This document shows, piece by piece, positions 1-64,000 of a DNA stretch of 64,000 nt. The notes under the pieces are model-generated. The model worked only from the letters and a program-made list of their open reading frames with translations, was not told the origin of the DNA and searched no databases. Position 1 is the stretch's first letter; each line of letters begins with the position of its first letter. Source of the DNA: Centroberyx gerrardi (lineage: Eukaryota; Chordata; Actinopteri; Beryciformes; Berycidae); NCBI RefSeq assembly GCF_048128805.1, contig NC_136000.1:9349354-9413353 (forward strand), in the 5' to 3' direction. The position numbers and the translations under genes are program-made.

Positions 1-1365
1 AAGCCACCATAAGCTGCGCCAGAGACCAGTCGATCTTGTTGCAATTCCTTGATGACCTCAATATAGATTACTCATAGATTACCTAATGCCTCTTTAAGGG
101 ACTTTATTTGAGGTGCATCACATGGTAATAATTATTAAGGGCTGAAGATAACAGTCATTAAGTTTTAAAATCTTAATGAGACTGTTTCTTTGGGTTTCAG
201 TGGGAATCCCAGGGTGTTTGACATGGAGGCAATACTGATCACAGGCAAGATAAAGAGCGTTTCTGAGTTTGTCTAAATGTGATTCTTTATTGAACAGAAT
301 TGATCTTTTTTCTTGGCCCAGGCAGGTCAGAGGTCAGAGGACAGCATCAGCTACAGAACAGTGGCCCTGGAGCTGGTAGGGATATGTGTCTTGCTCAAGG
401 ACACTTCAGCAGGGCGGCTGCTTGCCAACATGGTGACTAGAACATGTGTCCTCCGGCTGAAGGCTGGTGTCTCTAACTACTAGATCACTCTGCTGCCCCT
501 ACACTGACTAAGGATTATAAAAGAGATGGTTAATAGTAAAAAAAAAAAAAAAAAAAAAAAAAAAGTACAATGTAAACAGCAACATAGGCATACTAGCTTG
601 CATAATACATCCCCTCATCTATTATGCTTACTGCCAATAGAAAAACCATGACCCATGATCTGATAGTAGCTTGTCTATTAAAGTTTATATGGTTTGACTC
701 TCATGGTTTGGCTCTGCTATTTACATTTTCTGCATGCAAACCCTGGCTCAGTGGGTTGCCATCCCCTCAGCCTCCCTAAAATGTGACAATCATGAAATTA
801 ATGTATTAAAATAATATATCCAACACAAGTATCATTCATCTACAGTTTCACAACTTCTAAAAAGCAAAGTGAAAGTTTTGTCATCCTCAGTCCTCACTTT
901 AGTATTATAATGAAAACTGATTGGATCATTTACAGCAGCAGCACTGACTCACAGGAAGATGATGCACAGGCCATGTCTTGTCTCTGCTGGGCTTTTGTTC
1001 ATAGCTTCATCACGCTGCATAAATCTTTAATAACAGCAGAACTGCTGGAGTGAACAAATGAATGCATGTTCCCTTATAATGCCGGTTTAATGACAACAAA
1101 TGAAGTCCTATTAAAAATCTGGCTGTGCGTATGACCTTCATCATTAGATCCCAGAGGAATTAAAAAAATTAAAAATAAAAATTGATAAATCATATTAGTG
1201 CTGTATCAGCTGATTGGATTTTTAAAAAGGTCGACCTCTCTCATGGGGCTTCAGAGGGCCAGCATGATTTGTGTTGTTGTGGTTTGATGATTAAAAGTAT
1301 CTGTGGATATAAGATAGGAATTGTCTAATAAAAGCCATTTCTTGAAAATGTCACATACTTGTTTT
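1..1365. other. Gene-free flank with a dispersed fish repeat
   Basis: I see no supported gene. Positions 345-500 contain wording common in teleost dispersed repeats: a 'TGTCTTGCTCAAGGACACTT' core followed by a 'GGGCGGCTGCTTGCC' block. A pure A run lies at about 540-564. The rest is AT-rich sequence with stops in all frames. Confidence 0.5.
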
Positions 1366-1369
1366 TGTT

Positions 1370-1634
1370 ATTACCTCCGCCAAGGAGGTAATGTTTTCAC
1401 CCGCGTCTGTGTGTTTGTGCATCCGTCCGTCTGTTAGCAGGATATCTCAAAAAGTTGGGCACAGATTTGGTATGAAAACTTGGTATGAAGGTTGGTTATG
1501 GGCCAAGGAAGAAGTAATTACATTTTCATGTCGATTGGCCAAAAGGGGGTGTGGTGTTGGGCGTAGCATATCACCAAAAGGTGGTTGTCAGACATGGCGG
1601 AGGTCTGTGCTCTACTGAGCACATTTTCTAGTCT
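1370..1634 (+). mobile_element. Dispersed repeat with CCTCCGCC/GGCGGAGG ends, copy 1
   Basis: The left end reads TTACCTCCGCCAAGGAGGTAA and the right end has GGCGGAGGT followed by 'GCTCTACTGAGCAC', so the termini are inverted. The interior has 'GTTAGCAGGATATCTCAAAAA'-type wording and a 'GATTGGCCAAAAGGGGG' block. Both recur at 6.69-7.29 kb and 46.3-47.4 kb. This is the shortest copy. A 75-codon ORF inside it is incidental. I do not assign a family name. Confidence 0.65.
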
Positions 1635-2104
1635 TGTATGAGAACAACTAGACATAACTGCTGGGGTTCAAGTTACAGTAACATGTTGACATGGTCTTGG
1701 CAGTCATGGATCAGCTGAGAGAAAGACTATACCTATACCTCTTAGAGAGTAAATATAGTTGAACTTCTGTTATCCTCAGGCCTACAAAACACAGTAAGAG
1801 ATTTATTAAGGGAAGCGGAGAGATGTAAATTCATAAAGCTGCATGTAGGCTAAGTTCCCTGAGACATGTTTTATGAATTTTAGAGATGCATAATGTCTCT
1901 TTGACTTGAGATCAAGGAATTCTTAGTATAAAACAAAAGTAAGGTTTCACTGAGATGAAAAACAGCCCATGTTGTTATTTCCCTGAACTTTATTGTTCTA
2001 TGTATTGTAAAACAAGTAAACAGTAAACATGTCAGCACCCATGAATGATGCATAGTTGTAATGGGAAAATACAGTATGTAGAAAATATATGACCTCATGT
2101 TTCT

Positions 2105-2560
2105 TGACTGCGTGCGACAGGGAAAAGGGAAGAGGAAGTGCAATTCATTGGCGTCCAAGATACTGCTTAACGCACAGAAATAAAACGATGTGGTGGCCCC
2201 CTTAGGCCAATCAGTGCAGTTTTGAAAATGGCAGAACACAGCAAAGAGGTAGTCATTCTACCATGTTTTATCAAAATGCAATCAGTGACATCCAAGATAT
2301 GGTGTGTGACGGACAGACAATCAAACAAACACTGTGACGCCAAAAGTGCAATTTTGAAAATGCCGAAACTGAGCAATTAGATGCATCATTCCCCTAAATT
2401 TTGTCAAAATGTAATCAGCAATGTCCGATATATTGTGCAGACAGACATTGTACAGACAATAAACAAACGTTGTAGCGCCCCCCTTAGGCCAATCAGTGCA
2501 ATTTTTAAAAATGCCCAAATGGAGTTTTGTCAAAATCCCATCAGTGGCATATGAGCGTTA
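2105..2560. repeat. Imperfect local repeat block of about 100-150 bp units
   Basis: The phrases 'CCCTTAGGCCAATCAGTGCA', 'TTTTGAAAATGCC' and 'TTTTGTCAAAATG...ATCAG' recur three or four times (near 2200, 2345, 2400, 2485 and 2525). They are interspersed with 'GACAGACA..AAACAAAC'. The overlapping minus-strand ORFs of 60-120 codons share the same peptide fragments because they read the same repeat, so they are not treated as genes. Confidence 0.55.
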
Positions 2561-4770
2561 TTGTGCATGATGGATGGATGAACGGACAATGATATGAGAA
2601 CCTAAACACTAAGTTGATTTAAAATTAATCTATTTAGTCCATCAGCAATATCTCATATATATGATACTGGATATCGATGTAGAACTTTTACCCATAAGCT
2701 GCCATACAATTAAACATTTGCTCAGTTTGATAAACTGTAGGCTATATATTGTATCTGACCGTAAATCCTGAGATACCAAATTGCTGACTGTTTTGAATAT
2801 TAACATGGCCTGAGGTGCATAAGGACAGCTATCATTCAAAATATATGGAGAAGGAAGTGTCCCTGAATTGGTTCTTGTTGGTCCTTGATTTGGTTCTCTT
2901 CATTTTGGCCATGACTGTGGGACTTCTCTCAGACCATGAGGAAGGCCTTTACCTTGTCTGCTCCAGCCTACACAAGGCCCACACTGCTCTCAATCTCTGC
3001 AGTCATTTGTATAGATTAAGCTGCAGTGTCTCATCTTGTCATGGCCTAGTTTATATGAAATGTCCCTGTTATTATGTGCTGTGTTGCCTTATGTTTGTCT
3101 ATTGTTTTGTGCTGTCCTGTACTGTATCGTTTTCATGTTTTGTTGTGTTGTGTTGTACTGCACTGCATCGTACTGCATTGCATTGCATTCCATTCCATTG
3201 TATTGTACTGTAAGACAACCAAACAACACATGAAATAACAAAACACAATCCCAGTATAACAGTATATTACTTTTAGCCATACAGTAGTTTCCTTTTAGTG
3301 ATGTTTGGGTTCTGTAATCACAGCCATAAGTTACTTTCTGTTGCTTAAATTGCCATCCCCCTTAATTGAGACCCTGTAGATTTGCCTGCCCTTTTTACCA
3401 AAATTAAATTCTGGTGTCAGGTATGGACACTTCTCTGCCCACAGTAAGTGACAAATTGAAATTTAAGAACAAAATACAAACTGTCTCCAAACCAGCAGCT
3501 GGACTCCTACCATCTTTTGTCCCTTTTGTCCATTTGGTATCCTTTGGTATAAAGCATCACAGACCGGCCAGCTTGGTAAACAGGACTATGCTGTTCAAAT
3601 TTTTCAAACAGTTACCTCTCACTGCCATTTGGAGCCACCGTTGTGCAAAGTTGCCTAGTGCAGCTTTAACAGAAGACCTCAGTATCCATCTGGTTTTTAT
3701 GCACATCTCTCCACCGTATTGTATTTCAGGCCTGGCTATTATTCTTCCATCTGTGTGATTACAAATGTCTTCCCAAGTAGCTACTTTAATGGTGTCCCTT
3801 ATATTTGAGACCACAAGACCTGAGGCCCCTGGAGGAGGGGATGTATGTAGAACATGCATGATATTTCCTGGTTTCTTGTAACTCTGCAAGATTGGGTCAG
3901 GCCAAGTGGGGATGGAGACAGGTGTGGTGGGTCACTATTCCTCAACAATTCAACCCACATGGTAAGGTCTTAGGATACAGGCAGCAAAGACAGGGACTGT
4001 AGGGGAATGTGTAGGAAATTTCTGTGAGATGTTATATTGAGATGCTTGAATATCAATATCACTCACAAAATCCTGATTATTTAGTAGAGATTTCAACATT
4101 CCTGCATAAGGCTTTTAAAGCCCCTTGTGATCTATACAGCATCCAAATTCATGTAGTTCTCATACTAACATGTCATACTTACTGTGAAATGTTTGAACGC
4201 ACGATACTGTAGCACACCTGTAACATGTTAAGTTGATCCTGATTACATTTACATAGCTGAGAAAGGCTGGTGGGTCTCACCAAATGACAAGTGTAGTGTA
4301 AACACTTAACACTTTAATAATAGCACCTAAGCACTTCTTTCTAGATGCCAATACATTTCAGATGATTTAAACACAGGATTGCATGGATTTGGAAACCAGA
4401 AAACCAAATGGATACCCTTGTTATTTATGGTAATTTAGAAGACTAGTATTAGCCCAACATGCTTTCCTTTCTTTTGCTATAGTGTGCCCCCTGGGTATAT
4501 ATTTGCACACTCTCTGTAGCATGTAGAGCAGATATGTTCAATAAAACAAAAATAGCCCGAAAATTGATGTTTGTTTAGTATTGGACCTGAGAGTTACCAT
4601 TCTAACAGGAAATTCCCATTTTGAGAGAAGCAGATATAGAGACATAAACACAGAAACTAGTACTTATCTGTCTTCTAGGAGTGCATGAATGAAAACAGCA
4701 AAGGCACATGAAGCCATCTAAATGTTGCTCCTGGACTTGGGATTTACCTCTTAATTTTGAAGTATGTCTA
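2561..4770. other. Gene-free stretch with a GCATT/CCATT-rich patch
   Basis: No gene is supported. At about 3120-3215 a run of TGTTG, TACTG, GCATT and CCATT pentamers gives overlapping open frames on both strands (132, 65 and 63 codons). Their composition is that of a simple repeat. ORFs at 3414-3758 (+) and 3557-3889 (-) overlap each other and have no recognisable domain. Confidence 0.5.
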
Positions 4771-5350
4771 GATTAGATTATATTAGATTAAACTTTAAAT
4801 TGGAAGACATTTGAAATTGGATCATTGCAGCAACAGAGAATTGGTTATAAAAAATCAATATACAAATCAAGCAAATAGAGAGTAACAAAGATAATACCAC
4901 AAAAAATTACAACAAAAGAAGATAGAGGATATAAATAAAATAAAGATACAGCATCTTCATTGACAAATTAACAGATTATCAGATGTTTACGGTTTTCAGA
5001 TCAACAATTTACAACATATATTTGAGGTGTGCAAAATGTGCAGATAGATAGATCTATAGAGTATATGTGCAACTGTGCATCCATAGCTGTTCCCTCTATC
5101 ATGTGCACAGATGTGAAAACATGGCATTGTAAACCATTCACATTATCAAACTTACAGATCAAGGTAACGTACAATGTCTAGAACATGCAGATGTACGTTA
5201 CTAGCTATTCACCATATCAAATTTACAGATGGAGTTAGAATATGTACAAAAATATCTCCAGACTGGCAAATGTACATTGCTAGCTGTTCTCATTATCAGA
5301 TCATATTAACAGTGTAGAAAACGTTACAGAAATCCATATCTAAAGAGTGA
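4770..5350 (-). mobile_element. Probable LINE 3' end (reverse) plus short local repeats
   Basis: 'AGATTAGATTATATTAGATT' followed by 'AAACTTTAAATTG' and 'ATCATTGCAGCAACAG' resembles the reverse complement of the (TCTAA)n tail and 3' end of fish non-LTR elements. Between 5020 and 5330 a phrase of the type 'TTATCAAACTTACAGATC...GTACGTTACTAGCTATTC' recurs two or three times. The family assignment rests on pattern memory only. Confidence 0.35.
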
Positions 5351-5459
5351 TTCCTTTCAGTCGACCTCAAAACATTTTGGATTTTGCTGTTAAACAAAGA
5401 AGTAGGCCTAAATTAGAGTAACTAAAATACCATAATAAATGATACAGTAACAACAAATT

Positions 5460-5760
5460 AATTTGGGGGGGTTGAGACGGCCTTTTTCCCGCTGCGCAGC
5501 CGAGGGCATCACAAGGCAAATTCAGGTCAGGCAGTCAGTCAGTGACGCTTAGTGAGATGACGCTTCATGAGATGGCCTCTAGAGGGCGTCTTTGGCTAAG
5601 AGATGGCCTCTGGCCTATGGGCGAAACGAGTCCCATACACTGATAATGCCACATTGAACCCCACACATTGAGCTACACTCTCCGCTGTTACTTTACAGAC
5701 ATCTAAATCTTCTGCTGTCCTGCAAACCTTAACGGTAGGTAACGTTATTACCTGTGGTAT
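5460..5760. other. GC- and CpG-richer island, possible orphan promoter or exon
   Basis: This patch is clearly richer in GC and CpG than its surroundings. It contains two 'GAGATGGCCTCT' copies (5570s and 5600s). It ends with an acceptor-like 'TTACTTTACAG' near 5690 and a donor-like 'ACGGTAGGT' near 5735, which would bound an exon-sized segment. No open frame with recognisable protein content spans it. It could equally be a fragment of a mobile element. Confidence 0.25.
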
Positions 5761-5922
5761 TGAAGTGACGTTGGTGGAATAGGAAATTTAACCGATAAAA
5801 GTGTTAATAACAGATATTAAAAAAAAGATACACTTGGTGTTTTTCAGTTACCTGGTAGCCAGCTAACCCAGCTGGCTAACTAAGTTTCCATTCACCACTA
5901 ACGTTAGCTACATTGATGAATT

Positions 5923-6127
5923 ACCTACCCAGTCCTTATAGGAGATTAATGAGTTTTATGAGAAGAATCCATGTGGCTCTTTGTCAAACCGTCAAATCAT
6001 TTTCAGTTATTTCAACGTAGCTACCATGTAAGTTCACCAGGTGAGCACCGTATAAGCAAACCATTCCCAGTAGTTTCATAGTAACGTCATGCCTAACCGT
6101 AAAATCTCCTGTAAGGACTGGGTAGGT
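5923..6127. mobile_element. Short inverted-repeat (MITE-like) element
   Basis: A 25-bp segment at 5923-5947 (starting ACCTACCCAGTCCTTATAGG) is matched in reverse complement at 6103-6127 with one mismatch. A third partial copy (CCTGTAAGGACCGGGTA) lies at about 6214-6230. An additional 8-bp stem, TAGCCAGC/GCTGGCTA, lies just upstream at 5856-5878. No transposase is present. Duplicated target bases were not resolved. Confidence 0.5.
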
Positions 6128-6689
6128 ACTGATAACTACATGATACCTTCTGTTAAGCATAGCTATAACTCTGATTACCTCTGAGGTTCTTCACTGGGAA
6201 ATTATCCCCATGTCCTGTAAGGACCGGGTAGCAACTGATAATTATAGGGTCAGTAATAATAGAAGAAACTGGATTATACCCCCTGGGAGATAACTGTAAC
6301 TACTGTCTAACTCCGGCTAATGCGTACTAAACACCAGGTAACTTCCACAAATTCTATTGAAAGTACTCACATTTGTCTTGCAATATCCGTACCAACATGT
6401 CTTTCATCAAAACATATATAGTTTGCTAGTCTTTGGCCCATCATCACCCACTAGCAGCTGCTAGCTAATGTTACATAGTGAGGCACTACTCAAGAACAGC
6501 TTAGGGCTACATTGAATTGAATTTCATTTAATTAAATTGAACTACATATAACTGAATTATACACATGCGCCGTGGGCCTTTACAGGATTTGTGCTTATTG
6601 CTTTTACAAAAGTAAGCCGACTGTTGAAAAGAACCTCTCTGTGGTAACCCTGTGAGGTGCAATAACCATATTTCATTATTGGATGGGGG

Positions 6690-7287
6690 TTATGTTTTTG
6701 CCCCATTATATCTGTTTGTCTGTTAGCACGATATCTCAAAAAGTTATAAATAGATTTGCATGAAACTTTGTGGAAAGATTGGTCATGGGGCAAGGAAGAA
6801 CTGATTAACTTTTCACACTGATTGGCCAATGGGGGGTGTGGTGGTGGGCGTGGCTTCTCAAACATATAACCTCTGAACAAATTCACGTAACACCATCAAA
6901 CCTTGTGTGCCTATCAGCAAAAACCTCCATTATTGGCCCAATCAAACAACACGAGGCACTGGAGAATTTCCGGTTTAGACATAACCTCCCTGATCATTTT
7001 CCAAAATTTGGTACAGTGGTAGAAGGGCAGCCCTAATGGTCACTAAGTACTAACTGGCTATGTGGTGTTGCAATAACTGGCTAAAATGGTAAAAGAATTT
7101 GAACAGGCAGATCTCACGTCCCATTTCAGGTCCAGTCATGAAACTGTGTGCATCTCCTGATGTGAAAAAGGTTGGTAATGCAGCATGGAATAAATGTATA
7201 TCTTTTGGTGAAAATCCGACAAGTGGAACTGGCATATTTTGACAATTGCAGTGTTGCCACAGGTATGTGCTCTACTGAGTGCCATCT
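6690..7287 (+). mobile_element. Dispersed repeat with CCTCCGCC/GGCGGAGG ends, copy 2
   Basis: This is a fuller copy of the family seen at 1.37 kb. It has 'GTTAGCACGATATCTCAAAAA', 'TGGGGCAAGGAAGAACTGAT', 'CCTCCATTATTGGCCCAATC', 'AGAAGGGCAGCCCTAATGG' and 'TCAGGTCCAGTCATGAAA', ending in 'GTGCTCTACTGAGTGCCAT'. The same blocks occur in the same order in the copy at 46.3-47.4 kb, where another element interrupts them. ORFs inside are short and unrelated to known proteins. Confidence 0.65.
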
Positions 7288-7289
7288 TT

Positions 7290-10200
7290 TTTTCATTATC
7301 ATTTCATTATCCGTGCTGCTTCAGATGCATCATGCATAACTTACCAGTCTACTGCAGCAGTGTCTAATCATGTGCCACAGAGGGCCTCTAAGAGTTGCAG
7401 GTTTTCATTCCAGTCCAGCACTACACTGATCATTTCACTAATTGTCATCTTCAACCAGAGAGGGACTAAACACCTGTCTATTGGAAATAATTTTTCCATG
7501 GTCAATCAAACCCTGAAAAATTTTTTAAATCACAAACCAGCTCACTCCACTTTTTGTTTGTAACTGACCTCTGAAACATTCAAATGTGTTATCATCACAT
7601 CTAATTTCACTGCAATATATGGATGATTAAATCCTATTCATCGCCTCTTTGACCTTGCCATACTTTGCCACCAAACACTTTTGTGGACATTGATGAAAGT
7701 GCTTTACCATGATCTATTTTAAATCAATTTCTGATTCTTTTTCTAACATGATACAGCTGTTTCTGTTACATCTGCTGTACATCACATCACTTTAGTAGAC
7801 AGAGCAACAATATGACATGGTGTGATGGCATATTCTGTATATATGCGTCAAAGTTCTGTTAGATATCCATCTTTACCATCTTGAAACTTGTTCTGCGCAT
7901 AAATGACCGTGGAAGCTTGAGTTCAAATAAAACGAAAATCATAAAAATTGGAGTTGCAAGGTTTTTCCACAACAGCAACGAATATGTATTAATCAGAAAT
8001 AAAGCCATCAGATTCATGCTGCACATGCCTGGAGGATATTATTCCATATAACAACAGGTTAGAGGCTGTCACTCAATAAGTTATTACACCCCAGTTAATT
8101 AAAATCAGGTCATAGAACCCACTGTTAACAGCTATTTAATAAAACAAAAAGCAATATCACTTTGATTATGTTCATGGTGTCAATCAGGAGAGTCAATGGT
8201 CATTTTCACTGTGAAACAAGAAGATCATCACAATCACAACAAGCTGAAGTAGCAGATTTTCTCACTTGTCTATTGATTTATGTTGGGCTGTTTGATTGCA
8301 TTATTGAATATTAATATCACTTGCAGAACAAGCTGGGTCATCACTAACTTGAACTCTTACTTGAGTCTTGTATGGCTTGTGCCACTGTATCGTAGCAACA
8401 TCAAACCTTTGCAGACGATCACTGGCCCTCCTCTGCATCCATGTGTTCTCCCAACCTGTCCTTCCGACTGACTGACCCATTTTAAAACTGGGCTAATAAT
8501 ACCATCTCCTCTCTGTGTCAACACTGTGTCTGGACTGGAATGAAGTGTCCCAGTGTCAACACTGATTGTCCTAATGTAATTGCACAGGATGCGCCAATGA
8601 ACAAAAAGGGTACACAATGGATAAACACAAAGCAGAAGTGTTCATTAGCTCTTTCTATTCAAAGTATCATGACAAGCTGCCACTATTACGTCATAGCTCA
8701 AATTGGCCCTTGGTTAGCTTATTGATATGATTATAGTCAACTGGATTATCAATCAAGATTACTGATTTTTTAGAGAGAGAAGGGGAGATTGCTGGTGTTT
8801 GGCTAGTGGAGTTAGTCTGTCTTTTCCGATTATTGACAAAAAACAGAATTATCCTTTAAGTTGTTGGGAAAGTTAAAGCTAACTTTCAGGTTATATAATT
8901 CACATAAAAGATGTCTCATATTTTGTTACAAATGCATAAGATAATTTATGAACACCTCAATGGGACATCTGCTACTTCACTAGGTATCTTTCGGCCAGTA
9001 CCTTTGTCCTTTACCAAAATCACCAAGAATCCCTTGAGAGATCTTAAAAGACCCGGTCTATATATGAATTCCACAGTCTTATAAACCAATTAGATTTGGG
9101 CACCTGCTTTGGTTGTCATGCCAGAGTGGAGACTATTTGGTTTCAGTAAATCATGTTTTTAATATTAACTCTAATAGATCCACAACTTTATGTGCCTATA
9201 TGGTGCAGTAAATGTGGTTACACTGATGGGAAGTCCAACTGTTGGCCCTATGAAATTACTGAAAATGAGGAAAATGTAACTAATACTTTGAGTGAAGAAA
9301 ACTTTGGATTCAAGAGGAGTGCAGTAACAGTCGATTTGGTGGCACTGAAGGAAATGAGCCTGAGGAAAAATGAGCTGATTAAAATACTGATACAAATGGA
9401 GCAAAAACATGTCATATTGAAAACAAGACAATATGATTAATTGCACCAATCCTTTATTTCTAGTATGAATTTGTTAGGAGACATGCAGATATTAAACAAT
9501 GAAAAAAATGAAAGCAAGAAAATAATTTAATATACATCGTCGGTTCATAGATTCAGCTGATTTAAAATAACCAGTGTGTGATGTAGAAAGGAAAAGCTGA
9601 CTTAGGTCAATATCCTGTTAAATTCTTGCTGTTGACCTTTTCACTACATTATGTATTATGTATTATGTATTTTTGTTGGCCTAATGTGAGAATTCACATG
9701 GACTCATCTAGTGAAGAATTACTTAATGGATCTCTGACCCCCCCCCCTCCCCCCCTCCGGATCACATTCCCATCTCCTATATATCTTCCTCCTGCAATTG
9801 CTCTGAAAATGCTTCGTCTTGTTTAAAAAGGAAAAAAAGAAACATTCTACATTTACTCTTCAGCTCTTGTTTTTTTCTTAGCACTTCTCCATTATACACA
9901 ATCATTCTAGCGACACATCAATTATTACATCTATTATGCACTGTGGCTCTGATGCGTCCGTTCCCTATTATCGGCAGCTTGTAATGTTGATGATGTAGGA
10001 ATTACAGATCATTGCACTCTTGCACTTATCAAAGTTGCTCTAAATGTTGCAACTAAATGCCTAAAATGTAAATGCAACTCACACGATGCATATTATCGTG
10101 GATAGCACAACTTTACACCAACTCACAGTATCCTCTATTATGTGAAAACAAAGTTGAGAAATGCCAGGGTTTGTCGTTTCTTGCATATACTCAGTGGAAA

Positions 10201-11509
10201 TTTATGACAAAAGGCTCACTCTCTATAAGGATTTATGTATGAGCTGGATTTCCTTCTTCTTTTCCTTTTTTCCTGTGGCTTTAATGGAAATTTCAGGACT
10301 GCTAACAAATGACAAAACAAATCTTTTTGTGTGTGCAGACAGAGACAGACTTATTGTAAAAGGATGAATATCCAGCTGTCTAACAAAAAAGCTTTCTCCG
10401 CTCTGCCACTGCTGCTTAGAAGATCCTAACCTATGAGCTGCCTGTGTCGCTCTTAGACTTATCCAAAGTGAAAACAGGCCATCTACCATTTGAGAAACTG
10501 AATCTTAATCTTCTCTGTCTAATATCAAATTATGATTTTCCAGAACAGGTGAAATCCGATTTAAGATCTGAGGTCAGAATGTGGTGTTCCTCCACTCACC
10601 CTGCACTTCTTAATCCTATTCATTCAATTAGCCCCCAATGTCAGTATATAAGATGTAACAAGCTCCACAGTCCAGGCCATATGGTCAAGTGTTTGATTAT
10701 GCACTGAGACAGAGAAAGTAAATATTGGCTGTGATTATATACTGTGTTTGTCAAGGGCTTGGACATGGTAATGCTATCTTATCCTCATATGTTAACACAA
10801 AGCTAATTTGTAATTACGCAATGGATGGTTAGAACATTTTTGCGGTCCATCTATTAGAAAGATAAGACCTGAACTAGTCTCATGCTGTATCCGAAATGCC
10901 CACCCAGTGTTTCAGGCTGGTCAAGTAGAGTTGCATGATGAGCTTTATCAAATGCTTGACACTTAAAATTGCACAATCCCCTGCAGCAGTAACCTGAAGT
11001 AGTATGCCCCATTATCAACCAACTGATAGAATTGAAGAATCTAGGAAAGCATTCTAAATTCTATGGAAAATGTATTTTTTATAACATCTATATGAAAAGA
11101 GCTTCAGTTGCCATTATGTCATAGAGAGAGAATGCAATCCAGAATGTTTGGCTTTGTTCTTTCAACGGTTCTGATCAGTCAGAGGCAAAACATGGAGATG
11201 AAGAGCGGCTGACTATAACCTTGAAGGGGATGTGATGTGTAGTGTGACCATGTACCTGATGGCCCTGGGTAGTGCTGTTTGTCTCACCGAGGCCTTTGGT
11301 GAGACAAGCAGACTATCCAAGAGGCCGCCCAGAGTCTGATGGAGCCGGAACAGAGGCTTTGTCTGTCACAGTGACTGTTTACAGAGTAACCCAGCTATTG
11401 GCCGCACTCCAGTTAAGGTCTTCACCGGGTTAAGCTGTGTACATGAACCTTTGATACCGTGCGATGGAGTCTCCCTGTTGCTATGAATAAACCAGTAAAC
11501 AGAATATTC
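7290..11509. other. Gene-free stretch
   Basis: Positions 7345-7480 carry a phrase common in fish repeats ('CTAATCATGTGCCACAGAGG' then 'GCAGGTTTTCATTCC'). A C-rich run lies at 9739-9758. ORFs of up to 95 codons occur on both strands (e.g. 9153-9440 + and 9171-9449 -). They overlap in antiparallel, show no domain and no splice context, and I do not support them as genes. Confidence 0.5.
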
Positions 11510-11888
11510 CTGTCTGCTAGGGATGGGACGATAATATACTTATCTCACAATACGATTCGATACGCGATATGGGGTTCACGATTCAATACAACCACGATAC
11601 GATTTAATAAATAAAAGTTAAATGACAACAAAGTCTGACTGACTGACTGTGGCATTGGCTTGCTAGAATGTAAACAACAATGTAAAAATGTGATTACAAT
11701 AACAATATAATTTAGATGGAGAGTTTGTGAAATTGTGATAATCAAGCCGTCTCATTTGTGATTACTACCGCAGAGTTAAATGGAGCTAATATTGCAATTC
11801 ATTTTTCTGCCCCACGATGCATATTGTCACATTTATGTATTGCGATATATTGAATTTCGATATATATTGTCCCATCCCTACTGTCTAC
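11510..11888. mobile_element. hAT-like MITE, copy 1
   Basis: The element runs 11518-11880 with inverted ends TAGGGATGGGACGATA and the complement ATTGTCCCATCCCTA. It is bounded by an imperfect 8-bp duplication, CTGTCTGC (11510-11517) and CTGTCTAC (11881-11888). An 8-bp target duplication is characteristic of hAT transposons. It shares its interior with the copies at 13.3 and 37.3 kb ('GTTAAATGACAACAAAGTCT', 'CCCCACGATGCATATTGTC'). It has no coding capacity. Confidence 0.75.
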
Positions 11889-12242
11889 CACACAGACAGA
11901 AAAAAAAGGTATGAAAAGATGCAAGGGCCAGCTACTCTCCTTGATCGAACAGTAGGTTACTTCTAATACACTGGAAAGAAATAATGATCCAAATAGCAAT
12001 AGTAATAGTATTGTGCGCTGCCATGTTTTTTGTTGACATCAAAATGCACCTATAACACTGTGTGAGTCTGATTTTGCGCAGGTGGCAAAAACCAAACGCG
12101 AAAGGAATAAGATGCTTCCATGCCTCAGTAACCCCTTTAATATGGGAGTAAGCAATGTTAACTGGGTTATGCTGATCGAATTATGAGGTTTACATGTGCA
12201 GAAAAACATCAAAGTATTTTCTTTTAGCTCATGGTGAGGAAG

Positions 12243-12507
12243 GCTATCTATCTATCTATCTATCCATATCTATCGATCGATCTATCTGACTCAAAACTTG
12301 AGTAATCAGGTTAATAACAGAAATCTCCATGTATGCAAACATAGCCATTGATGGACATTGTCATTTTATGTTTTTTCATTATTTTTGTCAGATATTACAG
12401 ATTTGACAACTTGGTGAATGGGTCTTTTTTATACTTGTAAACAGTTGAGACGCATACAGTGCAAACACACAGACACACTGACATACACACACACACACGC
12501 ACGCATG

Positions 12508-12560
<53 letters not shown>
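12243..12560. repeat. Microsatellites (ATCT)n and (CA)n
   Basis: A (TATC)n tract lies at about 12243-12290 and a long CA tract, with CACG interruptions, at about 12483-12560. Both are ordinary simple repeats. Confidence 0.85.
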
Positions 12561-12562
<2 letters not shown>

Positions 12563-13298
12563 GCACTTAATTATCCTACCCTATTGACCATGATGACAGG
12601 CAGACCAGAGCACTAAAGTCTGCTTACGCATTACAGGAGGGTTAATTGAGTCTCAGCTGGCACAGGCTGTACCAGCAGAAACAAAGAGGAAAACGACAGC
12701 ACCCATTACCACACATTAATGTTCAACAGGTAGACGTGTCGACAAAAGGAACTGGGTCAAACTACTTCTCACCCTCCCAGACATTCATAATATATAATCC
12801 CTAAAACTAATGTGGACACACACAGACACAGACACAGACATAATGTTCCACTGCCTCTTCCATCTTCTCCTTACAAATGTACCTGTCCTAAAACTGTCAC
12901 AAGTAATAGATGGTTTTAGTGTCTTGTGTAGCAGCCAAACTGAAAATCTGCAAGAGTTATGGCTTACACACTGTGAGAGCCAAGCTTTATACTTGCAAGT
13001 GTGAAAACTTGCCTGAAGCTTAGCAACTCTGTGTTACTGTTTGCTGCAGGGTTTTGGGTTCCATTCACTCAACTGAGACAGCAGCTTACTTACTAATATT
13101 GATAGAACCTTCCTACTTGATTAGTTCTGTATAGATGGGCTATAAGAGCCTATGGGGGGAAAAAAGCAGTTTTTCCAAAATCTTGAAATTTAGTTGATTG
13201 AATTTAAAGTGAATTGACTAAGAGAACTGCTAAGAGAAACATACAGGGGCAGTGTGAATGAAATGATGCTGTTTAAGGACGAATGAATCCATTATATG

Positions 13299-13683
13299 GC
13301 TATCATTAGGGATGGGACGATATGCTTATCACATGATACAATTCGATATGCAATATGGGGTTCACAATTTGATACAACCAGGATACGATGTAATAAATAA
13401 AAGTTAAATGACAACAAAGTCTGACTGTGCAGAATTATGTTTATTTCTGAGCCACAAAATTTTCTAGTGATGGCTAGAATGTAAACAACAATTTAAAAAT
13501 GTCATTACAATGTGCAAATAATATAATTTGCTTGTGAAAACTGTCATGGGCATTTGTGATTACTACAGCAGAATAAAATGGAGCTAATATCACGATTCAT
13601 TTTTCTTCCCCACGATACATATTGTCACATTTTTGTATTGTGATATATATATTTTCATACATCGTCCCATCCCTAGCTATCAT
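13299..13683. mobile_element. hAT-like MITE, copy 2, with perfect 8-bp target duplication
   Basis: The element spans 13307-13675 from TAGGGATGGGACGATA to ATCGTCCCATCCCTA. It is flanked by an identical 8-bp direct repeat GCTATCAT (13299-13306 and 13676-13683), which fixes the boundaries and supports insertion by a hAT-type transposase. It is internally homologous to the copies at 11.5 and 37.3 kb. It is non-autonomous. Confidence 0.85.
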
Positions 13684-15725
13684 ATACATCAGAAGCAGGT
13701 GTTCCTATAGCTAGAATTTCATAAGGACTTTCCCTACTTGTACACAGCAGATGCAACAGCTATTTACATGTAAACATGGACAACTTTGTGCCTCTGGAAT
13801 AAGAAAATGGAAAGGTGTGTAACAAAACAGAATCAGCCACAATACTCATTTTTCTCTCATTAAAATCATCTCTTAAATAGTCTTTGATGATGAAACAATG
13901 TAAAACCTTTATAACAATAATTAAGTTCATGCTCCAACAGGCTTAGAACTTTTTCCATGCATTTCCAACCTGATCACTTTATTTTCTTCCGTTGCACAGC
14001 TGGACTCTCATCCATGGCTGCAACGTACAGTCCTGCATTCCATGTCGCATGATTGCACATAATGATATAGCATGCTTTTTTCTTTTTTTTTTTGGATTTT
14101 ACAGTGATATATATAGTATGTCCTGCACAGTCCTCTTGCATTGAATGAGAGGTCCTGTTGCCACGTCCCATGTGTGTCAGTATGTGCTGTGCTGCTGTGC
14201 TGGTTGTCAATATGTCTCTGCAAATTCCTGTCCGTTTACTGTGCATGTCAAATTAAGTGATTCTATTTCTGTGAACCTGTTTTACACATGTATTTCCCTA
14301 CTGGGGGTCATTAGAATTGAGTGAAGGGCACTAGAGCATTCATAATCCTCTCTACTCACTGCTGTCCCTGGGTCAGTGCATCAGGGGGGCAGCAGATTGT
14401 CTAGATTACAGATAGAAAGTACATACATGACACTGTTAGGGCTGCTTTCCTCTTTACCTTGAGGCTCTTGTTCAGTCCTGTCAGCAGTCGGGAAAGAATG
14501 GAAACACTGAAGCTGAACAGTAAAAAAAAAAACACACAAAAAAAAACCTGTTCCATCCCTCGGGTCAAGAACCTTCGTATTTTCTGTTTTAGCTCGGTGT
14601 AATCATTTGGAGGGCCTAATTTCTGTACAAAAGGCAGAGGAGAGATTGCACAGTATGATTTCTGTCGTCTAAATTGTTCTTTAATGTCAACTGGGATAGG
14701 AAAGAGGTTTTGATTAATGGAATTCCTTTTGGTTTTCAATATCTCACAGATATTAAAATGGCCCCAGGTCATTGACACAGACAGGGTTTGCTTACTGATC
14801 TTTATTAGATCACTATTCTTGAAGATGGAGGACAGCAGAGCCACTGCTGGGCTTGGGGAGTTGGAATCATAAAGCTGATTTCATAGAGATGAATATATTT
14901 GGACTGTCCTCTTGTAACTCTCAGCTATTCTTGGTCAGTATAAGCCATTTAACAATCCCATGCCACCTCATCTGCAACAGAAAAGAGCCCCTGAGCATTA
15001 CATCACAATTTAACTATCAAATCAGCAGGCAGTTTTAGCAAATCACCAGAATTCATTATCCATTAGTAAGCCTTGAACATTATGTCAAGGCTCCTGTCAC
15101 CAAGGGTCATTCCTACATGTAAATTATAAGAGTACATGATGCAAACTGACCCAGCTTTTGGAGCTTATGAGATGCAAACACAGGGAAATGTCAAGGTTGT
15201 GCTTAGTTCAGTCTGTCTCCTCTCCTTTGATACAGCAGGAAAACTTAGAGATATATTGCATGTGCCCCTTCCTCTTTGCAGGTTTCACTTCTGTGTTTCT
15301 GATAGTATGTCTCAACTCATTCTTCATATTCTTTACCTTATAATTGTCAAACATCTCATCAGGTAGTTCTAACATTCTTCGTAATTTCTTTCATGTTCTT
15401 ACATGCATTCAAAGTTAGGCTTCATAATGTTTGCAGAGTGGATGTTAGGTTAGATTTCTTGTCATTTCAAAGTTTAATAATAAATAAATTAACAGATTAA
15501 TCAAAATCGTTTTACATTACATGAAGTTACAGATGTTGCTAATAATGGTCCTTGTCACACAAGTCTTCCAAGACCAGCAAGAGTTTTGTTTTTTGCCAAT
15601 GACGCTTTCAGGTAATTTGGAGGAGGTGAAAACTTTTTGAAAATATTTTTCATATTAGAAAATAGAACAAAACAATTCTAATTTTGAGGAGAAGAAGGAG
15701 GAGCTGCAATGACATATCAGTTGTC
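13684..15725. other. Gene-free stretch before the TIR array
   Basis: A minus-strand ORF of 147 codons lies at 14401-14844 and includes a hydrophobic, Phe-rich stretch read from a T/A-rich run near 14520. It matches no domain I recognise and lacks supporting splice or promoter context. The other ORFs are short and overlap one another. Confidence 0.45.
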
Positions 15726-15730
15726 CTTTG

Positions 15731-16063
15731 AGGGTCCCCATGCATTATCACACCCGCACTGAGAGGTGGAGCTTTACCACGTCTTCATCAGCAACAGCAG
15801 TACAGCAGGACTTTTGACGGAAACACATCCTGCAGGTCTGATGCCACGAGTGTGATTTCATTCCTGGCTGTCAGTCCTGTACCAAATGCTTTTTGGTACA
15901 GGACCAAATGCTATATGACTCCAGAGTCACATAGCCCAGTGTCAAAAGACACTTCCCCTTTCCCCAACCCAGCTGCACTGGTCACCTAGAGGGAGGGGTA
16001 TGTTTCTGCTGGTATGTCTCGCAGCAGCTCAGGAGGGAAAAAGTCAGAGTAGCATGGAAGTAG
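15731..16063 (+). pseudogene. Broken TIR-TMEM268-like copy (internal deletion, frameshifts)
   Basis: Three blocks match the intact genes downstream. At 15751-15800 there is the sequence for the start of the TIR domain ('GAGCTTTACCACGTCTTCAT'). At 15826-15867 there is the box-2 region ('CCTGCAGGTCTG', 'GAGTGTGATTTCATTCC'). At 15940-16063 there is the C-terminal tail ('AAAAGACACTTCCCCTTTCC', 'CCCAGCTGCACTGGTCACCT') through the stop. The reading frame is shifted and stopped in the first blocks. Roughly residues 80-388 are missing, replaced by about 70 bp containing a small inverted repeat (TGTACCAAA/TTTGGTACA, about 15879-15901). The downstream flank is also homologous to the 3' flanks of the intact genes, so this is an old tandem duplicate and not a retrocopy. 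Confidence 0.85.
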
Positions 16064-16910
16064 GAGTAGCAGAGGACAGTCAAAGGAAACTCCCCCAATT
16101 TATGTGACAAAAAAAAATTGAGTATTTAGAAATAATAGTACTACTGTAAACCTATATTTCTTTAGAATATGTTTTAACCTGCAGGGAGTATCAGTGTCTA
16201 AACTTAATCACACTCATTGTGTTGTCCTATGTGGTAAAACCCACCCACCTGGCACCTAAGTAGACGAAAAGAAAGTATTACCAAAAATTATATAACTCAA
16301 GACAGCTTGCTGCTTGTCAACATATTATCGGCAGACAGAAACTGAAACAAAGAAACATGCATTAACCTGCAGGGTGATGCAGCTAGCAAAATGTTGCCAT
16401 TAAAGGTACAGTTACTTTAATGACTGCACCCATGTTAGAAGTCATTCAGAAAACAAAATATAGTGTATCCCTTTAACAAAGCTCAGAACAATGTAGTGCT
16501 GATGCTTTGCATTTTTTAGGCTACTTCCTCATTGTACTGTTGCTGACCCTGCACAATAGCATCGCTATTATCAACAGGTAGGCATGACTTTTGGTTTATT
16601 TTTGTCCTCATAGGCTATTAATGATTGAACAGAACACAGCAGTATAGGACCAAGGTTGTTCAGATTACAAAGATTAATTACAGTATGGACAAAAAACTTA
16701 TGTCTTACATTTTAGTTGCTTGTCAGATGGTCATGTTTTATATACTGTATACAATTACTACATCTATACAGAGTATTTGAAAACATGCTTACAACCATAC
16801 TTTTTGATCTATGATTAGCTGTTTTTTCTGTTGCGTTATATAGTGCCAATGATTCCACAGTGACTGAAATTATGTCACATATAATGTTGGTTTTGTAATG
16901 TGGCATCATA
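16064..16910 (+). promoter_or_regulatory. 3' flank of the pseudogene and candidate first exon/promoter for TIR gene 1
   Basis: This segment is a diverged version of the spacers between the intact genes. It shares 'ATGTGGTAAAACCCACC', a CATTAAAGG poly(A)-like signal near 16398, the ACTTCCTC block at 16523-16530 and a donor-like CAG|GTAGGC at 16577/16578. It also shares the 'CATTTTAGTTGCTT' and 'TTATATAGTGC' phrases further on. If the first-exon model is right, this copy supplies the 5' UTR exon of the gene at 20261 through an intron of about 3.7 kb. Homology stops at about 16910, where a LINE fragment begins. Confidence 0.45.
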
Positions 16911-16914
16911 CTCT

Positions 16915-17640
16915 CTCATTCGACTCCCACATGAAGGATATCACAAGGATAGCATTTTTCCACCTTCGCAGCATCATGAATATTTGTCCTTTGTTTAATA
17001 TTAATATGGCTGATGCCGAAACCCTCGTATACGCTTTTGCATCGAGACTCTTGTGTATATACTGTAGATAATAAAGATTATTGTAACACCCTGTTTTCTG
17101 GCCTAGCTAATTATAGTATCAAAAACCTTCAACTTGTACAAAATAGTTTAGCCAGTAAAAATACATAGAATATACATTAAAATCTGCCATTGGGAACCCA
17201 GCGTAGGGCTGCTTCCTGGTTGCTGTATGTCAAGACTCAGTTTCTGTCTGCTGTCTGTATGAGTGTGTGTATGGCTGAATATGTCTACCTGAGTGTGTGG
17301 GTTTTGCTTTGCACAGCCGTGTGTGTGTGTGTGTGGCTTTTCTTTCTCTGACACCAGTGCAGTGTTTCTACCTGGCCGTGGATGCAGGACGCTGCCCTTG
17401 TTTCTGTGGACATTCCATTACAGATGGAGCATCTCTCTGCTGGATTATGTTATGTAGGCTATAGGATAGGTAGGCTTGCTATGTCTTGCTAAAACTTGCT
17501 ATTGTGTGTCTTTGTTTTGCTTCCTTGAGTTTGTGTTACATCATTCTGTTCTATGATTGATTGTTGATCAGTTAGATCTAGATAGGCTCTTTCTCTGTAA
17601 AGTCCTTTGAGACATGCTTGAACTTGAACTTATAGGTATC
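16915..17640 (+). mobile_element. Decayed LINE (L2/CR1-like) 3' fragment
   Basis: Translation of about 16920-17160 in shifting frames gives pieces typical of the C-terminal end of a LINE reverse transcriptase: SHMKDITRIAFFHLRSI, ADAETLVYAFASRL and NLQLVQN. Near 17596 'TGTAAAGTCCTTTGAGACAT' resembles the common 3'-UTR ending of fish L2-type elements. Frameshifts and stops make it non-functional. It interrupts the old unit between the pseudogene and gene 1. Confidence 0.6.
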
Positions 17641-20110
17641 ATGACTTTCATAATAAATCATTTGATGTCACTTTACATGATATGATGTGTTCGTGGATTA
17701 CTTATAAAACATTATGGCATACTAATAAGAATTCCACTGCTCATAATACATTTGAAGTCTTATAAACAAGGCTCCATTGGTGAATACATTACTTTTAACA
17801 GCCTCATAATCTGGTCACACCAAAATCATAATGCATTCTAGTGTATTATGACATTGGCCATTTTGTTACCACTCCATTATTCAGTCTGAGATTGCCTCCA
17901 TGTTAGCCGTTTTCTGTGTGAGGGGGGTTGATTTTCCCCAAACCAATCACTAGTGACTGACATGCTGCCGCTCTGACGTTATTTTCAGTTACACTGATGC
18001 TGGGTGTATTTACTAACTTTACCAAGAATGTCGGCCGTTTTTGACAAAAATATGATAGAAAATATGTTGGTTAAGGAATGATTTCAACAAATATTATTCT
18101 GCCGGAACGGCAATGAAAGTCCATTGCACGAACAATTCAAACTTTAGTCCCGCCCACAAAGCCGCTGATTGGCCTGATCATTATTCAAATCGAGAAATCG
18201 CCGTTGAATAGAGCAACACCAGACTCTGAATTGTGCGACCAAATCTGAAGAGTGAGCGGGTTGCGGTTCAGGAGTCTGGAACCAGCTTGGAAGTACTTAT
18301 GAGCTGTTATAAACAAATAGGCCCCAGTGGTAATCCTAATATCAAACTGTACCAGCAAGCGTGCTACAGTCAGACAAACGGGTCCTACCTTCAACACTCC
18401 CGCTGCTGCCTCAGATAGCCTCTCCTGCCTGCTGTAAACTTCACCCATGAATGCTTTATTCATCTAGTTTTGTTAAGGTAGTCTTTGCTACAAATCCTCA
18501 GCATCCAGTCCCTTAAGGGCAAAGCCTAAAACACGCCTCAGTATACTTAAGCATTTTCCCTTCATATGCCTCATCTGCCGCAACTGCAAGCTGCACAAAA
18601 TAGGCTACGCAATCTGCTGTGCTTCTGACCACAATACCAAGTCTAGCCTTAAGGTAGCGCTCGCTGTTTCCTGTGGGGCTATCAGCTGTTTCCCCAAATA
18701 CATTTGCCAATCGCTAACCACCCCTAGCTGGCCTACAATATGCCTGCCCAAAACATCTTTACTCCTAGTCTTTTTTCCCCTCTTGGATAAAATAAATTCT
18801 GATATCTTCTATCCTTTCAGCCAACAAATTAATTTCTGATCATTTGTTCACAGTTGCTGCCGCTAGACACTTCAGTACTTGATTATGTCACCACTGTGTT
18901 TCATCCTTGAGACAGACTCATTTACATCCTGACAAAATTGGTCTAAGTGACCTTATTCACATGGTGGCCATTTTGAAGACTTGGGGTGGAAACCAGTGGT
19001 GGAAAGAGTACTAGAATGTCCTACTCAAGTAGAAGTATTGTTACTTTGTTGATATTTTTCTTAAGTAGAAGTAAAAGTAGTGGTGGAAAATTCTACTGAA
19101 GTAAAAGTAAAAAGTAGCTAATTTAAAATGTTCTTAGAAAAGAGAATGTTGTTAGAGATCTTTCATGCAATTTTAAATGGACGAGAATACAGCGTTCAAA
19201 CTAGATTGGAAATTGGAAAATTTGGAGAATACAAAATAAAGTGCACCAAGTAAAGCCAGATTACTCTTGTCTTCTTTGCTGACTGTGCTACTTCAATGTC
19301 AGGCTAACCGTTAACCCAACCCCCTCCGTAACCCTTTTGTGCAGAGAATGCGTAATCCTCTCACTTTTTGTGAACAGAGGACATATTTGCATTTTAAGAC
19401 TTTTTGCTTTTCTCACAAAATTTCAGGAGACCAGGTGTTATGTATGATACACACATGCACTTACATGCACTTACATTAGTGGTGAATCTGTTAAATGATA
19501 CATTTGTCCAAACGTTTGTAGGATGTGCATCTTGGTACACAACAGTAGCTGGGCTGTGCTTTTGGATTTGGAGGATTTTGGGAAGATGGTACAATAGGTT
19601 ACAACTCTAATGAATCTCATTTGGTCTGCCTCCATATCCCACAGCCCCCTCCAACAAAGCTTCTTCCTCTCTATACTTTCCCACTGACCCGGTTTGTCCG
19701 AGAGACAGACTTAGCACCCCCGTTCCCTCCTGCCAATGCATTTGCTCCACAACCATCTTTCTTTTTCCTGACTGACTTGCCATACTCCTTAATGTTTGCC
19801 CTGTGACCAGGCATAAGACTCCATGCCCTTATTGCACCTGCCCTAAAATATACCTTTTCCATTAGCCTATTCCTTATCCATTTTTGTCCCACTTCATCCA
19901 CACAATAGACATTATGCACCTAACTGTTATGTCTTTAGACTTCAGCATCATCCCTAATCTTTGTGCATTTGAACTCTGCTAGGCTAGTTCCAAGATAAAT
20001 TTCCCATACAAAGCCACATTGCTGAAACATTGTAGGATTCCAAGCCATTTTCTATGTGCTAACCGGCCTTTCTTACTTCTCTACCGTTGATATACTGTAG
20101 GTATCTCGCA
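17641..20110. other. Unassigned stretch inside the putative long 5' intron of TIR gene 1
   Basis: Positions 19010-19125 carry a common teleost repeat phrase ('CTACTCAAGTAGAAGTATTG', 'GAAGTAAAAGTA'). Three minus-strand ORFs (18185-18463, 18513-18710, 19671-19919; 65-92 codons) lie in a row. They have mixed composition but no domain I recognise. They may be remnants of a transposon-encoded gene. Confidence 0.35.
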
Positions 20111-20260
20111 TTCTGTCAAGGGTTATCTAAATATAGTTTTAAATTAATTTTGGAGCTGTACTAACTTAATAAAAAGTATCATTGTAGCCTACAGGTTCTT
20201 TGAAATAGATGCCTGAATTTATACATTATTAGGTTCTAACCTGTTTTCTCTACTTAGATA
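20111..20260 (+). promoter_or_regulatory. 3' splice site upstream of TIR gene 1
   Basis: The 150 bp before the ATG are a diverged version of the segment before genes 2-4 (shared 'GGAGCTGTACTAAC', 'GAAATAGATGCCTG'). They end in a pyrimidine-rich tract and TACTTAG at 20251-20257. The coding exon would begin with ATA directly followed by ATG. This indicates an intron in the 5' UTR. Confidence 0.65.
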
Positions 20261-21532
20261 ATGGAATCTAGCAATTCGCTTGAGATTGGGTTTGAGTCAA
20301 AGCACGTTGCCCCTCTGCCTCCCTCAAGTTTCCCCCATGTCCCTCCCACACTGAGAGAGGGGGAGCTTTACCACGTCTTCATCAGCTACAGCAGTACTGA
20401 CTATTGCTGGACCCACTCCCTCATCAACAAGCTGGAGTCCTGCGGCCTGCAGGTCTGCTACCATGAGCGTGACTTCATCCCCGGCCGCACCGTGTTGGAG
20501 AACATGTCCGACTGCATCCAGGAGAGCCAGAAGGTCCTGCTGGTCCTCAGCCCGGAGTTTGTGAGGAGCCGCTGGTGTCTCCTGGAGGCCAACATGTCTC
20601 TGTTCAGAGACTGCCTGGAGAGGAAGCCCATGGTGCCAGTGCTGCTGGAGCCAGGAGTCTCTGTTCCTCTCCACCTCTGCCACCTCACCTACCTGGACGC
20701 CAGGGACCCAGACTTTATCAGTAAGGTGCTCAAGGTGCTCTGCACCCCCAACCAGCAGCTTCAAGGGTCCACTGTGGTGCCCTTCCAGCCTCCCTCTATC
20801 TACAACGGGAAGGCCCTGCAGCCTTTGACTGCTGTCAATGAGGAGGGACTCCAGAAATGGGACGCTGGTCAGTTCAGTGACATGGAGGTGCCGGACCAGC
20901 TGCGTTTGGTCATTGAGGACCAAGAGAAGTACAGAATGGCTGTGAGGAGGATCAACAGTGTTTCTCAGAATAAAGTGTGGCTGCGTCCACTCTGGCAAAG
21001 AGTAGTGATTTATATTGCCAGTGTGATATTTTTTATTGCCATGTTAGACAGTATTTCCTTTATTATAATTAACGTACTGTTTATGCAGGAGAAGATACAC
21101 ACTCCTAGTGTTATGTCATTCACTGTTTTAATTTTCTACTGTGTACCACTGGGATTGATCATTCAGATTGGTCTCTGGAAGAAAGATGATGAGAAGTATA
21201 TTGTGAGAGAGATGCAGAAAGCTGTAGGTGAAGCAAACGCAATCCTTTCTGAGGAGAAAGTGTTAATGGGCTGTCGGTCCAATATAAAAATCTATCTGGT
21301 CTATGTTTCTCTGGATGGGTGCAGACATGAGTTTGAAGAAACATTTTCTGAGCAGCTCTGTGCTGAGGAGATGTTTCAGAGAGCTCTGGTCTTCTTCTCA
21401 TCAGGATACGCCTGCTGCCTGGCCAAGAGACACTTCCCCTTTCCCCAACCCAGCTGCACTGGTCACCTAGAGGGAGGGGTGTGTTTCTGCCAGTACGTCT
21501 CCCAGCAGCTGAGCAGGGAAGAGTGGAAGTAG
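20261..21532 (+). CDS. TIR domain-two-helix membrane protein (TIR-TMEM268-like), copy 1
   Basis: One uninterrupted coding exon of 423 residues. The TIR domain is at about residues 36-163: box 1 is YHVFISYSS, box 2 is RDFIPG, followed by the SRWCLLE segment whose Glu sits where NAD-cleaving TIR enzymes keep their catalytic Glu (many signalling TIRs also have a Glu there). Residues from about 193 on, with two hydrophobic helices (about 247-273 and 287-305), the 'EKVLMGC...LVYVSLDGC' block and a Cys-rich tail ending FCQYVSQQLS, resemble vertebrate TMEM268 as I recall it. Both termini would be cytoplasmic with a short outside or lumenal loop. The start follows an acceptor (TTAG-ATA-ATG), with A at -3 and G at +4. 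This is the most diverged intact copy: it has Cys in DYCWTH where the others have Arg, and Ile in box 2 where the others have Thr. A role in innate immune signalling or NAD metabolism is inference from the TIR domain only. Confidence 0.88.
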   Translation: MESSNSLEIGFESKHVAPLPPSSFPHVPPTLREGELYHVFISYSSTDYCWTHSLINKLESCGLQVCYHERDFIPGRTVLENMSDCIQESQKVLLVLSPEFVRSRWCLLEANMSLFRDCLERKPMVPVLLEPGVSVPLHLCHLTYLDARDPDFISKVLKVLCTPNQQLQGSTVVPFQPPSIYNGKALQPLTAVNEEGLQKWDAGQFSDMEVPDQLRLVIEDQEKYRMAVRRINSVSQNKVWLRPLWQRVVIYIASVIFFIAMLDSISFIIINVLFMQEKIHTPSVMSFTVLIFYCVPLGLIIQIGLWKKDDEKYIVREMQKAVGEANAILSEEKVLMGCRSNIKIYLVYVSLDGCRHEFEETFSEQLCAEEMFQRALVFFSSGYACCLAKRHFPFPQPSCTGHLEGGVCFCQYVSQQLSREEWK

Positions 21533-22152
21533 GAGTAGCAGAGGGCAGTCATAAAAACTATGAACTTCCCAACCCCTGTAATCTCCTGTTAACAGTTAAT
21601 GTATGGGCCAAATTGTGCTAACAAGTCTCATAATTTGTTTTAACATGCAGGGAGTTTCAGACTTGTGGGGTAATTCAGACTGTTTTAAGTAATCGTCAAT
21701 CTCAAAAAAGTATACTAAATTAACTTTCAGAAATGTCCTGTTATCGTCAGAATTTCTGGCATTCAGTGTACTGTCCGATGTGGTAAAACCCACCTACCCA
21801 ACACCAAAGTAGACCAAACAAACCCTAAAAAGTATTTGCAACTATTTTTTACTCAGGTGTTTGTCGACATAGTTTTATCAACTGAGCCGACAGTTCAAAC
21901 TGGAGAGCAACTTCTGTGGCAGAGTGACGCAACAAGCAAAATGTTCCCATTAAAGCTGCAGTAACTTCAGTGACTTCATCCATAGCAGCCCTTCAGAAAC
22001 CAGAAAGCAGAGTATCTCTTTAACAAAGCTAAAAGCAGCGTAGTGAGGATGTTTTGCACTCACTACTTCCTCACAGTACTTTGGTTTTTGCTGATCCACA
22101 CAATAACATCACTCTACCATACATTTACTTCAAATTACTGTATAATGAACAG
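21533..22152 (+). promoter_or_regulatory. 3' UTR of TIR gene 1 and candidate promoter/first exon of gene 2
   Basis: The stop is followed by about 420 bp conserved between copies, up to ATTAAA at 21949-21954, a likely poly(A) signal. Within the next 200 bp come TGACGCAAC-linked and AGAAACCAGAAAGC-type sequence, an ACTTCCTC block (22065-22072, an Ets/PU.1-type core on the reverse strand) and AATGAACAG|GTATGG, a good donor at 22152/22153. With the acceptor at 23237 this gives a 5'-UTR intron of about 1.08 kb. The model is inferred from conservation across units, without transcript evidence. Confidence 0.45.
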
Positions 22153-23240
22153 GTATGGCTGTACATTTTGTGTATTTTATACTTTTAGTGAAGCTATAGT
22201 AATTATACTTTAACAAAACACAATGATATAACGGTTTTGTAGATTACAAAAGTAATGGGGGGAAAAAGCTTATATGCTATGCACCAGAGATTACATTTTC
22301 CATTTTAGTTGCTTCACTGATGGTCATCTTTATGCTGATATGTACATATACTGCATGGCTGGGTTATGTACATGTTTTATGTTTTCATATATTTTACCTA
22401 ATTACCTTTTCATAACTGTCATTAGCAACAGGTTTAAAGTGATACTTGTTTATGTATGATTAGCTGTATTTAGAGAAAGTCACTGAATTATATAGTGCTG
22501 ATGACTCCACAAGGAGTGAAATTATATTGCATATCAGGTACATGTTATAATGTGACATCATACCTGAAATTCAACTTAACCTTTGCTTTGGTTTAATGTA
22601 AAGGAATTGTGTCAACTGTAATCAACCATACCTCAAGAATAATGTGTTTTTGTGTATTAGCAGGTCAATGACTTTTGGGTTATTTCAAAAATACACTAAA
22701 AATACTTTTGCAATACAGGCATGTTGATCATACATCAGTTCAAGACACATGACCTAAATAGTTTTCTCTTCCCTGTGAATTAACATAAAGTAATGTATTT
22801 CTAAATTTCTTGGGAGATAACGGTTGACATTTTGTCTTTGATTTGTTCTTCATGACAATATTATATGAAGTAAAGTAAAAAACTATTTTACCAGCATAGC
22901 TTTTAAATTCGGTTCATATAACAATCCAAAGAAACATGATTCTGAAAGCAATGTAGCATTAATTGTAAAGGCAACGGTAATAAAAGTACTGAATTTTAAC
23001 AAGTACTTCATTGCACTTTTAGATTCCATTAAAAGTAAATTTATGATGTCACTCAGATCAGATCAGAACTCAAAGCGACAGTAATGAGCTACACCAAGCA
23101 CTAGTATGACTTCTAAATATGTTTTTTAATGATTATTGGAGCTGTACTAACTTTAAAAACATCACTATATAAAATCTTTGGAATAGATGCCTGCATTTCT
23201 AGATTTCATTATGTTCTCACTTCAGTTTTCTCTTTAGATA
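22153..23240 (+). other. Putative 5'-UTR intron of TIR gene 2
   Basis: The segment is bounded by donor GTATGG at 22153 and acceptor TCTCTTTAG ending at 23237. It is nearly identical to the segments before genes 3 and 4. The 61-codon ORF at 22274-22459 recurs in every unit only because the DNA itself is duplicated. Its hydrophobic product has no known relative and is not supported as a gene. Confidence 0.45.
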
Positions 23241-24515
23241 ATGGAACCTATCAATTCCCTTGAGACTGGAGACGACTTTGAGTCAAAGCACGTTGTCCCT
23301 CTGCCTCCCTCAAGTTGCCCCCATGTCCCTCCCACACTGAGAGAGGGGGAGCTTTACCACGTCTTCATCAGCTACAGCAGTACTGACTATCGCTGGACCC
23401 ACTCCCTCATCAACAAGCTGGAGTCCTGCGGCCTGCAGGTCTGCTACCATGAGCGTGACTTCACCCCGGGCCGCACCGTGTTGGAGAACATGTCCGACTG
23501 CATCCAGGAGAGCCAGAAGGTCCTGCTGGTCCTCAGCCCGGAGTTTGTGAGGAGCCGCTGGTGTCTCCTGGAGGCCAACATGTCTCTGTTCAGAGACTGC
23601 CTGGAGAGGAAGCCCATGGTGCCAGTGCTGCTGGAGCCAGGAGTCTCTGTTCCTCTCCACCTCTGCCACCTCACCTACCTGGAGGTCAGGGACCCAGACT
23701 TTATCAGTAAGGTGCTCAAGGTGCTCTGCACCCCCAACCAGCAGCTTCAAGGGTCCACTGTGGTGCCCTTCCAGCCTCCCTCTATCTACAACGGGAAGGC
23801 CCTGCAGCCTTTGACTGCTGTCAATGAGGAGGGACTCCAGAAATGGGACGCTGGTCAGTTCAGTGACATGGAGGTGCCGGACCAGCTGCGTTTGGTCATT
23901 GAAGACCAAGAGAAGTACAGAATGGCTGTGAGGAGGATCAACAGTGTTTCTCAGAATAAAGTGTGGCTGCGTCCACTCTGGCAAAGAGTAGTGATTTATA
24001 TTGCCGGTGTGATGTTTGTTTTTGTCATAACAGCTTTCATTTTATATATGACAGTAATACTGTTGACAGGTGAAAAGATAAACCTTCCTGGTGTTAGGTC
24101 ATTCACCGTTTTAATTTTCTTCTGTGTACCATTGGGATTGATCATTCAGATTAGTCTCTGGAAGAAGGATGAAGAGAAGTATATTTTGAGGGAGATGCAG
24201 AAAGCTGTAGGTGAAGCAAACACAATCCTTTCTGAGGAGAAAGTGTTAATGGGCTGTCGGTCCAATACCAAAATCCATCTGGTCTATGTTTGTCTGGATG
24301 GTTGCAGACGTGAGTTTGAAGAAACATTTTCTGAGCAGGTCTGTGCTGAGGAGATGTTTCGAAGAGCTCTGGTCTTCTTCTCATCAGGATACGCCTGCTG
24401 TCTGGCCAAAAGACACTTTCCCTTTCCCCAACCCAGCTGCACTGGTCACCTAGAAGGAGGGGTGTGTTTCTGCCAGTACGTCTCCCAGCAGCTGAGCAGG
24501 GAAGAGTGGAAGTAG
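23241..24515 (+). CDS. TIR domain-two-helix membrane protein (TIR-TMEM268-like), copy 2
   Basis: A single coding exon of 424 residues. TIR domain about 38-165: box 1 YHVFISYSS at 39-47, RDFTPG at 72-77, WCLLE at 107-111. The linker at 166-195 is Pro/Gln-rich. The TMEM268-like part, about 195-418, starts with 'GLQKWDAGQFSDMEVPDQLR', then helix 1 (about 249-275), a short loop with TGEKINLPGVR, helix 2 (about 288-306) and a basic WKK stop. It continues with the amphipathic 'REMQKAVGEANTILSEEKVL' and 'VYVCLDGC' blocks and a tail with several Cys. Up to residue 249 it differs from copy 4 essentially at one position (Val149 for Ala). The helix-loop block differs from every other copy. It is preceded by TCTCTTTAG-ATA-ATG, so the start is well placed. 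No signal peptide is visible, consistent with a cytosolic TIR. Confidence 0.9.
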   Translation: MEPINSLETGDDFESKHVVPLPPSSCPHVPPTLREGELYHVFISYSSTDYRWTHSLINKLESCGLQVCYHERDFTPGRTVLENMSDCIQESQKVLLVLSPEFVRSRWCLLEANMSLFRDCLERKPMVPVLLEPGVSVPLHLCHLTYLEVRDPDFISKVLKVLCTPNQQLQGSTVVPFQPPSIYNGKALQPLTAVNEEGLQKWDAGQFSDMEVPDQLRLVIEDQEKYRMAVRRINSVSQNKVWLRPLWQRVVIYIAGVMFVFVITAFILYMTVILLTGEKINLPGVRSFTVLIFFCVPLGLIIQISLWKKDEEKYILREMQKAVGEANTILSEEKVLMGCRSNTKIHLVYVCLDGCRREFEETFSEQVCAEEMFRRALVFFSSGYACCLAKRHFPFPQPSCTGHLEGGVCFCQYVSQQLSREEWK

Positions 24516-25125
24516 GAGTAGCAGAGGACAGTCATAAAAACTATGAACTTCCCAACCCCTGTAATCTCCTGATAACAGTTAATGTATGGGCCAAATTGTG
24601 CTAACAAGTCTCATAATTTGTTTTAACATGCAGGGAGTTTCAGACCTGTGGGGTAATTCAGACTGTTTTAAGTAATCGTCAATCTCAAAAAAGTATACTA
24701 AATTAACTTTCAGAAATTTCCTGTTATCGTCAGACTTTCTGGCATTCATTGTACTGTCCGATGTGGTAAAACCCACCTACCCAACACCAAAGTAGACCAA
24801 ACAAACCCTAAAAAGTATTTGCAACTATTTTTTACTCAGGTGTTTGTCGACATAGTTTTATCAACTGAGCCGACAGTTCAAACTGGAGAGCAACTTCTGT
24901 GGCAGAGTGCAAAATGTTCCCATTAAAGCTGCAGTAACTTCAGTGACTTCATCCATAGCAGCCCTTCAGAAACCAGAAAGCAGAGTATCTCTTTAACAAA
25001 GCTAAAAGCAGCGTAGTGAGGATGTTTTGCACTCACTACTTCCTCACAGTACTTTGGTTTTTGCTGATCCACACAATAACATCACTCTACCATACATTTA
25101 CTTCAAATTACTGTATAATGAACAG
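24516..25125 (+). promoter_or_regulatory. 3' UTR of TIR gene 2 and candidate promoter/first exon of gene 3 (altered)
   Basis: This is nearly identical to the flank after gene 1, with ATTAAA at 24922-24927 and ACTTCCTC at 25038-25045. Two changes matter for the first-exon model. Ten bases (ACGCAACAAG in the sister units) are missing just after 24908. The donor-like GT after AATGAACAG is CT here (25126-25127). Either gene 3 uses another donor, is poorly spliced, or the first-exon model is wrong for this position. Confidence 0.45.
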
Positions 25126-26215
25126 CTATGGCTGTACATTTTGTGTATTTTATACTTTTAGTGAAGCTATAGTAATTATACTTTAACAAAACACAATGAT
25201 ATAACGGTTTTGTAGATTACAAAAGTAATGGGGGGAAAAAGCTTATATGCTATGCACCAGAGATTACATTTTCCATTTTAGTTGCTTCACTGATGGTCAT
25301 CTTTATGCTGATATGTACATATACTGCATGGCTGGGTTATGTACATGTTTTATGTTTTCATATATTTTACCTAATTACCTTTTCATAACTGTCATTAGCA
25401 ACAGGTTTAAAGTGATACTTGTTCATGTATGATTAGCTGTATTTAGAGAAAGTCACTGAATTATATAGTGCTGATGACTCCACAAGGAGTGAAATTATAT
25501 TGCATATCAGGTACATGTTATAATGTGACATCATACCTGAAATTCAACTTAACCTTTGCTTTGGTTTAATGTAAAGGAATTGTGTCAACTGTAATCAACC
25601 ATACCTCAATAATAATGTGTTTTTGTGTATTAGCAGGTCAATGACTTTTGGGTTATTTCAAAAATACACTAAAAATACTTTTGCAATACAGGCATGTTGA
25701 TCATACATCAGTTCAAGACACATGACCTAAATAGTTTTCTCTTCCCTGTGAATTAACATAAAGTAATGTGTGTATTTCTAAATTTCTTGGGAGATAACAG
25801 TTGACATTTTGTCTTTGATTTGTTCTTCATGACAATATTATATGAAGTAAAGTAAAAATATTTTACCAGCATAGCTTTTAAATTCAGTTCATATAACAAT
25901 CCAAAGAAACATGATTCTGAAAGCAATGTAGCATTAATTGAAAAGGCAACTGTAATAAAAATACTGAATTCTAACAAGTACTTCATTGCATTTTTAGTTT
26001 CCATTAAAAGTAAATTTATGATGTAACTCAGATCAGATCAGAACTCAAAGTGACAGTAATGAGCTACACCAAGCACTAGTATGACTTCTAAATATGTTTT
26101 TGAATGATTATTGGAGCTGTACTAACATTAAAAACATCACTATATAAAATCTTTGGAATAGATGCCTGCATTTCTAGATTTCATTACGTTCTCACTTCAG
26201 TTTTCTCTTTAGATA
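25126..26215 (+). other. Putative 5'-UTR intron of TIR gene 3
   Basis: Homologous to 22153-23240, with scattered substitutions and a 4-bp TGTG insertion near 25770. It ends in acceptor TCTCTTTAG at 26212. It contains no independent gene. The 83-codon minus-strand ORF at 25753-26004 is not kept open in the sister units. Confidence 0.45.
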
Positions 26216-27490
26216 ATGGAACCTATCAATTCCCTTGAGACAGACGACTTTGAGTCAAAGCACGTTGTCCCTCTGCCTCCCTCAAGTTGCCCCCATGTCC
26301 CTCCCACACTGAGAGAGGGGGAGCTTTACCACGTCTTCATCAGCTACAGCAGTACTGACTATCGCTGGACCCACTCCCTCATCAACAAGCTGGAGTCCTG
26401 CGGCCTGCAGGTCTGCTACCATGAGCGTGACTTCACCCCCGGCCGCACCGTGTTGGAGAACATGTCCGACTGCATCCAGGAGAGCCAGAAGGTCCTGCTG
26501 GTCCTCAGCCCGGAGTTTGTGAGGAGCCGCTGGTGTCTCCTGGAGGCCAACATGTCTCTGTTCAGAGACTGCCTGGAGAGGAAGCCCATGGTGCCAGTGC
26601 TGCTGGAGCCAGGAGTCTCTGTTCCTCTCCACCTCTGCCACCTCACCTACCTGGAGGCCAGGGACCCAGACTTTATCAGTAAGGTGCTCAAGGTGCTCTG
26701 CACCCCCAACCAGCAGCTTCAAGGGTCCACTGTGGTGCCCTTCCAGCCTCCCTCTATCTACAACGGGAAGGCCCTGCAGCCTTTGACTGCTGTCAATGAG
26801 GAGGGACTCCAGAAATGGGACGCTGGTCAGTTCAGTGACATGGAGGTGCCGGACCAGCTGCGTTTGGTCATTGAAGACCAAGAGAAGTACAGAATGGCTG
26901 TGAGGAGGATCAACAGTGTTTCTCAGAATAAAGTGTGGCTGCGTCCACTCTGGCAAAGAGTAGTGATTTATATTGCCGGTGTGATGTTTGTTTTTGGCAT
27001 GACAGGTTTAATTCTATTCATGACACTTGAAATACTGATAAATGATGAGAAGATAAGCCCTCCTGGTGTTAGGACATTCACTGTTTTAATTTTCTTCTGT
27101 GTACCATTGGGATTGATCATTCAGATTAGTCTCTGGAAGAGGGATGATGAGATGTATATTTTGAGAGAGATGCAGAAAGCTGTAGGTGAAGCAAACACAA
27201 TCCTTTCTGAGGAGAAAGTGTTAATGGGCTGTCGGTCCAGAACCAAAATCTATCTGGTCTATGTTTCTCTGGATGGGTGCAGACGTGAGTTTGAAGAAAC
27301 ATTTTCTGAGCAGGTCTGTGCTGAGGAGATGTTTCAAAGAGCTCTGGTCTTCTTCTCATCAGGATACGCCTGCTGCCTGGCCAAAAGACACTTCCCCTTT
27401 CCCCAACCCAGCTGCACTGGTCACCTAGAGGGAGGGGTGTGTTTCTGCCAGTACGTCTCCCAGCAGCTGAGCAGGAAAGAGTGGAAGTAG
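26216..27490 (+). CDS. TIR domain-two-helix membrane protein (TIR-TMEM268-like), copy 3
   Basis: A single coding exon of 424 residues with the same layout as copy 2: TIR about 37-164 with YHVFISYSS, RDFTPG and WCLLE; Pro/Gln-rich linker; TMEM268-like membrane and tail part. One residue is missing near the N-terminus (TDDFESK where copies 2 and 4 have TGDDFESK), and one is gained in the loop (ILINDEKISPPGVR). It ends SRKEWK where the others end SREEWK. Helix 1 reads VMFVFGMTGLILFMTLEIL, so it begins like copy 2 and then diverges. The coding exon is intact, but its candidate upstream donor is mutated, so expression may differ from its sisters. Confidence 0.9.
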   Translation: MEPINSLETDDFESKHVVPLPPSSCPHVPPTLREGELYHVFISYSSTDYRWTHSLINKLESCGLQVCYHERDFTPGRTVLENMSDCIQESQKVLLVLSPEFVRSRWCLLEANMSLFRDCLERKPMVPVLLEPGVSVPLHLCHLTYLEARDPDFISKVLKVLCTPNQQLQGSTVVPFQPPSIYNGKALQPLTAVNEEGLQKWDAGQFSDMEVPDQLRLVIEDQEKYRMAVRRINSVSQNKVWLRPLWQRVVIYIAGVMFVFGMTGLILFMTLEILINDEKISPPGVRTFTVLIFFCVPLGLIIQISLWKRDDEMYILREMQKAVGEANTILSEEKVLMGCRSRTKIYLVYVSLDGCRREFEETFSEQVCAEEMFQRALVFFSSGYACCLAKRHFPFPQPSCTGHLEGGVCFCQYVSQQLSRKEWK

Positions 27491-28160
27491 GAGTAGCAGA
27501 GGACAGTCATAAAAACTATGAACTTCCCAACCCCTGTAATCTCCTGTTAACAGTGTAATCTGAGCCATTTGAATTGGTTTGTAGATGTAATACCCCTTAC
27601 TGCAAGCTTACATTTTCTGTTAGAAATGAGTCATGGCTCATAATTTGTTTTAACATGCAGGGAGTATCAGACTTGTGGGGTAATTCAGATTGTGTCAAGT
27701 AATTGCCAATCTCAAAAAAGCATACAAAATTATCTTTCAGAAATGTCCTGCAATTGTCAGACTTGGCATTCAGTGTACTGTCCGATGTGGTAAAACCCAC
27801 CTACCCAACACCAAAGTAGACCAAACAAACCCTAAAAAGTATTTGCAACTATTTTTTACTCAGGTGTTTGTCGACATAGTTTTATCAACTGAGCCGACAG
27901 TTCAAACTGGAGAGCAACTTCTGTGGCAGAGTGACGCAACAAGCAAAATGTTCCCATTAAAGCTGCAGTAACTTCAGTGACTTCATCCATAGCAGCCCTT
28001 CAGAAACCAGAAAGCAGAGTATCTCTTTAACAAAGCTAAAAGCAGCGTAGTGAGGATGTTTTGCACTCACTACTTCCTCACAGTACTTTTGGTTCTTGCT
28101 GATCCACACAATAACATCACTCTACCATACATTTACTTCAAATTACTGTATAATGAACAG
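27491..28160 (+). promoter_or_regulatory. 3' UTR of TIR gene 3 and candidate promoter/first exon of gene 4
   Basis: The flank resembles those after genes 1 and 2, except that about 27554-27640 carries a different sequence ('GTAATCTGAGCCATTTGAAT' onward), so one segment has been replaced. ATTAAA is at 27956-27961 and ACTTCCTC at 28072-28079. The donor-like AATGAACAG|GTATGG is intact at 28160/28161, and the bases absent before gene 3 are present. Confidence 0.45.
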
Positions 28161-29251
28161 GTATGGATGTACATTTTGTGTATTTTATACTTTTAGTGAA
28201 GCTATAGTAATTATCCTTTAACAAAACACAATGATATAACAGTTTTGTAGATTACAAAAGTAATGGGGGGAAAAAGCTTATATGCTATGCACCAGAGATT
28301 ACATTTTCCATTTTAGTTGCTTCACTGATGGTCATCTTTATGCTGATATGTACATATACTGCATGGCTGGGTTATGTACATGTTTTATGTTTTCATATAT
28401 TTTACCTAATTACCTTTTCATAACTGTCATTAGCAACAGGTTTAAAGTGATACTTGTTTATGTATGATTAGCTGTATTTAGAGAAAGTCACTGAATTATA
28501 TAGTGCTGATGACTCCACAAGGAGTGAAATCATATTGCATATCAGGTACATGTTATAATGTGACATCATACCTGAAATTCAACTTAACCTTTGCTTTGGT
28601 TTAATGTAAAGGAATTGTGTCAACTGTAATCAACCATACCTCAATAATAATGTGTTTTTGTGTATTAGCAGGTCAATGACTTTTGGGTTATTTAAAAAAT
28701 ACACTAAAAATACTTTTGCAATACAGGCATGTTGATCATACATCAGTTCAAGACACATGACCTAAATAGTTTTCTCTTCCCTGTGAATTAACATAAAGTA
28801 ATGTGTGTATTTCTAAATTTCTTGGGAGATAACAGTTGACATTTTGTCTTTGATTTGTTCTTCATGACAATATTATATGAAGTAAAGTGAAAACTATTTT
28901 ACCAGCATAGCTTTTAAATTCGGTTCATATAACAATCCAAAGAAACATGATTCTGAAAGCAATGTAGCATTAATTGTAAAGGCAACGGTAATAAAAGTAC
29001 TGAATTTTAACAAGTACTTCATTGCATTTTTAGATTCCATTAAAAGTAAATTTATGGTGTAACTCAGATCAGATCAGAACTCAAAGTGACAGTAATGAGC
29101 TACACCAAGCACTAGTATGACTTCTAAATATGTTTTTGAATGATTATTGGAGCTGTACTAACATTAAAAACATCACTATATAAAATCTTTGGAATAGATG
29201 CCTGCATTTCTAGATTTCATTATGTTCTCACTTCAGTTTTCTCTTTAGATA
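28161..29251 (+). other. Putative 5'-UTR intron of TIR gene 4
   Basis: Homologous to the introns before genes 2 and 3, ending in acceptor CTCTTTAG at 29248. No independent gene is seen. The recurrent 61-codon ORF at 28282-28467 follows the duplication. Confidence 0.45.
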
Positions 29252-30526
29252 ATGGAACCTATCAATTCCCTTGAGACTGGAGACGACTTTGAGTCAAAGC
29301 ACGTTGTCCCTCTGCCTCCCTCAAGTTGCCCCCATGTCCCTCCCACACTGAGAGAGGGGGAGCTTTACCACGTCTTCATCAGCTACAGCAGTACTGACTA
29401 TCGCTGGACCCACTCCCTCATCAACAAGCTGGAGTCCTGCGGCCTGCAGGTCTGCTACCATGAGCGTGACTTCACCCCGGGCCGCACCGTGTTGGAGAAC
29501 ATGTCCGACTGCATCCAGGAGAGCCAGAAGGTCCTGCTGGTCCTCAGCCCGGAGTTTGTGAGGAGCCGCTGGTGTCTCCTGGAGGCCAACATGTCTCTGT
29601 TCAGAGACTGCCTGGAGAGGAAGCCCATGGTGCCAGTGCTGCTGGAGCCAGGAGTCTCTGTTCCTCTCCACCTCTGCCACCTCACCTACCTGGAGGCCAG
29701 GGACCCAGACTTTATCAGTAAGGTGCTCAAGGTGCTCTGCACCCCCAACCAGCAGCTTCAAGGGTCCACTGTGGTGCCCTTCCAGCCTCCCTCTATCTAC
29801 AACGGGAAGGCCCTGCAGCCTTTGACTGCTGTCAATGAGGAGGGACTCCAGAAATGGGACGCTGGTCAGTTCAGTGACATGGAGGTGCCGGACCAGCTGC
29901 GTTTGGTCATTGAGGACCAAGAGAAGTACAGAATGGCTGTGAGGAGGATCAACAGTGTTTCTCAGAATAAAGTGTGGCTGCGTCCACTCTGGCAAAGAGT
30001 ACTAATCTACATTGCTGTTCTGATATTATTAGTATTCTTAACATTCATCCCTACATTTTTGTCAGTTGCATTAATGGGAGACGAAAGTGGGTTAGACCCA
30101 CCTGCTGTGGACTCACCTGCTCTGTTAATTTTCTTCTGTGTACCATTGGGATTGATCATTCAGACTGGTCTCTGGAAGAAGGATGACGAGAAGTATATTT
30201 TGAGGGAGATGCAGAAAGCTGTAGGTGAAGCAAACACAATCCTTTCTGAGGAGAAAGTGTTAATGGGCTGTCAGTCCAATAAAAAAATCTATCTGGTCTA
30301 TGTTTGTCTGGATGGGTGCAGACGTGAGTTTGAAGAAACATTTTCTGAGCAGGTCTGTGCTGAGATGTTTCAAAGAGCTCTGGTCTCCTTCTCATCAGGA
30401 TACGCCTGCTGCCTGGCCAAGAGACACTTCCCCTTTCCCCAACCCAGCTGCACTGGTCACCTAGAGGGAGGGGTGTGTTTCTGCCAGTACGTCTCCCAGC
30501 AGCTGAGCAGGGAAGAGTGGAAGTAG
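29252..30526 (+). CDS. TIR domain-two-helix membrane protein (TIR-TMEM268-like), copy 4
   Basis: A single coding exon of 424 residues. Residues 1-250 match copy 2 almost exactly, including most silent positions. At about position 30001 the DNA changes abruptly: helix 1 becomes VLIYIAVLILLVFLTFIPTF and the loop becomes MGDESGLDPPAVDSP, the most different version in the array. Identity resumes at ALLIFFCVPLGLIIQ. In the tail one Glu is missing (QVCAEMF, where the others have QVCAEEMF) and FFSSGY is SFSSGY. The TIR motifs YHVFISYSS, RDFTPG and WCLLE are intact. The 3' flank leaves the repeat within about 15 bp of the stop, so this is the terminal unit and must use an unrelated poly(A) site. Confidence 0.9.
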   Translation: MEPINSLETGDDFESKHVVPLPPSSCPHVPPTLREGELYHVFISYSSTDYRWTHSLINKLESCGLQVCYHERDFTPGRTVLENMSDCIQESQKVLLVLSPEFVRSRWCLLEANMSLFRDCLERKPMVPVLLEPGVSVPLHLCHLTYLEARDPDFISKVLKVLCTPNQQLQGSTVVPFQPPSIYNGKALQPLTAVNEEGLQKWDAGQFSDMEVPDQLRLVIEDQEKYRMAVRRINSVSQNKVWLRPLWQRVLIYIAVLILLVFLTFIPTFLSVALMGDESGLDPPAVDSPALLIFFCVPLGLIIQTGLWKKDDEKYILREMQKAVGEANTILSEEKVLMGCQSNKKIYLVYVCLDGCRREFEETFSEQVCAEMFQRALVSFSSGYACCLAKRHFPFPQPSCTGHLEGGVCFCQYVSQQLSREEWK

Positions 30527-30900
30527 GAGCAGTATAGGTAGAGGGATGGGTAATGTTTTTTTTCTTGGTCTGCAATTTACTGAGTACCCAGTAATTAACA
30601 AAATACATTTTTAAGAAATTGCTTGAAAATTATCACCACATTTTTATTAATTATATCACATTACTTTCTCATAAATTTGCTGGTAATTACTAGTCTTGAT
30701 AAGGGGGTCAATGACCGAGGCCCACGGCAAAACAGAATGGTTACAGTTCAAGCAGTCTTATTGTCAGTGACCAAAATAAGTTTATGTGTAAGTTCAGTTA
30801 GGAACTACCTAATACTGCCCACTTGTCTCTAGTTTCATTCATGCTTTCCTTTCCTCTTTACTAATCAGAATTAACCAATAATTTCCCTCTCTTTTCACAG
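30527..30900. other. Unique sequence after the array
   Basis: Homology to the array spacers ends at about 30535. I see nothing recognisable up to 30900. A clear AATAAA close to the gene 4 stop was not found. Confidence 0.5.
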
Positions 30901-30904
30901 AACT

Positions 30905-31050
30905 AATCATTTAAAGGAATAGTTCACCCAAAAATGAAAATTCAGTCATTATCTACTCACCCCCATGCCAGCTGAAACTCGGGTGAAGTTTGTTAGTCCA
31001 TACAACGGTGTAGAAGCCTTCTCCAAAACAACTGAAGGTACTGGGGACCT
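30905..31050 (+). mobile_element. Common teleost dispersed repeat fragment
   Basis: 'AAAGGAATAGTTCACCCAAA' followed by 'ATGAAAATTCAGTCATTATC' and 'TACTCACCCCCATGCC' is a phrase found very often in fish genomes, usually as part of a short non-autonomous element. The family name is not asserted. Confidence 0.65.
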
Positions 31051-34000
31051 GACTTGACTTGAATACCTTGGCTTCGGCTGTTCCTGCTCCTGCACTCGGT
31101 AAGCTTTACATTCCACTAGCTGCCAGTATCACCACCATATTAAGATCTCAAATTCTTCAGGGAAAATATATTAATTTAATTAGTATCATTCTGAAGATTA
31201 CAGGCTGCCAGAACATAACTGCTCAAATCCTCCGATCCTTGTTTGGCCATGTCTATAGGCAAGTTTGTAGTTGCTTTCGGCATTCATCGTGATGTCATCT
31301 GCTCCGTTTATCCTGAGCGCTGCCAAGAACTGCATGGCTATCTCTCATTGGTAACCTGAATCTGAAGTATGGAAGAAACATTTTTTAACAATATCATAAA
31401 GCTTTCTCCAGCAAGGCAACCTATATATCCCAGTCCAACATCTGTCTGAATTGGTCCACTCTAGACACTGAACCACAAGGCAAAGTAACCCCCTTTTTTT
31501 ACATGCAATTCCCCAGTACACCCAAATTAGCTTAGTAATAGGGTAAGTGTCTCATGAGGGTCCAACCCTCACTATTTCGGTCAGTATACTAGTCCCAAAT
31601 TAGATTTTTTTTGCTGTGATTTTGTGTTGATCACTAATTGTTGTGTGACTAATTTAATTTGTATTTATTTGGCTTGCAGTGTTTATTAGGTTGTTTTTCA
31701 CTGTGTAGTGCACACTAACAAGCGCGGACTAATCTAGAGCTGCGTTCGGAATGGTTCACTCGTTCACTCACTCACTATTCCCTATGCAGTGTTTGTCATA
31801 TTGTGAACTATATGGGCAACGACTGAACAAAGTTTTGGACACTACATTAAACATCATTGCTTAAAAAAAATGAGATATTCGTGTGAAGCACCTGGGCGCG
31901 CATCCCATAAACAAACCAAGCACTCAAGACAGTGGGTTGAAATGTACTCAGGTATCGATTTTAGGAAGTTTTGAACATTAAATTACAAATAAAAATTGAA
32001 ATTCTCGTCCAAGAGCGTATTGTCCAGATAAACTTAACTTCACTTCATTTTATAAATTTAAGATCTTAAAATAAAGTTTTAAGATCTGTGTATCACTGGC
32101 CAGGGCTATTTTTTTATTTATTTTTTTTAATTTATTTGTTGTTTTAATAGAATTTTTTTTACACTAAAGAACTCATTGTTGAATTTAAATCTGTCCCTTG
32201 TGTCTGTGTTGGTGTGGCCCGGGAATCTGGCAACCAGCAACCGGCAAGCGGATGAGTCCTCCCATGTGTTGCTCGGTATCTGAGTGGACCATGTATTTGT
32301 CTGCATGGGTATATGTTGTTACATTTACCGAGTCCCAGCTTTGAACATGACTGTATCCCAAGCCATTCAACAAGTGTGAGCGCAGTCCTGCCCCATCACA
32401 GATGTTTTGTTGAATTAGGCCTTTGAGAAATCCAGGAGGCTGAATGGTGTATTCAGCCAATAAAACACTATACCGCATTTACACATTAAAATTGTTTTTC
32501 TTCATATGTGTATGTATTGCTTTTATGTAAGTTGCACTTAATGACTTTATATACAGTACTTCCAATTTAACTTTAATAAACAGATTTTTGGCCAACTAGC
32601 AGAACTTTGTCATGATTTTGTGATGGAGAAACTGTAAGGTGGGAAATAGGCTTACAAATATTCTTTGGTTTTTAGTTGTTACTTTGTTGAAACAGACCTG
32701 TAGCTTTGACTTCACATCAGCAGCGCCGTAGTTGTTTCCTTACACTGCTTATTACTGGTGAGATTGAATTATGAATCAAATTGGAGGATGAATTGGGGTG
32801 GAAGGTAACAGTAACAGTGAAAGCACCCAGGGGAATTTCCTGGAAATAAGGGTACTTTTCCTAACACCACTAAAGAATAAACCTCCAACAAACAATTTTA
32901 AATGAATTGTCTATTAGCAAATATTTTGTAACTAATTATAGATTTGTGAAATATTAATTGTTGCTGCCCAGCGCTTTCAATTTTAAAAGCTGAGTAATTC
33001 CATTTTGCATGCATTATAAGTCTAACTGGTTGTATAATTCTTCAATATAAGGCAGGTCTAGGGGCTTGAGATAGCCTGAGGTATAAGATTCTCTTATCTG
33101 CTGCTCTTTTGACAAAATGCTGTTGACCTTTGATGCCTTTTTATCAGAAACAAAGACCTGTTTGAGATCCGAGCGCCACCATGTACCATACCAGAAGGAT
33201 CAATATTTGCTGTCCTTTACAACATTCAGTAACGGGATTCAGGATATGAAGCAGAGACGCGACACTGTTGCCTGAGGGGTCTGTAACAACTGAGCCTAAC
33301 AAACAGTAAAGATACACTGCTGGGGATATCAACCAGACCTGGTTTGGACGTCACTGGGGTGACGCCCGGGTCACACTGTACACATCGAGTTCTCACTGAG
33401 CTGGATGAGAGCTGGAAATATATTAAGTGGTTATTGTGGTTACTGCTGCTTCAATTAAAATTCACTTGAGCTCTATTAAGAGTACGTGTCAAGAAAATTA
33501 CTCAAGTAAAACAGTAGCTCACTACCATAGTACTCAAGGTCTTAATTTCTTTATGAATAAAAATCATGTTGAAACCACGGCCAAGGTCTGCGCACCACTG
33601 GAACATGCAGGGAGTGAGTTTTATAAACATTACATGTTGCCACCACTTTAGGCATTTATAATACACTTAGCACATATTTATTCTCTAAGCATGAGATGTA
33701 GTGCAGCCAGTACAATATAATTAACTAGCCAGTTAGGACAAGATTATCATGTATCCCAGAAGCTGCGGTCTGTAATGAGAACAATCTGTCTAATCCTCAA
33801 CGACTTTCATGCTGTTGACTATGATTTGTGTGTGTGTGTGTGTGTGTGTGTATGAGTGTGTGCGTATGAGTTTGCTTGTGAAAAGTCACCTCTCCAATGC
33901 AGGATTAATCCCTGAACCACAACAACTATTCATTCACGGCGACATAAGACTCGGCAAGATAGCGCTCGGCTCTATGTGGGCACTGAAAGTTGTATAGTTT

Positions 34001-35960
34001 TAAAAATTAGCTCTCGAAGGTGTCTCATACAATTTACAATTACATTGTGACATGTTTTCAATTTCTATGGTGTTAATTAAAACGTTCCGCTGCAAGGAGG
34101 CTCAGATGTGTGACTGAGCAGAGATGAAAGAAAAACAACAAAATGGAAAATGACTCTCTATACTGATGAAAATGATTAACACAAGCGAATTACTCTGTTT
34201 ATTATTAAGTTGTTACTGAGGTTTACCATGAGGGTTATTGCAAGCATGCGCACACACACACACACACATACACACCACCAACACACACATGCACACATAC
34301 ATATTAGACATACAAATATCCTTGCATGGACATATAAGCACAAACACCTGAAGAATTGAAGCAAGTAAGTCAAGTAAAATATAATTTTCATAGTTTCTAG
34401 ATCTTAAGATGATGGTAAAGACATCAACTACGGAAGTATTAAAGACATTGAATAGAATGTGCAGAGATTTTCAAAAAAAGACCAGAGTACAGCAACATCC
34501 ACTGACGTCTGAATGTGTTTCTCTTCATTTCTCCTCCTTTCTCTCCATCCTTCTGCCTCTCAGCCACCTGCTCACTTTAATGCAAACCAGCTTGAATGAA
34601 ATAACACATATCTAGATTGCCGCCCTCTTATACAGGCATATTGTATTGTATTTTGAACAATGAACAATAATACTCACAATGGCATGGGATTGCGTGGATA
34701 TGGCATATTGCAAGGGAAAGGACAATCAAGTAAACAAATAAACGAGTAAATAATGATTCTGTCTGCGGTGAATATGAATATATTAGATTGAAATGTCAGG
34801 AAATTGATTTTACACTTCTGCCTCAAGCCACAGGGCCAAATATGGAATGAACGCCAATATCGTTTAATTCACTCATTCATGTTTTGGACTGAAGCGTCTG
34901 GTTCATCTGGATTTTTTCTCCTCAGATTTCGCTGGCAGCATGTCATGTGATATAGGAGGTTATCATGGTGAAGCTAATCTACAGGGAGGTATACAGCCAT
35001 GTGATTGGCAAGAGCTTGGTTGTGTTTGTCTGAAATAAAAACCATCTTGAGCAACGGGACCTCATGTACGCTGATTGCCATTGCGACCAGAAAGTTGCTC
35101 ATTCCCATTGTTGGGGATATTAGTTTTGTCTGGCCTTTCATTGAAAATGTGGCACGTCGCATTAAGTCAGGAATGTTACAAAACAGAAATGCCTGAGCCT
35201 GAAATGCCATTACAGTATGCACACCAAGAAAATTTGTCAGTGTTAATAAAATAAAGGGTTTCCTAATATTTATATTTACTAAAGTAAACTTTCAAGCCAA
35301 AGCCAGGAATATTTATGGGCCAAGGCAAAGGCACAATATGAGAAACAGTATGGAAGTCATACATCATATAAAGCTATATATTATTACACCTCAAGGACAG
35401 TGTCTAAGTTAATAAAGCAATATAATAGTCAAAAATCGTCTTGTAAAATCTGCCTGTAAAAACAGAGGTGTTACTTTATTTCTGTCTCCCTGCTATAGTG
35501 TTTAGGCCTGTAAGATGTCACCAAGACAAACATGATAAGTGGCCTCCAGGGAAAACATGGCTGGTCAGCTGAGACGAGAATAGGAGCCACTCAGCTTGAC
35601 CTCTGCTGTGTATAGAGCTGTATGTGTCAGGATGATAGGCATGGAAAGAGAATAGTGCCTGCAGAGACTGTGTTTGAATGGCATAAATTAAAATGCAGTG
35701 GCTTGAAATTTAATGTGATTACTACTTAATTTAACTTTTAGCTATAATTTCAACATTAGTTTTCTCAATTAAAATTCAGTTTTCTTAATTCACACTAATT
35801 CTAACCTCCTGAGGCACACAATTGGGGCACAAGGGAGTTTTGTTCCCTGAGTGTTGACTGTAAGGTGCACTACAGTGTGCAGAGTTTACAGAGAATGGTG
35901 CGATAAAGTATCAAAAAAAGACAAAGTAAACACTTTACATAAGGGTACACTAAGTTAGGG
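31051..35960. other. Gene-free stretch with minor repeats
   Basis: No gene is supported. Positions 31735-31860 resemble another frequent fish repeat ('GCTGCGTTCGGAATGG', 'CACTCACTATTCCCTATGCA'). TG and CA microsatellites lie at about 33826-33851 and 34249-34272. ORFs up to 97 codons (32185-32478 -) have no recognisable content. Confidence 0.45.
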
Positions 35961-35964
35961 GTTA

Positions 35965-36535
35965 TGCCGTGTAAATATGCCAATTGGTCTGACAAATCCT
36001 GGTTTACCTCATGTTGACTGCAGGGTGAGAATTTGTAAACAACATGAATCCATGGATCCTTCCCGCCTGGTGTCCACAGTACAGGCTGGTAGTGTTAGTA
36101 TAGTGGTGTGGGGAATGTTTTCTTGGCACACATTAGGCCTCTCAGCACAAACTGAACATCATTTGAATGTTACAGTGTGTACCTAAACATTGTTGCTGAC
36201 TACATGCATTCCTTCATGACCACAGTGTATAGCCTTATCCAAAAAAAAAAAAAGGATACTCTCAGGAGGTTAATGCTCCATGTTGCAAAACAAACATTGT
36301 TTCAAGATCTTACCAGGAACATGTCAGGGGCTTTAGTTTTCTCCAATGGCCTGCACAGTCCACACTGGATGTTCGCAGCATGAACCTGCAGGAACTGGAC
36401 CAAACCTGGACCAAGATCCATGTGGAACATTTCGGCACCTTGTTCCGAATCCGTACCTCCGAGAATTCAGGCTGTTCTGGAGGCAAAAAGAGGGTCCTAC
36501 CTGGTATTGGCTTGGCGTACCTAATAAAGTGTAGT
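35965..36535 (+). pseudogene. Decayed Tc1/mariner transposase
   Basis: Conceptual translation with frameshifts gives successive pieces of a Tc1-like transposase C-terminal half. These are SVSIVVWGMFSWHTLG, then TEHHLN followed by YLNIVADYMHSFMTTVY, then SPHWMF where the active family has the SPDLNPIE catalytic block. Last come NLQELDQTWTKIHVEHFGTL and VLEAK-like remnants. An A run near 36240, stops and the altered catalytic region show it is dead. Terminal inverted repeats were not located. Confidence 0.75.
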
Positions 36536-36540
36536 AAGCT

Positions 36541-36800
36541 GACTGTGTGTGTGTGTGTGTGTGTGTGGGAGGGAGGGATCTAAATTCAGGTTGTGCATTC
36601 TGTGGGTTAGGGTTGGTAAATGTATCTATGGCGTGCACACCTGCATTAGATAAATCTCCATCATCATACATAATGTGCGCTGTGACACACTGGACAGCAA
36701 TCTGAGGTTAAACCAACACCATATATCAGACCTATGATACTGAGCAGAGTTTACACTGGTGCAGGCCTGCAGTGCTAACCAAACCTAACCCCCCCCCCCT
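36541..36800. repeat. GT microsatellite and poly-C run
   Basis: A (GT)n tract lies at about 36543-36568, and a run of about ten C at 36789-36799. The ORFs reading through them (e.g. 36333-36671 -) are artefacts of the transposase remnant and simple repeats. Confidence 0.75.
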
Positions 36801-37304
36801 CAAAAATACATCTCTTATCAGCAGACAACCTTGTGACATCCGCAGCCCGGCCCTGGGAGCAAACCACACTGAGAAGGGGGCAGGGGGGGGTGCAGTTTGG
36901 AGTCCAGGCCCTTGGACAGCAGTGAGGAGTTGTTCCATGCAGTGACAAGGTGACAGATGTATTCCACGCTGGCCTCGGAGAACTGGCAGTGACCTAATGT
37001 TGTAATGCTCAATTATTCATGATTGGTGACTTTAATCTCGCCCCTCCAGACGGGACGCCTTTCAGGACTTGCCAGCCATCGCCACCATGCATGGACAACG
37101 CATAGGCCCCAGCATACATGTTCAAAAACACAAACTCTGGCCAGCTCATTTGGCACAACTTAACAGCTTTTGCATGTTTCATATCCAAAATATGCATCAG
37201 CATGTGTGAGGACACTACAGCGCAAAAATGGGAAATCTGAGCTGTTGGTGAAAAAGCTTGGACTTGTTGAAGTTTGGAGGATGATAGGAGACTACATTAT
37301 ATTT
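36801..37304. other. Gene-free stretch
   Basis: Overlapping minus-strand ORFs of 64-68 codons show no domain. I see nothing else identifiable. Confidence 0.45.
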
Positions 37305-37676
37305 TAGCAATGGGATGATATGCTTATCACAAGACATAATTCGATACGATTCGATACAATTAGAATAAACCACGATACGATGTAATGAATACAAGTTCAA
37401 TGACAACAAATTATGACTGTGCAGAATTATGTTTATTTCTGAGCCACAAATCTTCTTCAAAGCGTAACAACAATGTAAAAATGTAATTACAAAGTGCAAG
37501 TAATAGAATTTCGATGGAAAGCTTGTGAAAGTGTGATAGTCAAGCCATCTCATTTGTAATTACTACAGAAGAATAAAATGCAGCTAATATCACGATAAAT
37601 TTTTCTGCCCCACGATACCTATTGTTACTTTTTTGCATTGCGATATATTGAATTTTGATATACTGTCCCATCCCTA
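37305..37676. mobile_element. hAT-like MITE, copy 3
   Basis: The right end CTGTCCCATCCCTA and interior ('GATATGCTTATCACAAG', 'CAGAATTATGTTTATTTCTG', 'CCCCACGATACCTATTGT') match the MITEs at 11.5 and 13.3 kb. The left end has decayed (TAGCAATGGGATGATA). No convincing 8-bp duplication is visible, because the flank has degraded into TATA/TCCC repeats. Confidence 0.7.
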
Positions 37677-37679
37677 TAT

Positions 37680-39699
37680 ATATCCCTAGATATATCCCTA
37701 TCCCTATATTTATATTCAGAGATTAAAAAGCACTTACAGTTAAATACAGGAAAGTCTTAGATGATAATGAGTCTTGTAGAGGAATTTTGACTCAAGGCCA
37801 AAGGAGGTTAAGCCAAATTACAGTAATGACACTGTTAGCTGTGCAGCACCAACCACAAATGCATTTTCTTCTCAGTTTCTTTTTCCACACACATCACTTT
37901 ACCTTTCTGGCTTCTGTTTGCTCACCTTAGTGGCGCCAAAGTTTTATAGCTTCATATTCATTTAATGTACTATTAATCCCCTTGAGCAATAACAGAATGT
38001 ACAACTCAAAGTGCAGCAGGGATTTAGCATACTGCCTGCTCATGTCTCCAGACAGACTTCCTAATGCACTGTTTAGATTTCACTTTATAGAAACTGAAGA
38101 TGAAGAGGCCCACCATTTTGTGACTCTTAAACCCCTCACAGACTCTCAGTATATAAGGTGCACACAGATCCATACTGTAGATCATTCACAGTGTCAAGGC
38201 ACTAAGAATCCCAAATATTCAGTTCTTACCTGACACCACCTAATGAAGATGTAATTGTTCAAAACAAGACATTTAACTCTCACAGAATCTCAGATTTTAT
38301 GTAAAGTTGTTGTTACCTAATGGGTCTGCTCAGTGTCACCATGGGACAGCAACTTAAGAGTGATCATTCACAGCACAGACAAGGAACTGTGCATTATCCA
38401 CTCAGATCTGGCAAATGTCTGGCAATGGAGAAAGGAAAGCAGTGAGAACAGCGGCAGGCTTTCCTTACGTAGGCTATGTGTTTATTTATGTATCTCCATC
38501 CAAAAATCCATCCAAAAATAGATTCCCTGGTTTCAAAAGGACACCATGCACATACCGTCAAAAAATTTCATGTGAGAGTGTCTCATTATTTGGCTTGCTT
38601 GATCCCCTTAATGCAGAGGCATCTTGCGGGCTCAAGATGCCTCTGCACGGTCCCACAGAACAGCTTACCACTTGGCATGACAAGTCTCATCAGCTTTTCA
38701 TTATGGCACACAATGTCAAGAGAGCAAATGGCCGCCATGACTCACAGGCCATATTCTGAGGAATTGCTTTGGCACGGATTACAGTCGAACTCTTGAGGAC
38801 AGAGTGCGGTGAGGAGGAATGAAGGAGAAATTCAAGAAAGAGGTTTTGAAGCCCACACTGCACTCGCTGAAATGCATAGTGATCCAGCAGTAAGTTGTGG
38901 CACTTAAACAAACGGCCGCGGATCCAAGCGGCAGACGCTATAAATTCAGGAGCAGCTTGATCGGTGATCCCACACATTCTACTTCATGACATGGATAGCC
39001 GAGCCTTGGCGTGAGAGAAAGCGATAATGGTGCGGCTGTCTGGCTGAGGTAACGTCTTGCCCGCTGTAGACAGCTGTGTGTACTAGTGTGGTTACCTGGA
39101 AAATCACACATGTGCAATCATGACTCTGTAAAATCGGTCTCGTTCTGCACTTTCACAACCCTCTCTACTCTCAAACCTATCAACACAAAGAATCATAGAA
39201 AACACTTAGGTGGAACGGCCACTTTACTTTGAAAAAAAGAATATTGATGTAGCGCCCGAAAAGCAACAGTTTGCTACTTCTTGCTTGTCTAGTGACTCTG
39301 GCTTATCCCGAGATCTGTGTCTGTCTCTGCTGGAGACTGATGCTCCTTGAATCATCTATTCTGCACAGCAAAATTGTCAGTGTAACATTACCTCTGAGAA
39401 TGTAGAAATCAACCAGTGCATCCCAGTGACACCCATCAGAGTTTTAAACACTGGATAGTTTTGCAGCCATGTCAGTTCTATGTGTGAACAAAACAACTCC
39501 AATCAACACTTGTCAGCTCAAAACAATTGTCACTGAAAAACTAACACTTATTTTTTACACCGAAATAATTGCTGTGCAGCATCTAGGCAAGCGATCACAC
39601 CATGCAACAGAAAAGAGACTCCGACAGCGGGGATGTGGAGAGAAAATTCTAAAGAGAGATGAATGAAAAAAATTCACTCATTTTAGAAAATTTAAATCC
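37680..39699. other. Gene-free stretch containing a perfect hairpin
   Basis: No gene is supported. At 38612-38647 a perfect 15-bp stem (TGCAGAGGCATCTTG and its complement) surrounds a 6-nt loop CGGGCT. Open frames around it (38415-38759, 38476-38796 +; 38690-38977 -) overlap and have no domain. Positions 38880-39060 are more GC-rich than their surroundings. Confidence 0.45.
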
Positions 39700-40200
39700 A
39701 CTTTCACGGGATACTGAAATCTGTCACGGCAGACAGGACAAGCCTTTGTAACCCAGGTAAATGAAAATGCAGACTGATGTATGCTGTACACTGTGTATAA
39801 GTTGTATTGATTGTTGTACACTGATTGATTGATGTTTTTGTTTTATTGATGTGATTTGTTTTATTGATGTGTTGTACATGGAAGTGATATTGTGTTTTAA
39901 TTGGTGAGACCACAGATGATTTTCCTGCCACAGCTGGACAATAAAGTTCTATTCTATTCTATTCTATTCTATTCTTGGACAATAAACATAATTGTGTTTC
40001 CAGACAGAGAATCAAGAAACAGAACAAGAAGAGCATTTCAGGCTAGGGTCCGACAGTTTTTAATACTGCAACATAAATTATTCTCTAATATGTTGCATAC
40101 ACAATTCAATGTTTAGTTTAGTTTACTTTAGTTTACTTGATGTGATGTGAGGTGATGTGATGTGACTTTACTCAACTTTACTTGACTTTTCTTGTCTTTA
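39700..40200 (+). mobile_element. Probable non-LTR retrotransposon 3' end with TTCTA tail
   Basis: 'GCCACAGCTGGACAATAAAG' followed by about five TTCTA repeats (39942-39976) is the usual 3' terminus of several fish LINE/SINE families. A second 'TGGACAATAAACATA' follows. Downstream, 40105-40200 is a patch of TTTAGTTTAC, GTGATGTGA and CTTTACTTGA repeats. Confidence 0.5.
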
Positions 40201-40329
40201 AGCACATGTAAAAATAATAAAACAGAAAAAAGGAGAAAAAAATACAGTTTGTGCAGGTGAGATTTAAAATAGAGAAGCAAAAAATAATGAAGATCAAGGG
40301 AGTGTTTGTGTACGTCTTCATAGGGAGTC

Positions 40330-40550
40330 GCCTATCCATATGTTCCTCCTTCCTCCTTCCTTCACGGTGCAGTGTGTGGAGGCCGCTACTTCTCCACTGA
40401 GGACAATGCGGGGTGTGAACGCTCGGCCAGTTTCCTGTGTAAACCGGAGCCGCGGGTCATCGCCAACGGAAAGCAGAGTCAACAAGCTCACACTGGCTGC
40501 TTTTTTTTTTGCTTACACTGACACTCTGACTAGCCTGGATCCAGCTCTGT
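40330..40550 (+). other. Possible orphan coding exon (weak)
   Basis: A pyrimidine-rich tract ending CACGGTGCAG at about 40373 is followed by an open frame rich in Cys/Gly (VCGGRYFSTEDNAGCERSAS, then FLCKPEPRV). It resembles secreted-protein exon composition and CpG content rises here. A related 20-bp phrase (TTCCTGTGTAAACCGGAGC) recurs in modified form near 49336. No domain can be named and no partner exon was found nearby. Confidence 0.2.
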
Positions 40551-41039
40551 GAACCTCTCATCGCCGTGTTTTGAATTTCACACAAATCATTGTGTTCTGG
40601 TTTGGGTTCTCTTTTAGAAGCAGTCTGAGTATGAATGCATTTGTTGACTCTGATTGGATTTACATTTTGGGCTGGACGCTATTAGTCATCTGTTTACATG
40701 GAAAGTGAGAAAAGGAAGTCTTTACTACTGTGATTTGTCAGGAACAATCTAGGCTGAAAATTGAAATATTATTGGTCCGATCCAATCGCCAGAGAATTCA
40801 GAAAGGCAATCAATTGAATTAAATTCTAAATCTGACTGCTCAAATGCTAAATTATAAAAATGGTTAACAGGTGAGTACAAGTGAAAACAAAAACAAGTGA
40901 TCTATGGGGCTGGATTCAGGCCAAGACGTCGCCATGGGACAGTGAAATCACCAAACGTGACTTACGCACACACTGTGATTTGACTTTCTCACATGTTGAA
41001 CAGATGCATGCTTGAAGAGCAAATGGTGCAAACATCCTC

Positions 41040-41300
41040 AGTGCCTTTTTTTTTTTTTAAAGAGAGGCACCATTTTTTTTTTTGTAATTTCCATCTGGCA
41101 CTCTTATCCAGAGAGACTTACAACGGGTTAGCTGGTAGGGATTCAGTGTCTTGCTCAAAGACACTTTGATTAGACACATGGCTTTTGATGAGCATATTAG
41201 CATTGATGTGGGAATATGACCTGCCATTCATGTGACGACCGCTCTCTGATGCTCTCCGCTGCTGCCCCACACACTTTAAGAAGAAGAGGAATGACAGTCC
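41040..41300. mobile_element. Dispersed fish repeat fragment
   Basis: 'CTTATCCAGAGAGACTTACA' then 'GGGATTCAGTGTCTTGCTCA' and a 'GCTCTCCGCTGCTGCCCC' end match a phrase very common in teleost genomes. Related pieces lie at about 345-500 and 44095-44160 ('GCAGAAGCACTTATCCAGAG'). Confidence 0.5.
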
Positions 41301-43182
41301 AGTCAATATTGGTGAAGATGTACAACTCCATGTAGGACTCCAACATATGAGTTCAAGTTAAAGTTCATTTATTTATACATCCCTTCATCACACGCATGCC
41401 TCAAAGGACTTTACAGAGACGACAACATAGTCATAGTTTCCAAGTCTGGAGCTGCTCCATATGGGATAAACCTCATGTACGTATAAACACTCATGTAGGT
41501 ATAAACTCTCAAACATTCTGTGGGTTTTCCGAAATCAGCCTCCCATTTCATTGTCTGTGAAAATTTACCTCAACCAGCATGCATCACTTTGAGGGAAGAA
41601 AGGCAGTATCGAGCTGAGGAAAATAGACAGCAAAGTGACAACAGAAGGCCGGGGCAAAAGAGAAACATGAGAGAGAGTAAAAAAAGAGAGCGAGAGAAAG
41701 AAAGTGAGAAGGAGAGTAACAGAAACAGAAAAAGAAAATTGTAATTGGGTAAAAGGCCATGTTGGAGTGCTCTTGGAGCCATTATCAGCAAGGCGGCCCC
41801 GAACCCGGACGAGTCTATTTCTGTTCCCACCTCAGCTCTCTCAGCAAGGCATCGCAGCTCTGGACCTCAATGGACGATTGGACATGACATGAGATAATAG
41901 TCACTGGCACCTTGTAATGCCGTGCGACATGTACAGAAAATGATGTAGAGCTTTAATAAAGGGAGGCTCATTTATTTGTGTGGAAGGTCAAGGATCCTGT
42001 ATTGGTTGGTGGGGGGTTGTGATGCATGTAACATGTAACTGAAGCCCCCACTAGATGTACACAAATACTCTATTCTACACTACTGTTGGCTACAGGGTCG
42101 TGTATTGCTGTCCATTGAATTGGTGCTGGCTTGGAAAAATTACACAACTGCAGAAGTACAAAATAAAATTTGGTGTTTTGTTCATACTTTAATTACGTTT
42201 TCACGGTCAGTTAAGCATCAAGTGATTTTTGTGAGTCATCTGCTCTTGAAACCTGTCAAAACCCCATTGCATAATCTCAAAAATACAAAGCGTCAAAGAG
42301 AAAATAATTATTCATTTCTTCATCCCTGAAGGGATGAAGAACATTCTTCTTTTGCGGATTTTGTCAAACTGTTTGTCACATTCCTCCTCTGAACTACTGC
42401 AGGCTGAGGGGAGGAAGCTATGAGAGATGGCTCACATGTACAGTATGTTGGTGTCAGGTTTCATTTCAGTCAACTCAAAAATTTTGATTGAAGCTTCGGT
42501 TCACTTACTTATGCATTCAATCATTTTTTCAGAGACTGAATATAAGAAAGATAAGATGGTAAAGGAATCTGCTTTATCGCAAAAGATTTTCAATTTTCAA
42601 TTCAAGAAAATGTATTCCCTGAAATGGTCGAATTAAAAGTGAACTGAACATATCATATCTCTGTGATGCATGTGTATCTGTTTCCTTGGACGAATATAAG
42701 CAAAGGCATTTTTACTGGGATGTTTAATGCAGATTTGTTTTTATTTATTTAAGCTTCATTTATCAGAGTTAGTCCCTTGGAGATCTTAGAGAGAGTTAAC
42801 TCTACAAACATTTCATAACAAGTAACAGACAGTCTCAGAAAAAGCCAACGAAAGAGTGGAGAGAATGAGCGAGATATAGGAAGAGGAGAAGAGTGGCATA
42901 GTCTTAAATCAACCAAGGAAACTAGTTTGCGATAGATTTTGTCTTTTTGAAGTCGACTTCACTGTGCGGTTCCATCCCAGCTGAATGAATGAGCCACGGC
43001 TGCCCCTTGATTCTCCCCCAGAGGGTTAAAGTTATTGGGTCAGAGTGTGGGGCTTCAAAGTCACAGCAGTGAGAACATTGCTGTCTGCTCTGCTGATAGA
43101 TGATCAGTCGTGTTGATGCCTCAGAGTTTCCCATAAGCCCTGATTGCCAGACGCACATGCACACAGGCACGCAGGGACACGC

Positions 43183-43214
<32 letters not shown>

Positions 43215-45535
43215 GCCTTTAGAAGAGTTTCCATTCAGCTAATCTATCTTCACATAAATAACTCTGCTTCATTTGGCTGTTTATGTTGGAAGTAACTTTC
43301 TCATCAGTAGTACACATCCACTTATCATGGCACACATCTGCTGCTTGATGCAGGCATGTGCGACACAAATCATAACCATAACCACAAAACCATACCGCCT
43401 GGAACAACCAGCGAGGGATCGGAAATAACTTTCCTTTCACATTTAGCTTAGATCAAGCTGTTTTTTTCCTCTCAGGATGATGGAAGTGCATCTTTGTTCA
43501 ACAAAAACCTTTCGCTCCATATTCAATCTTCAAATTGCCTCCAGTCTTTGACTGACAGTGACTGTAGCTCCAAGCTAGCAGCTGCTTCAAAGTGCTTTCT
43601 TGGGAAATACAGTGGTAGTTGTACTGTAATCACGCAGATAACAATGTGATCATGCCTCAAAACAGATGTTTCTGAAATAAAAGGGTTCAACCGCACAGCT
43701 ACATATCAGAGTTTATGATATGCTAATACCTTTTATCTGCTGTAGCGGCAAGTCAAGTATATTATGCAATTCATCAGGCACACTTTTAAGTTTAGTCTAC
43801 CTGGATTACTGATATGGCTTTCTTGTAATAGTATATCAGATAAAGTACTTGAGATTGTCACTTGGATGATGTCGTTGTGAACTATGTTTGACATGCCGTA
43901 AACTTTTAGGAGAGATGGCTATACAGTGATGTGAATACACTCTACTAGAGTTATAAATATTTAATTTATGCTGGGCGGAAAACATTTGAAATAGAAAACG
44001 TTGGCTCATACACTCAATGGCCAGAGCTGAAATTCTATTCTTTCATTCGTAACACTTAATGCCTTGTTTACTGCTATCTTATATCCAATTTACAATTACA
44101 ATTTAGGCTTTTAGCAGAAGCACTTATCCAGAGTGGCATAATAAATGCAACAGTAAAATAAGTGAACATTCCTCAATCATCAATAGGGTGAGTAGCCAGA
44201 TAGTTCAGAGTGCTATGAAAACAAAAAGTGCTACAACATTAACCAAGAAAAGTAATAACATCCCTCCTATCGGCAGTTATCCCAGATTCCTTTCAGGACA
44301 TCAAACCAGTTTTCATGCCAGTCTTACAGTGTTGTAGTGAGTGGCAGTATTTGTTAAAAATGTCACGTCCTCTAAAGCAGACCTATGGCAGTCCTAGAGT
44401 CCCCACTGGCCTCATTAGCATTACTAATGAATGTTGATGAGAAGTTGCTGCCATCTGCAAAACTCTTCAGGAAAGCATTTAAGATTTCCTGAAAGAAGTA
44501 TCGGCGATCGATGATCTTAAGGCCGTTCCCCCGCCGAGCCTGCGGGTCAAGAACCACAGGTGAGACTGACAGCAGGTGAGACTGACAGCAGGGCGGCCTG
44601 GTGCTCAGAGAGAAATGTCATGGGTTAGATCCCAGCAGATCCCAGCAGCAACCAACGTGTTCATCCCAAACCAAACCACTCTGCGTAATATGGCAATTGC
44701 GGTTCTCTAATAATAGATAGTACACCGAACACAAAGTGAAATGAAATGTGAAGAGAAGCGGGCCATGTGAGACTAATGGCCCATTGATCTTGTACTGGAT
44801 GGGAACAGAGTCCCATGTTCATGTGAAAGCCTAGCAGCCAGCGGACATTACATAGGCCAAGTGGATCAGACAGTCTGTGGTAAACCGTGGCAATGGCCTC
44901 CAATATCTTGATGACTCATTGAGAATTTATGAGCCATTTTATGAGATTTGGCCCTCTTTCTGTTTACCAAATTAGCTATGGCACTGTGGGATATTTTGAG
45001 GGCAAAAAACTCTCCCATGTTTTTTTTCCCCTACGGATAAAGGAGTGTTTTTATATCGGAGTCACAATATTACTATTCCCAGTAATGTGATTAGAGCTGT
45101 TGAAATGTCCCAATTTCACATTGATTGTTCCTTCTCTATTGCTAGTTTAGAATCACATCTAATTAGGCTTGGGGTTCAGAACTAGAATGCAAAGTTCACT
45201 GGCAGATAATGATTCATACAACGGAAAACATGCTGAGAAACCAATGAGAGCTATACTTAACTTGTTGTGATAACAGATGGCTTGGTTTTCAATCCCCAAA
45301 GCACATTATAAATGATCATAATGAGAAATGAATTGCATCTGCTTGTGTTAGAAAGAGCAAAAGGTTATCAAGTCTGTTAAAAAGGGGGTGGACAAAATCA
45401 CAGAAACACTTAAATGAATATCAAATTCCTAATAAGGAGCTCAGAGATCCAGGTGTTGTGTGTTTTGTTCTAGAATATACGTCTTTGTGCGTTGGCCTTG
45501 GATACAGCAGGCCGCTTTGTCATTTATTTCCTAAA
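41301..45535. other. Gene-free stretch
   Basis: No gene is supported. A GA-rich patch lies at about 41665-41745 and a CA microsatellite at about 43178-43214. A small palindrome (CTTCATCCCT-GA-AGGGATGAAG) lies at 42318-42339. ORFs reading through the GA and CA tracts are compositional. Confidence 0.45.
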
Positions 45536-45775
45536 ATGTACTAGTCACTAAAAATTTGCCACCACTACTTATTTTTAGTCACTAGTCACTATTCTTCCAG
45601 CTACTACTTGCTACTGTAATTTTTCTAGTTGCTATATGATAAATAATAATTCTAATGTAATAAGTACTAGTGACTAATACTTCTTTTTTACTAGTCACTT
45701 CTATTTTTACTAGTAACAATTGAACAATTACTAGTACTTATTTTATAGTTACTAGTTACTATAGCTTTCTGAATG
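45536..45775. repeat. ACTAGT-rich local repeat
   Basis: More than ten occurrences of ACTAGT, TAGTCACT or TAGTTACT are packed into about 230 bp ('TACTAGTCACTAAAAATTTG', 'TTTTACTAGTCACTTC', 'ATAGTTACTAGTTACTATAG'). ACTAGT is itself palindromic, so the tract is self-complementary at many points. No coding capacity. Confidence 0.7.
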
Positions 45776-46304
45776 GCAGCCCTGCCAGCTTTGTGAAGCT
45801 CACAATATACAGTTTTTGTTGTGTATACAGTATATACACAGATGTGTTGATTTGATTCTGTGGTAATTTTTGGAGCCTTAATTTGCTGTGTTGAGAAACT
45901 ATTCTGTTAATTGTCTGTTCCTATCGGTGAGTTTGTGACCACTGTTCCTCTGAAAGTCGTGACCGCTGTTCAAACAGTTTGTCTCTGTTTGACATATGCT
46001 GTCATAATTTTCCACACTGTTCCCCTTTCAAAATGAAATTATTTTACAGTTAATTATAACCGATGCAGTTCAGGCACCGACTATCAGGCCTCTTGGAACT
46101 GTTAGTCTCCTCATGTTGCTTTGAAAAATAACATATGAAACTGGTAATTGTCAGACCTCTTTTAAAGCTGACGTACTGCTAATTGGCATTCCAGTTTATA
46201 TGGCTCCCTGTGTAGCTGCCTTTGTAATTGTGAGTGAAATACTTAAAACTTAAAGTCCTTTTTCATGTAGTGTTTCAATTATTTCGTCCACCCCCTGTAG
46301 GTCT

Positions 46305-47397
46305 ACAGATTGAGTGAGAGATCATGTACGATACAGCATAAAAACTTTGTGGAAATGTTGGATATGGGGCAAAGAATTACTGATCAATTTTTCACACCGA
46401 TTGGCCAAAGGGGAGCGTGGCGGTGGATGTGGCTTCTCATAAAAAGGCAAGTAACTTCAGAATGGATTCACATAACACCATCAAACTTTGTGGCCTATCA
46501 GCAGACATAAGAAGCGACAAAGCCTCCATTATTGGCCCAATCAAACAACACTGGAGAGCTCATTTCTGGTTTGGACATAAATTTGGTCCAGTGCTAGAAG
46601 GGCAGCCCTAATGGCCACTGAACAGATATAAAGCTGATTGGCCAAGCTAAAATGCTTAAAGGTCCCATAATCTACACTTCCCAATGTTTTATTTTATGTC
46701 TTGAGGTCCATTCAAAGCTGTTTATGTGGTGTCATGTACCAAAAACATTCTCAATCCATTTTAAACGTTAATTTTCCAGCATCTCTCTGAGCCTTGCCAA
46801 GAACAGGCTGTTCTGTCTTTAAGGCTCATTAATATTAACGACCCTCTGTTCTGATTGGCTAACCATTTCAAGAGTGAACCGTGAGACACCACACTACAGA
46901 CCCAGCAGAAGAGGCAGCGACAGGAAGGAAAAACTCTCCGGTAACAAACAAACAACAAACCGCTTTGTAAAAAAAAACACTTTGTTAGCCTATTTTCTTA
47001 CAAAAATGATAATGAGCGAACCTTTGTGACGCCACAAAGTTACTGAAGTCCAAACGGCTCGTTTAGAGGCTCGGTTTTCTAATATGGATTGTGTGGATTT
47101 AGTTGCCGACCGTGTGTTTTGATATGTTCACCATGTTTAGATAGCACATCCATCTCCTTTATAATCATAGAGGCACGATATGGGACCTTTAAAAGTGGCT
47201 AGAATCTGAACAGGCAGATCTCCCATTTCAGGTCCAGTCATGAAAATGTGAGCATCTCCTGATGTGAAACAAGTTGGTAATGGGGCATGGAAGAAATTAT
47301 TAACTTTTGGTGAAAATCTGACATACGAACTGGCATATATTGACAATTGCATATAGCGTTGGCGGAGGTATACGCTCTACTGAGTGTTATCTAGTTA
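46305..47397 (+). mobile_element. Dispersed repeat with GGCGGAGG end, copy 3, interrupted
   Basis: The blocks 'AAAACTTTGTGGAAATGTTG', 'GGCCCAATCAAACAACACTG', 'AGAAGGGCAGCCCTAATGG', 'CAGGTCCAGTCATGAAAATG' and the end 'GGCGGAGGTATACGCTCTAC' match copy 2 at 6.7-7.3 kb in order. Between about 46656 and 47192 this copy is split by a separate TTAA-flanked element, so this insertion is older than that one. Confidence 0.7.
46656..47192. mobile_element. TTAA-flanked nested element (piggyBac/Kolobok-type target)
   Basis: The inverted ends are AGGTCCCATA (46660-46669) and TATGGGACCT (47179-47188), and each is bordered by TTAA (46656-46659 and 47189-47192). A TTAA duplication is the hallmark of piggyBac- and Kolobok-type transposases. 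The interior, about 520 bp, is not homologous to the surrounding repeat and has no transposase frame, so it is non-autonomous. The uninterrupted sister copy at about 7085 shows the pre-insertion arrangement. Confidence 0.82.
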
Positions 47398-47399
47398 GA

Positions 47400-49800
47400 A
47401 TTAGAATTGGGCAAAGAAAAATCATTCAACAACAATCTCCACTGCTCAACAATTACTTACAACTAGCAAGTCAAAATTGTCTGTCAGTGTCCAGTGCTGA
47501 TTTGTTTCATTTTTATTTTCGTTTGGGTCTAATCATGTTCTGTAATTAGTATTTGTTGTGTGTTGGATGTCTTTCAAATCTTAAAAATACAGGCAAGGCC
47601 AGTGGGTTTAAATAAAAGCAGCTGTGCTGACGTTTTCATTATGTTATTGAGGTCCAGGTTGCATAACTGCCATGCATGGTTTTGCACGATTATAAACCTT
47701 AATGCCCTGTTTACTGAAGCATCCATATATCACCTGCCACGAGGGCAAACGAGAACACGTAACCCTACATAAAAACTTACATAACCAATGAGTTATAGGT
47801 AGCCTCAGTGGAGTCCTGGTCTGTGTCTTCTGCCCATGAACTGATTCATAAAGTAAATAGATAATGAAATTTATAGGACTGATGTTGTCCAGTAGATAAA
47901 CAGACTTGTGCTTGTAACAAGACAAATTCCCACTTCATCTGAGTGAGTTAACACTCTGGAGGAGAAGGTGAAGTGAGGTGCTGGCCTCTGACCTTTACAG
48001 TCTCTTTCTTTTAGAAGTATTCTCAAATACTCTCGGGCGCTCAGATTTGATATTTGGACGCTATGAATCTTTTCCATATGCACAGTATGGGGTTCTGTCA
48101 AGGAAAGAGCCTGGTGGACTGAAGTGGTCTTGTAATGGATGGAGTGTTATACAAGAAGACAGAACATGGAAAGCATGCATGCTAGCTATGCAGTTTCGTA
48201 AGACCAAACATTCCTTGTTCAAAAGCACAAGACTATACTGCTGACATAAACAGTATGGAAAGTCCTAAATCATTTGCACTTCACTGTCAATGAACTTTTA
48301 GAAACTTTTTATTTCGTAACACTGAGGGTTAAACATCACGTTCCTTAGTGATTCAATCCACAAACGATGTCTCAACTGTGAGTGATAGACTTGACATTCA
48401 ACAAAATCTTTTTCATTCACCTTGTGCATATAAATTGAAAATTAAAGTGAACTGGGGAAGAGTTTGGCAGGTAAGGGAAAAAGAATGTTGTGAATTTCAC
48501 ATTGGATGCCATTCTTGCACATTTATCAAGCTACATATTCCAATTAAAAATCTGTTATGAAGAAGAAAGGCGTATTATCTAAGAATGCTGTCTCATATAA
48601 TAACTTTGAGTCACGCAAGCTCCTTAACTCTGTATCCCCAAGGCAAAGAAGAAGAAAGTCCCAGAGAGTCTGACGAGAACTTAGGGAGCCCTAAAGCCCG
48701 TGAGTAATGGTTAAACATCACGGAAATGATTTAGAGTGACTACTTCGGCTACTGGAGACACAACACGCATTCCCATGATTCCCGGGCCCCAGGCATACGG
48801 TCCACGCGGTCGACGCTGAGCAGACTCCGCAGGTTGTGTGTCTAATGAAACAAGCCGACCCTGGAGCTGTAATAACAGAGCAGCACGTCTCCAATCAACC
48901 TCCCCCAAAAAACAGAACATGAGCGTGAACCGGGGGTGGGGGGGGGGGAGCCATCCGCTGTGCTGCCCAGGTTCCCCCAGGACAAGACTGGCTGTTCCAG
49001 AGTAGCCACACAGGGGGGGATCAAAAACAAGCCAGGTCTACACAGACACAGACACATACAGTCAAAAAAATACTCAAACACATCCTCCCTCCACACGCAG
49101 GCATGCAGACACAGATGCAAAAACACAGGCATAATATCCTCACCCTCCTGCAGAGCCGCCAAAACAACAAGAGCCCCCATGGGAAGAAGCTGTTTGGGTG
49201 GGCGACATCAGAAATTTCCCTCGCACTGGTTCCGATGGGAAGATTAGCGCACCATGACACAGGGATAACTGGGGACACTTAATTATTCCAGTAAGCCAGC
49301 TCAGCCGGCCAGCAGGAAATTTTTCGGGCCGGGGTTCCTGTGTGAACCGGAGCTTCAGGTTGCACCGGTCACCACAGGGGCCATCGGAAATGAACTAGAG
49401 CAAATCTGGACAGTGTCATTCAAATGGAAATAAAGATAACTACTCTCACTATCACCACATGGATCAGATGGGCTAAATAGCTGCCGGATGCCCACAGCCA
49501 TTTGGCAATTATGTGCTTTCGCAATGGAGAGCGATTTAGTTTATTATGGGTCACTTGGAAACCGCGGTGGCGTCACTCAAGATGCTCAGGCACAGAACCT
49601 CTAAACAAGTGTGCAATGAGACTGGAGGGATGCCTGAACAAGAAACGATATGAGAGAGAGCAAGAGACAGACAGAGAGAGAGAAGGATGTGCAAGACGTG
49701 AAATTCAGAGATGAAGGTGAAGAGTGTAGAGGCTAGTTGGCAACACTGTCAAGCGAAAAACTGCCATGGCAGTGGAGGGATTTGAAGACATCAAAAAAGG
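47400..49800. other. Gene-free stretch
   Basis: No gene is supported. Positions 48760-49400 are richer in GC than the average and hold several overlapping ORFs (48842-49180 -, 48936-49247 +) whose content is set by runs of G/C and CACA. This region could hold conserved non-coding sequence upstream of the receptor gene, which cannot be judged from one genome. Confidence 0.4.
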
Positions 49801-49849
49801 GCGAGCAGGGTGAACTTGGTTGCAAACAGAATGAATGAAAGTGAAACTT

Positions 49850-50500
<651 letters not shown>

Positions 50501-50503
<3 letters not shown>

Positions 50504-51111
50504 GTTAGAACAACTAAAGCGTTGCCTTGTTCAGAAATTATGACCAGCCATATTTGGTCTATGAATGGAAGGTCCCTTCAGTTTGATATTTGACTTTGAA
50601 TAACAAGTGCTTAGCCTGAGTAAATCCAGCATCATCCTCCTTTGAGAACAGCACTTCAGACAAAGCACTTTACACAGCTCATATGTGTTTTTGTTGCACA
50701 AGGCCTAGAGCAGCTGAGGTGAAAACACAAACTACTTCAAAACCAACATTCCAGTCTCTCGGTCAATAAATAGCAGCAGTAACTTCAAGTGCCGTGTTAT
50801 TGCAGTTAACATTTTCACACGAGATTGAACTGATCTTGCAGCTGGAGGTGGCTTTAATTCAAGCTTAACTGAACTGAAAATAGACCCAAAATATCTTTTA
50901 CAATTATTCACCCAATTCAATTCACTCAACACATTCAAATCTGTATGGTTTATTTTTTTCTGTGATTTCGCAATGCTTCCTTTTGGGTCACTTTTTTTTA
51001 CACAAGATAGGAAAAAACTCGACTTGTAAATATTATGCTAAGAGGGGTGGGAACTGCGCTAACAATTTGGTGTTGTGGAGGTTGTGTCCACCTCGGGGGA
51101 GGGTTTGGCTG
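50501..51111. other. Gene-free stretch upstream of the receptor gene
   Basis: No repeat or gene is identified. Two T runs lie at about 50950-50999. The sequence is a plausible distal promoter region by position only. Confidence 0.4.
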
Positions 51112-51493
51112 TACACTGCAAAAAAATAATATCCATCATACAAGTCATTTATTTATTTTTCTAGTACTGAATCTTAAAATTAGCCTTTTCTTAAAACAAG
51201 TGAAAAAATATGCCAGTGGGGAGAGATAATTTCACTTGTTTTCAAAGCATCTGATTTAAGAAAAAAAAAGGCACATTCCTCTATCAACATAATTTCACTT
51301 ATTCAAGAAGATTCTTGAAACGATTAAATTTGCATTTGAAACAAATCAAATTATCCAACCTATTAGCAATTTTGTTCACTTGTGTAATGTCCGAGTGAGC
51401 GCACATTAGATTTATTTTAAGAAAAATATGTTTTTAAGACTGAACACTACACCAGTTGACTCCTTAAGGATGGCCTATTTTTTTTGCAGTGTA
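51112..51493. mobile_element. TA-flanked MITE carrying a heat-shock-element motif, upstream of avpr1a
   Basis: The inverted ends TACACTGCAAAAAAAT (51112-51127) and ATTTTTTTTGCAGTGTA (to 51493) define a 380-bp element. TA at each border suits a Tc1/mariner-type target site. Near the middle, 51302-51319 reads TTCAAGAAGATTCTTGAA, four perfectly phased alternating nGAAn units. The right end lies about 180 bp before the receptor start codon, so the element sits in the proximal promoter or 5' UTR. A truncated relative lies in the receptor intron. Confidence 0.78.
51302..51319. promoter_or_regulatory. Perfect four-unit heat shock element sequence
   Basis: TTCAAGAAGATTCTTGAA fits the HSF1 consensus TTCnnGAAnnTTCnnGAA at every defined base. 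It is contributed by the MITE around it. Function is not shown by sequence alone. Confidence 0.55.
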
Positions 51494-51674
51494 TCCGCTT
51501 TACGCACACGCTGTCTGAAATTTGATTCGAGTTTAAAAAGCACCAGCAGCAGCCACAAGCCAGAGACCACTGAGTCCTGTCCTTTCAGCATCAGGTAGCT
51601 CCATATAGGGAGAGGAGAGGCACTTCGCAGCCCCTCTGGCTCTATCTGGGTAAAGCGCACAGAGGGGCAGTGCC

Positions 51675-53705
51675 ATGCACACTCCTGACCATGCGCTGCT
51701 CCTGAGCGGAGTGAACCAGTCTCAGATTTTCAGTCCCACTTATGACCCGACGATGGGGACACCTGACAACCACACCGTCCACCCCAACGGAACCGACCCG
51801 TTTGCCAGAAACGAAGAGGTGGCCAAAATCGAAATCACGGTCCTGAGCATCACCTTCGTGGTCGCTGTGATCGGGAATGTGAGCGTGCTGCTGGCAATGT
51901 ACAACACCAAGAAAAAGATGTCTCGGATGCACCTTTTCATCAAGCACCTCAGCCTGGCCGACTTGGTGGTCGCCTTCTTCCAGGTGCTGCCGCAGCTCTT
52001 CTGGGAGATCACCTACCGCTTCTACGGGCCAGACTTCCTCTGCAGGATAGTCAAGCACCTTCAGGTGATGGGCATGTTCGCGTCCACCTACATGATGGTG
52101 ATGATGACCGTGGACCGCTACATCGCCATCTGCCACCCTCTGAAGACCCTCCAGCAGCCCACCAAGCGCTCCTACATCATGATCGTCTCCACGTGGATGT
52201 GCAGCCTGGTGCTCAGCTTGCCTCAGTACTTCATCTTCTCCCTGAGCGAGATCAAGAACGGCTCGGACGTCTACGACTGCTGGGGCCACTTCATCGAGCC
52301 GTGGGGCGTCAAGGCGTACATCACCTGGATAACCTTGGGCATCTTCCTCGTCCCCGTGGCCATTCTCATGATCTGCTACGGGTTCATCTGCCACAGCATA
52401 TGGAAAAATATCAAATACAAGACTAGGAAAACAACGGCGGGCGCTGCGGCCAAGAACGGGCTGATTGGGAAGAATTCCGTCAGCAGCGTCACAACTATAT
52501 CAAGAGCCAAATTGAGGACAGTGAAAATGACTTTTGTGATCGTTTTGGCGTACATAGTGTGCTGGGCGCCGTTTTTTACAGTGCAGATGTGGTCGGTGTG
52601 GGATGAAAACTTCCAGTGGGATGGTGAGTAGTGGGGTGGTAATATTTGATGTTAAGTTGATCTCTAGTGAATTTTAAACTGTCACAGCGACCCGAATGAT
52701 ATAAAATGTAACAATAGAAGAACTGTGCACAGAAAGCCTTTGGTCATTTGCCACAAAATGGAAAACTGTGCGCAAACCTGAAAGAAATCCAATTGCGCAT
52801 CGCCATTACGCATGAGTTTACTTGTTACCAAAAACAAATAGATGCTCAAATATATTTCATTTGAACGAAGGTTATCAGAATTGAATTGTTTAATCTTATT
52901 TAGTGTCTAAATTCAGCCCAGTAAACAATACGTTTGCCATGTGTTGTGCAATGAGGGAATTCTGCAGCACTGGGGTTTCAGCCAGCGCAATTGATTTTTA
53001 CACTGTATAAAATGCCCGTCTTGAAAGTTATGTAGTCTTATAGGCCTATTCGGTATTAAATCTTATTTTTCTGATGATTTTCTGTGATAAACCTAATTCC
53101 TGTTGTTTCATTTTTTTTTTCTGGATACAGTGTCGGCTACCTGCAAGACTGAATTAGGCAAATCACTTCACTAGTATCAAGAAAATAGACACTTGATTCA
53201 AGAAGATTCTTGAAATAAGTTTGATTTGCACTGGAAACAAGTTACATTTTGTTGTTAATCTGGCATTTCTTTTCACTTGTATTAAGAAAAATAAGATGTT
53301 AAGTCTCAATATCAGACCAAATGACTTGGACATTTTTGCAGTGTAGGCTATACCAGATGTTTTGCGGGTTGATCATCGTTTTTCCCCTCCCTTCCCTCTC
53401 TCTCTCCTCTAGACTCTGAGAACACAGCAGTGACTCTGTCTGCGCTCCTTGCCAGTCTCAACAGCTGCTGTAACCCTTGGATATACATGATCTTCAGCGG
53501 TCATCTCCTCCAGGACTTTGCCCACTGCTTCTCCTGCTGTCGTAAAATGAACACTGATTTCAAGAAAGAGGACTCAGACAGCAGCATCCGAAGAACGACA
53601 CTATTGACTAAAATGACCAATCGGAGCCCTACGTGCAGCTCTGGCAACTGGAGAGAGCTGGACAACTCTCCCAAGTCCTCCATCCCGTCCATCCAAGCGG
53701 AGTAA
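51675..53705 (+). CDS. Arginine vasotocin/vasopressin V1a-type receptor (two exons)
   Basis: The coding sequence joins 51675-52623 and 53413-53705 (GATG|GTGAGT donor, CCTCTAG|ACT acceptor, split Asp codon) and gives 413 residues. It is a class A GPCR. The N-terminus has glycosylation sequons at N14, N32 and N38, and an Arg (R45) in RNEEVAKIE at the place of the ligand-contact Arg of mammalian V1a. It has '[16 protein letters not shown]' in TM2, DRYIAICHP after TM3, CWAPFF in TM6 and NPWIY in TM7. Palmitoylatable Cys lie in HCFSCC, with a Ser/Thr-rich tail (NRSPTCSSG). The length and the TM6-TM7 intron are those of the V1 receptor genes. Members bind vasotocin/vasopressin and act through Gq, phospholipase C and calcium at the plasma membrane. 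Wording such as '[16 protein letters not shown]' and '[11 protein letters not shown]' favours V1a over V1b, V2 or the oxytocin receptor. Which teleost paralogue (avpr1aa or avpr1ab) is undecided. A later in-frame Met at residue 27 is possible but would lose the first sequon. Confidence 0.95.
53150..53345. mobile_element. Truncated relative of the upstream MITE, in the avpr1a intron
   Basis: The right end ATTTTTGCAGTGTA (to 53345) and the interior match the element at 51112-51493: 'GATTCAAGAAGATTCTTGAA', then a related 'TTTGCACTGGAAACAA' stretch, then an AAGAAAAATA stretch. The left terminus is not recognisable. The same 18-bp heat-shock-type motif is preserved at 53197-53214. Confidence 0.7.
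53197..53214. promoter_or_regulatory. Second perfect heat shock element sequence (intronic)
   Basis: TTCAAGAAGATTCTTGAA is identical to 51302-51319 although the surrounding element copies have diverged. The match to TTCnnGAAnnTTCnnGAA is complete. Confidence 0.5.
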
Positions 53706-55640
53706 CGACCACAATCATTATTTATTGAGGTGGGAATGGAAACATGTTTGACAATGCCATCAAGGTACCACATATAAGCCCACTCCAACTATGGACACTA
53801 CTGAAAGTGACTGAAATGCCCCCAAGCCCCCATAAACCTTCAAGCAAATCAAGGTCTGGAAAAGTAAGAAAGAGAAGGAAATGTGGTGAAAATCAAATAT
53901 GTTCAATGAAGAACATGGATGACAAAATATGGACATATCTGCTGTGGAAATGTCCTAGATTCTCTGTACAATGTGCTTTTTCACATAACAGCCTCACCTG
54001 TAAATTGTAAAACATTAGGAAGGAAACTGAACTTGCCTAGTTCCATATTTTCATATCATGAAATTCCATGTATTTTTGTAAAAGCACTTGGTGTTGACAG
54101 CTATCGTCTTCTTTTTTTTTTTTCTTTTTTTAATTTTTTTTTAGTCCACTTGAAAATTCAAGTTAACTTTATGTGGCAGACCCAAGGAGTCAAAGAGACC
54201 AACATGATTTAATATTGCTGCCAATAAGTAGTTATAGAATACTGATGCTTTTAGTGTTGGCTGTGTAATCCCTGTAATGCCACTGGAAACCCATTCTAGC
54301 CAGACAAAGACTAAACTAGTTACATGGCTCCCCCAGGATGTGTTGTGGTGAGAACTATTCTTCCAGACCACATGTCTCTAAGTAACCATGGCAGCCACCT
54401 CTTCCTTTTGCTTAGCTTTTCATTTTGTTGGTTTTCTCAATAGTCAGAACCAAGACAAATGGATTTAAATGAAAATCATACCCATGCTTTGAACTGTTTC
54501 AAAAATCCATTGAGGTTTATGGTTAATAAATCAATATGATGTTGGGGTTTGGTAGGCTACATGGATAAATTGCTGCCTTGCGTGCATCCACATCTTTATC
54601 ATTTGTTAAAGGATTAATTTCATGTCGCAGCAGTCAGCCTTTGCCTAGCCTAAAAGAATGGCTTCAATTTATGTTAGACAGAGGCAGATGGGGATCCCAC
54701 TGAAAATAGTATTTACTTCCACACAGAGATGGGCATGTTGGGGTGGGGGTTTGCAGTCAAGTGGGATTGGCTACAGTTGGAGGAGTCTACATATAGAATA
54801 TGATAGACTCCTCCCATTGCTCCCACAAAAACAATGTTGGGGAAAAGCCCACACATTCCACACACACCACGTCAACACGCTTCCTGACTTTCTGACATCC
54901 TGCCCCACGGGGGTCGCTGATTGGGCTTCATTTACACTCCAGACATAAACAATTTGCTGTATATTAACACTATGTACCATGCCATTATGTTTGTCAGGCC
55001 GCGTTAAGAATTAAAATATATATATATGTATATTGAAATGTATTGAGAAATAGTTTTCTGATGTTTGAGTATACAGTATATTTGTACATAAAAGGTACTT
55101 TTCGATGTTGAAAATATCTGTAAATACGAGTAATTTATGTAAATCTGTTCAACATGAAATTGTATCCATCTGCCTTGGCTTGTGCACATTGAAAAGACTC
55201 AAAATATTATATAAATATATACGTATGTTGATGTACCGAACACTGCACTGGCTTTGTCTCCTACCTTCACAACCATGAACAAACACCATCTTTACAGAAG
55301 CTGACAGCGAGTGCTCAGAGCTACAGTATACAGTAAAAAGCCCTGTTTCCACAACACGCCTCCTTTTTAGCTGCAAGTGCAAAACAGATGCTTTTACAAA
55401 GCGCTCGTTATGCCTCCTGCAGTTGCTACACAACTGTTGAAAACATGGCAGTCCTTTCACTGAAAGTTGAGAATTTTTAATATGTCCCTCTCAGCGCACT
55501 AAGCACTAAAACCCTGCCAAGCTCTCAGCGCTGTTGGGAAAATGCAATAGTGTGACCTTTCCATTGAAAATAACAAGAAAAAGAAGACAGTTCTGTAGAG
55601 AGCGAGGTTCCTGGTCAACTCAGCACAGAGCATTTATAAG
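53706..55640 (+). other. Probable 3' UTR and downstream flank of avpr1a
   Basis: No further gene is seen. T-rich runs lie at 54110-54140 and an ATATAT run near 55016-55030. An AATAAA hexamer at about 54524 (GGTTAATAAATCAAT) is one possible poly(A) signal; others lie beyond 55.6 kb. Short ORFs on both strands lack domain content. Confidence 0.4.
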
Positions 55641-55645
55641 CCTTG

Positions 55646-56109
55646 AGCAACTGATAATGTAACAACTGATGGATGTTGTAAAACTTTGTCAAAATGTAAT
55701 AAAATGTCCTTTTAAATTGGCTGAAAATGTAACAAAAACTGTTAATGTAATACATTGCTGGATAATGAAATAATATCACATTATCACATTATGACTTAAT
55801 AAAGGGTGTAACATACTTTCAACTGATAATGCAATAATAATATTGATTGATAATGTACAAACTTGAGTTATTATTCTTATGAGTTATCAACTTATCGGTT
55901 AATATTATTATTACATCATCAGCTAAAAATGTTACACCCCTTATTAAGTCATAATTGCTGGTTAATGTAATAATGTGATGTTATTACTTTATCCAGCAAC
56001 TTACTGTTGTAAGTCTTTATTACAGTTTACACAGCCCATTTAGAGGAACATTTTAGTACATTTTATTAAGTTATTACCTTATCCATCGGTTATCACATTA
56101 TCAGTTGCT
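55646..56109. mobile_element. Fold-back (palindromic) MITE downstream of avpr1a
   Basis: The ends AGCAACTGATAATGT (55646-55660) and ACATTATCAGTTGCT (56095-56109) are exact reverse complements. The inner arms also pair, e.g. 'GACTTAATAAAGGGTGTAAC' near 55792 with 'GTTACACCCCTTATTAAGTC' near 55930. The element is AT-rich, non-coding and largely self-complementary along its length. Confidence 0.75.
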
Positions 56110-59085
56110 ACAAGCCTGTTGTATTGTTCTGAAAAGCTGGTGAGGAACAGTTTTCAAAGTTTTCCTCACCATAACTTTGAACTGTCCCAACCCCCTGCCT
56201 CCTCTATGGCTCATTTTATCTCTGACCCCCTGACCTCACACCACACGGGCCAGACATGCCTGGCAGTCCTATCGTAAAGATGTATGGGCAGAGAAGTCCT
56301 ACAGGACATTCTTTCTCTAGCTGTGATTGTGTCAAATGGGGCAAAATAAGCCGAGCCCTGCCATATCAGATAGTGTTGTCATTCTCTGGAATAAAAAGGA
56401 GGATAAAACAAGCAACTGGCAGCCATGGCCGGCATAAACTTGGTTCACTGGGGTCATGAGGCTACAGTCTCTAATTAGAGGGCAGTGTGGCAGGAATATC
56501 CCTGCAGGTCTGATGGACATATCTCAAATTCCCAGTCTAGCACCCACTCTGCATTGCATCAGGCATGCCAATCATCAAGCCAAATCATGGCTCTGAAAGT
56601 TTGCTTGGGCTAAGGTCACCAGTCAGAGTCTAGACTGAGCAAATATTAAGAAGTCGGAGCTTGAGGTTCTCCAGAGATATTGGCAAACAGCATGTAATTC
56701 CAGTGAAGTTGTTGGAAAACAGACATATCATATTATAAGGATCATAAAAGCATGGTCATGGAATATTTGCTTTGAATTTAATGCCATATATCTTCCACCG
56801 AGCTGACTGAATTTACCGATGGTGAACATAGTTGGGTTCCTTCTATTCGCTGCTACATCTCTCTGCAAAATAAAATGTATTTCCTCTGCCAGTGACAAAG
56901 CATCAGTTTCATCATTGGTTTCCTCTGTACATTCATCCATTTTTACTTTGTGACAACACAATACAAAAGAAATTCAGTTGCTACTCCACGACCGAGCCTC
57001 TCATTCATAACAACTAGATTCTGAGCAGATGAGATGAATGCAGAAACAAAGATAAATGGATCTGACAGAGGTCTGTGAAGTGCTTACATTTCCTCAGGAA
57101 CAAAGCCCTCCATACCCTTTGTGTGTTTTATGTATGGGATACCTCGGGCAAAAACAGAGGTGGAGGGAAGTGCCTTGTTGAAAAAAACAAAAAAACAAGC
57201 AGAACAGATCAGAGATACGAGCAGCACAAGCATGGGAGCTCGAACTTCTCTCAGGCATGAAACACAACTTCAAGCAGTTTGTTGTTTACTGGCAAACCCC
57301 TCCACCTTGCAAGCGTCTTAAAAAACTGAAAGAACGGCAGTGCTAACAGAGAAATACTGTCTTCCATCAAGAGGGATGATGCCTGGGACATCGCTGAGAT
57401 TGTTTAGATTATGAAACCTTCTGGTCATGTGAGACAAGCTCCAAGAAGATGCATGCCAATTTTTCTGCTTCCATACTTAGTAGGTAAACAACCTCCACTG
57501 CGTTTTCCTTACAGGAAACAAGTCCTGTCCTCTGTTACTGTCTGGACAATTGTGTCCAGCGTTGTCTTCCCTTCACCTTACACCCCGGCCTTCCCTTCAC
57601 ACAGTACAGAAACGGTTATTGGAAGGCCACTTTAAGCTAAACAGGCTAAAAAAAAAAAAGTCAGGGAAATGTTTAGAACTGACAATTGTGGATTAGACAT
57701 CAACAAGTCTTTAATACAGGAAGTTCCTCCAGCACCCTGGTGGTCTTGTGATCAGAGGACCTTGATGAGACCAGGCTCTCTCGCAGCATGTCTTCCTCCT
57801 CTCCACGCAGCCTCCCTCTTCCTGCTCTATTGTTCTGCTTCAGTTGTCCTTAAAAAATAACACGCATATCTATTTACCATCAGCATTTTTAATTACTCCC
57901 CAGCGGTCATACAGTTTATATAAACAAGCATGTTTAAACAAGCCATTACACAAAATTTGGATTAGATGAAAATGGGTCCCAAAAAATTCTCTGTAGAAAT
58001 TGCGAAATCCCAAATCTTGACAATGTAAGGAAGGCAGAACAAAATGCTCCAGGTTAGGTTAGTCTAACAACACTACACTTTGGTTGATAAGCCTATACAA
58101 AATGGCCCACAACACCAGTTTTGGCTCGCAAGAAATATAATCTTGAAAATGTGGGTCCCTCTGAGGAAGAGTTAGATAACCACTGCTATCTAGCTCATCC
58201 AAGTTCTCTTCAACCGTTATCTGTCCAGAGAAGGTTTGCTCAGCATGGTCTTTTTTCAGCCAATGCATTGCTTGCCATCCATACTGTTTGCTTCCCAAAA
58301 CCTGTGTGTAGCTGTGACTCTATTGTCTACCGGCAGTCTCAACTGTCAGCGTATTCTTTGCTCAGCACCGTGTCCATAAGTTATTGTTTCCTAGAAGCAA
58401 GGGCTTCAGATTCCTGGAAGGCTGTCCGACTTTGCAGAAAATACTGAACCGCATCCAATGTTACGCAAGTCAGGCAAGAATGATGCCTTCTGCCCTTTGA
58501 GTTGCAGGCAATCAGAAATGAAGAACAGCTGGTATTAGAGATTTGAACCAACGACATATTTATTGAAAACATACGTTCATAGGAATATAATTGATCAAAG
58601 TCTACCCGATAAGGTATAATTGCGCATCTGTGCTTTACATGTTGTTTACGGAGGCTGTGAAGTGACACGCTAGGTTTTTCACAGAAGCGGAAAGGCCATA
58701 GGAAAAGTTTATTAATCAAAAACAGGCTTTGATGTGCCTTTGGATCACAGCATGAAGTCCTATGTAGGCTGCACACAGATGATTGGCTTTCTCTGTGAGC
58801 CTAAAAGCCAGGTGGGAATCAAAGGCAGTGAGCGAGCTGAGATAGAGGCTGCTGGACCTGCTATCTGCTCCCACAGCCAGCCTCTGTTCATCACCCCGGG
58901 CTTCAAAAACAGAGTTCAGAGACCATGTGTGAAACCAAACCTATAACTGAAGTAGTACATTCCTGGATACCTGACAGGCATAAGTTCAACAATGTCATTT
59001 AGTACTTTTATCCACAGCGGATACACATATATATAAATATATTTACACAAAGTTTTCAAAGTTTTATTATTTGTGATATAAGTAA
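56110..59085. other. Gene-free stretch
   Basis: No gene is supported. ORFs of up to 131 codons (58381-58776 -, 58121-58447 +) overlap in antiparallel and show no recognisable domain, and no paired splice sites were found. Confidence 0.45.
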
Positions 59086-59140
59086 CTCTCTCTCTCTCTC
59101 TGCCTCTCTCTCTCTCACACACACACACCTACCACCTCTC

Positions 59141-59209
<69 letters not shown>

Positions 59210-59289
59210 GCCTCTCTCTCTCTCACACACACACACCCACCACCTCTCTCTCTCTGTCTCTCTCTGTCTCTCTCTCTCACACACACACC

Positions 59290-59350
<61 letters not shown>

Positions 59351-59418
59351 GCCACCTCTGTCTCTCTCTGTCTCCCTCTCTCACACACACACCACCTCTC
59401 TCTCTCTCTCTCTGTCTC

Positions 59419-59457
<39 letters not shown>

Positions 59458-59570
59458 CTCACTCTCACTCTCTTTCTCTTACACACACACCACCTCTCTC
59501 TCTCGGTCTCTCTCTGTCTCTCTTTCTCTTACACACACACCACCTCTCTCTCTCTGTCTCTCTCTGTCTC

Positions 59571-59627
<57 letters not shown>

Positions 59628-59718
59628 CACCACCTCTGTCTCTCTGTCTCTCTCTGTCTCTCTTTCTCTTACACACACACCACCTCTCTCTCTCTGTCTC
59701 TCTCTGTCTCTCTCTCTG

Positions 59719-59754
<36 letters not shown>

Positions 59755-59840
59755 CCACCACCTCTCTCTCTCTCTGTCTCTCTCTCTCACACACACACAC
59801 CACCTCTCTCTCTGTCTCTCTCTCTCACACACACACCACC

Positions 59841-59884
<44 letters not shown>

Positions 59885-59950
59885 GCCACCTCTGTCTCTC
59901 TCTGTCTCTCTCTCTCACACACACACCACCTCTCTCTCTCTCTCTCTGTC

Positions 59951-59991
<41 letters not shown>

Positions 59992-60182
59992 CTCACTCTA
60001 TTTCTCTTACACACACACCACCTCTCTCTCTCTCTGTCTCTCTCTGTCTCTCTTTCTCTTACACACACACCACCTCTCTCTCTCTGTCTCTCTCTGTCTC
60101 TCTTTCTCTTACACACACACCACCTCTCTCTCTCTGTCTCTCTCTGTCTCTCTTTCTCTTACACACACACACACCACCACCA
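59086..60182. repeat. 1.1-kb composite TC/CA satellite
   Basis: Blocks of (TC)n interrupted by GTCTC, a short (CA)n and the spacer CACCACCTCTC repeat about 15 times. A clearer sub-unit of about 50 bp ('TTACACACACACCACCTCTC' then TCTGTCTCTCTCTGTCTCTC and TTTCTC) recurs at about 59480-59540 and 60010-60165. All the Arg/Glu-rich or Val/Cys-rich minus-strand open frames here are products of this repeat. Confidence 0.92.
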
Positions 60183-63100
60183 CCACCAAAATATTAACAG
60201 CATGCAATGCCTCCACAGCTCAGCCGTTGCCTTGAAACCAACAGCAAATTGAATTTGCTTGGTGGACAATGATTAATGAAGTGTCAGCGCAACTGTTTTC
60301 TCTGTTTCCACCCACAGGCCGGAGAAATGTTGACCCTTTCTAATTATGAAAGAGTCTTATCTGTCAACGGCAATTTCAGTCTGGGAGAAAGACGAGGTGT
60401 TGCTCTAAATGACTTCACACCCAGTTGACGCTGCATGTCAAAACAGCTTACAGGGAAAAGCTGTTACCTTCTTTGAAATGTGTGCAATGGGGTTTTATCA
60501 GGCCTTGGCATCCATATTTCAAAATATTTAATGGAACAAATATGCAGCGTGTAATTATCCATGTGTGAATTTGACTAGCTATTGGAGCTATTGGTCACAG
60601 TTTGTTTCACATCAAGTCAAACAAATGATCTGAGAACACAACAGTGAGCTGTGTTGTGGTTCAGTGTTTGCACTAATGCTGATCTGTTCAGTGACATCAC
60701 AGTGAGACAAGCCAAAGATGCTGCAAAATTACAGTCTGCGTCAAGTGCAAAGTGATTTATTTGTAAGACAATTGTGTTCTGTCCAAGGAGAACACCTTTG
60801 CAAATAGACAGGATTTTATGCAACTATTGTATTGCAAACCTGGGTGAGTAGCTACTTAGAAACCTGATTTCACTGTTGGAGGAAAGGGGCTGCGTGTGTT
60901 ATGTCACTGTGGCACATCAATTAGCAGGCACGTACCTTCACAGGCATTTTGTTAAAGATGCTGCATGTAACATTTTCAACCATCGATATATCATCGTCAA
61001 ATTATCTCTGATACCTTGGTATAATTACTGTAAACAAATGAGACCATGGTCGAGATGATTGGTATCTTCTATCTCACACGAGTGTTACAGTAATGCAAGT
61101 GTTTCACAAAATTAAGATCACAAGAGGATTTTGCTACTTGTACCTCCTCCCCCTAGCATCACTCCATGTGCTTTTGTTTTCTCTTTTGATTTACTGAAGA
61201 GGATAAACATGATGGAAGTGCTTTTTCCATCGCCCTTTCACTCCTTCCACCTTCTGCTATAATGAGAACCTCTGAAAGCTTTAACTCGGTCTGCGCTGGA
61301 AGAACAGCGCCCTCTTTCTGTTTTGTGCCGTAAAGCAATACAACAGATTTCTGGTGAAATCCAAACAGGTGGCACACAATGTAAAATGCAGTGTAGAGGC
61401 TGGTGGAGGCTGCCAGTCTTCTCAGCGATGGTGTCATTTGTTTATGGTAATTATACTGATGTCTCAAAATGAATATGGTAATGACTTATTGACGTTAAAA
61501 TGTTACACGTATTACCTTTAAATTAGAACCTCAACACCTCTAGGAGGCTCAGCTGAACTTTTGGCATCCCAGAATGTATATACCTGCTCTCAGCACTGAT
61601 CAGGGTTAAACTACCAAGGTTTGGACTTACACAGAGGAAGAGATAATTCAGAACTGTGACTTCTAGCACTTCTCCATTGATTGTTGACGCAATGACCTTC
61701 ACCAAACGACTGGTCAACCCTTCATCTCAATCTAAATTTCATCAAAGGAAAAAGTACTGTGGTGCAGATTTGAGGCATCCTCAATGAGCCTGGCATGACA
61801 AAGACACTCAAGTCACCTATCTCAGTTTCCCTTTTAGGTCAGGCCTTCCTGAATTCTTAATTCACTTTAATTGTATGGAAGCTAATGGTGGCTGGTAAGC
61901 TGAAAAGTTAACTATTGAACAACATAGTTGAAAAGCAATCAAAATTTAAATATCCCTCTAGGCTTTCCCTGAGGGTCACAAAAGTTTAAATCTTCTCCAC
62001 ATTGTGGTCCATTGCCTTAATTTCGCCTCTATTTAAGATATCCACATATCCACAGGCCGTTTTAAATTGCATGGCTTTGTTGTCTGATTTTGGAGAATGG
62101 GTCTTTAATGAAAGGTCTGTTGGTGCCACAGTTGCATGAGCTCATTAAAATTCAGGGAGAGCTGGCTAACTGAACACTTTTCTGTTCCCACATAATGGGT
62201 TAAATAGACCTATCAGTTTTGCAGCTGTCCATTTCCAGCACAGGCTATATTATATTATTCCTGCTCAGATTGATACCTGTGCCAGGCACTTTGTTGCCAT
62301 GGTCATTGTCGGAGGTGAACAAGGAAGCTATTTCTAGATATTTCCTACGAATAAAGCTGTTGAGCACCGATGAGTCCACACACGATTATGGCGTCAGACT
62401 GAGAGGATGTCTGGCAATCAAATATTTGAAGAGTCTGGTTCTGAAATGTGACTTCTAACATTTGATAAAACAGACACCTACTCTTACAAAATGATGGAGA
62501 GCGCAACATGAAAACAAATGGTTGTCCTTTTTAAAAGGATAGAAATTAACTTTAGTCCTTCGTTGACAAAATGCAAACTCTTTCACAGAAAGCATCAGAA
62601 TATCGATTTTAGAGATACCGAATGATGAACTGCAGGTGATGATTTTTTTTTTTCTCCCCAAAATGCATTCATAGCATTTTGGAAATTAACTCTTCATGGA
62701 GTTTTAAACCTAAATCATATGAGCATCAGATGATAATGCATCTTTGAATTATATATCTGGCATTACACTAAAATCCAAATGAGTAAAAAGCAAATGACCT
62801 GCCCTGACACTGTTTTTTTTTAGTTATTCCCTGCCCCCCTGTGACTGTTAATGGAAACTGCACCAACGCCTGACAGACAAAGCAGCTGGTTGCTACACTG
62901 TGATAATTGACAGGCACCACAGTGCTTCTGCAGTCTTGTCCTTTTTGTTATGAGCTTCCAGTAATTTGACAGTAATTTCCAACAAGCACTCAAATCAGTC
63001 CTTTTCCTGGTGATCATTTTCTTTCGCTAAACGCTCTCTTACAATGGCCCTCCATCTTTGTCCAAGTGGATAGAAGCAATTACAACAACACCTTTAGATA

Positions 63101-63350
63101 AAAAGGCACCATCTTTTGTCTGCTTCGGCAGTGTGGTGGTTGTTTAGGAGGTGGGTAGTACTGTGACCCTGCTTCTCTGTATTGTGCAATCACAATTACG
63201 TTGATAGTCAAGCTCAATCAAGTCCAATTCTTTTATAAAGCAATTTTAACAAAAGATGTCTCTCATAAAGTGCTCTACGGACCCACAGAGACCACAAATA
63301 CATATAAAAAAGCAAGATAGAGCAAACCTAACAACATTTCGTATTGCGTC
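60183..63350. other. Gene-free stretch
   Basis: No gene, RNA or clear mobile element was recognised. ORFs are at most about 100 codons (61159-61467 -) and have no domain. Moderate-GC patches near 60300-60440 cannot be interpreted without comparison. Confidence 0.45.
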
Positions 63351-63356
63351 CTCTGG

Positions 63357-63396
<40 letters not shown>

Positions 63397-64000
63397 ATTT
63401 TGAAATTTGAAAATATTTGCTTTTAATTCTAGATAGCTATTACAGTAATGACATCTGGCCAGGGTCTACAGATGAAAATTTGCCTTTTGGCTAATTCTGG
63501 CATATTTACAGAAATACTTACGTAATATGCATTGTCCCTGTCAAATACACAAATCAAAAACAAAATTGGAAAAAAGATATGAGGCCAGAGTCGTGTGATA
63601 GGTGATTATCCACCTCAGGATAAACAACTCAGGACACAGTACATGTGCATAAACTCAAATTCAAAGTGATAGCATTTATCCCTTCAAGCCTTTGTTTTTC
63701 CCTTAAAGAAATGAATGTATTTATTTCTTCTAGAGGCAGACCCTGACTTCGCTGGGAGAGGCTGGAGTTCAGCACTCAGAGCCGTGGTAATAAAAGTAAC
63801 AAATGGTCAGAGCAGGATCCCCTGCAGAGTCTCTGCACATCGCCAGCTTAATCCTGGGACTGGGCAGATGGGAATGGAATCCGGACCTGTCAGCACCCAT
63901 AAATCTCACCATCACACGTTCACAGTTCAACACCAACACAGCCTCTGCTTGTGCTGTGTGACTTTGTTATCGCATGACATGCACACACACACACACACAC
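63351..64000. other. GT and CA microsatellites and unassigned sequence at the window edge
   Basis: A (GT)n tract lies at about 63358-63396 and a (CA)n tract at 63982-64000, running off the window. The remaining sequence shows nothing identifiable. Confidence 0.7.

Follow-up and report, generated by a model that had tools for sequence, protein, structure and literature searches.

Analysis of a 64,000-nucleotide window of Centroberyx gerrardi DNA revealed four tandem genes, each encoding an N-terminal TIR domain joined to a two-helix membrane hairpin and a tail. Within the near-identical 3-kb units, only the approximately 100–130 bp encoding the hairpin diverge (17–55% of sites between copies), while the TIR domain and linker are 97–100% identical. 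We give slightly less than an even chance to the reading that these genes belong to a family of two-pass proteins of ray-finned fish, combining a TLR1/2-like TIR with a TMEM268-related part, in which the hairpin selects partners or senses at the membrane. A preliminary description of this DNA had recognized the array and its architecture; the hypervariability of the hairpin and the constancy around it were overlooked.

Organization of the array

The array comprises four tandem ORFs on the forward strand (positions 20261–30526), each with a terminal stop only, and the spacing of its units (2986, 2972 and 3039) confirms the tandem amplification of four intact coding exons described previously. 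The identified features are summarized in Table 1. The degenerate fifth copy retains two TIR pieces (15763–15804 and 15830–15868) and one tail piece (15944–16042), and is interrupted by stops and deletions.

Table 1. Features of the TIR-hairpin array and its upstream region
Feature	Position	Strand	Evidence
Degenerate fifth copy	~15763..16042	+	tblastn of copy 2 and P0155 vs window
Copy 1, diverged upstream block, possible 5′ exon	16211..16577	+	alignment
Copy 1 coding exon, 423 aa (TIR 20375–20707, hairpin, tail)	20261..21532	+	ORF, Pfam
Copy 1 hypervariable hairpin block	21020..21166	+	alignment
Copy 2, probable 5′ exon, then GT donor	22049..22152	+	homology to P0155 5′ exon
Copy 2 coding exon, 424 aa (TIR 23361–23693, hairpin, tail)	23241..24515	+	ORF, Pfam
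Copy 2 hypervariable hairpin block	24006..24149	+	alignment
Copy 3, 5′ exon counterpart; donor position CT, not GT	25022..25125	+	alignment
Copy 3 coding exon, 424 aa (TIR, hairpin, tail)	26216..27490	+	ORF, Pfam
Copy 3 hypervariable hairpin block	26978..27124	+	alignment
Copy 4, 5′ exon per P0155, then GT donor	28056..28160	+	P0155 match
Copy 4 coding exon, 424 aa (TIR, hairpin, tail)	29252..30526	+	ORF, Pfam; P0155 match
Copy 4 hypervariable hairpin block	30017..30163	+	alignment

The TIR domain

The N-terminal TIR domain proposed in the preliminary description was borne out by the Pfam TIR_2 profile (PF13676), which scored 74.8–75.4 bits in all four copies (cut-off 28). In a Pfam scan at E≤1 the domain occupies residues 37–151 of approximately 424, and neither leucine-rich repeats (LRRs) nor a death domain were matched in the copies. 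A TIR was found in all 95 family members scanned. The best solved TIRs in sequence searches were those of TLR15/2 and TLR1, and no SARM1 chain appeared among the matches at E≤1. The structure model contains a TIR fold (pLDDT in the TIR modest, mostly 54–78), for which the top Foldseek matches were TLR1 TIRs (3.1e-6). Within the same genome, the TIRs nearest to that of the array show 44% and 41% identity, and we take them to be TLR2-like and TLR1-like, respectively. Residues W107 and E111 of the WxxxE motif are invariant in 95 of 95 alignment rows; since TLRs share this motif, its glutamate does not discriminate an NADase from a TLR-type TIR.

The closest solved relatives by both sequence and Foldseek thus fall in the TLR1 subfamily (TLR1, 2, 6, 10 and 15). 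In TLRs the TIR is C-terminal and follows leucine-rich repeats and a single membrane helix, whereas the array TIR is N-terminal, precedes two helices and is not accompanied by LRRs. SIGIRR, TIRAP and MyD88 offer a possible analogy in their way of working, i.e. TIR-TIR contact without an ectodomain of their own, but the array protein is two-pass, has a variable hairpin and gives no death-domain match. Oyster TIR-STING (sequence match 2.4e-14) is likewise an animal TIR joined to another domain, although in that case the partner is STING.

The hairpin and tail

The second half of all four copies consists of a two-helix membrane hairpin followed by a Cys-containing tail, which supports the two-pass membrane segment described earlier. 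The DUF4481 profile (PF14800) scored 18.7, 12.4, 16.8 and 13.3 bits with copies 1–4, all below the cut-off of 25. Among six relatives scored singly, P0024 alone passed (26.0), and a PF14800 search of the C. gerrardi genome at E≤10 gave 10 matches, none of which were the window copies. Across the 95 family members, 57 were matched at E≤0.1 (best 7.3e-6). A profile built from the second half of the family matched the TMEM268 exons of the same genome with a score of 41.8 (P 1.9e-5, 85 columns), compared to 24.2 for the best of 200 shuffles and 14.8 for the reversed control. As judged from these profile comparisons, the hairpin and tail are distantly related to TMEM268, and common descent with the TMEM268 gene is detectable. 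The TMEM268-like second half claimed in the preliminary description, which named the lack of a profile match to TMEM268 as its refutation, was therefore matched at the family level but not in the copies taken singly; since the latter lie below the PF14800 cut-off, they are called TMEM268-related, not TMEM268.

TMEM268 (C9orf91) shows the same order of a two-helix hairpin and then a tail. However, it has no TIR, and the TMEM268 gene of C. gerrardi is on a different chromosome and is split into at least seven pieces, compared to the single coding exon (with TIR) of each array copy. One report (PMC11169502) describes TMEM268 as binding CD11b and supporting phagocytes in mice. Modelled alone, the hairpin and tail gave a mean pLDDT of 78.7. 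A PDB fold search with this model yielded nothing better than E 1.2, which is no proof of a new fold, and a viral structure library gave no match at E≤0.001.

Distribution in ray-finned fish

The same architecture was identified, as unnamed proteins, in percomorphs, salmonids, shad, gar and paddlefish, with a TIR conserved from paddlefish to percomorphs. On these sequence comparisons it is widespread and old in ray-finned fish. The search in other teleosts recommended in the preliminary description was thus productive, and the TIR-TMEM268-like architecture proposed there stands; a local or recent fusion does not, the combination being present already in gar and paddlefish. Database entries of the family are named “uncharacterized”, apart from a few models labeled Toll-like receptor 1 or 2. 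A TIR-less ancestor, suggested by paddlefish P0139 (230 aa, no TIR), was considered and rejected because a TIR is present in P0173 (86% identity to the probe derived from paddlefish) and because P0175 shows that paddlefish also has a full-length protein. No literature was found on a TIR domain with TMEM268, or on an N-terminal TIR with a transmembrane part in teleosts, in a search whose scope left out most subscription papers; broader searches of titles and abstract openings did not find this architecture either.

Constant and variable parts in multi-copy species

Multi-copy species were chosen by name from the listed matches, not by census, giving 36 sister pairs in 13 species. The exception was Lates calcarifer, whose pair had 100% identical hairpins and 99.2% identical TIRs and was dropped before the divergence and nearest-relative counts. 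In the remaining 35 pairs (12 species, including the window), hairpin divergence was 0.44–0.80 and TIR divergence 0.00–0.06. Besides the TIR, the portion that stays constant between tandem copies takes in the linker and the greater part of the tail. The 120-row alignment used here excludes rows outside 395–455 aa, as well as P0129 and P0168; one row of a family alignment represents copy 4 as a fragment with a wrong start.

Compared with the named proteins of other genera, the sister copy was the nearest relative for the TIR in 30 of 34 cases, the linker in 23, the tail in 26 and the hairpin in only 12, among them three of the four window copies (ties: TIR 2, linker 2, hairpin 1, tail 0). The pool for this count held 102 rows, 18 unnamed rows having been dropped and the same-genus P0082 and P0119 not being counted as other genera. 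Hairpin types are therefore often closer to a copy from another genus than to the sister copy. Some are 82–85% conserved across wrasse genera, which suggests constraint within a type.

Despite this divergence, hydrophobic character is retained at most hairpin positions. The hairpin dN/dS was 1.18 (bootstrap 0.82–1.78, the underlying pairs not being independent), compared to 0.61–0.77 expected if only the hydrophobic class were kept. A ratio of about 1.2, not clearly above 1, suggests diversifying selection but is no proof of it, and the high hairpin dS reflects age as much as selection.

A possible role of the variable hairpin

Judging from flanking charges, both protein ends are probably in the cytosol. 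In the mechanism we favor, gene conversion would homogenize the units, and selection for differing hairpins would stop the overwriting of the hairpin stretch. The hairpin would then serve for recognition or for the choice of partners, either inside the membrane or on its far side; such contact would gather the proteins, and their constant TIRs would thereby contribute to MyD88-type TIR assemblies or obstruct them. The TMEM268-like tail may keep the protein with a receptor or in a trafficking pathway, a role that TMEM268 plays for integrins. Weighing against this mechanism are the identical hairpins of the Lates pair, the 12 of 34 cases in which the nearest hairpin is that of the sister, the uncertain excess of dN/dS over 1 and the promoter sites described below.

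More tentatively, the arrays could constitute an innate repertoire of ray-finned fish in which the variable recognizing part is a transmembrane hairpin instead of an extracellular domain. Tandem genes would join different hairpins to one constant TIR output; conversion would copy the output part, and under selection the hairpins would stay distinct for longer than genera have been separate. Such hairpins would recognize something inside the membrane or across it, the candidates being a membrane protein of a pathogen, a pore or the membrane-embedded part of various host receptors. If true, a family filed as “uncharacterized” would be a TIR system anchored to membranes and equipped with its own variable module, an additional way of diversifying innate recognition, and would provide unstudied candidate genes for fish immunology, also in farmed carriers (sea bass, groupers and sea breams among them). 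The arrays also form a natural test case for the repeated resistance of a single short stretch to gene conversion.

It is possible, with a minority share of our confidence, that the hairpin is no more than a membrane anchor drifting under weak constraint, conversion keeping the rest alike, with the TIR as a constitutive modulator of TLR signaling like SIGIRR or TIRAP. The retained hydrophobicity, the lower bootstrap bound and the TLR-like TIR are consistent with this. However, the dN/dS estimate exceeds that expected under hydrophobic drift, the similarity of some types between wrasse genera points to constraint, and unit-wide conversion should overwrite a neutral hairpin too, yet the divergent island persists in 12 species. 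We regard as improbable a membrane-bound, NAD-cleaving TIR whose hairpin-triggered clustering would deplete NAD or make a signal, as do SARM1 and bacterial and plant TIRs; the likeness to SARM1-type NADases lies in the TIR fold and the WxxxE pattern.

Equally improbable, in our judgment, is splicing-out of the hairpin as an in-frame intron, yielding soluble and membrane forms with hairpin variation as a side effect. Gene models of four species (P0002, P0012, P0090 and P0111) skip the hairpin at one junction, P0155 skips part of the copy 4 hairpin, and donor and acceptor letters lie in frame, 222–225 nt apart, in all four copies. These models are predictions, though, and others cut elsewhere; the Gln on the acceptor side is not a conserved residue of the family, and an in-frame position is expected of aligned coding sequence. 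An assembly artefact or decaying copies would account for the long identical stretches between units and the one relic copy, but we consider this very unlikely, as all four copies keep an open frame, their hairpins are not alike, and TIR conservation extends from paddlefish to percomorphs.

Regions upstream of the copies

An acceptor-like site lies immediately 5′ of ATAATGG, with the probable 5′ exon approximately 1.1 kb upstream. The block upstream of copy 1 shows 68% identity to the inter-copy block and is directly followed by GT at 16578. The acceptor-like site before each ATG prompted consideration of a shared leader with alternative exons; this was rejected, since every unit has its own upstream block and 5′ exon counterpart, so that separate genes are simpler. 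Splicing across units may occur. An immune-inducible promoter was also considered and is at most possible: an NF-κB-type site was not found upstream of the copies, and ISRE-like sites are present only before copy 1 (16338 and 19758). Rfam gave nothing at the gathering threshold and ARAGORN no tRNA.

The first 255 residues encoded by the copy 4 coding exon, and another 19, are matched exactly by the C. gerrardi gene model P0155 (LOC139929746); in the 5′ exon, 35 of 36 residues are identical, the last one spanning the junction. The start of P0012, also named C. gerrardi, is unlike that of all four copies, even though the TIR search of the same genome lists just four such copies.

Organization of the array

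As the preliminary description had stated, four intact coding frames lie in tandem. Their units follow one another at intervals of approximately 3 kb. The coding region of each copy, specifying an N-terminal TIR domain, a linker, a two-helix membrane hairpin and a Cys-containing tail, is a single exon. A TIR_2 (PF13676) profile search of the C. gerrardi genome gave 22 matches, of which copies 1-4 were the top four; the next best (72.5 bits) was a 958-aa frame on another contig (C5). Database protein P0155 (C. gerrardi LOC139929746) is identical to copy 4, and to no other copy, over its first 255 coding residues and over another 19. The start of another C. gerrardi protein, P0012, is unlike all four copies, although the TIR search of this genome gives only four near-identical ones; the mismatch perhaps reflects a copy-number difference between haplotypes.

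Features identified in the window and in the C. gerrardi genome (contig C19)
Feature	Position	Strand	Basis or remark
Decayed fifth copy, upstream of copies 1-4	about 15763-16042	+	
Diverged 5′ block counterpart of copy 1	16211-16577	+	nearly 4 kb upstream
ISRE-like GAAACTGAAAC in this block	16338	+	
Copy 1, intact coding frame	20261-21532	+	open-frame reading
Copy 2, intact coding frame	23241-24515	+	open-frame reading
Copy 3 donor position	25126-25127	+	CT instead of GT after 5′ exon counterpart
Copy 3, intact coding frame	26216-27490	+	open-frame reading
5′ exon of copy 4, GT after	28056-28160	+	spliced to copy 4 acceptor-like site in P0155 model
Copy 4, intact coding frame	29252-30526	+	open-frame reading
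First exon, vasopressin V1a-type receptor gene	51654-52628	+	7tm_1 match; solved-chain comparison
Low-complexity stretch, CT/CA-repeat rich	59003-60252		long open frames in several phases
TMEM268 gene, seven separate matching pieces	C19:18315124-18321931		PF14800 search

An acceptor-like sequence, TTTTCTCTTTAG (TTTTCTCTACTTAG in copy 1), is located immediately 5′ of ATAATGG. In copy 4, the 5′ exon, at which P0155 begins, shares an open frame with the coding exon and has a hydrophobic stretch at its start; the counterparts before copies 2 and 3 do not keep the frame of their coding exons. The copy 2 counterpart retains the GT, while the altered donor of copy 3 means that this copy may be spliced differently. 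The ISRE-like GAAACTGAAAC of the copy 1 block was not found before copies 2-4. Each copy thus appears to be a gene in its own right, with an upstream block to itself.

Distribution of the family

A search with the copy 2 protein gave 244 protein matches, the best 120 of which were examined. The named proteins among the matches listed were mostly fish “uncharacterized proteins” of similar length with a TIR domain, mostly 65-79% identical to copy 2; salmonid members were included, and four gene models carried the label Toll-like receptor 1 or 2. Later searches also revealed the TIR in proteins of shad (P0181), alligator gar (P0179) and paddlefish (P0175). No tetrapods, sharks or zebrafish were among the matches listed (best 120 in two of the three protein searches). 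The TIR-membrane fusion is real, widespread and old rather than local, the same architecture having been found in other fish. With paddlefish P0175 among its carriers, the architecture dates back to the paddlefish-teleost split, over 300 million years ago.

Several gene models (P0113, P0118 (Mugilogobius), P0001, P0002) merge two neighbouring copies into one long protein, which probably leaves the family's tandem arrays under-annotated.

Divergence of the hairpin

The hypervariability of the hairpin is a new point, beyond the earlier observation. From one unit to another, identity is 94-98% for intergenic DNA and 97-100% for the TIR and linker in protein. Hairpin differences in two adjacent 50-column bins numbered 17/97 (copies 2-3), 33/97 (1-2), 34/100 (1-3), 46/97 (2-4), 49/100 (3-4) and 55/100 (1-4), with 0 or 4/50 in the preceding bin and 1 to 8/50 in the following one. 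In 35 sister pairs (tandem copies within a species) from 12 species, divergence was 0.44-0.80 in the hairpin versus 0.00-0.06 in the TIR, and mismatch was highest (73-83%) at residues 261-290; in a further pair, from Lates calcarifer, the hairpins were identical.

For each of 34 proteins, the nearest sister was compared with the nearest named protein from another genus. The sister was nearer for the TIR in 30/34, the linker in 23/34 and the tail in 26/34, versus 12/34 for the hairpin. The Cheilinus P0054 hairpin is 82% identical to one from Labrus mixtus versus 45% to its nearest sister. The Sebastes P0022 hairpin has 47% identity to an Epinephelus hairpin versus 16% to its nearest sister, even though the two sisters' TIRs are 100% identical. 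Hairpin types are thus common to different genera. Three of the four window hairpins are nearest to a sister; copy 4 is about level.

Among the window copies, dN/dS was 1.18 (bootstrap 0.82-1.78) for the hairpin, compared with 0.48 for the tail; there were hardly any differences in TIR and linker. Were hydrophobic class the only requirement, 0.61-0.77 of amino-acid-changing mutations would be tolerated; the higher hairpin value leans towards diversifying selection, without proving it. At 0.337, dS in the hairpin amounts to about 28 to 42 times the linker and TIR values; the hairpins are hence old and seem to have escaped conversion.

An isoform switch, in which the hairpin is spliced out of the coding exon, is possible: one junction skips it in gene models of four species, and the splice-site letters are present in all four copies, but the cut differs in other models, and the family shows no conservation on the acceptor side. 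The reading that best accounts for all observations is a diversified membrane hairpin that bears a constant TIR output. Under this reading, both ends of the protein would probably lie in the cytosol, and the hairpin would choose the partner; gene conversion would act on the units and selection on the hairpin, and the family may be connected to TLR/MyD88 signalling.

Relationship to TMEM268

DUF4481 (PF14800) is the Pfam name for the domain of TMEM268, whose human gene is described as having nine exons and its product two membrane helices (PMC6748091). The suggestion that the second half is TMEM268-like held at the family level but not for the window copies alone, all of which fell under the Pfam cut-off with the DUF4481 profile and were absent from the matches of the own-genome PF14800 search. 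Matches at E<=0.1 were obtained in 57/95 family members (best 7.3e-6), and in three relatives they span the hairpin into the tail. A hairpin-plus-tail profile (120 family rows) scored 41.8 (P 1.9e-5, 85 columns) on the joined exons of C. gerrardi TMEM268, compared with 24.2 for the best of 200 shuffles and 14.8 for the reversed sequence. By descent, the array is thus related to TMEM268. Unlike TMEM268, with its many exons, the array copies have one coding exon each, which may point to a retrocopying event or to the loss of introns in the ancestor. In mice, TMEM268 is reported to shield CD11b from degradation and to aid bacterial clearance by phagocytes (PMC11169502); by analogy, an immune-cell setting is plausible for the array family, although this role is not evidence for the family itself.

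Other features of the window

The nearest solved chain to the receptor exon was the vasopressin V1a receptor (1.2e-122). The low-complexity stretch does not, by appearance, represent a gene.
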